Of a stretch of DNA of 64,000 bases, positions 1-64,000 are shown in pieces. Position numbers and translations under genes: made by a program. Numbering within the stretch: the first letter of the stretch is position 1; every line of letters starts with the position of its first letter. Source of the stretch: Alopecurus myosuroides (taxonomy: Eukaryota > Streptophyta > Magnoliopsida > Poales > Poaceae); contig CM054062.1 of NCBI GenBank assembly GCA_028641055.1, positions 141,154,682-141,218,681 of the forward strand, read 5' to 3'. The notes beneath the pieces are model-generated. The model had not been told where the DNA came from. It did not search any database and saw only the letters and a list, made by a program, of their open reading frames with translations.

Positions 1-104
1 AATTTATGATGTTCCATGTTGTTTTCATGCCATATGCTACATGTTTTCCTTACACTTTATGTCATTTTTATCGATTTTCCGGACTAACCTATTGACAAGA
101 TGCC
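1..104 (+). mobile_element. Gypsy LTR, family 1, left fragment
   Basis: The first 104 bases match, by eye, the part near the 5' end of LTRs found on the opposite strand at 18795-20417 and 48562-50119 (shared phrases such as 'gttccatgttgttttcatg' and 'aacctattgacaagatgcc'). The LTR stops at 104, where another element is inserted, and resumes at 7063. The LTR's first bases lie before the window. Confidence 0.75.
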
Positions 105-929
105 TGATACGTCTAAACTGTATCTTCTTTTCCGAACACTTTTCTTATTGTTTTCCTCTAAACTTGTGAGTTTTGGATACCACTAACACGGCCTAACGTT
201 GTTTTCAGCAGAATTAACTTGGTGTCTCGTTTTTGTGCAGAAAAATCAACTTTCGGGAAATTGCCTAGAAAAGACCCCATTGAGCTGATATCACCAGAGG
301 ACCCCGGGAGCCAGAAGGACACGTGGAGGGGGGCTAGGAGGGGCCCAGACCACCCCCTAGGTTGCGCCTCCAGGTGGTGTGGGGGCCACCTCCACCCCCT
401 CGGGCTCCCCTTTCGACTACATATGCCCTATAAACCTAAAACACGAGGGGGTTCGTCATATTCCACAGAAACACAACAGAGTGCCGCCGCCAGCTCGAAA
501 CACATTTCCGGGATTAGAAGTTCCTTTTCGGGCGCCCTGCCAGGACGGGGATTCGAAGGAGATCACCGCCATCAACACCGCCACCTCTTCTCCATCAACC
601 ATCCATGATTTCCCCATCCATGTGTGAGTAAACACCGCTGTAGGCTGAGAGGAATGGAAGGGATTGGATGAGATCGATCATGTAATAATGCACGGTTGTT
701 AGGGCATAGTGCCTAGTATCCATTGTTAGTGTTTTCTACCATTGTTGCAACTTGTTATGCTTAATGCTTGTCACTAGGGCCCGAGTGCCATGATCTCAGA
801 TCTGAACATGTTATTGTTTCATGAGTATAATTATGTTTCTTGATCATATCTGCAAGTTGTTTACACATGTCATTGTTCGGAACCCGAGGCCCCAAAGTGA
901 TAGAAATTGGGACAGCCGGAGGGGATGGT

Positions 930-3900
930 TGTCGCACCCGGACTTCTAAAGGATACTCGCCGTTCCGTTGAACAGTAGTAGATTGGATTACGGGGCTTAC
1001 CGGCACCCGCGTCCTCTTACGAGTAGGCCAACACACGTATGTGTGACAACCAACCCCTATCTGTTCAGCGTCGACGTAAACTATCCCATAGAAATCAGGA
1101 TACTACCATTGACGTACTTCATACCATACACACATGGTACGTCAACGGTTTGTAACAGAATGATAGCACAACATATCACTAAGACACAAAAGATTGAAAT
1201 AAGTGGCAAATAGCTCTCACTAGAGCAGAGATAGCAAATACAATCATCCATAGGACACATGTCCCAACATAACATCATTACATCTCAGCGGAAGCATTCA
1301 AAGGGTCTGAGTACAGACAAATCCAAATAGGCTTAAGAAGCCGGGAATTAAAGAGAACGAGCCCATCCACGGTGTCTCGGATCCTGCCCGGGTCCGCTAC
1401 CTACTCGTCAGCAGCCTCGTCAAACTCCACGTAGTAGCCATCACTGGGATCCTCGTAGGCGTAGTCTGCGGAAACCACAGCCCCAAAGGGGTCAGTACAT
1501 AAACGTACTGGCAAGCAAGACTCACAGTTCACCAAAGTGTAGCCCGTCAACACCAAGCACAGATGCCTTGGGTTCAATGGAAGAAAAGGGATATAAAAGA
1601 TGCTGCAACTGGCTGCGCTAACCAACTACAGAGATTCTACCACTTCCGGCTAACAGAAAGAAGATAAGATATCGTATCGTAACCAACTACAACTAACCAC
1701 CAAACAAACCCATCCTGGATCTCGCCCCTTATCCAAAGAAGCAATCCGAGGATAACTCACACAGTTGGATTAATGAATAATGGATCAAGTTGTTGTGTCA
1801 ATAAGTCTATTACTAGTCAAGTTATCAATAGTTAGGTATAAGTTGTTCTGAGTACTTGTTAGCCAGTACTTTCACCAAGTTAACCATAACCGCGGAAAAC
1901 ACGGCTTCTCGAGAAGATTTATCCCTGCAGGGGTGCACCAATTTGGCCGTACACGTAAGAATAACCCGCCAGATGGGATGCCTCCCACCAAGCGGGGCAC
2001 TCAACACAACTCAACTCTTCTTCGCATCAAGCCCAAAGCACCTTGGGCGCACGGCTAATCGAGCCCCGAAGAAAGGGGACCCTCATAGCACTCTAAGAAC
2101 GTGTCCCCCTATATGCCGACTACAAAAGTTCTACCCTGCGCTGGGCTCGCAAAAACATGCATGTGGCAAATAGAAAACACGAACTAAATGAGGCGATTTG
2201 GACGAGATGCGAATCGAATCAAATTGAGGGGGGCGCCCATACACGCTTCCCACATGCGGATAGTGCGCTCATCATGGATCAGTAGACAAGACCCTTTTCC
2301 TATTAGGGTCGACACTAGCAGGCCTCAAAACCACACAGGGCCTCCTGCCGGTGCCTTATCAGCATATTATTATTAACAGGTTGATTGATTAACATCGAGC
2401 CTCCAGAACATAATAGAATATAGTAATCAGAAAGTAACGGGTAACAGACTCGAGCAAAACAAGCTAAGCATGCTAGTAAGACACTGGCTCAAACAATGGG
2501 GTGGTAGGAGTGGAGGTGAGGCAATATCAGGGTTAAGGGATTCATGTGATAGGTTCGAAACAGAAACAACTATACATAGGGCTAGCAAAATAGACAACGG
2601 AAAGTATCGGTAACCAATGTTGAAAGGAACATAGTGGTTCATGTGAGTGATAACTTGCCTGCAAACTCAGCAGCCTGGTACTGAGCTAGATCCTCAGAAG
2701 GGGTGTCGTAAGTATCGTCTGTCTCAACGTCGTCGTCTATCCGAGAAGAAGCAAACAGACAATGCAGAAATATAAACAATCAATATCATGGCATAGTGCA
2801 CAATCATGGGATGATGCATGTCAATTTAACTGATGCATCAAAATAAAATAGTTGACATGGGAAACAATACATGATTAAATGGACCCACATGAAACTTTGA
2901 GTTGCATATGAAAAGCCCATGAATTTTGGTTGAAACAATTGTTTTCCAATTAACCAATAGGTGAAAGTGGATTAGTATGATGCATGGATGAGGAAAACAA
3001 CAAAATAACAACAATAGAACCAATTGGAAATAAGGGTTACCAATTTAGAAATTTATTTATTAAATTAGGGAATTTTTTGGTTCCTTAAAGGGATTACACA
3101 AATAGTTGTTGTTTTCACCAATTTAAATTGTGCAAATTAAATAACAAAATTCATATTTGAAAAGAATACAAAATTTTAGTTGGATTACATGTTTCAAATA
3201 TTGAAAAAAGGAGTTAGGATGAATTTATTATGACTTAAACAAGGTTAAACAAATTTTAAATGAATTTAAAACAAGTTTGAAAATTATTTGAATTTTATTT
3301 GTTCTAAACATAAATTCAAACTCACATTTGAAAAGTTTATACTTTTCTAGTTTGAAAACATATTTTGCATGTTCAAAAATAATTTAATTTGAGCAAGTTA
3401 TGATTTTATCAAATTTAAATGATTTAAACAAGGTTTAAATTATTTAAGCAATTTTTATTATTCAAACCATGAAACAAAATTTATATTTAAATAGGTGGTT
3501 TGAAATAGCATGGAAAACATATTTTATTTGCGTTATTTGGATTTAGTATGAATTAGTTATGGATTTTATCAAATTACAAATGAATTGGTTGAATTCAAAT
3601 TTGAAATGCATTTGGAAAATTCAAAATAGAAAACAAATGTTACCAATAGGTAGATAATTTAATTTAGAGCAGTGCACATATTTTATTTTTATTATTTGAG
3701 TTTTTAAATTGAAAGTTATTTGCATTTCCAAATTAGGGACCAATCTGTTAATTTAAAAGGATTTAGATTTAAACAGAAAAGCTTGAAAACTTTTGTTACC
3801 GCACAGAGAGCTAGCCCAAGGCACTGCCAGATGGGCCCTGGGCCAGTGTGTGCTTGCGTGGCAACGCAGTGGCTGACAGGGGGGCCACCCTGTCAGTGCT

Positions 3901-5363
3901 CGGTGCAAAAAAGGTTGGGAATTCCCGAGCGAGAGCCAGGGCTCGAACCCTGGCCTCTCCCGTGCGCGTGCTGTGGCGTTGCCACTGGGGCGAGCGAGCG
4001 GTTCTTGTCAGTATACCGCGCGCACACAAGGTAAGGTTCAGTTCACGTATCTGAACTTTTAACTGACGACGAAAGTTTCTGAAACTTGACAGATGCTCGC
4101 GGCGGCTCAACGGCGGCGATCAACGCTGCTGTCGGGCTCGTGGTGCTTGCGGTGTAAGTGCACGGGTGCGTGTGTGCTGCGAGCAAGATGCAGAGGTAGG
4201 AGAGGGAGGAGATAACACGGTGGCGCTCACCGCTGATGTAATCGTGGCAGAGGCCCGGTGCAGACGGTGGCCGGCGACAGGATCGTGGACGGCGGCGTGG
4301 ATCCAGACGGCGTAGAGCTCAACGGCGGTGTCCACCAGCTCGAGGAGGAAGCGGCGACTCGATTCCAGCGGTCAGCGAGGGATACGGGGTACAGAAACGG
4401 CGGCGGCGTCCATGGTTTCAGGCGGGGAAACTCCGGTGAGGTGACAGAGAGGTGGAATCGCGTAGGGGAGAGAGAGCAGACGGCGGCGGAACGAGGGAGA
4501 AAGGGGGTAGGGGCTAGGGCTAGGTCTCCGGGGGACCTAAGGGGGTAGATATATGGGGCTACAGGCGCGCACGGCCGTCGGAGGGGCACAGTGCCGCCGT
4601 GGCACCCCTGGATGTGCTGCCGTACCTATCGACGACGATCGAACAGGTACTGGGCCGAGGGGGAAAAGAAACGGGCTGGGCCTTCCCCCCCTTTCTGAAG
4701 CGTTTTCTCCTTTTTATTATTTTTTTCTCTGTTTTTTTTTTGCAGCAAATAGAATTAGGAAGAAAATGAGGTTTTTAAGTTAGTAAAATTTAGGGGAAAA
4801 TTAGGGTGAGTTAGTAAGGTCAAAAACAACTGATTTCCAACTTTATTTTCTCAAAATTTCAAATGTAAAATTGCTGTTTGTAAATTGATTCCATTTTTAA
4901 TGAATTTGATAATTAAATGATTAATATTGAAAACAATGTTTTTAATAGGGTGAACCCTATTGATTAAATAGAACAAATGAGTAGCATGGTTTTGGTAATT
5001 TTTATGATTTCAAATTGGGGTGCTGTTTGGTGATTTGACTTGAATTTGAAATACCATTTGGAAATAATTAAATTATGAAAAGCCATAATTTAAATGGTTG
5101 AACATTATGGATTTAAATGGAAACAATGGTTGTTTTTATTTGAACTTTTTATTTAAGAGGTTGTAACATAACAAGTATGAATTAAATGTTTGAACAAAGT
5201 TTGAATTTCAAATGTGAAAACAGAGTAAAACAGAAGCAAACAAGTGGAAAACAAAGTAAAACAAATGCAAACAAGGCAATGAGCATGATGACATGATGCA
5301 ATACTTTAATAAACAAGAAATCAAACATTCTAAATGGTAAGTTTTCATACTTGGGATGTTACA
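930..5363 (-). mobile_element. Solo LTR of a long-LTR Gypsy family
   Basis: On the plus strand it reads TGTCGCACCCGG at 930 and GGGATGTTACA at 5363. The same termini bound the LTR at 58721-63652, where an adjacent polypurine tract shows the true orientation is minus (TGTAACATCCC...GCGACA). It is flanked by ATGGT (925-929) and ATGGC (5364-5368), a 5-bp target duplication with one change, with no internal region between. It therefore fits a solo LTR left by LTR-LTR recombination. It is 4,434 bp, with a GC-rich core (about 3800-4680) between AT-rich arms. Short frames in the GC-rich core look non-coding. Confidence 0.85.
3925..3997 (-). other. tRNA-like T-arm/B-box in solo LTR
   Basis: The minus strand has a perfect T-arm: a CCAGG stem, a GTTCGAGC loop and the matching CCTGG (3936-3953). 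It is preceded by a weak D-arm-like stretch around 3980-3997 (CCAGTGGCAACGCCAC). The anticodon and acceptor arms do not fold convincingly, so this is tRNA-derived or tRNA-like sequence and not a tRNA gene. The other long LTR carries a T-arm at the corresponding place (61852-61925). Confidence 0.4.
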
Positions 5364-5938
5364 ATGGCTATGATGTGAGGATCACGTGTGTTCATTGAGT
5401 GTTAATGCTTTGCTTCGATGCTTTATTAATAGGAGCACCTTAACTACCAGTAGTTTCCCTAGAGGCCCCGCTGCCACGGGCTGGTAGGACAAAAGATGTT
5501 GTGCAAGTTTCTCATTGTGAGCACGCATGACTATATCGGAACACATGCCTATGGTTTTCCTAGAACTTGGATGCGTTATTATTATTACCTGCAATGCCTA
5601 TGTTTAGATTATTACATGACCTTTGTTATCCTTACAACGCCCGTTCATCCATTCCCTCAATGCCTACGGTACTCCCATCCTGCTGTTTCCCACGATTACT
5701 ACTGCTGTTACTATTTTATACCTGTTGTTATTTTACTACTACTGCTGCTATAAAACTGTTAGCACTGATAAATTGTTGCGAGCAAGTCTACTTTCAGGCG
5801 CAGCTAAATTGACAACTCAGTTGTTAAGGCTAATAAATATTCTTTGGCTCCCCTTGTGTCGAATCAATAAATTTTGGTTTTACTTCCCTCGAAGACTTTT
5901 GTGATCCCCTATACTTGTGGGTCATCAAGACTATTTTC

Positions 5939-5956
5939 TGGCGCCGTTGTCAGGGA
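5939..5956 (+). other. Primer binding site, tRNA-Asp type (element B)
   Basis: TGGCGCCGTTGTCAGGGA lies 11 bases after the LTR end. It matches the complement of the 3' end of plant tRNA-Asp (TGGCGCCGTTGCCGGGGA) at 16 of 18 positions; the reference is recalled, not searched. Confidence 0.75.
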
Positions 5957-6015
5957 GCATAGCTTTATTTATTTTCTCACTTGATCGTGATATTGTTTGC
6001 TGCAAGCCTTTCATT

Positions 6016-7044
6016 ATGGGCAAGACTCGTGATGGAAAAGTTCCTATATTACCATCCACTACAAGGAGGGGTACAACTCTGAACACCTATGTTGCTCTTG
6101 ATTCACCGTATGTTATGAGTAAGCTTCTTACTCCACCACATGCTACACGTACTGTTACTTCTGCTGAGTATGAAAATGCTTCTAATACTTTTGATGATTC
6201 TTCTACTATGCTTGATGATACTGGTTCTCTAGGTCCTTTCCTAGAAGCTACAATTGCTAAATCGAGACAAATTGAAAATGCTGATATTCTTGTTGAAAAT
6301 GTTCGTACACCTGTTAATACACCTGATATTTCTAGTGATGATCTTGATGATACCTACATTGAACTTAATGATGACTTTATTAAATAAGCTCAAGCTACTA
6401 CTGGTGCAAGTGCTCTTAAGAGTCTTCTTGCAAGACATGCTATTAAATATAAATCTTCTCTTGATGCTAAGTTTGCCACATCTCCCATACACATTAGAGA
6501 CAAGGATTATGATTTCTCTTTAGATTTATCTTACATATCTATTGTTGAGAAGTAACCTTTTTGTGGAACTGAAAGTAAAAGTTCTATGGAACACATGAAT
6601 GCGCTTTCATCTTTGAGTAGTTTATTTTCTGATGATACTAAGCTACGTACTTATTTTGTTACCAAGATCTTCCCTTTCTCATTGAAGGATGAAGCTAAAA
6701 CTTGGTTTAACAATCTGTCACCTGGATCTATTACTATTCCTATGGATTTGTTTAATGCTTTCTTTCAAAAAAAAAATCCTGCTAGTGCCCAACATGCTGT
6801 TGTGCAGGATATCTTTAACTTTGAGCAGATTAAAGGAGAAAAATTGCCTGAATCTTGGATAAGGTTTTGTTCTTTAATAAGAGCTAGACCTAGATATCCA
6901 TTACCTAAAAATGAGCTCCTAGATATATTTTATAATGGACTAACTGTTGAATCTAGGACACACCTGGATAGTTGTGTTGGTTGTGTTTTCAGGAAAAGAA
7001 CTCCAGAAAAAGCTGAGGAATTAATGGCTAAAATAGTTGGATAG
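6016..7044 (+). pseudogene. gag pseudogene of element B
   Basis: From ATG 6016 the frame runs to the TAG at 7042-7044 and is interrupted by TAA at 6385 and 6553, all in the same frame. The last 152 residues (6586-7044) look like the plant retrotransposon Gag core: a helix-rich segment with 'LKDEAKTWFNNL', then 'FFQKKNPASAQ' and 'PESWIRFCSLI'. This fits the general pattern 'A..W...L..GSI..W..F...F...F' of Gypsy capsid. The protein would form the virus-like particle core. No zinc knuckle, protease or RT follows, because the frame is cut by the deletion at 7045. Two nonsense codons make it non-functional. Confidence 0.8.
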
Positions 7045-7062
7045 TTGTGGGTCATCAATGCC

Positions 7063-8446
7063 ACAGAGTCAGTTCCACGTTTTCTGTTGTTTTTAGTTTC
7101 AGAAAAGTTGTTCTGGAAATATTCTCGGAATTGGAAAATTCGATGCCCAGAAGTCTTAGAATTCCCGAAGGTTCCACGGAGTCCCAAAGAGGCCCGGAGG
7201 GGGCCACACCATAGGACGGCGCGCCCCCTGGCCATGCATGGGGGTGGTGTGGGCCCCTCGGGCATCAACCGCCATCGCCCTTTTGCCTATTTATTCCCCC
7301 GATAGGTCATCCCTAAAAATATACCTTTTTTCGAGAAACACCCGAGGCCGCCGTCATCGTCACCGGAGGGGTCTACACCACCATGCCCGCCTCCGGAGTG
7401 ATGCGTGAGTAGTTCATCCCTGGACTACGGGACCATAGCAGTAGCTAGATGGTTGTACTCTATACCTTATGCCTCATGTTTAGATCTCGTGAGCTGCCTC
7501 ACATGATCGAGATCGTCTATTTGTAATGCTACATGTTGTGTTTGCTGGGATCCGATGATTATTGAATGCTATGTCTGTTGATTATCAATCTATCATGTGT
7601 ATGTTATTTATGATCTTGCATGCTCTCCGTTGTTAGTAGATGCTCTCGCCAAGCAGATGCTACTGACTCCAGGAGGGAGTATTTATGCTCGATAGAGGGT
7701 TCATGCTTCCTTTGCATCTGTGCTCGAGTCACAAAAATGTGACGGATGGAGGATGTGTTGTTGCCATTAGGGAGAAAACAACAATGTTTACTTTGTTTAC
7801 ATTGTTTATATTACACACTTTGCTTACTGTGATTATCCATTGCTTGCAACTCAATACCCAACATTTGTTCGGATGATATTCGAAGAGTGGATTATTAGTC
7901 ATACATGCAGTTGGATGACGATCTATGTATTTTGTTGTAATGCCCGCATGAATATCATAGTAATCTTTATGTCATGCATGTTCTTTATCTGTCAATTACC
8001 CAACTGTAATTTGTTCACCACGCATGTTAGCTATCTTTTATGGAGAGACACCTCTAGTGAACTGTGGACCCCGGTCCATTTTCTCATTCTGATAATACAC
8101 ACAATGTTTCCACTGCTTCCACAGTTTTCACACTGCGGCTCTTGTTTTCATACTGTTCTCATATTGTTTTCCACACCATACATTTAACCTCTTTGTTATC
8201 AGCAAAACCGGTGAGATTGACAACCTCACTGCTTCGTTGGGGGTAAAGTGAATTTTTTGTGTTGTGTAGGTTACACGTTGCTGCTGAACCGGTAGTACTG
8301 CCATATCAGCTGCATCAACCTTCTGAAGTTACTCCTTCCACCTACTGTTCGATTCAACCTTGGTTTCTTTCTGAGGGAAAACTTACTGTTGTGCTCATCA
8401 AACCTTCCTCTTGGGGTCTCCCAACGAGTGCAAGTCCTGCACATCA
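7063..8446 (+). mobile_element. Gypsy LTR, family 1, right fragment
   Basis: This continues the LTR broken at 104: 'gatgcc' there resumes as 'atgccacagag' after element B. It ends ...GCACATCA at 8446, matching the ends of the minus-strand LTRs at 18795 and 52202. No primer site follows 8446, so this is either a 3' LTR or a solo LTR. Its 5' end and flank are outside the window. Open frames across it are not coding. Confidence 0.75.
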
Positions 8447-8448
8447 CT

Positions 8449-8509
8449 CTCCTTAACTCGGGGACTACTCTCCTTAACTCGGGGATTGTTCTCCTTAACT
8501 CGGGGACTG
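8449..8509. repeat. 21-bp tandem repeat, three copies
   Basis: CTCCTTAACTCGGGGA recurs at 8449, 8470 and 8491, period 21. On the minus strand the units read as a seven-residue repeat beginning PELRR. It lies immediately after the LTR end at 8446. Confidence 0.8.
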
Positions 8510-8926
8510 CTCTGCAAAAATTTGCTGCAAGGCCATGGCGGAGAATGGTAGTTCTGGTGCCTTCATGAGATCTGTTTGTCCGGAGAAGCGCCGGAGGCGG
8601 AGAAGGCGATAAACCATGGTGGAGTAGTTCCACTCCGGTGAAGAGACAGGGCGGAGAAGAAGAATACGGCGGCAACGAACTCGAAGGCGACGGCGGTGGC
8701 ACGACTGCTCGGTATTGGAGAGGAGCGGATCTGCGGTGGCGCGGGTTGGACTCGACAACGCTCCGGCGCGCTGCGGTGCGCTAGGGCACGACGGTGTCTG
8801 CGGCTTGGTGACGAGGTGCGACGGGGCGCGGCGGAGCGGTGCTGGGCTCTGTGCGTGCACGATGGAGAAGAAGGAGATGAAATGGAACAAATGGCGAAGG
8901 AAACGAACGCAACGCCCCCGCGTAGG

Positions 8927-8934
8927 TATTTATA
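8927..8934 (-). promoter_or_regulatory. Putative antisense TATA box of element G
   Basis: Minus strand GGTATAAATACC, inside a GC-rich flank, upstream of open minus-strand frames. The position relative to the element's 3' LTR resembles the antisense promoters of the Tat-like elements in the central nest. Confidence 0.45.
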
Positions 8935-9475
8935 CCATAGGAAGATGAGGAGATCGTGGGATCGATTGTGGCCAAAAACGCAGTAACCAACGCGGTTACT
9001 GCGCGTGCGGTAACGCACGAAGGGGAGTTACTGCGCGGTGTGCGTAGTAAATCCCGGGCATCCCGGAGAAGGCACTCAAGTGGCTGCATGATTTGACGTC
9101 GTGTGGGTCCCAGGGCGCAGGCGTGGCGTGCGTGTGGCGTGTGTGCAGTTGAGCACGAGAATCGAGGGGGCGCGCAACGGTTCTCTGCCATGTTGTGTAT
9201 CCATAGCGCGGAGGAAACAAGGCGTCCCCGTCTTGTAACAGTTGGGCTAGAAACAAGAAGAGAAATGGATAAGTGCTGGAACTCGAAGGAACAATGATCC
9301 GGCACATGCTATGTCGGAGATTCGGTGGAATCCTTGGCACTGATCGTGGATCTGTTCCGAGATTGAGGTTGGAACCGACATAAGTGGTATGTCGGTTGAG
9401 CATTGTGGAGTTATTGTTTAAGGTGCTCCGGCCCATCATCCGGGTCTGCTGGACCATACCAGCTTCGGGGACTAA

Positions 9476-10236
9476 TGTCGGGGGCTACCATGGGTAGGGT
9501 CATACTTGGTGTAAAATGGTGTCCAAGGAGTGGACACCGAGACAAAGTTGACCGGGTTAAGTGCCCAACCGGCATCTGGCTACCGACATATGCTATGTCG
9601 GTTTGAGGTATCATGTGTATTATCTTGCAGGTGAGCATTCTCCCAGGTTATCCGAGTTACACTTGGAGAAATCGGGTTATGGGAAGAACCTAATATCCCA
9701 GACCAAGGTCAATGGAGCAGGTGAATCCCGAAGATCAAGGAAGTGTACAGGCGTGCGGTTCAACTTACTAGGCGGGTGACACGGAGCGTACATGGGCATA
9801 GTGCAGAGGTATGGGCGAGGCCGTGTCCCTGTCTCTGACAGAGGGGACAAGACACACAGGACATACCGCAGAGAAGACTTTCGGCCTCGTGTTCTATGGC
9901 GTGCGATACTCCACAGTGGTTTCGACCTAACTTTGTACTTCCTGTCGGTGGCCAGCGATATATAAGGTGGCCACACCCCTCCTGCCCGAGGGACGACGAC
10001 GACCCAGACGATCCAAGAGAGAGAAGAGACTCAGTGAGAGAGAGAGAGCTTCTTCTTCCTCTAACTTGGAGAGCTCAAGGAGCAGAGTTGTAACTCGGAT
10101 ACTCACATATATAGAGGCAGACAAGCAGAAGTAGAGGTTTTACCTCCTCACGAGGGCCCTGAACCTGGGTACATCGGTGTGTTAGTGGCTTTCCGTGTGC
10201 GTATCTCTATGCGTTATCCCTCCCCTGATACCAACA
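9476..10236 (+). repeat. 3' LTR of element G
   Basis: Starts TGTCGGGGGCTACC after 'ggggactaa' and ends GATACCAACA at about 10236, giving 761 bp with TG...CA termini. It contains a plus-strand TATA box at 9959. There is no second copy in the window, so the 3' end is set by the CA rule only. Confidence 0.65.
9959..9966 (+). promoter_or_regulatory. TATA box of element G LTR
   Basis: TATATAAG about 480 bp into the LTR, followed by a purine/pyrimidine-rich leader (GA repeats near 10035), as expected for the U3/R boundary. Confidence 0.5.
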
Positions 10237-10296
10237 ACGTCCATTGGTCCCAACCTTAAGCCATCCTATGGCATCTGCCGTGACACCACCACGACA

Positions 10297-10757
10297 CCTG
10301 CACTCGATGCCCACCCTGCAGAAATAACGTGCTAGGCTGCTAGCTAGTGATATGGCTATGTTATTTAACACAATGGTATATGGAGTGATCCATTTTTGAA
10401 TTCCAATGATACATATGTTATTTCTCAAACGTATATTAGAAAAATTTACGCATTTTCGTGAATCTGAGTATATTAGAAAAATTTACGCATTCTGGTGACT
10501 CTGAAATTATTTCGGACAATTCGTTACTTTCTTGTGACTCTGCTATTATTTCGGACGATTCACCATTTACAGCTAGAAAGCCAACTAATCTGCATTCTCG
10601 TGACTCTGAGATTATTTCGGACAATTTACCGGTTTACAGGCAGCCAGCGAGTTAATTTGCCAAAGATTAAAACTTGAAACAACAGGTTTCTCTGCGCAGC
10701 AGTTTTCTCTGCAAAGCACAACAGCCAGCCGCGGCCAGCCCAAACAAAGAGGCCATG
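10297..10757. repeat. Non-coding duplicated block, copy 1
   Basis: Begins CCTGCACTCGATGCCCACC and ends in CCCAAACAAAGAGGCC. The same order of sequence recurs at 11038-11485 at roughly 85-90% identity by eye. Inside are three diverged short units of 'gtgactctgagattatttcggacaat' type. The surrounding 10237-10296 shows nothing I recognise. Confidence 0.75.
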
Positions 10758-11037
10758 AGAGCCTTTTTGTTTGGGCTTTCCCTGGCTTTACACATAAATA
10801 AGTAGCTCAAAGGAAACAAAAAGGGGTGGCTTCATGTTGGGCTTGTCCCAACGCAGGTCGTTTTGCCATATAAAAAAAGCACATTATGAGGTGCTTCCGG
10901 AGCGTTGAGACTTGAAACCGAAGGGGTATATGGATTTGTCCCTGATGTCCCCTCGTAATTACACCATTCTGCCACCGTCGAAGTGCCAGGTATCTCTATC
11001 ACGCACTCCCACACGGAAGAAAAAAAAACTCTCATCC

Positions 11038-11485
11038 CCTGCACTCGACGCCCACCCTGCAGAAATAACATGCTAGGCTGCTAGCTAGTGATATGGCTAT
11101 GTTATTCAACACAATGGTATATACGGTGATCCATTTTTTAATTCCAATGATACATATGTTAGTTTTCAGACGTATATTAATTTTGCGCATTCTCGTGACT
11201 CTGAGTATATTAGAAAAATTTACGCATACGGGTAACTCTGAGATTATTTCGGATAATTTGCTGATTTCTCGTGACTCTGCTATTATTTTGCACGATTCGC
11301 CGTTTACAGCTAGACGGCCAACTAATCTGCATTCTCGTGATTGTGAGGTTATTTCGGACAATTTGCTGGTTTACAGCTAGCCAGCGAGTTAATTTGCCAA
11401 AGAATAAAACTTAAAACAACAATTATCTCTGCGCAACAGTTTTTCCTGCAAGGCAACACAGCGAGCCCAAACAAAGAGGCCCTGA
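11038..11485. repeat. Non-coding duplicated block, copy 2
   Basis: Second copy of 10297-10757, in the same orientation, 741 bp downstream. The spacer 10758-11037 is single-copy in the window and unassigned. Confidence 0.75.
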
Positions 11486-11493
11486 GCCCAACG

Positions 11494-11995
11494 AGGGTGG
11501 CTTCCCGCAGGACATAGCCATTGCGTGTGACTCGTCGCAGCTCCAATGGCTGCGGCAAACGTCCAGCCTCTCCTGTGCCAAACATGCTCAACAACTTGTC
11601 GACCAAATTCCAGACGCAAAAGATCAAGTTTTCTCTTGTCCCATATTCTTTATTGAATCAAATTTAGGATGGTAATTTAATTGTGATGTATGTTTAGGAT
11701 CAATTCCAAACCCAAAAACAGGGAGCGAGAACGTCTGCATCCTCAGTCACGGAGGCTGAGGATGGCTTCCCGCGGGAGGAGTCCCCGGACAATGTGTGCT
11801 ACTCGTTGCAGCTCCAACGGTCTTGGCCAACGTCAGGAATCTGCGGCGCTAAACATGCCCACCAACTTTTCGACCTAATTCCGGACACAGATGATCAATT
11901 TTTTTTCCTTGTCCCATATGCATTATCGAATCAATTTTAGGATGCCAGTTTAATCGTGATCTGTGTTTAGGATCAATTCGGGACCCAAAAGCAGG
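11494..11995. repeat. Tandem duplication, ~264-bp unit, two copies
   Basis: Units start near 11494 and 11758. Both contain 'GGCTTCCCGC', 'TCGTTGCAGCTCCAA'-like sequence, an AACATGC block and end in 'GGATCAATTC...CCCAAAA'. Identity is about 80% by eye. No long reading frame is shared, so it is treated as non-coding. The rest, up to the nucleoredoxin 3' end near 12260, shows nothing further. Confidence 0.7.
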
Positions 11996-12284
11996 TGCAA
12001 ATGGAAAGAAGAAAATTGTAGTCAATCCACGAAGATGAGTTGTAATGCATGCAATGCAAAAAGTTGTGAGGCAGGAAAAAGGCAACGCAATGCCCTAACA
12101 AAAAGGTGGGAGGCAGGAAAAATGCAATGCAAGATATTGTATAAACAGCCATAACCACAATCTCTGCTTAGCAACTGAAAATACTGAGACGCATCAAACC
12201 ATTTCATTCAACACTCTGAAATCATGCTTGGACGGTTTTGCGCAGGAATGTCACTACCTCCAAGCAAAACAATCGGATGCAAGA

Positions 12285-12290
12285 TTTATT
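12285..12290 (-). terminator. Putative poly(A) signal of the nucleoredoxin gene
   Basis: AATAAA on the minus strand 46 bases after the stop codon at 12336. Plant poly(A) signals are loose, so this is only a candidate. Confidence 0.4.
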
Positions 12291-12335
12291 CCACCACACA
12301 TTTCAGATTAGCTTCAGCTGGCAGGGAAAAACAAC

Positions 12336-13004
12336 TCAGGCCTTTCTGCAGACGTCTCCTTCACAAACGTAACCAGCTGGGGCAGCCTCAGCAGCATCCT
12401 GCCCCTTCTCTTCCTCGCCCTTCTTTATCTCTCCCAGCGCACACGAAGTGTGCAGATCGAAGTCGCATTCTGCGCAGTTGTAGGACCAAGAGGTGCCCAT
12501 CTCGCCGCATCCGTCACAGCCGTATGGCCTGGGACGGCGCGTCAGTGTAAGCTCATGCTCGTGCAGCTCATGCATCAGCTTCTCAGGCCACCCTTTTGCC
12601 ATCTCATCGATCTTCTTCTCCAGCTCTTGAATCCTCTCCTCGGTGAACGGAAATGCGTCAGCACCGTGGACCGCTATTGGACCTTTGGCATCTGTGTTGA
12701 CCGTCTTCCCAGTGGGACCAATGGCGACAAGAGAAGGGATACCACGGATTTTGAACATCTTTGACAAGTATGCCTTCCTTTCATCCCCCAAGGGAAGGGC
12801 GAGCCATGGCATGCCAGAGAAGAAGCCATCGAAGGAGCTCTGGTCCCTGTCGCTGGAGACGAAGACGATCTCAAAATCACTGTTCTTCTCCTTAATCTTG
12901 TTGTATACATCCACAAGTGTCGGCAGGAAGGCTCTGCATGGTCCACACCATGCAGCTGAAAAGTAAAGGAGGACAGTCTTCCCAGCAAGTTCTGATACAG
13001 GAAC
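12336..13004 (-). CDS. NRX1: Nucleoredoxin exon 4
   Basis: 222 codons plus stop after CGTCAG. Thioredoxin domain 3 with WCGPC, then the DC1-like cysteine/histidine module and an acidic tail ending CEGDVCRKA. Confidence 0.93.
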
Positions 13005-13080
13005 CTGACGAAATACAGTACAAAGTATATTTCAATCTTCTGATACTCATCACAAACTTAGATGACACATCACAAGTGCA

Positions 13081-13126
<46 letters not shown>

Positions 13127-15961
13127 TAACATCGGCCAGCTAAACATGCAGTATAACTGTAAGAACAAGTGAAATAATTACCATATGCTCAATGCCAGTA
13201 TAAATGGCTCTCTATCAGCAGCGTAAATTGGAAAAGGCTGAACAAGAGTTCACATCTCATTTTCCTTTGTTCCTGGGTCCTAACAAGATTTTCCATTCTA
13301 ATTCGTGCATATAGTTCCTATGCTTAGCCCTTCAAATTCGTTTTTTTGTATGTTTACCTAGCACACATGTTATGGCATTCTTTCATCTAAGCACATCTAT
13401 GATTGTTTTTCCATTTTTTTTTGGGACAAACTGAGATGAACAAACTAGAAAGGGCTGTGAGAGAAACTATTTGCAAGAATCTGTACTTAAGTGAGTATAG
13501 TACTAACTAGAGAATGTAGGATCTTTGTGAACATGATAAGCTATCTAAATCTCCACCTAATATGTTTTGCAGCTCGTAACATAAATAAGATTCCAAGGAA
13601 AATAGAAAGAAGAAAAATGTTCATCACAAATTCAACTTACAAAAATTCGGATATTTCTGCCCTTTAATGTTATGCTATGTCAACATTTAGATCGACATGG
13701 TTAATCTACTCCGATGCTATCTTCTAAGATACCAAGCATAATTTGCTGCATCTTACTTCGAACAGTAACAGGCCTGATCCATTCTTGCCAACCAAAAGAG
13801 AGTCTAATCTATGAAATCAACCATACATAAGACATACCTTTGCTCCATCTTTCCCAATGACGAAGTCTAAATTACCAGTGACCAGAAGGGACTCCAACGT
13901 TTGTGATGCTGCTTTAGCTTTTGCTTGCTCAGTGAGAATTGCCAGCTTCTCTGCATTGAAGGGGAACCCCTTCCATGCATCCATACCATGCTCGTCAATT
14001 ATGTCCGCAATGTTGCTGTTTAGTGTCTTCCCATCAGGACCAATCAGCACAAGTGTAGGAAGATCACTAAGCTCAAAGTAACTGACCAGCTTCTGACACT
14101 TCTTGTCGCCCTGAGGAATGGCGAGCCAAGGCATGCTAGAGAAACTCTCATTGAATGATGCCTCATCACTGTCCAGTGATACAGCTACAACTTCAAACTT
14201 CTCCCCCGATTCTTTGAGCTTCCCATATATCTTGGCGAGCACTGTGGTAAATTCCTCAATTGGACCATATCCACTCACTACAAAGCACAAACCAACATAT
14301 TTCCCCTCAAGATCAGAGATGGGTACCTGGGTACAAGCCATGTCAACATAGCAGATAAGAATGTCTGGACCTGTAAAATCGTGAATAGATGATAAAGAAC
14401 TGTGGTCGTTCAGTTACCTTGTTCCCATTGTTTGAAATTAAGTAGTTGCGATCCGGTGTACCAAGCACACTATGAATAGTTTGATTATCCTTAGCTGCCT
14501 TTTCTTGTTCTTTCAGTTCACTGATCCTCTCGGGTGTAAAAGGATAGGCTTCTATGCCATGTTCACTCACAATCTCGACTCCGTCTCCAGTAAGAACTTC
14601 ACCAGTTTTTGCATCAAGAATAACAAGGTGTGGAATGCCGCTGACCTCAAACCGCTCATCAAGGCCTTTACGGCCTTCAGAGTCAGAAAAAGGGACTGCC
14701 AGCCATGGCATCTTTGCAAAATAGGCATTGAATGCTTCCTCATCCCGATCGCCTGAAACAAATACCACCTCAAAGCTCTTGCCATGTGAGGCAAGTTCTT
14801 TGTAAGCTTCAATAAGCTTTGGCGTGAACCTCCTGCATGGCGGGCACCATGAGGCAGAGAAGTAGAGGGCCACAGTGCCTCCCTCGATGCTGTTGATCTT
14901 CACCTGAAGGATGACAAAAGGGAACAGGTGCAAAGCAGTTCAGGTTCAGCTTTTACAGTCTAGTCCGTAAAAACAAGTTGGTTGCACATGTTTTCATTCG
15001 AATCATGTGCTGTCGCTGTTCTCTGCTCTTGTTCACAGAAATTTATAGAATCTGATGCACACTCTGTAATGATTTAACTTCTAATATGCATGAACAAGGT
15101 ACATTGGAGTTATGACGACGAGATTTCTAACATCATTAGCAGCACAAGAAAAGATTGAGCTATATTATTCCTGGAAGACATATCATTACTTATACACTAA
15201 GCTTCTATCCATACAAGAAACTTTTACATCCCAAATATAAGGTGTATTTTGTTTCGCTAAGAAAAAGCTTTCACCAGAAATTGCTTTGTAAATATGTGGT
15301 TTATTTGACACAAAATTGATTCCATTATACTTGTATTAAAAATTACCTACTTATGATTGTGATTCCGCATCACCTAAACCACATACACATATTTATCTGG
15401 CAATTGTTGGTCAAAGCATTGCCTTAAGAATCATATATGCCTTATATTTTGGGACAGATAGAGAATTAATGAATTTTGTAGTCTGGATTGAAATTAAAAA
15501 AAAATACAGAGACGAGTTCTAAATAGTGTAGCAATTTCGTTCAAGTTAGAAGCCTATCATACACCACCGACTGACAGATATCAGCACAGATATAATCAAT
15601 TGAGCTTGATCAAGCCAAATCGTGACTCTACATCTACCAGTATGACAGTATCCTTCGTGAGAAAAGAGACAGCCATCGCATCTTATTTGCGCTAACTGTT
15701 GATAAATACAGCTCGAACTCTGGATTCGCCAATTCAAACGAATAAACAAGAGAGATGCCGCACAAGCGCAGACGCCGCGAGACAAGGCTAGCATCGAGCC
15801 AAAGAGAAGGGACTAATCGCGAAATCGTAGAGGCATATGGTGGGGGGGAAAGAGGGAGGATAGGGGCTCACCTGCTCGCCGGAGTTGCGGATGAGATAAT
15901 CCCTCTCGCCGGCGGAGAGGATGGTCGCGATGCCGCTGCCGGCGGTGGGTGACGCCGCCAT
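12336..15961 (-). CDS. NRX1: Nucleoredoxin 1-type protein, four exons, 577 aa
   Basis: Thioredoxin-fold oxidoreductase that reduces disulfides in target proteins; in plants it acts in cytosol and nucleus and is known to protect H2O2-scavenging enzymes such as catalase (family knowledge). Exons: 15872-15961, 14418-14903, 13838-14326, 12336-13004; all introns GT-AG and phase 0. The predicted 577 aa is close to the usual plant NRX1 length. It has three thioredoxin-like domains: domain 1 with WCPPC (Cys50, Cys53), domain 2 without a CXXC pair ([11 protein letters not shown] at about 208-218), and domain 3 with WCGPC (Cys375, Cys378). Each keeps the Ile/Leu-Pro turn (GIP, DLP, GIP). A C-terminal DC1-like zinc module has Cys518, Cys521, Cys532, Cys535, His539, Cys543. 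The start MAASPTAGS is the first ATG in the only exon that splices in frame. It is the only intact host gene in the window, and neither signal peptide nor membrane segment is seen. Confidence 0.93.
13082..13124. repeat. T10-G33 homopolymer tract in nucleoredoxin intron 3
   Basis: Ten T then 33 G on the plus strand (A/C on the gene strand: C33A10), about 80 bp upstream of the exon 4 acceptor. Very long G runs are often mis-sized in sequencing and assembly. Confidence 0.9.
13838..14326 (-). CDS. NRX1: Nucleoredoxin exon 3
   Basis: 163 codons after ACCCAG. Thioredoxin-like domain 2, which lacks the redox cysteines, ending in the lead-in [10 protein letters not shown] before GTATGT. Confidence 0.93.
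14418..14903 (-). CDS. NRX1: Nucleoredoxin exon 2
   Basis: 162 codons after TTTCAG. Thioredoxin domain 1 with WCPPC, ending in the lead-in [11 protein letters not shown] before GTAACT. Confidence 0.93.
15226..15460. mobile_element. MITE, Stowaway-like, in nucleoredoxin intron 1
   Basis: The ends are imperfect inverted repeats: CATCCCAAATATAAGGTGTA on the left and, read on the other strand, CTGTCCCAAAATATAAGGCA on the right. The body is AT-rich and about 235 bp. This fits small Stowaway/mariner-type non-autonomous elements common in grass introns. TA target duplication is not cleanly resolved. Confidence 0.65.
15872..15961 (-). CDS. NRX1: Nucleoredoxin exon 1
   Basis: 30 codons from ATG (15961) to GAGCAG, then GTGAGC. 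Encodes the lead-in [10 protein letters not shown] before thioredoxin domain 1. Confidence 0.9.
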
Positions 15962-16107
15962 CCGGTGCCTTCGCTGGAGGGAAGCGGGAGGAGAGCAGTG
16001 GAGTAGAAGTGGGCGGGCGGAGACGGAGCGGGTCAAGGTCGTGACTATTCCCGTTTTGGTTTGGAAGAGAGGTTTGGGTGGGAGAAGGTTGGGGTTACCA
16101 ATCCGGT

Positions 16108-16115
16108 TTATATAG
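16108..16115 (-). promoter_or_regulatory. Nucleoredoxin TATA box
   Basis: Minus strand GCTATATAAACC, about 150 bp upstream of the ATG at 15961, giving a 5'UTR of roughly 115-120 nt. The 5' flank is GC-rich near the gene. Confidence 0.65.
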
Positions 16116-16249
16116 CGACGCAGCTGACGGCGGTGGTCTCCGTTTACTTGGCGTCAATGCCCCCGGATGCCAAGTGCGGATGCTTCCTTCGCCTTGAAGG
16201 ATGGAGGACAGCGCACGGTTTATCCGGCCAATAATTATGCCGAATCTAT

Positions 16250-16398
16250 TACTCTCTAATTAATTGGTATAGATTTGTTACTCTCTAATTAATTGGTATA
16301 GATTTGTTAAAATATTTATATATCTAGACGTATTTTAGTATATATATACATCTATATTTTGACAAATTAAAGACGATTAATTCGAGAGGAAGGGAGTA
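16250..16398. mobile_element. MITE, Stowaway-like, upstream of nucleoredoxin
   Basis: The right end reads AGGAAGGGAGTA and the interior has 'CTAGACGTATTTTAGTATATA' followed by 'ACATCTATATTTTGACAAATTAA', the typical layout of grass Stowaway elements. The left end carries a perfect 29-bp tandem duplication (16250-16278 and 16279-16307). It starts and ends at TA. Confidence 0.65.
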
Positions 16399-16943
16399 TA
16401 AAAGTTCACAATAAGTACAAACAATGTCAAACATAACAAAAATTACATCGAATTTCCTACAGCATCTAACCACCACTACATCCGCTAGAACGAGCCGCCG
16501 ACGTGCTGTTGTCGTTGTTCCCTACTAGAGATTGCCTCAAGCCATGAAGTTTTTGTTCACGTGCCCTAAGTATTAGCATCCTAGAGCCTAAGTTGTCGTC
16601 ATTAAACTCTTAAATTGATCTGAATTTGGCACCAAACTAGTAACACAAGATACGCCACTTTATAGGAGCAGCAACCATCGAGATCATAGGCGATGAGACA
16701 CACGAGAAGGCTAATATGCGTATATTTTTGTTTTGTTTGATTCCATCATAGGAAAATATAGGTTTCTTTAAAATGGATAAGGTTTCCTACCCAAAATCGA
16801 ATGCAAATGAATATCGCGAAAACATTTCTATGTATTGCAATCCTATGAACAAAAAACCCAGACAGAAAAAAAAAGAATTGGAATCCTATGAATTTCTTTA
16901 GAAATCACTAACAAATAAGCTTCAAAAAGGAGGAGAGCGGTTT
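16399..16943. other. Unassigned intergenic sequence
   Basis: AT-rich with short GC-richer patches. No long frame, RNA gene or terminal repeat was seen. Confidence 0.4.
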
Positions 16944-17326
16944 TGCCTCCCGAGCTCACATGGTCCTTCTTTAGCACGAAAAATTGAAACAAAAATAGAA
17001 AAACACTTCAAAAAATTCTTTTAAAAAAGAGACAATCGTATACAAGTGTTAACGTAGGTGTAAAAATTTGTAAAGAAATGACATTTGTTGCACTCTGTGT
17101 AAAGAAAGACAAAATCAGTGCTTTAAAAAGACATTTTTAAATCTCATGTTGGCCACTGATTTTGTTTTTTTTTCACATGGAGCACCACAAATATGATTTC
17201 TTGACAAAATTTTACACGTATGTAAAAACATGTATATGTTCGTCTTTCTTCAGAATTTTTTGAAGTTTTTTCTACTTTTTTTTTCAAATTTAGTACTCTA
17301 GCAGAAACATGTGAGCTCGGGAGCCA
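16944..17326. mobile_element. Fold-back (inverted-repeat) element, 383 bp
   Basis: GCCTCCCGAGCTCACATG at 16945-16962 pairs with CATGTGAGCTCGGGAGCC at 17308-17325 (one mismatch). The arms continue inward: ACTTCAAAAAATTCT near 17010 pairs with AGAATTTTTTGAAG near 17255, and CAAAATCAGTG pairs with CACTGATTTTG near the centre. The whole unit is an imperfect hairpin. No clear target duplication and no coding capacity, so the superfamily is unknown. Confidence 0.7.
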
Positions 17327-18794
17327 TCTTGAATTTCTGCCAAAAAAGTAGAAACAGAAAACACACAGAATTGCACTGTAGGGTTTCCCTTCTTTGTGAT
17401 TTTGGTGTGTTTTATTACATCATATGAACCAAAGTTTCTTTGGTTTGAGTGCATGTTAAGTTTATTATGGAATGCAATATAAAGCAACCCTTAGGGGGGA
17501 ATCATGTAGGAGTCAATCCAATAATCTTACTGGTGTAGGAAAAATCTTAAAGATTTTAATCCTCTTATATTTATATGGATTCTAAGGCTCTATGCATACA
17601 TAGTTAGCATAATATTTGGTATTTTAATAGTATAAAATAACTAAATAAAAATAAAAATAAAAATAAATAAGAACTAGAAGTGGAACTAAGAAAAAGTGAA
17701 AGCATGATTAAAACTTAGTGCTACGCTCCCACAACAACGTCAAAAAACACTTGATAACCTCCAAGTGCATGGGATAGTTGTAGCACACTTTGTGTGAAAG
17801 TATAATGTCAAACCGAAGGAGTAGTAGGTAAGACTTGTATCCTATCAAGTTATATATGACACTTATATAACCTTCTTTTCATTTTAACGAAATAGATTAA
17901 AACACCAAGTAAAAAAATTGATCAAGTGAATTAAAAATAGCACATAAAGATGAGTTTGCAAGTATGACAGAGAAGGATCAGGGTCCATGTGCTCACTTGA
18001 TCTACCTCTCCAATGAACATGGTGGCATAAAATAAAGCACAAACATAAGTAATGAATCGTTCAAATGCAAACAACATGATAGAAAGTAAAACATTTATGT
18101 GAGAATCACGTTCTAATATTGAGATGATTTGGTATTCTCATTCGCCAATACTCCCAAACCGAGTGGGTCGTTCGCACACTTAGAATTATGTACATGACAA
18201 AGTATTGCCCAAGATTTCATGACATGATGTAGATGCGTTGAAAAATCCACTCTTCATGTCGATGAGAAGATAGCTTTTATCCCTAGTGGGATGTATACAA
18301 GCACTGCATTTACTATTTATGTCACTTAGCTAATAATACTAAAAATCTCTCCTAATGTTCCACCCGCAAGGGATTAACACACATTAATTGCATAGAATAT
18401 TATAAAACTAGGGCGAAGCCAAATCTAGGTGTAGAGATATCCATGCAAAATTAAAGCCTATCAGTTGATCATAATATCATATACATGAGAAATTTAGGGA
18501 ATTATTAGGACACAAGTGGCCAACCGGTGCCTTAAGTTTTGAGATCCCCGTGTTCCCCTATGTCATGCATCCAAGAACTGGGATATGGTTGCGGTCATGT
18601 TTGATATGCCTATATCCTGTAAAAAAATCTATAGTGCAGTCCTATCGTATATGCAAATTAGAACGGGAGTAACAATATGGGTTTACAAATATCTCAGCAT
18701 ATAACATGACAACAATTGCATAGGATAAATCATCCCATAAAGAAGAATACATCATCATAAATACAAGTATTCGACTCTAATCATGTAGGGAAGC
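17327..18794. other. Unassigned AT-rich intergenic sequence with SSR
   Basis: No coding region seen. It includes an (AAAAT)n microsatellite at about 17641-17671. It borders the Athila-like LTR that starts at 18795; the five bases before it are GAAGC. Confidence 0.5.
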
Positions 18795-20417
18795 TGATGT
18801 GCGTAAACGTACGCTCGTTGGAGATCCCAAGAGGAAGCTATGAAGAGCAGAACAGCAAGTTTTTCCTCGGAAAGAAACCAAGGTTTAATCAACTAGTAGG
18901 AGAAAGAAATCACTTCTAAAGGTTGTTGGCAGCTGATGTTGGTAGGACGCACTACTAGGCTTAGCAGCAACGTGAAATCTACACACAACACAGCCAAGAT
19001 ACTTTGCCCCAACAAAACAGTGAGGTTGTCAATCTCATCGGTTTTGCTGAAAACAAAGGATTAGACGTATAGTATGGAAAATGGTATTTGTTAGCAGTGA
19101 AAGAAAAGAAAACAATGATTGCAGTAAAAAAGAACAGTGCTTGCAGTAGGTTGTCTTATCGGTGTAAAAGAATGGACCGGGATCCACAGTTCACTAGTGG
19201 TGTCTCTCCATAAAAGATAGATAACATGCTGGGTAAACAAATTACAGCTGGGCAATTGAAAGAAATAAAGGCTACACCGTAGTGCATATGCAAGACATGA
19301 TGATTGCTATGAGATTCATGCGAGCATTATAAAATAATACATAGACCGTAATCTAGCTGCATCTATGACTAATAATCCACCCTCACAACGTAATCCAGGC
19401 AGACTTTGGGTATTAAGTTGCAAGCAAAAGATTACTGCATTAAGTAAAGTGCCTAATGTAAAAAATAGAATTTATCCTTAGACAAAGCATTGTTGTTTTC
19501 TCCCTAATGGTAACAGCACATCCCCCATCCATCACGTTTCTGTCACTCGAGCACAGATGAAAGGGAGGCATGAACCCACTATCGAGCATATATACTCCCT
19601 CTTGGAGTTGCAAGCATCAACTTGGCTAGAGCATATACTAGTAACGGAGATCATGCAAGATCATAAATAACATAAACATGATAGATTGATAATCAACTTG
19701 ACATAGCATTCAATATTCATCGGATCCCAGCAAACACAACATGTAGCATTACAGATAGATGGTCTTGATCATGTTAGGCAACTCACAAGATCTAAACATG
19801 GTGGCATAAAGAGGAGAAGACAACCATTTATCTACTACTATGGACCCGTAGTCCAAGGATGAACTACTCAAGCATCACTCAGGAGGCAGGCATGGTGATG
19901 TAGAGCCCTCCGGTGATGATTTCCCCTCCCGGCAGGGTGCCGGGGAGAGCTTCAGAACCCTTCCAAACTAGGGTTGACGATGACGGTGCCTACGGAACTT
20001 TTCATGGATGGAGTCTCAAGTATTTAGGGTTTTCCCAAGAAGGAGTACAAATAGGTGAAAGGGCGCTGCCGGTGGGTGGCCAGGGGGCCCACACCACCTG
20101 GTGGCGCGACCAAGGGGGTCGCGCCGCCCTATGGTGTGGCCACCCTGTGGCCCCCCTCCGGGTCTCCTCCGGACTGCGTGTACGTGACAGAAAAATAGGA
20201 CCCTGGGATTTTGTTTCGTACAATTCCGATAATATTTCCAGAACAACTTTTCTGAAAACAAAAACAGCAGAAAACAGGAACTAGCGCTATGGCATCTTGT
20301 TAATAGGTTAGTCCGAGGAAATCCATAATATGATATAAAGTGTATAGAAAACATGTAGCAAATGTCATGAAAACAACATGGAACATTAGAAATTATAGAT
20401 ACGTTTGAGACGTATCA
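18795..20417 (-). repeat. 3' LTR of element C
   Basis: Minus strand TGATACGTCTCAAACG at 20417 to ...ACGCACATCA at 18795, 1,623 bp. It is preceded on the minus strand by AACTTGGGGATGCT, a plausible polypurine tract. Same family as the LTR at 48562-50119. Confidence 0.8.
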
Positions 20418-21117
20418 AGCATCCCCAAGTTTAGTTTACTCGTCCCGAGAAGGTAAAACGATAAAAACAAAATAGTTTCTGAGGTGACATGCTACCAGCA
20501 TAATCTTGATCATCAAATTTGTAAAAGCATTTGTATGCTGAGATCATAGTACTCTAAACATAGGCATGATAGATATAATTCTAACAATGATACTTAGCAA
20601 CCATGTTTCAACATGAAAAGTAACACAAACAAAATATCATGAATAATAATGCACTTGAAAGTTATATATGTTTGTTTCGAGCATAAAGACAACATAACAA
20701 AGTGGTATTCCGCTTGTCCTTAAAGTGAGAGCAAAACATAAATTCCAGGACATCTTCAAAGTTTAAGTGGTGACTAGAAACAAGTAATAACATATCATTA
20801 ATCAATCAATAATAAATCTTGGGACTGATGCACATTATACTCAGAATGACAACTATGCTCTCTTAATTGTGCATAAAGTTAGAAGATGAAGACTCAACAT
20901 GAAAGTAAAAGAAAGGCCCTTCGCAGAGGGAAGCAGGGATTAACTCATGTGCTAGAGCTTTTTATTTTATTAAAACAGAGGTATTCAAAACAATTTTGAG
21001 AGATGTGTATGTTTATGTTAACGAATAACAATACAGTGCGTCACAAGTTAACTAGACTTTACAAGAGCGGCTCCCATTGAAGGACGTTCTTTCTACTAGG
21101 GGTTAGTAGATCATCCT
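20418..21117 (-). mobile_element. 3' non-coding internal region of element C, distal part
   Basis: Colinear with 50120-50930 of element D and continuing at 44266 after the insertion. No reading frames of note. The junction with the Tat-like element lies at 21117 (ATCCT duplicate 21113-21117). Confidence 0.75.
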
Positions 21118-21711
21118 TGTTGGGGGGATACTAACCCGATAGGCCCACAGGAAAGGATAAAGACCTGGCTGGAGCAAGTTTGGGTGAAGACCTTGTAAAG
21201 TGATGATGGGCCAGGTCTCGTCGACGGGCCAGCGACTGTGTTGGTAACCCAGCTCAAGGGAAGGAAGTTCTAGAAGACCCGAGAGGCGGTGTAAACCGTG
21301 GAGTCCAAGACTTGGGGGTTACAAACAGTAGTTTAGGGTTACAAGAGGACTCCGAGTAGGACTCTAGCCGTATCTTGTAAGGAAAGCCAGGAAACCGGGT
21401 GTTATATAAACCGGTTCTCCTGGCATAGATCTGGGAGACTAAGAGATTTCGAGTACAAACCCTAGATTCAAGATACACGAGAGCTAGTATTTTGTAACCC
21501 TAGATTTGGAGTCTCAACGACATTCAACCCGAACCTCTAGATCGATAGTTAATAAGATCCCAGCTGGAAGTAAGCTATTATCTCCAATGGAGAGGCTGAA
21601 CCAGGATAATCCTTGTGTCCAATTCGAGCTAAACCCTCTCCCAAACACCAGAGTCGATTCGCCCCAAACTAAGTTACCTATGGTAACGTGTGCCGTGACT
21701 ATCCCGCGACA
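21118..21711 (+). repeat. 5' LTR of element H
   Basis: 594 bp, TGTTGGGGGGATACT to ATCCCGCGACA. TATATAAA at 21403-21410 is the likely promoter TATA box. Confidence 0.92.
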
Positions 21712-21713
21712 GT

Positions 21714-21731
21714 TGGCGCCCACCGTGGGGC
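21714..21731 (+). other. Primer binding site, tRNA-Lys type (element H)
   Basis: TGGCGCCCACCGTGGGGC, two bases after the LTR. It is the exact complement of the 3' end of plant tRNA-Lys(CUU) as I recall it. Confidence 0.85.
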
Positions 21732-21775
21732 CTACGTCCAAAGGTGTTTATATCACGGGAGAAGCTCTGTAAATC

Positions 21776-23027
21776 ATGAAGAACCTTGTTGTCGGCGAGA
21801 TCGTCACCAACCCCGAAGGAGAGAAGATCGTCGACGATTCTGGCTGGGGGCCAGAGTCAGACTTGCTGGAAACCGGATCTCCCGTCATGATCGGCCGCAT
21901 CAACGTCTTCGTGGGTATGGTACGTACGTAGGGTTTGATTTCTGACAATAATGAATATGATTCTGTGTCAGGGGCCTCCACTTCCGTTCAGTCGGATGGT
22001 GAAGAGTCGATAGGACGGCAGAACCGGAGGAAGCGCCCACTGCGAAGAGGGAACAGCCGGAGGAGCCGGCATGGACCCCGCGTGGCCGGGTTAATGAAGA
22101 TGTCGATACCGAATCTATCCTGCATCTGCTCGAAGATCGGTATGAGGAGGATAGCTGCGAGGAAGAAGAATATGAATCTTCACCAGGCATTGCGCGCCGA
22201 GTCGCGGTCTACACAGCCCCTGCGATAAATCTAAACCAGGGTGATGTGACCTTAGCCGCGGCTGGTGCGGCGCAAGCACTGGCACAACAATAGACGCCGG
22301 TTAATGGAGACTCGGCCGGAGCCCGGGTCGATGGCGAGCAAACATCCGTCACCAGCGAAACAGGCGAAACTGCTCATCAGAGGAACATGTTCGGATTCAG
22401 GACGGACAGAACAGCCGGTGCGGGAACATCACACCCACCAAATCCGTCTCTATTCAGCAACAACCTGATCTTGGATCCCACAGTGTTAGCTACGGTGATA
22501 ACCTGGAGAACGCAACGGCCCGGGCCAGAGACCTGGATGTAGCCCGCCGAGCGCTGGAACAGCAAAGGAGAGATGTAGAGGCCGAGAAATTACAGATGGC
22601 CGCGCGTCAGCGTCAGTTGGATGAGTTAGAGGACCATATACAGGCACAAACGACTAGAGTATATAATCAGAGGCATCAGACGAGACTGCTAGCAACAGGC
22701 GGAGACCTACAGCCGGCCGCATTGTTTGTCACACCTCAAGACCAGCCAATCCCGATTTTGAACCAAGGAACCTGGTATACAGAAGCGACGCTTGGAGGAC
22801 AACCGGCGAACGTACCGACCGGGTCACATGTGCTACCCGTCGGGGTGCCTGGGGGCAACACTGTGCAGCCACCACCATCACGATTCCATACCCCACCGGG
22901 TCACTTCAATAACCCTATGGACAATGTGTACGCGCAACTTTAGCGCTCGACCGTATTCCACTGGGAGAATCACCTCAAGCGATAGAGACCCGGCGGGTTA
23001 TAGAGATGTTAGGCACTGCGGTGGCTC
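21776..23027 (+). pseudogene. gag 5' part of element H (broken by stops and by nested insertion)
   Basis: Starts MKNLVVGEIV at 21776, matching the start MENLVIGEIY of the inner element. Stop codons and frameshifts follow (for example at about 21930 and after 'SVQSDGEESIG'). The frame is cut at 23027 by the nested element; the target GGCTC lies inside the codons for VAQQA, and the gag resumes at 33009. Non-functional. Confidence 0.8.
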
Positions 23028-23505
23028 TGATGGGGGGATGCTAACCCGGTATGCCAAGATCTGAGGAATAACCCGGCCCAGAGACAGTGAGCAGGATACG
23101 GCTAGGGATAAAGATGTTTGTGGAGGCCCAAGCTCGTGGGCCTAGTGACCCGGATTGTGGGTGTTGTAAAGGAAAATTAGGGTTAGCACGCCGTGTCTGG
23201 GTAGGACCCGGGTGTGCCTTGTAAAGTAAGTTAGGGGGGGTACGGGTACTATATAAACCGACCCTCGGGTATAGATTGACACAGAGATTTGAGAACCTTA
23301 ACAATATCGAGTAGTATCGAGTATCCAGTGTAAACCCTAATCGAGTTATTGTATCGAGAATAGAGATCCGGCGACTTCGATTGCCGGCTGTCAGATCAAG
23401 TTGTATCATGTCTTCCTTTGAGCTAAACCCTCTCCCGAACACCTGTGTCGACTTGCCCCAAGATCAGTTACCCCTGGTAACATCTGCCGTGATTATCCCA
23501 CGACA
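23028..23505 (+). repeat. 5' LTR of element I
   Basis: TGATGGGGGGATGC to ATCCCACGACA. TATATAAA at 23250-23257 is the likely sense promoter TATA box. Confidence 0.95.
23250..23257 (+). promoter_or_regulatory. LTR TATA box of element I
   Basis: TATATAAA in the LTR, also present in the 3' copy near 32748. It drives genomic RNA toward gag. Confidence 0.6.
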
Positions 23506-23507
23506 GT

Positions 23508-23525
23508 TGGCGCCCACCGTGGGGC
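23508..23525 (+). other. Primer binding site, tRNA-Lys type (element I)
   Basis: TGGCGCCCACCGTGGGGC, identical to that of element H, two bases after the LTR. Confidence 0.87.
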
Positions 23526-23569
23526 CTGCGTCCAAAGGTGTCTACATCACGGGAGAAGCTCGGAAGGGC

Positions 23570-26500
23570 ATGGAGAATCTTGTCATCGGCGAGATCTACA
23601 TCGACCACGAAGGAGAAAAGGTGGTGGACGATTCCGGCTGGGGGCCGGAGTCGGATCACCTCGAAACCGGATCCGTCATAACAATCGGCCGGATCAACGT
23701 CTTCATCGTTATGGTATGTGCTTCCAATTCGGTCCCTGACAACGTTGGATCTGATTCTATGCCAGGAAAAGCCACGTCTATCCAATCAGATGATGAAGAA
23801 TCAACGGGAACGACATATCCAGCAGAAGAACCCATCGCGGAGTGGGAACAGCCGGAGGAGCCGGCATGGACCCCACGCGACCGGGTCCAAGGAGAAGATG
23901 ACACCGGGTCTATCCTGGATCTACTGGAAAACCGGTATGAGGAGAACGGTGAAGAGGAACAGCCTGAATTTACACCGGATATCGCGCGCCGAGTTGCAGT
24001 CTATGCAGCCCCCGCGGCTAACCAAGGAAACACAGCCGCGGCACCAGTCGGGGCAGTGGCCCAGCAACAGGGCGCGGTTAACGGAGACCCGGTCTTGACC
24101 CGGGTCGATGGAGAGTCAGCATCGGTCACCAGTCGCGCGGCAGATGAGGAGCAACACGCCAACATGTTCGGGTTTCAAGCCAATCGGACACCAGGGGCGG
24201 GTCCCTCGAATCCGCGTCACCCGGCCCTGTTCGATAATAATTTGATCTTGGATCCTACAGTCCTCGCCACTGTTATCACCCCAGAAAATGCGGCAGAGCG
24301 TGTTAGAGATCTGCACGTGGATCGTCGTGCATTGGAACAGCAAAGAAGGCAAGTGGAAGCAGATAGGCAGGGGATGGCCACCCGGCGGCGCGAGCTAGAC
24401 GCGTTGGAAACCCGGCTTCGAGAGGAAACGTCCAGGATACATCAAAGGCACCACACCAGGTTGCCAGCAACGGGCGGGGTTATTAATCCGGCTAATTTGT
24501 TCATCACGCCTCAGGATCAACCGATACCAGTGGTGAACCAGGGAACCGCACCCCAACAGACAACAGCAGCGACACGTCCGGCGAATGAACGGACCGGGTT
24601 ACCCCCACCGCAAACTAGAGTCACAACCGGCAACGATCTACTGCCGCCGCCACCGTCACGATTCCGCACGCCAGCCGGCCACTACAACAATCCTATGGAC
24701 AACGTATATGCGGCGACACTCGCATTGAATCAAATACCTGTGGGAGAGTCGCCCCATGCAGAGAAGACTCGGCAAGCCATCGAGCTGTTGCACACTGCGG
24801 TGGCGCAGCAAGCCAATTACCCGGATCACAGAAGCGGAATGCACGGGACGCCATATGTCAGCCAGCAGCAAGGGAATTTACAAACGAGTTCGGCACGGCG
24901 GAGGGAAGAGCAGCAGCAAATGCCGCCTCCTCCCCGCGCTCAGGCAGTATCAGCAGCACAGGCCGTCGTGGACAGTTCTAGGGCTCGGAGGGCCGCGGCC
25001 GGGTCTGCAGCGCATGGGCCTCCCGCAGCACAGCGCCCAGACGCGCCCCCCGCGGCATCACACGTTTCCAGGGCAAGGCCGGCTTCAATCATTCTTGCGG
25101 GGCCCAAGTGTCTCTCGGACAATATTAGAGCTGAACCTTACCCGGAAAAGTTCAAAGAGCCAGGGAAGGTAGTGAATTATGAGCCAACCATGGATCCCGA
25201 AACGTGGCTAAGCAGTTACGAGATGGCAATGTCAATCCGCAACGCGTCCGAGAACCTCCAAGCCAAATTCATGTATCTGATGATGTCTGAAGGAGCAGCA
25301 AAATTGTGGTTCACCAATCTACCAGAGGGATCGATCAAGTCTTGGGAGGAATTGAAGACCGCGTTTATCAAGCACTTTCACGGAACCTGCAGGAAATTAT
25401 TCACCATCGATGATCTAGAGCGATGCGTCCAAAAGAAGGGAGAATCGGCGCGCAGTTGGGTGCGCCGGGTTATGGAGATACTTCACTCATCTACAGACAT
25501 CCAGCCCAAGGATGCGCTACAAGCCATGGCAAAAACATGCAAGTATATACCTTTAGTGAAAAAGTTAACTCGCATGAAGTCCAGTCGAAATGCGTCAGAA
25601 GTCACAATGGGAGAATTGATGGATGCGTGCAACAAACACGCTGCGACAGATACCACAGAAGAAGAAGCTGATGACAAGAAGACAAAAGCAAACACAAGCG
25701 GTAATGGAAGAACCGGCAGCGGAACAGCGTCAGGAAACAATGGAAGTAGTCAGAACAAGCGCCCCTTCGAAGGAGGCTCCGAGTTTGTCGCCAATACAGA
25801 AGCCGGGTCTTCAAGACCCAGAGCAGAAGGAAATTTCAATACTGGGAATCACAACGGAGGAAACTACCAAGGGCCGCCCCGGCCGAGTAATAGTTGGGAC
25901 ATCTTCAGAATGGCGTGCCCAAAACACAGCAGGAACGGCAGGCCGGCTAACCACTCCTTGGAGCAGTGCGCCGACTTGCAAAGATGGAAAAACGAAGAAG
26001 TAAACAGGGCTATGCGAGGTACAGGTCGAGGAGGAGGGCCAGGTCCGGGTGGAAACCCTGGCAATGGACCACCCCCAGCCGGAAACCCGGCAGCTGGAAA
26101 CCAGGGCAACAACCAAGGGGGAGCTGGAGGCTTCCAGGCTAACCCCAAACAATTGGGTCAATATCATGTGCATACCACAGGAGGATCTAACAAGGACAAA
26201 AAGATACTGAAGCAAGAAGTCAACTCAGTTTCGTTAGCCGTCCCGAGATACTTGAGATGGTCAGAACAGGAGGTAACATGGAGCAGAAGGGATCACCCAG
26301 AAAGAGTGGAACACCCAGGAGTCTTGGCACTAGTAGTCGCACCGCAAGTTAATGGGTACGAGCTAAAGAAGGTTTTAATGGATGGTGGAAGCAGCATCAA
26401 TATACTGTATTGGGAAACCTTCCTACGCATGGGTCTCAAGGAATCTCAACTGCAAAAAAGCTCAACAGTTTTTCATGGAATAGTGTCGGGTCATTCAGCA

Positions 26501-27091
26501 TGCCCCGAGGGAAAAATCGCACTAGAGGTAGCTTTCGGAGAATCAAAGGATAACTATCGAATTGAGTGGCTCACCTTTGAGGTAGTGAAGTTACGCAGCC
26601 CCTATCACGCGCTGTTTGGAAGGCCGGCTTATGCCAAATTCATGGCTAGGCCGTGTTATGTATATCTACAGCTAAAAATCCCGGGTCCCAAGAAGACTAT
26701 AACCATACACGGAAATCGAGACATAGCCGCTGAATGCGACGAAGGAGATGCAGCAATGGCCGAGCAAGCTTGCAGAAAGGAAGAACTCAAGCACTATCGG
26801 TCTCAAGCAGACCTGGAGGACAGAACTACATCAAAGAAGCCAAGTACTGAAGGCGAAAAAGCAAAGTCCAAGGTCACGCAAGATGCTAAAATGGTGGCCT
26901 TAATCGAAGTTGACTCTCCCAAGCAGTCTGCTGTAAAGGAAGAAGTTACACGGCCGCCAACAACCAGCAAAGTCATGGAGACACCCCACCCGGGTTGGCT
27001 GGCAAACCCGGTACTCATCAGGAAAAAGTTCAACTTATGGAGGATGTGCATTGGTCAAGCCGGATCAGGACCAGTGCTTACAAAGAACTGA
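23570..27091 (+). CDS. Gag-protease polyprotein of element I, 1,173 aa, with RT stub
   Basis: Open from before the LTR end; the first ATG after the primer site is 23570 (MENLVIGEIY), the same start as in element H. The N-terminal half is long, acidic and Gln/Ala/Pro-rich. The Gag core is near residues 525-690 (GAAKLWFTNLPEGSIKSWEE, then GESARSWVRRVMEIL). A zinc-knuckle-like C-X2-H-X8-H-X4-C uses Cys783, His786, His795, Cys800 instead of CCHC. The aspartic protease active site is D938-G-G (VLMDGGSSINILY). It ends with a short RT fragment (WLANPVLI...WRMCI) fused to a few unrelated residues and a stop. Relative to element H, about 75 codons before the stub and all RT-RNase H-integrase are gone. 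No internal stop, unlike the damaged homologue in H. Confidence 0.88.
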   Translation: MENLVIGEIYIDHEGEKVVDDSGWGPESDHLETGSVITIGRINVFIVMVCASNSVPDNVGSDSMPGKATSIQSDDEESTGTTYPAEEPIAEWEQPEEPAWTPRDRVQGEDDTGSILDLLENRYEENGEEEQPEFTPDIARRVAVYAAPAANQGNTAAAPVGAVAQQQGAVNGDPVLTRVDGESASVTSRAADEEQHANMFGFQANRTPGAGPSNPRHPALFDNNLILDPTVLATVITPENAAERVRDLHVDRRALEQQRRQVEADRQGMATRRRELDALETRLREETSRIHQRHHTRLPATGGVINPANLFITPQDQPIPVVNQGTAPQQTTAATRPANERTGLPPPQTRVTTGNDLLPPPPSRFRTPAGHYNNPMDNVYAATLALNQIPVGESPHAEKTRQAIELLHTAVAQQANYPDHRSGMHGTPYVSQQQGNLQTSSARRREEQQQMPPPPRAQAVSAAQAVVDSSRARRAAAGSAAHGPPAAQRPDAPPAASHVSRARPASIILAGPKCLSDNIRAEPYPEKFKEPGKVVNYEPTMDPETWLSSYEMAMSIRNASENLQAKFMYLMMSEGAAKLWFTNLPEGSIKSWEELKTAFIKHFHGTCRKLFTIDDLERCVQKKGESARSWVRRVMEILHSSTDIQPKDALQAMAKTCKYIPLVKKLTRMKSSRNASEVTMGELMDACNKHAATDTTEEEADDKKTKANTSGNGRTGSGTASGNNGSSQNKRPFEGGSEFVANTEAGSSRPRAEGNFNTGNHNGGNYQGPPRPSNSWDIFRMACPKHSRNGRPANHSLEQCADLQRWKNEEVNRAMRGTGRGGGPGPGGNPGNGPPPAGNPAAGNQGNNQGGAGGFQANPKQLGQYHVHTTGGSNKDKKILKQEVNSVSLAVPRYLRWSEQEVTWSRRDHPERVEHPGVLALVVAPQVNGYELKKVLMDGGSSINILYWETFLRMGLKESQLQKSSTVFHGIVSGHSACPEGKIALEVAFGESKDNYRIEWLTFEVVKLRSPYHALFGRPAYAKFMARPCYVYLQLKIPGPKKTITIHGNRDIAAECDEGDAAMAEQACRKEELKHYRSQADLEDRTTSKKPSTEGEKAKSKVTQDAKMVALIEVDSPKQSAVKEEVTRPPTTSKVMETPHPGWLANPVLIRKKFNLWRMCIGQAGSGPVLTKN

Positions 27092-28149
27092 GTAATGTAA
27101 CGGGCGGCAGGTTTCAGACGCGCTCTTTTCCTACCCAGGGTACCTAAGGGGACTGGAAGGTTTTTAACGAGGCGGCCTGCTGACCCAAAATTTCTGGTAT
27201 CAATAAAGAGATGGTTATCAAGTCCTATGTCTTTTCGCCTTTATCACAAGTAAGTAGTATCTATGCGACATCGATAATTCAGTATCATCAAAAGCATCGA
27301 TTGCATGTAGGTCTTGGGGGTTGGTTGCTCAGGTAACCAACCACTAACCCGAATGACCCGGCATAGATAGCTATAAGTTATAAGGGCCGATTCCTCGCAA
27401 ACGAGCACGGCTGCAATCTTATGACTGGGCAAAGAAGCCAATTTTTCTTGACTTATCTTACTTAAGCTTGATGTGACTCGCACTAAAGTGGCATGATTCG
27501 TTCGCTTACGATTACAATCAGCCATGGAGCCCAATGGGACTTGCCTGACACTGTTCTCGTATGGATGTAACAACATGGTATCCACGCGAAAGCCGGCTTA
27601 TAGTATAAGATAGTCAAAAGGGTCATCCAAACCACAAGTTTATGCAGAGTACAAGGCTGATAAGCCGGAAACTCAGTGATTATCAAGCATAACTTCAGTA
27701 TTTACATGAGATGGTTTTAGGGTTTTGCCTTGGTAGGGAATGATTTGTCCTCTGAGAAAGGCCACACCCTCATGACTCGTCCTTTGGGTCATGGGGACTG
27801 GGGACTTCGTAACAGAAACAAACCACTTTGATACCAAGGTTCAAAACGGCCCTATCATCCGAGTCTTGGGAACTTCAAGAGAATTTCACTTATCAAAGCC
27901 CCTGGTCTCGAAAAAAACGAGTCTTATGAAGGGAGCTAAAAAGAGAGATGGGTATCAAGAACAAGTTCAGAAGAACAGCAAAAAGTATGATTATCAAAAG
28001 GCTAGGAAAGCCACGAAAATACGTCACCAAATAGAAGTATATTACAAGCTTTTGCATCGGTATCAGAAGTGCACAGGCGCACCATTAACAGAATAAAATA
28101 GCTCAAACAAAAAGATCCCATGTGACTAAGGTATTATGACATCCTTACT
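27092..28149. other. Non-coding spacer of element I between gag-protease and antisense gene
   Basis: Colinear with 38405-39404 of element H; both begin with a block containing 'CAGGTTTCAGACGC', 'GGGTACCTAAGGGGACTGGA' and 'ATCAATAAAGAGATGGTTA'. The AATAAA there (plus strand, about 27200) could be a sense poly(A) signal. No coding region recognised. Confidence 0.6.
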
Positions 28150-31100
28150 CTACTCGGCCTCCTGAGCGCGATCTTCCGGGTCTTGCTCCTGGACCTTCTT
28201 CTTAGCTTTTTTGGCAGAGCCACCCGGACTCATCGCGCCAGGGTGGATAGGAGGAAGGACGGACGGTGTAGAGGCGGACGGCCCTGATTTTAAGTCGGCC
28301 TCCCTCTTCGAAGTTGCCTCCTTCTTCTTAGCTGAGTAATCAGCCCACTTCTCCAAGAGGTCAACGGGCGGGGGTGCTTCCTCTGTGATAATCTTGTCAT
28401 CAGCGTCATACGCAGCCATTAGTGTATTAAGGTTCAAGCTATCGGCTAGAGTGGTGGCAGAGGGGCGCACTGCCGACTGAATGGCCTTGAAATCCTTAGG
28501 CGTAAATTTGGCGCCATCCGCCTTGAACTCAGGAAACCCGGAGATTATCTTCGCCGGGTCAAGCTTCGGAAAGTAGGCTTTGGCCAAGGTCAAAGCCCGC
28601 ACTATACCAGTACGGCAGGACGAACGCTTCCAGAGTTCAATCCATCCGGGTACAGTGGAGCAGGCTTGGACAAGGTTCTCTTCACCCGGATAGGCTTCCG
28701 TGGGCCAATTAATGGCATTCAATATAAATTTGGTGCCGGCAAAGAAAGTCCGGAGCACAGTCTTCAGGGTCCTAACCTTGACAATAGCATCTTCCTCTGG
28801 AGCTGCAAGGTTCGCACCTATAGTGGAAACAGAAGCAAGAACGTATCAGTAGCAGCCGGGTATGAAATTAGTCGGCAGGCAAAAATTAGTCGGCAGGCAA
28901 AACTTAGCCGGCAGGCAAACACTTACTAAGTAAGATCTGATAAGTATCGGAGACTTGATCCGATAACTTCTTCAAATCGGCCTGAGCGGCGAGGCACTTC
29001 TCCTTGTATTTGGAGACATCCTTCTTCAAGGTTTTCATATTATCCTCAAGGATTTCTCGGCGTTTTATCTCGGCAAGAAGGAGCTGTTCAGTCTTCAGCA
29101 AGGTTTCATCAGACCGAGTTACATGCGCCTGTAAGTGTAAAAGGGTGCAAGAACCAGCTGAGTGTTATGGCAAGAAAAATATGGTGAGAAGTACCAAGCA
29201 TAACTTTTGCAAGTTATACTCGGAACTTGGGGACTAGATAGGGAATATAAGATAACAAGCGCTCTTACCTGGTGCTCTGCAGCCATGCGCTCTAAAGTCT
29301 CGCTCTCCGAAGCCTTCATGGTGAGAAGCTTGTCCATCAATTGTTCGAAAGTATCTTTATTCGTGTCAGAGGACCCGGGTCCTTGGAATTTCCTAGAAGA
29401 GGTTTTCTTCTTAGAAGGAGGTGGAACCCGGGTCATTTGCACGTTGGAATCCGACACTCCTTCTGCACCTAAGGCGGTGGTCTTTCTCTTGCTAGCATGA
29501 GAAGCAATTGGATATTCGGTTTCCTGCTGGTCCGGTTTAGTCGGCGATGTTTGTTCTTCATCGCCAGACGCGGTTGCAGTTTTATCAGCTGGGTTCCCCT
29601 TACCCGGGCCCTTATCTTCCGAATCCTCTTGATCGCTGACAGCGACCGTGGCCCTGTAGATGTTATCACAAAGCAGCTAAATATGCAGTCAGGAAAAGAT
29701 GACGAAGTATCGGAAAGTATCTGGAAGGGGATTTTACCCGGCATTCACCGCAAAGTCACAAGGAAATCCATCGTCAGACCCGGGGGAGGCTGGAAAATGT
29801 CAAGTTAAATATTATGCGAGAATGCTTTGAGGAAACCGTGCTAACCAAGAAGAGATAGAGCAAGTACCAGCTTGCCGAGTGGGGAGCGGTGAAGAACCCG
29901 GGTTAAGGGCGTCGTTACCCGGGTGATTTCGAGTCGACCTGCGCTTAGGCGTGGGCGACCCCTTCAAGATTGACCAGTGGAATAACGTCAAGAAAGGTTC
30001 AAGAATATCATTACGGTAATATAAAGTGAATGTGTGAAGGGGGATGAAACCTTGGAGGTGGCTCCTTGAGCTTTTCTTTTAGATCCGGCTTTGGTTGCCG
30101 GCTCCGGTTCTTCCTCATCACTGGCAGATTCTACCTTGCCGTCTGAATCTTCTTCCTCGTCATCTTCTTGTTCTGAATGCCATCAAGGTTACGGTTGGAA
30201 ATAAAGGGGTTACGGTGAGTTCAAACGAGTCAAGTAAAACCCAGAGAGTACCTTCGTCAGAGTGAACGGCTTCTTGCTCCTCTGGACCTTCGGAGCTAGG
30301 GGGGGTATTGGTGTTCCAAAAGTCGTCATCATCCTGAAAGGCGTTAAAGTACGGGTTATCAGTTGCATCAAGTGGAAAGAGCGAAAGTAAAGGCGTCAGA
30401 GTCGGGTTTTTACCTGGGGGGCCGGGTTTTCAAGTGTGAAGGGCTCTAACCCGGATATGTTCCGGATTACCTCGAGCTTCTCCGTAAGAAAACCCTTGAT
30501 GGTCTTGAGAGTGTCGCCGACTGCGAAGATGTTGTCAGAGTATCGTAGTGGATCAGAAGGTTCCCCAGAATACTCGCACATCAGCTTTGTGCGGATGGAG
30601 TTGGGTTGAATTCTGAAGTCGACCCAGGTCTTCACTAGGTTGAGCCCAATGAGGCCCTGGGCTCTAAGAGTGGCGAGTTTGTATAGCAGAGGTTGGATTG
30701 CCTCCCTATCTGAGTCAGGGGCAAAGGCACTAAATTTATCAGAGATATCAAGAAGACCATCAGAATAACCCGGCAGTTTCTTTTGGCCGGATGGGGAAGT
30801 GTCCTGGCAGTAGAAATAAGAAAGCTGCCAGTGTTTGACATGAGAATTAAGGGTGAGGGATGGCATCGGAGAGTTCTTGCGGCGCTGGATCGAAACCCCG
30901 CCGCAAGTGAGAAGCGCCCCATCACCGCTTTCGCGGCATGGTTTGCATTGATAAAGCTCGATAAAAAGAGCTAGGTTTGGTGGAGTGCATAAATAGGATT
31001 CAGAAAGGACAATAAAGTGGGTAATATTTAGCACGGAATTGGGCCCGATGTCGAAGACGCGAAGTCCATAGTGACTAAGAATGTCACGGAAAAAAGGATG

Positions 31101-31343
31101 ACCGGGTGGGCGAAAACCCCGGGTCACATGTTCCACGAAGCAGATTACCTCGTCTTTTGTAGGGGTGGGCTGGGTCTCCTTACCCGGCACCCTCCATTGG
31201 ATATCCTCCTGAGGAGGGAGAACTCCCAGCTCCACTAGCTCCTCCAACTTGGCCTTCGTGACCATCGACCGCCCCCAGTTGGCGGAAATGGTGTTGGTGG
31301 CTTTAGTCTTGGTTGGGGTTTTCACCTGTTTCTTGGGAGCCAT
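28150..31343 (-). CDS. Antisense gene of element I, eight coding exons, predicted 844 aa
   Basis: Minus-strand exons: 30414-31343, 30252-30333, 30051-30172, 29868-29961, 29738-29789, 29269-29653, 28927-29128, 28150-28817; all seven introns are GT-AG, 78-140 bp, and the phases add up with no stop. Residues 65-136 resemble the 'putative gypsy type transposon' domain (PF04195), with GFRPPGHPFFRDILSHYGL. Residues 311-378 are acidic then basic (GSKRKA), 379-555 are Ser/Lys-rich with SKRK and SKKK clusters, and 556-623 are a heptad-like coiled coil. The C-terminal part ends in a Lys-rich tail. The start MAPKKQ follows a spliced 5'UTR. Function unknown; antisense ORFs of this kind are known in Tat elements. 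The damaged homologue is at 39405-42760. Confidence 0.85.
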
Positions 31344-31352
31344 GTGGTTGAC

Positions 31353-31864
31353 CTGCAAGGCATCAAATAAGAAGAAGATTAAGACATGGAAGTTATGAAA
31401 CGGTCAGGTATCAGCCGGATGGTATCGAGGTATGGCAGGAGATCCGGGTGTTAGCCCGTAGAGTCAAGCTCGGAAGTTCCGGGTATCGCGTATTATGGAG
31501 AAATTTATGGGGTCTAAATGGTAAAGAAGCTTTTTGAAAATGATGGGCAGTGGCTTAAGCGCCAAATGTGAATAAAGGGGATTAAAAAGAAGCAGTCCAG
31601 CCGAGTGATTGATGCAGGGGCGGAAATCTTGGGCAGTACGAGCCTAGATTGGAAGTTTTATTTTCAAATTCGTGGCGAAGGTAATGATTGTGGGAAGTAG
31701 GCGAGTTGGTTGGAGTATGCGCTTTATCCTTTGTGCGAACTAAAAGAGACTATGGGTAGCCTAATCCGGTCTAGCCAAGAAATCTGAGGCGGACGGATCT
31801 AGATCTAATCTGAGGAAAAAAATCAGAGGTTGCGAGGGGAAGTTGATGAACGCAAAAGGCTTAC
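31353..31864 (-). other. 5'UTR intron of the antisense gene (element I)
   Basis: Donor CCG|GTAAGCC at 31864 and acceptor CCTTGCAG at 31353, nine bases before the ATG. Element H has the same donor (CCG|GTAAGCC at 42881) before its own start. This implies a non-coding first exon from about 32105 to 31865. Confidence 0.65.
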
Positions 31865-32131
31865 CGGAGGAGATCCGAGGGAGGCCTTGCGGAGGCAGAT
31901 GGCGCAGGCCTGGTGTCCTTTCGCGGTTCTTGGTGGGCCGGATGAGAATTCGCCGGCGGATCTCGGCGGTGGCGCGGAGCGACCGGTGGCGGAGCGTAGC
32001 CTTCGGGCAATGGGTTCCGGTGACGTGCGTGGAAGGTCCGTGGTGGCGCTCAGGAAGAAAGAGAGCTCAAGAGGAGAAAGGAATGGAGTGGGGGAAATGA
32101 GCCGTTAGGGTTCGAGTCATTCCTAAGGAGC

Positions 32132-32140
32132 TTTTTTATA
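32132..32140 (-). promoter_or_regulatory. Antisense promoter TATA box of element I
   Basis: Minus strand ACTATAAAAAAG, about 270 bp upstream of the 5'UTR donor and about 390 bp inside the 3' LTR boundary. It lies at the position corresponding to TATAAATATA at 43221-43230 in element H. Confidence 0.6.
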
Positions 32141-32525
32141 GTACGACTGGATAAGCCCGGTTCGGTGAGTGGAGGCCGGGAATTGTGGGGGTAAAACGGC
32201 TATTAATTTAAAGTTCTTGCGAGATATGCGCCCAGTATTGAGTAAAGCATCCGGATAAAGAAAGAAGGGGATTCGCTCCGCGATGATGGGATTAACTGTC
32301 AAGCATAGGATCTTGGCGTTGCTACTATGATTTGGATCCAGAAGTTTTGAACCAAGGTGTTTGGAGGGAAAAACCTGAATTATCGCATGGCCACCAAGGA
32401 GCAAGGCCTAGCTGGATGTTGAAACATCTTAACCCGGTTTCCATATGCCTGTGTGATTGATATCTTTTCAGGAATAGCAAGCGCTTCAAGGAGATCCGTG
32501 AAGCCCAGGCTATTCTGGGGACTAC

Positions 32526-33003
32526 TGATGGGGGGATGCTAACCCGGTATGCCAAGATCCGAGGAATAACCCGGCCCAGAGACAGTGAGCAGGATACGGC
32601 TAGGGATAAAGATGTTTGTGGAGGCCCAAGCTCGTGGGCCTAGTGACCCGGATTGTGGGTGTTGTAAAGGAAAATTAGGGTTAGCACGCCGTGTCTGGGT
32701 AGGACCCGGGTGTGCCTTGTAAAGTAAGTTAGGGGGGGTACGGGTACTATATAAACCGACCCTCGGGTATAGATTGACACAGAGATTTGAGAACCTTAAC
32801 AATATCGAGTAGTATCGAGTATCCAGTGTAAACCCTAATCGAGTTATTGTATCGAGAATAGAGATCCGGTGACTTCGATTGCCGGCTGTCAGATCAAGTT
32901 GTATCATGTCTTCCTTTGAGCTAAACCCTCTCCCGAACACCTGTGTCGACTTGCCCCAAGATCAGTTACCCCTGGTAACATCTGCCGTGATTATCCCACG
33001 ACA
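32526..33003 (+). repeat. 3' LTR of element I
   Basis: 478 bp. It is preceded by GCTATTCTGGGGACTAC, which is also found before the 3' LTR of element H and is the likely plus-strand primer (polypurine) region. Confidence 0.95.
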
Positions 33004-33008
33004 GGCTC

Positions 33009-34475
33009 AGCAAGCCAATTACCCGGACAACAGGAGTGGGATGCACGGGACGCCATATATCAGTCGGCAGGAAGGCAATACGAGGAACATTCAGTCGGCA
33101 TCAGCGCGACGGAGGGCAGAGCAGCAGCAAATGCCACCTCCTCCACTTAGACCAGCAGCTCCAGCGGTCTCAGCGGCACAGGCTATTGTGGATAGTTCCC
33201 GGGCAAGGCGTGCGGCCGGGTCTGCAGTACGAGGTCCAGTGGTTGGTGCGCCTCCCGCTGCGGCAGCCGAGGTTTCACACGTTTCGAGAGTAAGGCTAGT
33301 GCTGACAAACTTAGCCAGACCCAAATGCTTATCAGACGCTATCAGGGCCGAGCCTTATCCGGACAAGTTCAAGGAGTCGGCTAAAGTTGTCAACTACGAG
33401 CCAACCATGGATCCTGAGACCTGGTTAAGTAGTTACGAGATGGCTATGTCTATTCGCAACGCTTTAGAAAAGCTCCAGGCCAAGTTTATGTATCTCATGA
33501 TGTCCGAAGGAGCAGCTAAATTATGGTTCAATAACCTGCCTGAGAACTCTATCAGTTCATGGAGCGATCTCAAGTCGGCTTTTGTCAAGCACTTTCATGG
33601 AACTTGCAGGAAATTATACACGATTGATCACTTGGATCGGTGTGTGCAGAGAAAGGGAGAGTCGGCACGCAGCTGGGTGCGCCGAGTTATGGAGATACTC
33701 CACTCTTCCACTGATATCTAGCCCAAGGATGCGATACAAGCTATGGCGAAGACATGCAGATATACGCCCTTGGTGCAAAAATTAGTACGCATGAAATCCA
33801 TCAGGCATGTTTCGGAAATTACTATGGGGGAGTTGATGGACGCATGCAACAAGCATTCCTCCACTGACACCACAGAAGAAGATATCGAGGACAAAAAGGG
33901 GAAATCTAGTGCGAACAATAATGGAAGAACCGGAAATGGGACTGCGCCGAATAATAATGGAGGTAGCAATGGTGGCAATGGAAACAGTCAGCACAAACGT
34001 CCGTATGAGGGAGGCTCCGAGTTAGTCGCCAGTGCTGAAGCCGGGTTTGCGAGACCCAGAGCAGATGGGAACTTTAACGGAGGAAACAATTATCAAGGTC
34101 CACCATGGCCGACTAATCACATAGAAGCCTTCAAGATGCCTTGCCCGCGCCATAGTAGGAACGGCAGGCCGACTAATCATTCATTGGAGCAATGTGTGGA
34201 CCTACAGAGGTGAAAAAACCAAGAGATACAGAAAGCCCTGCAAGGCGCAGGCCGGGGAGGAGGACCGGGTATGGGTGGAAACCCAGGCAACGGGCCACCC
34301 CCCGCAGGTAGCGCAGGAGCTGGTAACCCGGGTAACAACCAAGGTGGTGCAGGGGTCTTTCAGAGTAACCCAAAGCAGTTAGGGCAATACCATGTTCACA
34401 CTACCGGGACTTCCAAGAGAGAGAGGAAGATACTCAAAAGAGCTATAATTCGGTTTCTTCAGGTGTTCCAAGATA
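33009..34475 (+). pseudogene. gag 3' part of element H
   Basis: Continues the gag cut at 23027: QQANYPDNRSGMHG, the Gag core (GAAKLWFNNLPENSI), and the zinc-knuckle-like CPRHSRNGRPTNHSLEQC. Nonsense codons at 33718 (after SSTDI) and about 34211, and a frameshift near 34440, break the frame. Homologous to the intact Gag of element I throughout. Confidence 0.85.
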
Positions 34476-34539
34476 CCTGAGATGGTCAGATCAGGAAGTA
34501 ACATGGAGTAGGAGGGATCATCCGGAAGCAATAGAACAT

Positions 34540-35926
34540 CGGGTGTGCTAGCTTTGGTGGTGGCGTCGCAGGTCAATGGCTATGAGCTAAAGAAGGTTCT
34601 GATGGATGGCGGGAGTAGCATCAATATCCTATATTGGGAGACCTTTCTACGTATGGGGCTCAGGAGTCTCAGCTACAGAAAAGCTCCACAGTTTTCCATG
34701 GAATTGTACCAGGACACTCGGCCTGCCCTGAGGGAAAGATAACACTAGAGGTTGCTTTTGGAGAATCCAAGGACAATTACAGAGTAGAGTGGCTCACATT
34801 CGAGGTGGTGAAGTTGCGTAGTCCTTATCATGCAATGTTCGGAAGGCAGGCTTACGCCAAATTCATGGCAAGGCCGTGTTACGTGTACTTACAGCTGAAG
34901 ATCCCGAGTCCTAAACGAACCATCACTATACATGGGAACAGGGCTGTGGCAGCAGAGTGTGATGAGGGAGATGCGGCACTTGCAGAACAAGCTTGTGCAA
35001 AGGAGGAACTCAGGTATTACAGGTCTCAGGTAGACCCGGAAGATCGAACCGCTTTGAAGAAACCAAATACTGATGATAAGAGAGCTAAGTTTAAGGCAGT
35101 CCAAGACACGAAGATGGTGGCTTTCATTGAGGGCGACTCTTCTAAGCAGTTTGCCATAGGTTCAAACCTGGATAACAAGGAGGAAGGCGCGCTTATCAAG
35201 TTTATCCGCGAGAATCAGGATATTTTTGCTTGGACACCTAGCGACATGCCGGGTATCCCGACCGAACTTGCTGAACATAGCTTACACGTTGATCCCAAGT
35301 CCCGGCCAGTGAAGCAGGGTTTGAGGAAAATGAATGAGGAAAGAAGAAAAGCTATAGGAGCAGAGGTAGCTCGGCTCTTGGCGGTCGGCTTTATCATGGA
35401 GGTTTTCCACCCCCGGTGGTTGGCAAGCCTGGTTTTAGTGTTGAAAAAGAATAACGAGTGGAGAATGTGCATAGATTACATGAGCCTCAACAAGCATTGC
35501 CCAAAAGATCCGTTTTCCCTTCCAAGGATAGACCAGATCATAGATGTAGTGGCAGGAAGTGACCTGCTATGTTTTCTGGATGCCTATTCCGGGTATCATC
35601 AGATAAAGCTCAAAGAGGAGGATTGGGAGAAGACGTCATTCATAACCCCCTTTGGAGCCTTTTGTTACAAAACCATGACCTTTGGATTTAAAAATGCTGA
35701 CGCAACATATCATCGATGCATTCAGAAGTGTTTCGAGGATCAGATTGGACGCAATGTCCATGTTTATGTCGATGACGTGGTGATTAAAACAAGGAGCGCA
35801 GAAACATTCATTGATGACCTTAAAGAGACATTAAAAAAATCTGAGGAGATATCAAATGAAGCTCAACCCAACAAAGTGTGTGTTCGGAGTTCCTGCGGGG
35901 AAATTACTCGGTTTCATCGTTTCTGA
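34540..35926 (+). pseudogene. Protease and reverse transcriptase of element H
   Basis: The protease active site VLMDGGSS is at about 34595, in a frame that shifts near 34690 into the main frame. That frame then carries the rest of the protease, a linker and the RT to 35926. RT features: RMCIDYMSLNKHCPKDPFS, FLDAYSGYHQI and catalytic YVDD at 35764-35775, then a frameshift near 35870. Reverse transcriptase would copy element RNA in the particle. The frameshifts make this copy non-functional, though the RT core itself looks complete. Confidence 0.88.
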
Positions 35927-36890
35927 GCGGGGAATCAAGGCTAACCCGGAGAAGATCAAAGCTATTCAGAGCCTGAAAAATCCAGAAGAGTTGAAACATG
36001 TCCAGAAACTTACAGGATGTGTAGCAGCATTGAGCCGGTTCATATCTCGGCTAGGAGAAAAAGCAATACCCTTATACCGACTCTTGAAGAAAACAGACAA
36101 ATTCGCATGGGATCAAGAGGCGGATGAGGCGTTCGAAGCTCTGAAGAAGTAGTTGTCTGAAGCACCGGTTCTGGCAGCACCGGGTCCCAAAGAGCCCATG
36201 TTGTTGTACGTCGCGGCTGGGCCTCGGGCAGTTAGTGCAGTGGTCGTGGTTGAGCGCAAAGAGGATGGAAAGGATTACCCGGTGCAACGGCTGGTTTATT
36301 ATGTGAGCGAGGTCTTATCAGAAGCAAAGTAGTGGTACCCACATTGGCAGAAACTGGTTTTTGGGGTATTCATGGCCAGTCGGTAATTGAAGCCGTATTT
36401 TCAAGAACACCCCATTACTGTGGTAAGTTCCATACCCATGGAAGATATCATAAGAAATCCGGATGCTACAGGAAGGGTAGCCAAGTGGGCCATCGAGATG
36501 GGTGATTACCATATCAATTACGAGCCCCAGTCTGCAATCAAGTCTCAGGCGCTGGTTGATTTTGTCAATGATTGGAATCAGACAAACGTACCCTTGCTGG
36601 TGCCAAGTTCAGAATCTTGGGTTATGCATTTCGATGGCTCCAAGCAGTATGAAGGATCAGGAGCTGGTGTTGTGCTCACATCGCCAAAAGGAGATAAGTT
36701 ACGTTACGTCTTGAAAATTCACTTTGATTGTTCTAACAGCATAGCTGAGTATGAGGCCTTGTTACATGGATTGCGTGTAGCAAAGGAGATGAACATTAAG
36801 CGTATAATGTGCTACGGAGACTCGGATCTTGTGGTACAGCAGGTTTCAGGAACGTGGGACAGGATGGACGCAACAATGGCAGCATACTGA
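35856..36890 (+). pseudogene. RNase H and second (archaeal-type) RNase H of element H
   Basis: After the RT frameshift the RT connection and first RNase H continue (GKLLGFIVSERGI, then FAWDQEADEAFEALKK) with stops at 36150, about 36331 and about 36385. A second RNase H follows with the acidic residues in FDGSKQ, AEYEAL and YGDSDL, and the final Asp in AADALS just beyond a stop at 36888. Dual RNase H is a hallmark of the Tat lineage (established knowledge). Several nonsense codons make it dead. Confidence 0.83.
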
Positions 36891-36896
36891 AGAGAG

Positions 36897-38404
36897 GTGG
36901 ACAAAGTTGCCGGGTCTTTCTCAGGATATCAGGTGGAGCACATTGACCGGCGAAAGAACGAAGCTGCAGATGCCCTGTCGAGACTCGGCTCTCGCCGAGT
37001 GCCGGTTCCACCCAATGTTTTCCTGGATGAATTATGGCGGCACTCCGTTAAAACCGAGTCAGAAGAAGAAGTAGCTAACCAAGACCCAGACTCGGAACTT
37101 GTGGCTGCTGTGCGCGCTATTCCAGAGTGGACTGAGCCGTTCCTGGCCTTTCTATTGCGCGGCGAGTTACCACAGCAGGAAGTCGTAGCCCGGCAAATCC
37201 AGAGACGGGCAAAGGGTTATTCTATCATTGGTGGTGAGCTTTACAAGAGAAGTGCCACAGGTGTCTTTTTACGCTGCGTAGCTTCAGAGGAAGGCCGACA
37301 AATATTGAAGGAAATTCATGAAGGTGATTGTGGACATCATGCCTCCACAAGATCCCTTGTGGCCAAGGCATATCGGCACGGTTTCTTTTGGCTTACAGCT
37401 TTGGCAGATGCAGAATGCTTGGTGGCAAGATGTGATGGATGCCAAAGGTATGCTCGGCAAGTCATGTGCCGCCTATGGAGCTGCGGAGAATCCCATTGAC
37501 CTGGCCATTTGCTGTTTGGGGTATGGATATGGTAGGCCCTTTCCATATGTCTCCGTGCAAAAAGACTCATTTACTGGTAGCCGTGGATAAGCTCACAAAG
37601 TGGGTTGAGGTTATGCCAGTTACGAACTGTGAGGCGGCCACAGTTGTGAAGTTCTTGAAGAGGATCATATATCGGTTTGGATACCCCCATAGCATAATCA
37701 CAGACAATGGAACCAACATGTCCTTAGGAGAGATGGAGAAGTTTTGTGGAAATAATGGCATTCGACTTGATGTAGCCTCGGTGGCCCATCCACAAGCCAA
37801 CGGTCAGGTGGAGAGAGCAAACCAAGAGTTACTTCGTGGGTTAAAACCACGACTACGAGTCCCGTGTCTAAGAGCTGTTGGGGCATGGGTTGAGGAGTTA
37901 CCTTCTGTTGTTTGGGGAATCAATACTACACCTAACAGGTCTACTCAGATGACCCTGTTTTTTATGGTTTATGGTGCAGAGGTGGTTCTCCCAAGCGATA
38001 GTATCCATGACTCGCCACGAGTGTCGGCTTATGTTGAGGTAGAGAATGAGAATACCCGGCAAGACGTTGTGGATATGTTAGAGGAGCACATGGAACAAGC
38101 CTTGGAGCGGTCCACAATATATCAGCAGGATTTACGGCGATACCACAGCCGTCGAGTCAGTACGCGTGTTTTTCAAGGAGACCTGGTGCTACGTTTGGTG
38201 CAATCCAAGGAAGGAAAACACAAGTTGTCTCCTCCATGGGAGGGTCCGTTCATTATAAGCCAGTATCTACATAATGGATCATATTATCTGGTAGATGCAA
38301 GGGAAGAGTCGGATTATGTGAATGATACTGCTCATTCCACCTCCTCCATGCAAGAGCGTGAACGACCATGGAACGTGGCTCAGCTACGTCCTTACTACAC
38401 TTAA
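36897..38404 (+). pseudogene. Integrase of element H
   Basis: The zinc-binding HHCC segment (HEGDCGHH...CDGCQRY) is in the frame 36897-37499. A frameshift near 37450 moves to the frame ending at 38404, which carries the core with Asp in GMDMVGPF, Asp in ITDNGTN and Glu in QVERANQE, then a C-terminal domain ending LRPYYT. It would insert the DNA copy and make 5-bp target duplications, which agrees with those seen here. Broken by the frameshift. Confidence 0.87.
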
Positions 38405-39404
38405 CATAGACTCAGTTTGCAAATTGTATTACACGATGTAACATGCAGCAGGTTTCAGACGCACTCTTTTCCTATCCAGGGTACCTAAGGGGACTGGAGG
38501 ATTTTTAATGAGGCGGCCTGCTGACCTAACCTTTTTACATCAATAAAGAGATGGTTAAATCATGATATTCATTATGTTCCTTGAATTTTGTCAATTTCTT
38601 GCATATTTTTCTGTAGTTAAATCATGCTATTTAAGCTATCTGTAAGCCGGTAGAGCAGAAAGCCTACTGTTGCATAGTACATATATTTAGGTCTTGGGGG
38701 CTGATTGCTTGAATAGCACAGTTGTACACTAAGACCCGGCCGTGATGCCAATCGGTTGTGGGGACTGATTACTTGTAATAAGTACAGTTACAATCTCATA
38801 ACCCGGACAATAGAGCCAAATGTTTTCTTGACCTCTTTCGTTTAAGCTTGATGTAACTCGCACCAAAATGGCGTGTTTGCTAACCTATAAATCCAATCAG
38901 TCATGATGCCCATGGGGACTTGTCTGACCCTGTTTTTACTAGAGTTATAGCAACATTGAAAATCCATGCGAAAACCGGCTTATAACCAGAAGGGTCAAAA
39001 GGGCCATCTAAACCATAAGTTACGCAGAGCAAAGGCAACAGCCGGAAGCTCATTGCATATTGCGCGTAACTTCAAAATGTATAAGTATATAACAGCCAAA
39101 ATTTGGGACTTGGGGACTTGAGAAACAAAAATTCTCAAGCCAAGATTCCTAAGACCTAGAATCCGGGTCTTGGGGACTTGTGAGAAATTCATCACAATCT
39201 TAAGGTCAAGACTCAGCATCTTTCTCACAAAGCATATAATAAATAAAGCTGCGCCAAAATGAGTTTGTAACGTGCATATTAAAGCGATAACCATAAGGGT
39301 CATCGAAACCACATGAGTTTAAGTGTGTTACAAACCAGAGGAATAGTATCAAAAGTGCACATGCGCACTATCAAATAACAAGTGTAAAAGGCATGTTACA
39401 ATGC
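38405..39404. other. Non-coding spacer of element H
   Basis: Colinear with 27092-28149 of element I. AATAAA near 38543. No coding region seen. Confidence 0.6.
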
Positions 39405-42400
39405 CTATTGGCCGAATGATTGTTTGCTGATAAAAATGAGAACATTACTCGGCTGCCGTAGCCGAGTCACCATGATTGGTCCTGGCGGCCGGGTCTTCGG
39501 TATTCTCCTCCGTTGCCTTCTCTGTCTCAATGTCTGGGTCAACCGCGGAATCAGCGCGAGCTGGAGGAGGAACAACCGGAGTCGATTAAGTTGGCGCAGA
39601 ACCGGCCTCGACTTTTTCTTGGCGACCTCCTCCTTGTACCGAGACAATATATCAAAAGGAGCAGGGAATTCGGAGGGCACCGGCTTATCCTCAGCATCAT
39701 ATGGGGGGGTAAGCTTGTTTACATCGAGATTTTCTGCAATCAAGCTGGCCGAGTGACGGATCTGGGCATTGATGGCCTTGAGGTCTTTTCCCGTGAACTT
39801 AGAACCATCAGTATTAAACTTGGGAAACCCGTTCACAAGCATTGCTGGCTCAATTTTGGGGTAATAGGCTTTAGCCAGTGCAAGGCCGCGTATCACCCCA
39901 ACCCGGCATGCTGAGCGCTTCCAGATATCAATCCAGGCAGGGATTGTCTAGTATGCCTCAAGCATTTGTGTTACACCGGCGTAGTCACCGGTCCACTTCA
40001 CAGCTTCGAGAGTCCATTTTGTCCCTGCCGAAAATTGTCGGATGACAGTCTTGAGTATTCTCAGCTTTTTGAGATCATCATGTTCCCCAGCAACTTCACC
40101 CGGACCTGCAGTAAAAAAAAAGGAGTAAGATAGTAAGATCCGGGTAAAAAATCTTCTAGAACGGGAAATTCGAGTAATACAAAGCGATAGTCGGAAACTT
40201 AGATGTGCCTTACCTATGATGGAGTTATATGTCTCGGAAATGAAAGTTGAGAGTTTCTTCACAAGCTCCTCAGCGGCGTGGAGTCTCTTCTTATACTTCT
40301 TGCACTGTTTGGAGAGCTCCTTGACTTTGGCCTCCAGGTCTTCACGGAGTTTTGTTTCAGCTTGCAGGAGTTCATTGGTCTTTGCCAACAGTACGTCAGT
40401 CCGGATAACATAAGCCTGAAAAAGACAAAGAAACATCAGTCGGCAATGAGCTCAAAAGCTATATTTGCAAGTACCAAGTGACTGTGGACAGTTCACTTGG
40501 AACTTGGGGACTAGGATGTTCTGAAGTTGCATAAGAAAGACTACATAGTTGCAAAGTACAGAATGACTGTGGACAGTTCATTCGGAACTTGGGGACTAGG
40601 ACGAGTATATAAATAGTACTAGGTAAACTAACCTGGTGCTCAGCTGCCAGAGACTCGACAATCTCCTCTTCAGTTGCCTTCAGGGAGCGATACTCCTTCA
40701 GCAACTTTTCAAACTCATGGCCACTGAGAGTCAGCCTGAAAGAGCTGGCATTCTGATCAGCCGGTGGTGGGGTTGCCTGTTATTTCCCCGCGTCGACTCT
40801 GGTTGTTGCGGTATTTGGAGCAGGAGTCGCCCTTTGCGTCCCAAGATATTCAACATCGGGATCAGCCGACTGACGCGCGAGAGGAGGAGACTCGGTCCTT
40901 GGGTCGGCCGTGTTAGCCGGCTCTTGCTCTTCAGTAGGTGGAGGATTAGCGGCGCTCTCCGGGTCTTCCGCCGTTGGATCATCGACATGGGTCTCAACTG
41001 GTCGCTGAGTGTGACCTTAGCCCTGAAGGAAGGAAAAAAGAAAGTGTTAGTGGTTTATAAAAGTAAAACCTGCAAAGTATAGGGGTATTCTTAAGCAAGG
41101 TACGAAAATTACCCGGTATTCACGACGAAGTCACTGGGGAGATCGTTGCTAGACAAGGAGGACACTGATAGAGAATTGAAAAGTGATACTCGGAGTTTTC
41201 CGGCTAATGGATGATTCGGGGATGGATATTTTCGAGGAGCGCAAACAGGATAAGTTGAAGGAGTACCGGCTCGGCGAGGGGGCGATTGAAGGGGAAGCTC
41301 GGGATTAAGGGGATCGTCACCCGGTGAAGACCGGGTTGCCCGTCGTTTAGCTGGAGGAGATGCGGTTTTCTGTGATAATGCAACAGTTAGTCATTTGTTA
41401 GATCTTGTGCATATTAGCATATGAATCCGGGTCTGAGGTTATGGAAGAATAGGATACCTTGAAGGTGACCCCCTTGGCCTTCCTCTTTTTTCCTAGCTCG
41501 GCCTCAGGCTCCGCTTCGCTCTCTTCAGACTCGGAATCGACCTTGTCAGCCGGAGCTGGTGATTGTGGTGTATTGTCAGGAATAAATGTGGGAGGAGAAC
41601 CTTGATCTAGTAAGTTGACAAAGTACTTGTTCAGTAACTCGGAATCACCTTCTTCGTTGTCACTCGGCTCTTCTTCTTCCGAGTTTTCAGAGGGGGGAGG
41701 GGTGACAATCTTCCACCATTCTTCAGATTCCTGGGTAAAAAGCAGCAGAGATAAAAGTTAGTATATGCGAGCTAGAAAAATCAATCGGTACAAAAGGGAT
41801 TATCCGGCTCTTACTGGTGGAGCCGGGTTTGAGCGAGAGAAGGGGGAGAGTCCAGAAATGCTCTTGATAGCATCCATCTTCTCAGCCAAGAAATTCTTCA
41901 TAGCCTTGTTGACGTCTGCGGCCGGGTATGACTTCGCCGAGTATCGGAGAGAGTCAGTCAGATGGCCCGAGTATTCGCAGAGCAGCTTTGGGCGAATGCT
42001 GTTGGGCTGGATCCTACAACTGATCCAAGTCTTGATCAAGTTTAACCCAGACAGACCGTGGGATGCTAAGACGGCTAATTTATGAAGGAGGGGCTGGATG
42101 GTTTGTCTGCCGGCCTCCGGGGCAAAGAAGCTTAAATTATCACTGAGGGAAAGAGTTTCAGTGGAGAAACCCAGCAGAGGCTTCTCGCCAGGTGAAGAAG
42201 TGTCCTTGCAATAGAAGAAAGTCTTTTGCTAATGCTTCACGTGAGAGTGAAGGTTGATAGTCGGCATTAGGGATATCTTGCGCCTTTGGATGGCCACACC
42301 TCCACAGACAAGGAGGGGACCATCCGTAGTCTCGCGACAAGGTTTGCATTGGAAAAGCTCGAGAAATAGAGGAAGATTGGGAGCTATGCAAAGATAAGAT

Positions 42401-42760
42401 TCACAAAGGACGATAATGTGGCAAATGTTCAAAATCGAGTTTGGGCCTATGTTGAAAAGTCGGAGTTTATAGTGATGGAGGACCTCACGGAAAAAAGGAT
42501 GACCCGGGGGGCGGAAACCCCGGATCACATGCTCAAGGAAAACTACGACTTCACCTGCTCCGGGTGAAGGCCGGCTCTCCTCTTCGGGCACCCGCCATGC
42601 GATCTCCGACTGAGGGGGGAGGACCCCCAGACTCGGCCAGCTCTTCCAGCTTGGCTAGAGTGACAGTCGACTTCGCCCAGTTGGCGGTGATAGTTTGACC
42701 CGGCTTTTGCTTCAAAGCCGCGGCCTTGTCCTTGGACTTGGGAGCGGTTTTGGGTGCCAT
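39405..42760 (-). pseudogene. Antisense gene of element H, decayed homologue
   Basis: Minus strand. It starts MAPKTAPKSK at 42760, has a frameshift near 42630, then the same domain as in element I (GFRPPGHPFFREVLHHYKL), and a TAG where element I has Trp (HVKH*QK at about 42230). It continues at 42039-41800 and through acidic, Lys-rich and coiled-coil exons (about 41735-41458, 41020-40640, 40418-40218), ending in a frameshifted C-terminal exon (about 40110-39405) with a further stop near 39950. Exon order matches element I, but the second and third coding exons of I appear as one longer exon here. Non-functional. Confidence 0.8.
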
Positions 42761-43220
42761 TGAAAAAGATCTAGAGGAAATTGAAAATTAAAAACAAAGC
42801 AAGGAAAAAATGAAGGCGAAAGGCGCGAAGAACACGAACTCAAAAATCTAAAAGTGAAAACCTAGATCTAGAAAGGCTTACCGGAAAACGGCGGCGGAGT
42901 GAAGTCCGGTGAGCACGGCGTGGAACTGCGGCCCGACTCTTGAGGGTGACGGCGGAGCGCGTACGGTCCAACGTTCGAGCTTCGAGCTTGAGGTTTGGGC
43001 TCCAATGGCGTGGCGAGATCTTGAAGATGAAGCCCGGTGAACACAGCGGTGCGGAACGGCGGTGCGGAACGACGGGCCGGCTGTCGAGGTCAACAGCGTG
43101 CGCGCAGAGTCCGGCGGCTCAAGTTTCAAGCTCGGGCCCTTGGGCTCCAATGGTGCGCTTGGAGGAAGAAGAAGAAGAGGAAGTGCGGTGGCGTTTGTGA
43201 TTAGGGTTTCCCCCGGGCCC

Positions 43221-43230
43221 TATATTTATA
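43221..43230 (-). promoter_or_regulatory. Antisense promoter TATA box of element H
   Basis: Minus strand CCTATAAATATAGGG, about 340 bp upstream of the conserved 5'UTR donor CCG|GTAAGCC (42881). The leader starts with AAACCCTAATC-like sequence typical of plant 5' leaders. Confidence 0.65.
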
Positions 43231-43665
43231 GGCGCGGTGAAACCCTAGAATGTCAAACGGTAAAATGGAGAGATTTGCGGAAAGATATGCTCGGCCCGTT
43301 GATTACGGGAATGAGATCTTGAGAGTTACCGTCAGGCGGCCGAGTTACAAATGACCGCCAAAAGAGCCGGACTGAAGATTGTTGCTCGAACTAGCTTGTG
43401 AAGAGTATGAAAGTCGGGTGTGAAATGTACGTCGTGGAGAGTTGATCCAAGAGATGATATTCGGCTTATTGTGATAGTGGGGTTATTATATGGACCGCCA
43501 AAAGAGACGGCCTGGCTATAGTTAAAGCAATCTAACCTGTAACCTTAATGTATTCAAATGTTTATTGTTTTACAGGGAATAGCATGCGCTTCGTGGTTGG
43601 CTCAAAAGTTTGAATTTACAAAGGAGGCGCGCCAACCAGGATGCCCAAGCTATTCTGGGGACTAC

Positions 43666-44260
43666 TGTTGGGGGGATACTAACCCGATAGGTCCACAAGA
43701 AAGGATAAAGACCCGGCTGGAGCAAGTTTGGGTGAAGACCTTGTAAAGTGATGATGGGCCGGGTCTCGTCGACGGGCCAGCGGCTGTGTTGGTAACCCGG
43801 CTCAAGGGAAGGAAGTTCTAGAAGACCCGAGAGGCGGTGTAAACCATGGAGTCCAAGACTTGGGGGTTACAAAGAGTAGTTTAGGGTTACAAGAGGACTC
43901 CGAGTAGGACTCTAGCCGTATCTTGCAAGGAAAGCCAGGAAACCGGGTGTTATATAAACCGGTTCTCCTGGCATAGATCTGGGAGACTAAGAGATTTCGA
44001 GTAGAAACCCTAGATTCAAGATACACGAGAGCTAGTATTTTGTAACCCTAGATTTGGAGTCTCGGCGACATTGCAGCCCGAACCTCTAGATCGATAGTTA
44101 ATAAGATCCCAGCTAGAAGTAAGCTATTATCTCCAATGGAGAGGCTGAACCAGGATAATCCTTGTGTCCAATTCGAGCTAAACCCTCTCCCAAACACCAG
44201 AGTCGATTCGCCCCAAACTAAGTTACCTATGGTAACGTCTGCCGTGACTATCCCGCGACA
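43666..44260 (+). repeat. 3' LTR of element H
   Basis: 595 bp, TGTTGGGGGGATACT to ATCCCGCGACA, preceded by GCTATTCTGGGGACTAC. TATATAAA at about 43951. Confidence 0.93.
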
Positions 44261-46137
44261 ATCCTTCTTCTCTTTTGTTTACACAATTATGCTTTAACTG
44301 ATAAATCACGGGCTAAAAGAGTGAATAGAATTTATAGTAACCAAGTTTGGGGCTGGGCACGCTGTTGCCAGCTCTTCTATCAATTTGGATAAGCGGATGT
44401 GCCACTAGTCCAGGTGTGTAAATTCTAATCAACAAGTGAGATAAAGATCGTCTACCTGCGTCCTCATGAGCTAAAACAGGGGCACAAAATAGATATAATT
44501 TTGAAGGTTTTAAAGGTAGCACATGAGAAATTTACTTTGGAGTGGCGGTTAAATACCACATATAGGTAGGTATGGTGGACACGTTTGGAATTTTTTTGGT
44601 TTTTGGACGTTTGATGCACAAGTAGAGCTCATACTCGGTACAGGTGAAGGCTAGCAAAAGACTGGGAGCGACAAATTAAGAGAGCAATAATGGCCATAAT
44701 CATGCGTAGCGACAAAACCTTATTGATCAAAGCATAAATGGTATTACAAGTCAAAAACTAAACGATCATAGAGGCTAAAGGTGACTGGTTTGTAGTCATA
44801 ACATGGTGTAAGCATGCGCCAAGTCAACCAAATAAAGCATTCAAAGGAGAATACCAAAATATTATGCTTTGATATGATAAAAACAACTCATGATTTCTTT
44901 CAATGGCACATTAAGCACTCTCAGATGTTTGATACAAGTCATGCTACATCAATACTTCTAAGCATTAAAATAACATCTAGCATGATATGATAAATTCTAA
45001 GCCATAGTCTAAACAAGCTTCTTTTTGCACCGTTATAAGCATGAAATATTTATTGTTTTCCAACACCAGCACTTTATTTCAACAAAAACTCTCCATATAA
45101 TATATCAATGAAACAAGAGAGTACTACTACTCTACAAGAACCAACAGCTCTGAATAAGAGATGCATGAAAAACAGGAGCTAAAAGGAGTTGCGGTACCTA
45201 GAAAAAAAAATTAAGAATACCGGTATTCATATGAAAAAGCGGAGTGTGTCTCTCGCCCACACAAGAATGCTAGGGTCCAACCAAATTTATTGCAGCAAGG
45301 AAAATAAAATAAAATCAAACAGACACTCCAAGTAAAGTCCATATGATGCGACCGAATAGAAATATAGTATCACTAGAAGTGACCGGATAAGTTGTTGATG
45401 AAGAAGGGGATTCCTTGGGCATCCCCAAGCTTAGACGCTCGAGTCTTCTTGGAATTTGTTGGGATGAACCACGGGGGCATCCCTAAGATTTTTATTTTCA
45501 CTCTTCTTGATCACATTATATCATCCTCTTCTCTTGGTCCTTGAAAACTTCCTTCACACCAAAATGGAAGTAATTCTTAATATAGGGTTAGTGCATAATC
45601 AAAAACTCACATGTTCTGCATGGACCCAAGCATTATCAATACTTTCTAAACATTATCTACAGCCACTGATGTTTTATGGAGCAAAGAAATCCACTCAACA
45701 TAGTAAAAGAGAGAATGCAACGTAAAAAAGGCAGAATCCGTCAAAACCAGAATAGTCTGTAAAGAAGAATTTTTTTCGAGGAACTTACGGTGCTCAAATC
45801 AGAAAATTCAAAACTAGAAAAGGTTTCGTAAATAGCTGAGGATTAAGCACAAAAAAATTCAGGTCGTTTTGATTTTTCTGAAAATTTATACGAATTAAAC
45901 AGTGGACAGAAAAAATTTGTTCCTGCGAAGAAATCCAAATCTAGCACCAACTTTTCACTAGAGACTTTACTTGGCACAACAATTCAAAAAAGTAAAGATA
46001 CAAAGGAGTTGCTACAGAAGTAAACAAGATCTTGACTCAAAGAAAACAGAAGAAAACATTGCAAAAATAAAAACATGGGTTATCTCCCAAGAAGTGCTTT
46101 TCTTTAACGCCTTTCAGCTAGGCACAGAAAGAAAGAA
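44261..46137 (-). mobile_element. 3' non-coding internal region of element C, proximal part
   Basis: 44261-45420 is colinear with 50930-52080 of element D and continues 21117-20418 across the insertion. 45420-46137 carries typical Triticeae Athila-like non-coding sequence ('CATCCCCAAGCTTAGACGC', 'GGGTTATCTCCCAAGAAGTG'). No coding region. Confidence 0.7.
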
Positions 46138-46274
46138 TCAAATGTTTTGAAGTGAAGAAGCATCCAAATTGTAACTTGTTCTAATGATAGAATCAAAAGG
46201 AAACTTCATTATCTTTCTAGGAAACTCTTCCATACCTTTCTTGAGTGGGAATTGATATTTAATATTCCCTTCTC

Positions 46275-46658
46275 TCATATCAATAACAGCACCAACAGTT
46301 CTAAGAAAAGGTCTTTCCAAAACAATAGGATAAGAAGCATTGATTCAATATCCATAACAACAAAATCAACAGGGACAAGGTTATTGTTAACCATAATAAT
46401 AACACCATCAACTCTCCCAAAGGGTTTCTTTTTAGAATTATCAGCAAGATGAACATTCAAATAACAATGCTCTAAAGATGGTAAATCAAGCATATCATAA
46501 TGTTTCTTAGGCATAACAGAGATACTAGCGCCAAGATCACATAAAGCATTACAATCAAAATCTTCTAACTTTCTAGGGATAGAGGCTTCACGTTTTAACT
46601 TTTCTTCTCTAACTTTCATTAGAGCATTAGTAATATGTTTTTTAAAAGCCATATTCAT
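46275..46658 (-). pseudogene. Aspartic protease fragment of element C
   Basis: 127-residue frame with ALCDLGASISVMPKKHYDML, the Athila-type protease active site region with DLG in place of DTG/DSG. It is followed by LADNSKKKPFGRVDGVII. The frame ends early and no RT follows, so it is a remnant. Gag lies just upstream on the minus strand. Confidence 0.75.
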
Positions 46659-46873
46659 AGCACTAGCATTAGGACTTCTAGCTAGCTTTTATAGGAACAT
46701 GATTACTTCAGAAATATTGCAACTATCAAAATCAAAATCATTATTATCAAAAGTAATAGGACCATTGTCTCCTATATCTAGAAAAAATTCAGCACTTTTA
46801 TCAGGAACAGTTTTAGTGGTTTCATGCAATTTTAAACGTTTAGCAGAAGAAATAGAGACATTACCAACACCAA

Positions 46874-48127
46874 TTACTTTACCATTGATAGTAGGAGATT
46901 TATTAGAATGTGAAACTTAAACATTACTAGTTCTGGTAATAGTACAAATTCCAGATATATTATTGTTTCTAGCAATTCATCTTCTCTTTCCCACCTAGCA
47001 TGCAAGTCAGCTAACGTCCTAACATTGTTATCAATTCTCACTTGAATGGCATTCAGAGTTTTGCTTTGTTTAGCATCATGAGGCATAACTTTAATTTTCA
47101 GAAGATCAACATCAAGAGCAAGGCTATCAGCTTTAGAAGCAAGAACATCAATTTTGCTAAACTTTTCCTCAACAGATTTATTAAAAGCAGTTTGTGTACT
47201 GATAAAGTCCTTAAGCATGTTTTCAAGATTAGTGGGTACACTTCTATTGTTGTTGTAGGAATTACCATAGGAATTGACATAACCATTACCATTATCAGAA
47301 GGATATGACCTATAATTGTTGCTACCAAAATTATTCCTATAAGCATTGTTGTTGAAATTATTGTTTTTAATGAAGTTCACATCAACATGCTCTTCTTGAG
47401 CAACCAAAAAGGCTAAAGGAACATTATTTGGATCAACATGAGTTTTACCATTCACAAGCATATATATAATATCATCAAGTCTATCACTCAAAGAAGAGGT
47501 TTCTTCAACAAAATTTACCTTCTTACCTTGTGGAGTTCTCTCAGTGTGTCATTCACAATAATTTATCATCATATCATCAAGAAGCTTTGTTGCAGCACCC
47601 AAAGTGATGGACATAAGGGTTCCTCCAGCAGCTGAATCCATAAGGTTTCTTGAAGAAAAATTCAGACTAGCATAGAAGGTTTGGATGATCATCCAAGTAG
47701 TTAGTCCATGAGTAGGACAATTCTTTACCAAAGATTTCAGTATTTCCCAAGCTTGAGCAACATGCTCATTATCAAATGGTTTAAATTTCATAATGCTACT
47801 TCTTAGAGATATTTTTAGTAGGGGGATAAGATTTTCCAATAAAATAATCTTTACATTTAGTCCAAGAACCATTATTATTTCTAGGAAAAGATAGCAACCA
47901 TTCTTTAGCTCTTCCTCTCAAAGAAAAAGGAACAATTTTAGTTTAATAATATCTCCATATATATCCTTATATTTTTGCATCTCACAAAGTTCAAAAAAAT
48001 TATTATGGTGGGCAGCAACATCATCAGTACTAACACCATAAAATTGCTCTCTCATAACAAAATTTAACATGGCAGACTTAATTTCATAAAAATCAGCATT
48101 AGGAGCAGGTGGAGCAATAGGTGTGCA
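46874..48127 (-). pseudogene. gag pseudogene of element C
   Basis: Three frames: about 48115-47918 (FFELCEMQKYKDIYGDIIKL), 47872-47549 (FDNEHVAQAWEILKSLVKN, LDSAAGGTLMSITLGAATKLL) and 47491-46874 (Asn/Tyr-rich linker, then a possible coiled coil around SKADSLALDVDLLKIK). Frameshifts separate them. The start of gag is missing, because at about 48128 the sequence joins directly to LTR. The frames carry the Gag signature of Athila-like Triticeae elements. Confidence 0.78.
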
Positions 48128-48556
48128 AATAAAAGAAATCACTTCTGAAGGTTGTTGGCAGCTGATGTTGGCAGGGCGCACTACCAGGCTCAGCAGCAAC
48201 GTGGAATCTGCACACAACACAACCAAGATACTTTGCCCCAACGAAACAGTGAGGTTGTCAATCTCACCGGTTTTGGTGAAAGCAAGGGATTAGACGTATA
48301 GTGTGAAAAATTGTATTTGTTTGCAGTGAAAGAAAAGAGAACAATGATTGCAGTAAAAAAGAACAGTGCTTGCAGTTGGTTGTATTATCAGTGTAAAAGA
48401 ATGGACCGGGGTCCACAGTTCACTAGTGGTGTCTCTCCATAAAAGATAGATAACATGCTGGGTAAACAAATTACAGTTGGACAATTGACAGAAATAAACG
48501 TTGCACCGTAGTGCATATGCAAAACATGATGATTACTATGAGATTCATGCGGGCAT
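48128..48556 (-). repeat. 5' LTR fragment of element C
   Basis: Matches 18885-19335 of the 3' LTR closely ('AGGTTGTTGGCAGCTGATGT', 'GTGAGGTTGTCAATCTCA'). It is truncated at 48128, where it is fused to gag at a shared 'aaagaaatcac', and at 48556, where element D starts. Confidence 0.7.
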
Positions 48557-48561
48557 TATGG

Positions 48562-50119
48562 TGGCTAACGTTGGTAAACCCCAAGATAAAGGTTGTGAAG
48601 AGTGGAGCGGCAAGTTTTCTCTCAGAAAAGAAACCAAGGTTGAGTCGACCAGTAGGAGGACAAGCAATCTCTGAAGGTTGATGCAGCTGAGACGGCAGGG
48701 CGCACTACCGGTTCAGCAACAACATGGAACCTACACAAGACAATCAAATCACTTTGCCCCAACGTAGCAGTGAGGTTGTCAATCTCACCGGTTTTGCTGA
48801 ACACAAAGAGGTTAAATTTATGATGTGGAAAACAGTAGGAACAATATGAAAGCGGTAGGTGTTTTATCAGTATGAGGAAAATGGATCGGGGTCCACAGTT
48901 CACTAGTGGTGTCTCTCTGTGAAATATAAATAATAGGTGTGGTGAACAAATTATAGCTAGGCAATTGACAGAAATGAAGGCTGCATCGTAGTTCATATGC
49001 AAGACATAAAGATTACTATGCGATTCATGCGGGCATTACAACAAAATACATAGACCGTCATCCAACTGCATCTATGTCTGATAATCCACCCTCCGAATAT
49101 CATCCGAACAAACGTTGGGTATTAAGTTGCTAGCAACAGATTATCGTCGTAAGCAAAGTGTGTAATGTAAACAATGTAAAATAGGTAAACACCGTTGTTT
49201 TCTCCCTAATGTCAACAACACATCCTCCATCCGACACGTTTCTGTCACTCGAGCATAGATGCAGAGGAGGCATGAACCCACTATCGAGCATAAATACTCC
49301 CTCTTAGAGTTACTAGCATCTACTTGGCTAGAGCATCTACTAATAACGGAGAGCATGCAAGATCATACATAACATAAGCATGAAGATAACATGATAGATT
49401 GATAATCAGATGACATAGCATTCAACAATCATCAGATCCCAGCAAACACAACATGTAGCATTACATAAAGATGATCTCGATCATGTGAGGCAGCTCACGA
49501 GATCTAAACATGAGGTACGATGTGGAGAGAACAACCATCTAGCTACTGCTATGGACCCGAAGTCTAGGGATGAACTACTCGCGCGTCAATTCGAAGGAGG
49601 GCATGGTGGTGTAGACCTCTCCGGTGTTGAATTCCCCTCCCGGCAGGGTGCCGGGGAGAGCTCCAGAACCCTCCTGATCTCGGGATGACGATGACGACGG
49701 CCTCGGGTGTTTTTCGGGAGGAAGTGGTATATATTTAGGGTTTACGTCTCGGGGGGTATAAATAGGCGAAAGAGCAAAGGCGGTGGAGGCCAGGGGCCCG
49801 ACGCCACCCCATGGTGCCGCTAGGGGCGCACCGCCCTATGGTGTGGGCCCCCTGAGGCCCCCCTCCGGGTCTCTTCGGGACTCCGTGGAACGTTCGGGAA
49901 TTCTAAGACTTCCGGGCTTCGAATTTTCCAATTCCGAGAATATTTCTAGAACAACTTTTCTAAAACTAAAAACAGCAAAAAACAAGGAACTGGCTCTGTG
50001 GCATCTTGTCAATAGGTTAGTCTGGAAAATCGATAAAAATGACATAAAGTTTATAGCAAACATGTGAGAAACAATAAGAAAACAACATGGAACATCAGAA
50101 ATTAAGGATACGTTTATCA
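48562..50119 (-). repeat. 3' LTR of element D
   Basis: Minus strand TGATAAACGTATCC at 50119 to ACGTTAGCCA at 48562, 1,558 bp. It is less similar to the 48128-48556 fragment than that fragment is to 18885-19335, supporting two different elements. Confidence 0.75.
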
Positions 50120-52201
50120 CATATAAACATCCCCAAGCTTAGTTCCTACTCGTCCTCGAGTAGGTGAACGGTAAAAACTCATAATTTCTGAAGTGACATG
50201 CTACCAACATAAACTTGATCATCAATAATGTAAAAGCATAAGTAAGCTGAGCTCATAGAACTTTAACACAAGCATGATAAATAGAACTTTAATAATAAAT
50301 CATAGCAATCACCTTGCATCATGAGAAGTAACACAAATAAACGATCATGAATAAAAATGCAACAAAAGATATAAGTTTGTTTCAAGTATAGAGAAAACAT
50401 GTCAAAGTGATATTTCGCTAGTCCTTGAGAGTGGGGCAAAACATAAATGCCAGGAGACCTTCAAAGTTCATGAGGAAGACTAGAACAAATATTAGAGAAC
50501 AAGCAATAACACATCATGAATCAATTACTAATGTTTCTGGGACAAATGCACATAAAAATCAGAATGGCAACTATGCTCTCTCAACCGTGCATAAAGTTAG
50601 AAGATGGAGACTCAACATAAAAGTAAAAGAAAGGCCCTTTACAGAGGGAGCATGGATCAACTCATGTGCTAGAGCTTTTATTTTATTAAACAGAGGTATA
50701 AAAAGCTTGACACTCCTCCCAACCATCTTACACAAACCATGGTTAACCGAATCCTCGGGTGCCTGCCAACAATCACATATCGTGGATGAGTATCTATATT
50801 TTAAGAGAGTTGTATACTTATGTCAACGAATGGTAAACAGAAAATACAGTACGTCACAAGCCAACTAGACTTCACAAGAGCGGCTCCCATAGAAGGACGC
50901 GTCTGGGTAGAAGGTCATCATCTTTCTCTTTTGTTTACACAATTATGCATTGACTAATGAATCAAGGGCAAAAATAGTGAAGAGAATTTGTTGTTATTAA
51001 TTTGGGTCCGGGCACCCCGCTGCCAGCTCTTCTATCATTGGATAAGCGGATGAAGCCACTAGTCCAGAGTGTGAAAGTCCAATCAACAAGTGAGATAAAG
51101 ATTCTCTATTTACGTCCTCATGAGCTAAAACAAGAGCACAAAACAAGAGTAATTTTGAAAGTTTTAAAGGTAACACATGAGAAATTCACTTTGGAGTGGC
51201 GGTTAAATACCACATGTAGGTAGGTATGGTGGACACAATGGGAAAACTTTGGTTTTTGGGAGTTGGATGCACGAGTAGAGCTCATACTCAGTACAGGTGG
51301 AGGCTAGCAAAAGAGTGGGAGCGACAAATCAAGAGAGCATAAGAGCCATAATCATGCATAGGGATATAAACATTATTAATCAAAGCATAAGTGGTACCAC
51401 AAGTTCAAAAACTAAATGATCATGGAGGATATAAGTGACTGGTTCATAGTCATAAACATGACGTGAGCATGCGCCAAGTCAACCAAATAAAACATTCAAA
51501 GGAGAACACTACAAATTTATGCTTCAATATGACAAGAACAACTCATGATTCTTTCAATGGCACATTAAACACTCTCAGCTATTTGAGGCTAATCATGCTA
51601 CTAAATAACCGCAAGTCTTTAGAATTAAAATAACATATAGCTTGATATGAAAAAGTCTAGCCACAGTCTATCCAAGCTTCTACTTGCACCGTTATAAATT
51701 CTACTACAAGCAACAACTTTTTTTCCAACAAGCACCATACCAAACATGATTTAAGAAAAACTCTCTAAATGCTACAGCAAGCAAACATGAGAGTACTCAC
51801 ATAACACTACTAAAACTAACAGCTCTAAACAAGATATGCGATGAAAACAAGAGCTAAACAGGAATTTTGCAGCAGCTAGAAGAAAAACTAAGAATAGTAG
51901 CATAGAAAGTATTCAAACGCGGAGCGTGTCTCTCTCCCAAACAAAGAATGCTAGGGTCCAACTATATTATTTCAGCAAGGAAAACAAAAGAAAAAAAAAC
52001 AGACGCTCCAAGTAAACTTCATATGATGTGACCGCATAAAAATATAGTTTCACTAGAAGTGACCTGATAGATTGTTGTTGAAGAAGGGGATGCCTTGGGC
52101 ATCCCCAAGCTTAGATGCTTGCTGCTTGTGATGGCGTCTTGACGGGGAGACTTCTTGATGATGATGAATTTTAAGTCCCCGGCAATGGCGCCAGAAATTC
52201 T
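50120..52201 (-). mobile_element. Internal non-coding region of element D
   Basis: Includes the primer site and 3' non-coding sequence colinear with element C. The longest plus-strand frame here (50425-50868) has no recognisable domain and is taken as chance. Confidence 0.7.
52176..52193 (-). other. Primer binding site, tRNA-Asp type (element D)
   Basis: Minus strand TGGCGCCATTGCCGGGGA, eight bases after the LTR end at 52202, with one mismatch to the recalled tRNA-Asp complement. Confidence 0.8.
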
Positions 52202-53692
52202 TGATGCATACGTTGATGGTGTGTTGGGAACCCCAAGAGGAGGTTGTGATGAGTGCAACGGTAAAAATTTCCCTAAATTAAGAACCAAGGTTATCAATCC
52301 AGTAGGAGAAAGAGGATCTTCAGAAGGTTGATGCCACTGACGGTGGTGATGGCGCCTCACCGGTGTTAGCAACAACGCGGAACCTGCACACAACACAACC
52401 AAAATACTTTGTCCCAACGGTACAGTGAGGTTGTCAATCTCACCGGTCTTGCTGAAAACAAAGATTAGACGTATAGTGTGGAAAATAGTGTATTCTTGCA
52501 GTAAGTAAAGAAAAAACATGGAATTGTAGTGGTTTGTTTAACAGTGTAGGAAGGTGGACCGGGGTTCATAGGTTCACTAGTGGTGTCTCTCCATATAAGA
52601 TAGCATGCTGGGTGAACAAATTACAGCTAGGCAATTGACAAATAGAGGTTGAACCGTAGTGCACGTTCATGACATCATGACTACTATGATATTTAGTGTG
52701 GGAATTACAACAATATAAATAGACTGTAATCCAGCTGCATCTACGACTAATAATCCACCCTCAGGTTATTATCCGAACCCCCTTAGGTATTAAGTTGCAA
52801 GCAACAGATAATCGCATTAAGCAATGTGTGTAATGTAAGAAATGATTCTACACGCGGGCACTCACACCGCAGTTTTCTCCCTAGTGGCAACATCACATCC
52901 TCCCCCGTCACGTTTCTGTCACTCGAGCATAGGCGAAAAGGAGGCATGCACCCAACTATCGAGCATAAATTCTCCCTCTTGGAGTCACTAGTAACTACTT
53001 GGCCAGAGCAACCACTAGCAACGGAAAGCATGCAAGATCAAAAATAACATATGCAATAAATACTATAATCAACTTGGCATAATTTCAATATTCACCGGAC
53101 CCCTGCAAACATACCACATAGAATTACATAAGAACAATCTCTCGATCATGTTAGAAACCTCACGAGATCTAAACATTGAGGCATAGGAGGATAAGACAAC
53201 TATCTAGCTACTGCTATGGACCCGTAGTCCAAGGATGAACTACTAACACATCACTCCAGAGGAATGCATGGTGACGAAGAGGACTCCGGTGATGATATCC
53301 TCTCCAGAAGGGTGCCAGGAGACAGCTTCAGAACCCCCCTGATCTAGGGTTGACGACAACGGCGTCTGCGGAACTTTTCGGGGATTTTTTATCAGGTGCC
53401 TAGGCTTTTCCTTCAAAGGGGAATAAATAGGCGAAAGGGCAAAGGCGGTGGAGCCCTGGGGGCCCCACACCACCCCCGGCGCGGCCAAGGTGTGGGGGGC
53501 GCGCCACCCTATGGTGTGGGCCCCCTGAGGCCCCCCTTCGGGTCTCTTTGGGACTCCGTGGAACCTTCAGGAATTCTAAGACTTCCAGGCTTTGAATTTT
53601 ACAATTTCGAGAATTTTTCAGAACAACTTTTTTGAAACTAAAAACAACAGAAAACAGGGAACTGGCTCTGTGGCATCTTGTCAATAGGCTAG
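52202..53692 (-). repeat. 5' LTR of element D (5' end deleted)
   Basis: Ends ACGTATGCATCA (minus) at 52202. At about 53689-53697 the LTR passes into internal sequence at a shared CTAGTCC, so the LTR start is lost. Confidence 0.75.
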
Positions 53693-54013
53693 TCCTTAAG
53701 AGTGGGGCAAAACATAAATGCCAGGACACCTTCAAAGTTCATGAGGAAGACTAGAACAAATAATTTGAGAACAATCAATAACACATCATGAATCAATTAA
53801 TAATGTTTCTGGGACAAATGCACATAAAACTCAGAATGGCAAAAATGCTCTCTGAACTATGCATAAAGTTAGAATATGGAGACTCAACATAAAATTAAAA
53901 GAAATGCCCTTCACAGAGGGAGGCAGGGATCACTCAGGTGCTAGAGCTTTTATTTTATTAAACAGATGTATTAAAAGTTTGACACTCCTCCCATCCATCT
54001 TTCACAAACCATG
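53693..54013 (-). mobile_element. Duplicated Athila-like 3' internal segment
   Basis: Colinear with 50425-50745 of element D, in the same orientation. It is cut at 54013 (ACAAACCATG) by the Copia element; the uninterrupted paralogue reads ACAAACCATGGTTAACC. Confidence 0.75.
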
Positions 54014-54173
54014 TGAAAGTGCATTTCGTTTTCCCATTGTTTTGTGTGTTAGTTAATAATACTAAGTACATTATTTATCGAGGTGTTAAGCGTGCAGGTG
54101 TTATACTTAACATCGGCATCGATCACCAAAAAGTCGGTGAAGTTTGGCCTCAGAGTTTTGGGACAGAACCCAG

Positions 54174-54584
54174 CCGGATTATTCGGACCGGATTTTTCAT
54201 CCTGGACCGGATATTCCGGGTACTGCGCAAAATGGCTAAGGACTGGAAGTTTTGCGTACTGGAGTCAACCGGATTATTCGGACCGGATTTTTCATATCGG
54301 ATCGGATATTCCGGGTGTTGATGAAGGAGCGCGAAAACGGCTAAGGACTGGAAGTTTGGCGTACTGGAGTCAACCGGATTATTCGGACCGGATTTTTCAT
54401 ATCAGACCGGATATTCCGGGTGTTGATGAAGGAGCGCAAAAATGGCTAAGTACTGGAAGTTTTGCGTACTGGAGTCAACCGGATTATTCGGACCGGATTT
54501 TTCATATTGGACCGGATATTCCGGTTGTTGATGAAGGAGCGCAAAAAATGGCTAAGGACTGGAAGTTTGGGGTACTGGAGTGAA
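54174..54584. repeat. ~105-bp tandem array in Copia LTR, four copies
   Basis: Units begin CCGGATTATTCGGACCGG at 54174, 54269, 54374 and 54479, with spacings 95, 105 and 105, and a diverged partial unit starts at 54585. Each unit has CCGGATATTCCGG near-palindromes. Two more CCGGATATTCCGG copies stand between the array and the TATA box (about 54662 and 54691). Confidence 0.9.
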
Positions 54585-54741
54585 CCGGATTATTTGAACC
54601 AGATTATTCTAGAGCAGCCGGATAATCCGGTTCAGATCTGCAGGACTGCGTGGAGCAAGCTGACCGGATATTCCGGTCCAAACTTGGACCGGATATTCCG
54701 GTCCCCTTTTTCCTGCACAACGACTAGTTGTGAGGAGCGGC

Positions 54742-54749
54742 TATAAATA
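54742..54749 (+). promoter_or_regulatory. TATA box of Copia LTR
   Basis: GGCTATAAATACCCC followed by a CT-rich leader. It lies about 160 bp downstream of the tandem array. Confidence 0.7.
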
Positions 54750-55447
54750 CCCCTCCTCTTCTTCCCCAAGATCCAGTTCTTCCCCTTAGCATTTATGAGC
54801 ATTTAAGAACTCACCAAATCTCTCATTACTCCCAATCCCTCCACCCAATCTTGAAGATCTTTGGAGGATTGAAGGAGAAGGCCCCGATCTACATCTTCAC
54901 CGAGCGTTCTTCATTTCCCCCTCTCTAGCTTGAGGGATCTAGCCTAGGGTTTCCTCTTGTGGAGAACCTAGGCATCTTGATACTTGTTGGTGATTCAAGA
55001 AGAGTTGGGAGCCCCCAATTTAGTTGTGGGTGTGTGCCCCAAGTTGTTTGTAAAGGATTCGATCCCCGCCTCAAAGGGGTTCAATAGTGGAAGGTGAACT
55101 AGGCCTTTGTGGCGGAGTTCATCGGAGAATAGGGTGAGGCCTTAGTGGCGTTGAGTAGGCCTTTGTGGCGAGCTCACACCCCTCCAACGAGACGTACTCC
55201 CTTAAAAAGGAGGAACTCGGAAATACATCGTGTCTCCGTGTGCTTCCATCGGTTACCTCCTTCCTCCCTCTCTTTACTTACTCGTACTTGTTGCATTAAT
55301 TGCTTTCCTTGTCATATAGGTAAATTCACCACTAGTTGCACTATCTAGAGAATTTACCTTCTTGTCAAGCCTAAAATTTAAGAAAAATTAAAATTGGCCG
55401 TAGCACCTATTCACCCCCCCTCTAGGTGCCCATACTTTGCTTTCAAT

Positions 55448-55459
55448 TGGTATCAGAGC
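55448..55459 (+). other. Primer binding site, initiator Met tRNA (Copia)
   Basis: TGGTATCAGAGC, two bases after the LTR; the standard Copia primer site. Confidence 0.88.
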
Positions 55460-55500
55460 CTCATCTCTTCTATTGGGCTTAACCGCCTAAGAGTTTAAGT

Positions 55501-56423
55501 ATGGGAGATGAGTTGGTTGACGCTCCGTCCGATGGCAATGTGACCATGGATGATCTCAATGCTTTGAGAGAATCATTGACCTCATCCATAGACACTAAAT
55601 TTGATGAGTTGCGTCAACTCATGACAACACTCCTCAAAGCCAAAGGACCAGAGGTGGTCGACTCATCCCTTCCGGAAGAACCGGAGGGTGCCAAGAAAGG
55701 GGTTGATGGTGAACCACTTAAAACTGCTTTCGCCGAACAATCCGCTAAGAAGGGTGCGGGTGATAAGGAAGAATATCACGCCGTTGAAGGCCGATATTCC
55801 CCCGATCCCCCATCCCTTTTCCCCATATAATCCCTAGAGGAGATCCACCTAAAATTGATGCATATTATTTTCGTGAATGGCAATACTACATGGAGACTCA
55901 CTTGAACTCTTCTTGTATAGATCTTTGGAGAATCACTCGGGACGGATACAAGCCATTTGATCCCAAGAATCTCACAAGAAGAGAGGTCGTAGATTGCCAA
56001 CTCAACTACACCGCCTTGTCCATCCTTCATCAAGTCGTGGGCCCCAACCACATGCCGCATCTTCAACACTTCTCCACCGCCAAAGAAACATGGGATGCTC
56101 TTGTCATCATGTTTGTTGGGAATGAGAGCATGCAAAGAAATCGATATGATGCCTTGACCAATGAGGCCGAAGGGTTCTTCATGCGTGATGGGGAAGATCA
56201 TGTTTACATGTATCGAAGACTTAAAACTCTTGCCACCGCCTTCTCTAGTGCGGGTGCAACATATATTGATGATGCTTGGATCAAGAGGAAGTACATGATT
56301 GCCGTGATGCCGTTTGAGGGCACGGACTTGAAGAGCATTCAAGGAAGACATGATTTCTCCTCCATGACCTCAACTCAAGTGATGCAAGAATTGTGCTCCT
56401 ACAAAGTGCAAGAATGCTCTTGA
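55501..56423 (+). pseudogene. Copia Gag, N-terminal part (frameshifted)
   Basis: ATG 55501 (MGDELVDAPSDG) leads a short coiled-coil region and stops at 55830. The next frame, open from about 55845 to the TGA at 56423, carries the Gag core: WRITRDGYKPFD, FSTAKETWDALVIMF, MYRRLKTLATAF. This resembles the UBN2/Copia Gag family. Two frame breaks separate it from the next segment, so this copy cannot make full Gag. Confidence 0.82.
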
Positions 56424-56445
56424 CAACTGTGCTAGAGCCATTGGA

Positions 56446-58086
56446 ATGCATCAAGGAGCATCCGTTGCTTTGAAGGCCAAGGTCTTGTCAAGAGAGGTTG
56501 AGAATGAAGAAGATGGAGAAGAGGCATTGCCTCCCTTGAAGGAACAAGACTATGATCCCGTCCTAAAGGATCTCATCACCCTCACCGTGCAAAAGTTTTG
56601 GAGCAATACTCCCAAGGGCAAGAAATTTGTTGAGGAAAAGACAAGGTCTCGCTATGGAAACGATGGAGCTCAAAAAGTGAGGTCTTGTTTCAATTGCCAA
56701 GACAAGCATCACTTCATTGCGGAGTGCCCTTACGAGAATAGAGAACACCATAGTGGCAAGCTCATTCGCAAGGACAAGTCCAAGGTTGAATACAAGAAAC
56801 CTCACTTGAAGAAGAAACCTTTCAACAAGAAATCCCCCACCAAGTTTGTGCTCTTGACTCAAGAGGAGTATGATTCCGGGAGTGATGAAGAAGAAGAAAC
56901 AACAAGTGAAGTGGCCGCTCTAGCTATTGCTTCCACTCCATCTTCATCATCCCTCTTTGAATCCCCCAATGAAAATCTTCCTCAACGCGATGCCAAGTGC
57001 TTCATGGCTAAGGCCACGGAGGTATCACCTTCTCCTGACCCTAAGACCCCTAGTGAACTAGAACATATTGCTAGTCTTAGAGAAGAAGAGGAAAGGGCAT
57101 CCTTGGACCGTTTTATGTCTAACATGCAAGGGGAGACCAAGAAGTACTTTGAGAATCTCATGAGGCAATTGGGAGAGGCCCAAGAGGCCCTTGAGAAGAA
57201 AGGTGAGATTGAGAGAAGGGATGCGGATGAAATTGCATCTCTCTCTATGACTCTTGAGGAAGAGCATGATGGTAGAGTTTCTCTAGAGGATGAACTTGAA
57301 TCTATTGAATCAACCCATAATGAACTTGTCTCTAAAATCATTAAGGAACGTGATCTTGCTATTGCTAAATATAAAAAGGCTAAAAAGGATAAAGTCGAGT
57401 TTGGGGTTGGTCATGGTAAACTAACCGAGGAGTTTGAAAAGCTAACCAATGCTCACAAAGCTTTGGAAAGCCAACACTCATCCCTCAAAGAGTTGCATGA
57501 ACAACTTCAAACTCAACTTACTCAATGTAACCATCCTAGCACCTCTACTTCTTCTTGTGACCATGCAAATATTATTGAGGAAAATGCTAGGTTGAAGGAT
57601 GAGCTCGCAAGGCTCAAGGGCAAAAGCACTCTAGTTGAGAAGGTTGTGTTAGCCACCCCACAAGTGGTTGCCCCTAGCCCTAATGCGGTCATTGCTAGAC
57701 AACAATTAAGTGCTCCAAGCAAACAAGTGGGTAAGCAAGGGCTTGGCTATATAGCCAAGAAGAAGAACAAGAAGAAGAAGAACAAGAGGAAGAACCAAAA
57801 GGGTGCTTCGGGTAGCATTGTCATTAGTGACAACACTACTCGTAGCACACCCGCACAAGCAAGCAATGTTGCCTCGAGTAGTGATGTCATGAGGGACACC
57901 ACTACTCGTAGCACCTCCGCAGGAACTAAAAATCCACACCATTTCTTATATGTTGATTATTATGGTGTTGTGCAATCTAAATATGTTGGTCCTATTGAGG
58001 GTTTCATTGACTATACTATTTGGGTCCCAAAGACCCTTGTTGCTAACATAAAAGGACCCAATTCGGGTCCTAACTCTAGTCAATGA
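56446..58086 (+). CDS. Copia Gag C-terminal part with CCHC zinc knuckle and coiled coils
   Basis: 546-codon open frame. Zinc knuckle CFNCQDKHHFIAEC (C-X2-C-X4-H-X4-C) at about 56688; a Lys-rich segment (KKPFNKKSPTK); an acidic patch; then long Glu/Lys heptad-rich coiled coil (about 57060-57520) and a second basic run of KKKNKKKK type near 57760. It binds and packages RNA in Copia particles. It is open but separated from the Gag start by frame breaks, so it is probably not made as a whole protein; the frame upstream of 56446 is continuous only to about 56424. Confidence 0.75.
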   Translation: MHQGASVALKAKVLSREVENEEDGEEALPPLKEQDYDPVLKDLITLTVQKFWSNTPKGKKFVEEKTRSRYGNDGAQKVRSCFNCQDKHHFIAECPYENREHHSGKLIRKDKSKVEYKKPHLKKKPFNKKSPTKFVLLTQEEYDSGSDEEEETTSEVAALAIASTPSSSSLFESPNENLPQRDAKCFMAKATEVSPSPDPKTPSELEHIASLREEEERASLDRFMSNMQGETKKYFENLMRQLGEAQEALEKKGEIERRDADEIASLSMTLEEEHDGRVSLEDELESIESTHNELVSKIIKERDLAIAKYKKAKKDKVEFGVGHGKLTEEFEKLTNAHKALESQHSSLKELHEQLQTQLTQCNHPSTSTSSCDHANIIEENARLKDELARLKGKSTLVEKVVLATPQVVAPSPNAVIARQQLSAPSKQVGKQGLGYIAKKKNKKKKNKRKNQKGASGSIVISDNTTRSTPAQASNVASSSDVMRDTTTRSTSAGTKNPHHFLYVDYYGVVQSKYVGPIEGFIDYTIWVPKTLVANIKGPNSGPNSSQ

Positions 58087-58090
58087 TCTC

Positions 58091-58720
58091 TTGCAGGACT
58101 ATGCTTCCGGTGGGACTAAATGGATTCTCTATATTGGGTGCACTAATCATATGACCGGAAGCAAAGAACTAGTGACGGAGTTGCGACCAAATGACATCCA
58201 AGCAACCGTCACTTATGGGGACTCATCCAAGTCTAAGGTATCCGGGTTCGGCAAGGTTGTGGTGGCTCCCGATATAACTATCGTGAACGTCATGCTTGTC
58301 GAATCCCTTGGTTACAATTTACTTTTCGTCCGCTCTCTTGGAAAGATGGGTTTTTCCGTCTTTTTCGATGGTGATATTGTGGTCCTTTTGAGGAGCAAGA
58401 CTCTTGACGTCGCTCACGTGGGACATGTTGAAAATGAGTTGTTTGTGGTGGACTTTTCGAAGTCCACCAACTCTCAAGCAATGTGTCTTTTCGGGAAGGC
58501 GGACTTGGGATGGTTGTGGCATCGCCGCCTATCCCATGTCAACATGAGAACTTTGCAAAGTCTTCACAAAGGTGGCCTTATTGTTGGACTAAAAGAAAAT
58601 GTTTCCTTTTCAAAGGATCGCGTTTGTAGGTCGTGCGTTGAAGGGAAGATGCATGACATCATGCACAAGGCCAAGATTATTATCTCATCAAAGAGGATCT
58701 TGGAGCTCCTCCATGTTGAT
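58091..58720 (+). pseudogene. Copia protease and pre-integrase zinc segment (cut, active site lost)
   Basis: Residues WILYIGCTNHMTG (58121 onward) align with the Copia protease site, normally WxLDSGCTxHMT; here Asp-Ser is replaced by Tyr-Ile, so the catalytic Asp is gone. Then follows the GAG-pre-integrase zinc segment: WHRRLSHVNMRTLQSLHK and VCRSCVEGKM. The frame ends at ELLHVD (58720), where element F starts. Confidence 0.85.
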
Positions 58721-61700
58721 TGTCGCACCCGGACATCTAGGGGATACTCGCAGTTCCGTTGAACAGCAGAGGATTGGATTACGGGGCTTACCGGCACCCG
58801 CATCTCTTACGAGTAGGCCAACACACGTATGTGTGACAACCAAACTCTACTGTTCATCGTCTACGTAAACCATCCCATAGAAATCAGGATACTTCCATTG
58901 ACGTACTTCAAACCATACACACATGGTACGTCAACGGCGTTGAACAAAATGATAGCACAACATATCTCTAGGACACAAAAGATGGAAATAAGTTGCAAAT
59001 AGCTCTCATTAGAGCAGAGATAGCAAATACAATCATCTAGAGGACACATGTCCCAACATAACATCATTACATCACAGCGGAAGCATTCAACATGTCTGAG
59101 TACAGACAAGATCCAAATAGGCCTAAGAGGCCGGAAACGAAAAGACGGAGCCCATCCACGAAGTCTCGGATCCTGCCCGGGTCCGCTATCTACTCGTCAG
59201 CAGTCTCGTCATACTCCACGTAGTATCCACCATGGGGATCCTCGGAAACATCGTCTGCGGAAACCACAGCCCCAAAGGGGTCAGTACATAAACGTACTGG
59301 CAAGCAAGACTCACAGTTCACCAAAGTGTAACCCGTCAACACCAAGCACAGATGCTTTGGGTTCAACGGAAGAAAGGGGGTATAAAGATGCTGCAACTAG
59401 CTGCTCTAAACAACTACAGAGTTACTACCACTTCCGGATATCAGAAAGGAGATAAGATCGTGTATCGTAACCAACTATAACTAAACACCAAACAAACCCA
59501 TCCTGGACCGCGCCCCTTATCCAAAGAAGCAATCCGGGGATAACTCACACAGTTGAATTAATGATAGTTCAGATTATTGTGTCAATAAGCCTATTACTAG
59601 TCAAGTTGTTAAATCATTGGGTGTAAGGTTGTTAATCATTAGGTTTAAGTTGTCCTGAGTACTTGTTAGCCAGTACTTTCACCAAGTAGTCCATAACCGC
59701 GGAAAACACGGCTTCTCGAGAAGATTTATCCCTGCAGGGGTGCACCAATTTGGCCGTACACGTATGAATAACCCGCCAGATGGAATGCCTCCCACCAATC
59801 GGGGCACTCAACACAACTCAACTCTTCTCCGCATCAAGCCCAAAGCACCTTGGGCGCACGGCTAATCGAGCCCCGAATAAAAGGGAGCCTCATAGCACTC
59901 TAAGAACGTGTCCCCCTATATGCCGACTACAAAAGTTCCACCCTGGCCTGGGCTCGCAAAAACATGCATGCGGCAAATGGAAAACCCGAACTAAATGAGG
60001 TGATTTGGACGAGATGCGAATCGAATCAAATTGAGGGGGGCGCCCATACTCGCTTCCCACATGCGGTTAGTGCGCTCATCATGGATCAGTAGACAAGACC
60101 CTTTTCCTATTAGGGTCGACACTAGCAGGCCCCAAAACCACACAGGGCCTCCTGTCGGTGCCTTATCATCAAATTATTATTATCCACAATATTAACAGGT
60201 TGATTGATTAAACCTCGATCGCCAGAACATAATGAAATAGTAACAGAAAGTAACGGGTAACAGACTCGAGCAAAAACAACCCTAAGCATGCTAGTAAGAC
60301 ATGGGCAACAAGCAATGGTTATAGGTGTGGAGGTGAGGCAATATCAGGGTTAAAGGATACATGTGATAGGTTCGTAACAGAAGCAACTATTCATAGGGCT
60401 AGCAGAATAGACAACGGAAAGTATCGGTAACCAATGTTGAAAGGAACACGATGGTTCATGTGAGTGATAACTTGCCTGCAAACCCAGTAGCCTGGTACTG
60501 AGCTAGATCCTTAGAAGGGGTGTCGTAAGTATCGTCGGTCTCAACGTCGTCGTTTATCCGAGAAGAAGCAAACAAACAATGCAGAAAGATAAACAATCAA
60601 TAACATGGCATAGTGCACAAACATGGGATGATGCATGACCATTTAATTGATGCAACAGAATAAACTAGTTGACATGGTAACAACATGATTAAATGGACCC
60701 TCATGCAATTTGGATTGCATATGAAAAGCCCATGAATTATGGTTGAATTAATTGTTCTACAACTAATCATCATGTGAAAGTTGATTAGCATGATGCATGG
60801 ATGAGGAAAACAGCAAAATAACAACAATAGAACCAAATGGAAATAAGGTTTACCAAGTTTGGAAATTCATTCATTAAGTTAGGAAATTTTGGTTCCTTAA
60901 AGGTGTCACACAAACATTTGTTGTTTTCACCAATTTTAATTGTTCAAAATAGATAACAAAGTTTATATTTGAAAAGAACACACAATTTTAGGTGGAATAC
61001 ATGTTTCACTTGTTGAAAAAGGAGTTCAAATAAGTTATTTATGAATTAAACAAGTTTAAGCAAGAATTAAATGAATTTAATTCAAACATGAACTTATTTG
61101 AATTTTTATTTGTTCCAAACATTAAGTGGGATTCATATTTGAAAAGCTTATACTTTTATGGTTTTAAAACATATTTTATATGTTCAAAAAAGAATTTAAT
61201 TTGATCAAGTTATGAATTTAACAATATTAAATGATTTAAACAAGATTTAAATCATTTAACCAATTTTAATTATTCAAAACATGAAACAAATTTTATATTT
61301 GAAAAGGTGGTTTAATTTTGCATGGAAAACATATTTCATTTGTTGAAATTGGATTTAAAATGAGCAAGTTATTATTTTGGCAATTTTAAATGCATTAAAC
61401 AAGAAACAATTGTTTTCAGCAATTTAAATTATTCAAAACAGCAAACAAAATTTATATTTGGAAAGTACATGAAAAGTTGATTGGAAAACATATTTAGTTT
61501 GTAGAATTTGGAATTTTTATGCCCAAGTTATGATTTTTGCAAGTTTAAGTGAATTTAACAAGTTTTCAAATATTGCACCAATTTAAAATATTCAAAACAG
61601 TAAACAAATTTTATATTTGGATAGAGCATTCAATTTGGGACAGAAAACATATTAAAAATGTTGGATTTGGAGCTAAGATGAATTAGTTATGCATTTTACA

Positions 61701-63652
61701 ATATTAGGGTGCAATTCTGCCATTTTTAATTCACTAGGGACTAGAAATAAATTACAGGGACCTAAAAGTTCACAGCAGGGACTTGTTGGTGATTTTCTGT
61801 CAAGTTACTGTAATAAAACAAAAGGGAAAAAAAAGTTTTGGGTTAATTGAGGGAGGGGGGACTCGAACCCCCCACCTCCTGCTGTGAGTTGGGTGCTGCT
61901 AACCAGTGGGGTGGATGTTCGGATGGTGATAGGAGAGGGGCAGTGGGGGGTATGAGCTATGGTGCGTTGTTTTTAACTGAACTTAACTTAACGTGATCGC
62001 TCCTGTACCTCGACGGAACAACGGCCAGCGACGGAGCGGCTCGCCGTGGTGTTCTGCGTGGGCGTCGTGCGGGCGTGGACGTGCGGTGCGGCGTGGGGTG
62101 CAGTGTGCTGCGGGAGAGAGAGGAGGTGAGGGAGGGGCCGATACTGCTCACCTCGAGGCCCAGATGGAGGAGGTGCAGGATCGGGGCGGACAGCAGAGGT
62201 TGGCCGGCGTCTTGAGGAGGATGGCGGCGGAGCGGTGAGGTCTCCCGGCCCGAGCCGAGGGGGTGGAGAGGGAGCCCGCGGTCGGGCGAGTCCATTCCCG
62301 GCGCTAGCTCGCTGCGAGGGCCAACAGTTGCGGTGATCGCCGTGGAGGTTCAGAGGGTGAGCTCGGGTGGCGGTCAGTTACAGAGAAGAAATTCAGAGAG
62401 GTGGAGCAGAGAAGAAAAAGAGAGGGGAAGGGAGAGAACGGCGGGGAGAGGAAGAAGAGAGGAGAGGGGTTAGGGTTAGGGGAACCCTAGGGTTAGCTAG
62501 GTCTTATAGGGGGAGGGGGAAGAGCTCAGCCGTTCCTCCATGCTCTCTGCTACGTGGATACAGTAGATAGTCAGCCGTACGAGGAAGATGAAGTGGAGGG
62601 GGGTATTGGGCTGGGAGAAAGGTGAGTTGGGCTGAGGGGGAGTTGGGCTGGGCTGCTGGCTGCCCCTCTCTCCCTTGCTCTTTTTAATATTTTGTTCTAT
62701 TTTTTTTTGCTGAATTGGAAAATGGAAGAAATAGATGAGTGTTAGGGCTAGGAAAAATTTAGAAAAATTGTGGTTAGGTTAGTTTTTACAATATCAAGTA
62801 ATTGCCAACCATGTTTTCCAAAAGTTTCAAATTTAAATTGCTGTTTGTAATTTAAACCATATTTGAAAGAATTTGCTTATTAAGTGTTTATTATTAAAAC
62901 AAGATTTTTAATAGGGTGAACCCTATTGCTTAAATAGAAAAAATGATTAGGGTTATTTTGTTGATTTTCATAATTTGAAATTGGGTGCTGTTTGAATTTT
63001 GATTCCAATTCAAATGATTTTGAGATTAACTGATTATTGCAAACCAATTTTAAATGGGGTGATCATATAGTTTTAATTGGAAGCAAAGTGTTTATAATTG
63101 TTGGGTAATTATCATTAATTCCAAAAGTTTGTTGTTTGAAACAAATGTATTTGAATTTGAATAACATTTGAATTAAGTGATTGATTAAAAGCCACCATTT
63201 TAAATAGTTGAACCTTAGGGATTAATTGGAAACAAATGAGATTTTTAATTGAACTTTTGATTTGAAAAAGATTGCAACATGACAAGTATGAACAAGCATT
63301 TGAAATAATGTTTGAATTTCAATTGTTTTTGGTATTAGATGAATTTCTGTTAGAAACAAAACAACAGTTTGGAATCACAACTTTTATGGAAACAATTGAT
63401 TGTTTTGATTTGAAGCATTCATTTGGAAATTGTAACATCACAAGGATGAAACAAAAGGTTTGAATTTTGGTTTGAAATTCAAATAGAAAACAAAGGAAAA
63501 CAAATGAAAACAGTTGGAAAACAAATGAAAACAGAGGAAAACAAAAGGAAAACAAGCAAAACAATTGCAATGAACATGATGCCATGATGCAAAACATAAA
63601 ATAACAGAGAGCAAACATTCTAATGGCTATTTTTCATACTTGGGATGTTACA
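58721..63652 (-). repeat. 3' LTR of element F, 4,932 bp
   Basis: Minus strand TGTAACATCCCAAG (63652) to CCGGGTGCGACA (58721). GC-rich core 61850-62650 with TATAAG on the minus strand at about 62503; AT-rich elsewhere. No coding region. Confidence 0.85.
61852..61925 (-). other. tRNA-like T-arm/B-box in element F LTR
   Basis: Minus strand GGGGGGTTCGAGTCCCCCC forms a T-arm containing a perfect B-box GGTTCGAGTCC. It is preceded by CACTGGTTAGCAGCACCC, a weak A-box-like region. It sits where the solo LTR has its own T-arm (3936-3953). Not a credible tRNA gene. Confidence 0.45.
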
Positions 63653-63860
63653 AAACGCCCCCCCTTGAAGGAATCGCGCCCCGAGATTCCTACTGAGAAA
63701 AGAAAAGGTCCGGATACTTCTTGCGAAGATCCTCTTGAGCTGTGACACGTGAAACACATCGTGCACCTTGGATAGTTTTTCTGGAATTTCAAAACGATAG
63801 GCAACCCTAGCAACTCTTCTGGAAAGATGTCAGGGAATTTGGAAACCACCGGAACATTTT
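63653..63860 (-). pseudogene. Deleted pol remnant of element F
   Basis: Minus strand. ENVPVVSKFPDIFPEELLG (the protease-RT linker of chromoviruses) runs directly into VAYRFEIPEKLSKVHDVFHV, the end of integrase. All of RT, RNase H and the integrase core are missing. A stop and frame break follow before the polypurine tract at 63653-63668. 63860-64000 continues upstream without a recognised domain. Confidence 0.7.
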
Positions 63861-64000
63861 CAAGTAAAGGGAGAGGTTTTGCATCGAGGGTTTATAGTTG
63901 AATAGAATTTGATTCATTCAGAGAATAGACTATCTGGTCCGAAGGGTGAAACAGCGTTATTGATTAGACGCCGGTAGAATAACTGAAGTGGGAAGTAGCA

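Follow-up and report, generated by a model that had tools for sequence, protein, structure and literature searches.

Selection on an apparently spliced antisense gene in a pol-less family of probable Retand-type retrotransposons in Alopecurus myosuroides

Why should a retrotransposon without reverse transcriptase (RT) and integrase of its own keep, on its opposite strand, an uninterrupted gene of eight exons? The question is raised by element I, which lies in a window of 64,000 nt of Alopecurus myosuroides (contig CM054062.1; all positions are window coordinates; Table 1). The element is young: its two 478-bp LTRs show two differences which, at a substitution rate of 1.3e-8, date the insertion to ~0.16 My ago, and because the insertion is so recent, the intactness of this one copy says little alone. 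Read by eye, the gag-protease frame ends in a short RT stub followed by a stop, and a domain scan of that long sense frame alone found no RT domain. Element I is nested within an older related element (21118-44260, TSD ATCCT, LTRs 97.3% alike), in which RT is present (RVT_1, ORF 34634-35926) and which carries a homologous antisense gene. Direct repeats of ~2.7 kb, 88% alike, at 926-3586 and 58717-61396 may be the LTRs of an old element that surrounds both of these.

Our preferred reading, to which we assign a probability of about one half, is that this is a TRP28 (PF04195) antisense accessory gene of Retand-type Ty3/gypsy elements, carried here by a pol-less derivative that would borrow RT and integrase, and that it encodes a nuclear protein serving mostly its own element.

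Table 1. Features of element I and of the enclosing element, in window coordinates
Feature	Position	Strand	Remark
TSD GGCTC	23023..23027	.	flanks element I; second copy 33004-33008
5' LTR, element I	23028..23505	+	478 bp
gag-protease ORF	23381..27091	+	mechanical start inside LTR; gag domain
pol-deletion junction stretch	27040..27180	+	contains the 31-base core
Exon 8	28150..28817	-	conserved C-terminal region, Lys-rich end, stop codon
Exon 7	28927..29128	-	possible coiled coil
Exon 6	29269..29653	-	linker carrying basic runs
Exon 5	29738..29789	-	52 nt
Exon 4	29868..29961	-	least supported exon
Exon 3	30051..30172	-	acidic, then basic
Exon 2	30252..30333	-	82 nt; slipping C7 run
Exon 1	30414..31343	-	PF04195 domain; 310-aa unit
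Leader intron, 5' UTR	31353..31864	-	GTAAGCC...TTGCAG, acceptor nine bases before ATG
Promoter-like stretch	32105..32140	-	TATAAA from 32140, AACCCTAA from 32112
3' LTR, element I	32526..33003	+	478 bp
Homologous antisense gene, enclosing element	39445..42760	-	broken by stops and frameshifts

The antisense gene and its predicted protein

The eight-exon, stop-free model of 844 aa put forward in the original prediction was reproduced exactly: the minus-strand exons between 28150 and 31343 are joined by GT-AG introns in consistent phase and end in a single terminal stop. To that model we add a leader intron and a TATA-type promoter motif. The leader donor, TCCG/GTAAGCC, is identical in the inner and outer elements; the TATA box and the AACCCTAA stretch, which may be the promoter of the antisense gene, have counterparts in the outer element (TATAAA from 43230, AAACCCTA from 43209).

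A profile search places PF04195 in exon 1 (E 2.6e-20; 72.9 bits against a curated cut-off of 26.2; profile positions 1-68 of 69), where a PF04195-like domain had been proposed, and the acidic and basic linkers and the Lys-rich tail, also proposed, are all present in the predicted protein; inspection of the sequence reveals NLS-like basic runs in the linkers. Structure prediction gave a confident fold for the exon-1 domain (pLDDT 91), and a pLDDT of 52 for exon 8. The Pfam name would suggest a DNA-binding transposase, and the search for a nuclease or DNA-binding fold of known structure gave the exon-1 model no match in PDB or BFVD at E<=0.001. A domain with a confident model and no solved match is a good structural target.

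Two repeats were seen in the introns. An 18-base unit occurs three times at 28865-28919, within intron 7. The 16-base motif CTAGTCCCCAAGTTCC has three exact occurrences, all on the minus strand and all in intron 6: one in the inner gene (29222-29237) and two in the outer (40499-40514 and 40584-40599). A fourth match (39105-39120) has two mismatches, where 0.04 matches with two mismatches or fewer would be expected. Because its sense strand shares GGGGACTA with the stretch directly before the 3' LTR, this motif might be an internal polypurine-like tract.

Chains of several hundred amino acids are cheap by chance. With any GT-AG chain allowed (introns of 70-160 nt, at most seven), the minus strand reached 890 aa, while 100 dinucleotide shuffles under identical rules averaged 404 aa, with a maximum of 623; the real strand beat all of them. 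Under strict splice-site rules the real strand yields at most 429 aa: introns 2, 3 and 5 do not pass, the acceptor being at fault in introns 2 and 5, and both donor (GTTTCA) and acceptor (TTGAAG) in intron 3; all three retain GT and AG in other copies. Exon 4 and intron 3 are the weakest part of the model. The low cost of such chains means that proof has to come from comparison with other copies. Among these and the outer element, splice sites are conserved while introns diverge, and selection in other copies follows the predicted phase. The idea that the exons form an open chain by accident could appeal to the length of the shuffled chains and to the three of seven introns that break the strict rule; it is refuted by the conserved splice sites and by phase-specific dN/dS (0.15 versus about 1.7, below), and we give it next to no credence.

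The broken gene of the enclosing element has most of the inner model's splice sites in corresponding places and agrees with it in the length of exons 2 (82/82), 5 (52/52) and 7 (202/202) and, modulo three, of exons 3 and 4; exons 1, 6 and 8 are out of step through indels. For outer exons 3 and 5, these lengths depend on one acceptor chosen among several candidates: three for exon 3, two of them in phase, and two for exon 5, where a reading of 36 nt was rejected as out of phase in favour of 52 nt, from an acceptor lying 16 nt upstream.

Annotated homologs bear on the first splice junction. An Alopecurus aequalis protein (P0001, from a partial gene model without the PF04195 core and exons 4-6) and a Triticum aestivum one (P0003) both join NPAP to an FW-containing stretch at the exon 1/2 junction. 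Among the 23 homologs listed, exon 1 ends in NPAP-x-V in four (P0004, P0019, P0022 and P0037) and in NRAP-x-V in one (P0024), and most of the others end elsewhere. The x-V pattern is what reading on into the GT donor would give, and it supports the donor rather than transcription. In its exon lengths, splice sites and phase of selection the antisense gene behaves as a real spliced coding gene.

Copies of the pol-less family and selection on the antisense protein

The 31-base deletion junction occurs exactly at 175 places in the 3.57-Gb genome (0 for the reversed control), and the 141-base junction stretch is spanned at 99-100% by all 40 scored places, which were taken from 2227 first-look candidates and include the window. 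Several copies sharing one pol deletion is the mark of a non-autonomous LTR family, and the comparison indicates that the element, having lost RT, RNase H and integrase, has itself multiplied. Since the exact junction recurs at 175 places, pol must have been lost before the family spread. The original prediction had left open whether the gene's preservation beside lost replication genes reflects a role for the element or a very recent loss; the shared junction leads us to reject the latter, whereas the former gains support from the purifying selection described below.

The antisense gene was read in 20 of the 39 places other than the window. In one (L047) a truncation has removed the 5' part of the gene; the remaining 19 retain the ATG, the stop codon, the GT and AG of the leader intron and the coding splice dinucleotides, the one exception being a GC donor in L041. 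Copies free of any stop or frameshift number five of the 20 (L039, L044, L046, L051 and L055), plus the window. Divergence from the window is 0.6-2.7% in 18 close copies, and in 10 of these the C7 run of exon 2 (30299) has lost one or two bases (C6 in nine, C5 in one); L042, L048 and L058, which have such losses, cluster in a tree drawn without support values. In the exons downstream of the run, the ratio of nonsynonymous to synonymous change is 0.174 in slipped copies versus 0.225 in the others. The later exons of slipped copies therefore give no sign of relaxed selection, and the loss of C looks recent, recurrent through replication slippage, or an assembly error.

Comparison of the window with L055, the diverged copy (86.7% alike), gave Ka 0.064, Ks 0.418 and dN/dS 0.153 in the predicted phase, with a ratio of 0.069 for exon 1 alone; the other two phases of the minus strand gave 1.66-1.67 and the sense-strand phases 0.51-1.20, while the trimmed introns diverged by 0.34. 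Exon 4 is the exception, with a ratio of 0.84 and codon-position differences of 8/8/7, that is, without third-position excess. Between the inner and outer genes Ka is 0.42 and the ratio 0.17 (0.171), which is only rough because Ks is near saturation; differences at the three codon positions number 300/215/483 over 797 codons, and global alignments of the introns were too gappy for identity values.

The same selection is apparent among the window and the 18 close copies, counted without the truncated L047 and the diverged L055. Variants shared by at least two copies comprise 28 nonsynonymous, 48 synonymous and 0 stop changes, where non-coding columns predict 93, 46 and 3, for a dN/dS-like ratio of 0.29; singletons comprise 77, 93 and 6, against 182, 80 and 9 expected. 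In the junction region (30 loci, the window being L009; L018, L024 and L027 were dropped before counting), shared variants in the window and 26 copies gave 0.164 for gag-protease (40 nonsynonymous, 118 synonymous) and 0.323 for the part of exon 8 covered (8 and 12; P 0.011, the P values for variant counts ignoring shared ancestry), and singletons gave 0.298 and 0.245, respectively. Synonymous variants in gag-protease exceed the non-coding reference about fourfold (118 versus 30), and for this reason only its ratio is usable. Between the inner and outer elements, gag-protease has a dN/dS of 0.053, with Ks near saturation. Gag thus looks more constrained than the antisense gene when shared variants are counted and when the outer element is the reference, though not on singletons.

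The comparison of the two genes that had been called for stands at 0.29 for the antisense gene and 0.16 for gag on shared variants. Taken together, the counts indicate that the antisense protein is under purifying selection within the pol-less family, as is gag-protease. Points that count against our reading are the small number of copies free of stops and frameshifts (five of the 20 fetched), the frequent losses in the C run of exon 2, the missing codon-position signal of exon 4 and the mosaic structure of some copies, described below.

Codon-level selection also bears on the suggestion that the antisense RNA matters rather than the protein, through control by double-stranded RNA or interference with Pol II. 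Antisense transcription has been reported for Grande and Retand, and a role of double-stranded RNA has been raised, in the sections available of a review (PMC7264820). In the predicted phase, however, change falls mostly on third positions and the amino acids are preserved; phase-specific dN/dS largely refutes RNA as the sole function, and we regard this explanation as improbable.

Exchange of alleles and the upkeep of the gene

L055 is about 98-99.5% alike to the window from 27040 to about 27640; beyond ~27640, L055 and L047 are 84-88% alike to the window in the stretches compared, and they are 99.6% alike to each other (27500-30056). Identity changes sharply near 27640 in both, a shared junction half (about 99% alike to the window) being followed by a diverged antisense allele. 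The gag-protease part of these two places (read as L018 and L027) is 95% alike to the window. The pattern indicates that the antisense gene has undergone allelic exchange and that some copies are mosaic. Such exchange makes it less certain that selection acted entirely within the pol-less family; part of it may have acted in autonomous relatives.

This consideration leads to the main rival of our reading, in which gene and protein are the same but the protein acts in trans, and a good copy is kept by frequent recombination with autonomous Retand relatives, where selection would take place. Mosaic copies with their sharp change near 27640, the association of a single deletion junction with two antisense alleles and the commonness of frameshifted copies all fit this view. 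Set against it, the 18 close copies, despite differing so little from the window, still show a reduced ratio of nonsynonymous to synonymous variants and no shared stop. We regard upkeep by recombination as a serious possibility, though one that falls well short of probable.

On the preferred reading, that of a protein serving its own element, RNA polymerase II would read the antisense gene from its own internal promoter and host machinery would splice the transcript. The resulting protein, globular at its N terminus, with acidic and basic linkers bearing NLS-like runs and a helical C-terminal part, would enter the nucleus and, like Gag, would have the nucleic acid or particles of its own element as its main target. 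RT and integrase would be supplied to the pol-less derivative by other elements; pol, being borrowable, could be lost, while Gag and the antisense protein, which could not be supplied from outside, would be kept. The backward orientation of the gene would follow from its introns: introns in the sense direction would leave the genomic RNA by splicing and so be missing from the reverse-transcribed copy, whereas those on the antisense strand, not seen when genomic RNA is spliced, would be carried through retrotransposition. We propose tentatively, at rather less than even odds, that the antisense gene encodes a protein of unseen fold which a Retand element cannot borrow and which serves its own element as Gag does, so that a derivative stripped of RT, RNase H and integrase would still keep it under selection, and that antisense placement is what lets a host-spliced gene of eight exons pass through RNA copying.

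A multiplied pol-less derivative that keeps gag-protease and the antisense gene under selection amounts to a natural deletion experiment, one that sets borrowable functions apart from those an element must supply itself. The gene shows how a retroelement can own introns, and the model supplies exact splice junctions, which may explain the fragments found in ORF surveys.

Relation to known antisense genes of plant retrotransposons

A mark of Retand elements, according to the sections available of a recent survey (PMC11963269), is an antisense TRP28 (Transposase_28, PF04195) gene located between pol and the 3' LTR, and element I carries such an ORF in that position. Its LTRs and its region of about 5.4 kb between pol and 3' LTR (27095-32525) fall within the Retand ranges given there (315-1194 bp and 2.9-6.6 kb). 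The same text places antisense TRP28 ORFs in 97% of recently active Retand clusters and suggests a regulatory role. An earlier survey, in the part available, found the PF04195 domain in 23% of Retand elements (PMC6317226). In extrachromosomal circular DNA of blackgrass, PF04195 tops the domain lists in two tables, with counts of 416 and 361 (PMC10606437).

Another possible origin is capture of a host gene by transduplication. Introns and a promoter motif of its own do give it the look of a host gene. The diverged enclosing element, however, has the gene at the equivalent place and in the same orientation, most of the named homologs found are labelled gypsy-type transposase, and the available text of PMC11963269 reports no TRP28 similarity beyond transposable elements. 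We reject capture, which we consider very unlikely.

The TRP28 ORFs of that survey (Vicient 2025, PMC11963269) share with the gene of element I the PF04195 domain, the antisense orientation, the position, and LTR and internal sizes in range. They were obtained with ORF Finder from elements chosen, unlike element I, by an intact RT, as the available sections describe, and a family without RT would therefore not enter; apart from the reference list, the text available nowhere uses intron, splic- or exon. Retand clusters 2 and 3b come from Alopecurus myosuroides itself; in them, in the same sections, gag, protease and TRP28 are present and RNase H and integrase absent; they keep RT, the selection criterion, and have LTRs of 564-577 bp, where those of element I measure 478 bp. 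In the titles, abstracts and passages that it covered, our literature search recognized no paper on a spliced antisense gene of this kind, with the possible exception of Gomez-Orte 2013; genes of this type are established, but neither the splicing nor the upkeep in an element without enzymes appears to have been described.

In maize Grande, gene23 (Gomez-Orte 2013, as presented in the parts available of the review PMC7264820) is likewise antisense and downstream of pol, has its own promoter and yields a nuclear product; those parts describe no loss of pol for Grande, whereas element I is pol-less. The antisense ORFs of rice RIRE2, Wallabi and Gran3 and of Silene Retand, whose ORF4 contains PF04195, are alike in position and orientation by the description there, and the review asks for attention to antisense and spliced transcripts. 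Ogre elements likewise have an intron in a plant gypsy element; as the available part of PMC6317226 describes it, the Ogre intron lies between gag-prot and RT, in the sense direction, and is partially spliced, whereas the introns of element I are antisense to the genomic RNA.
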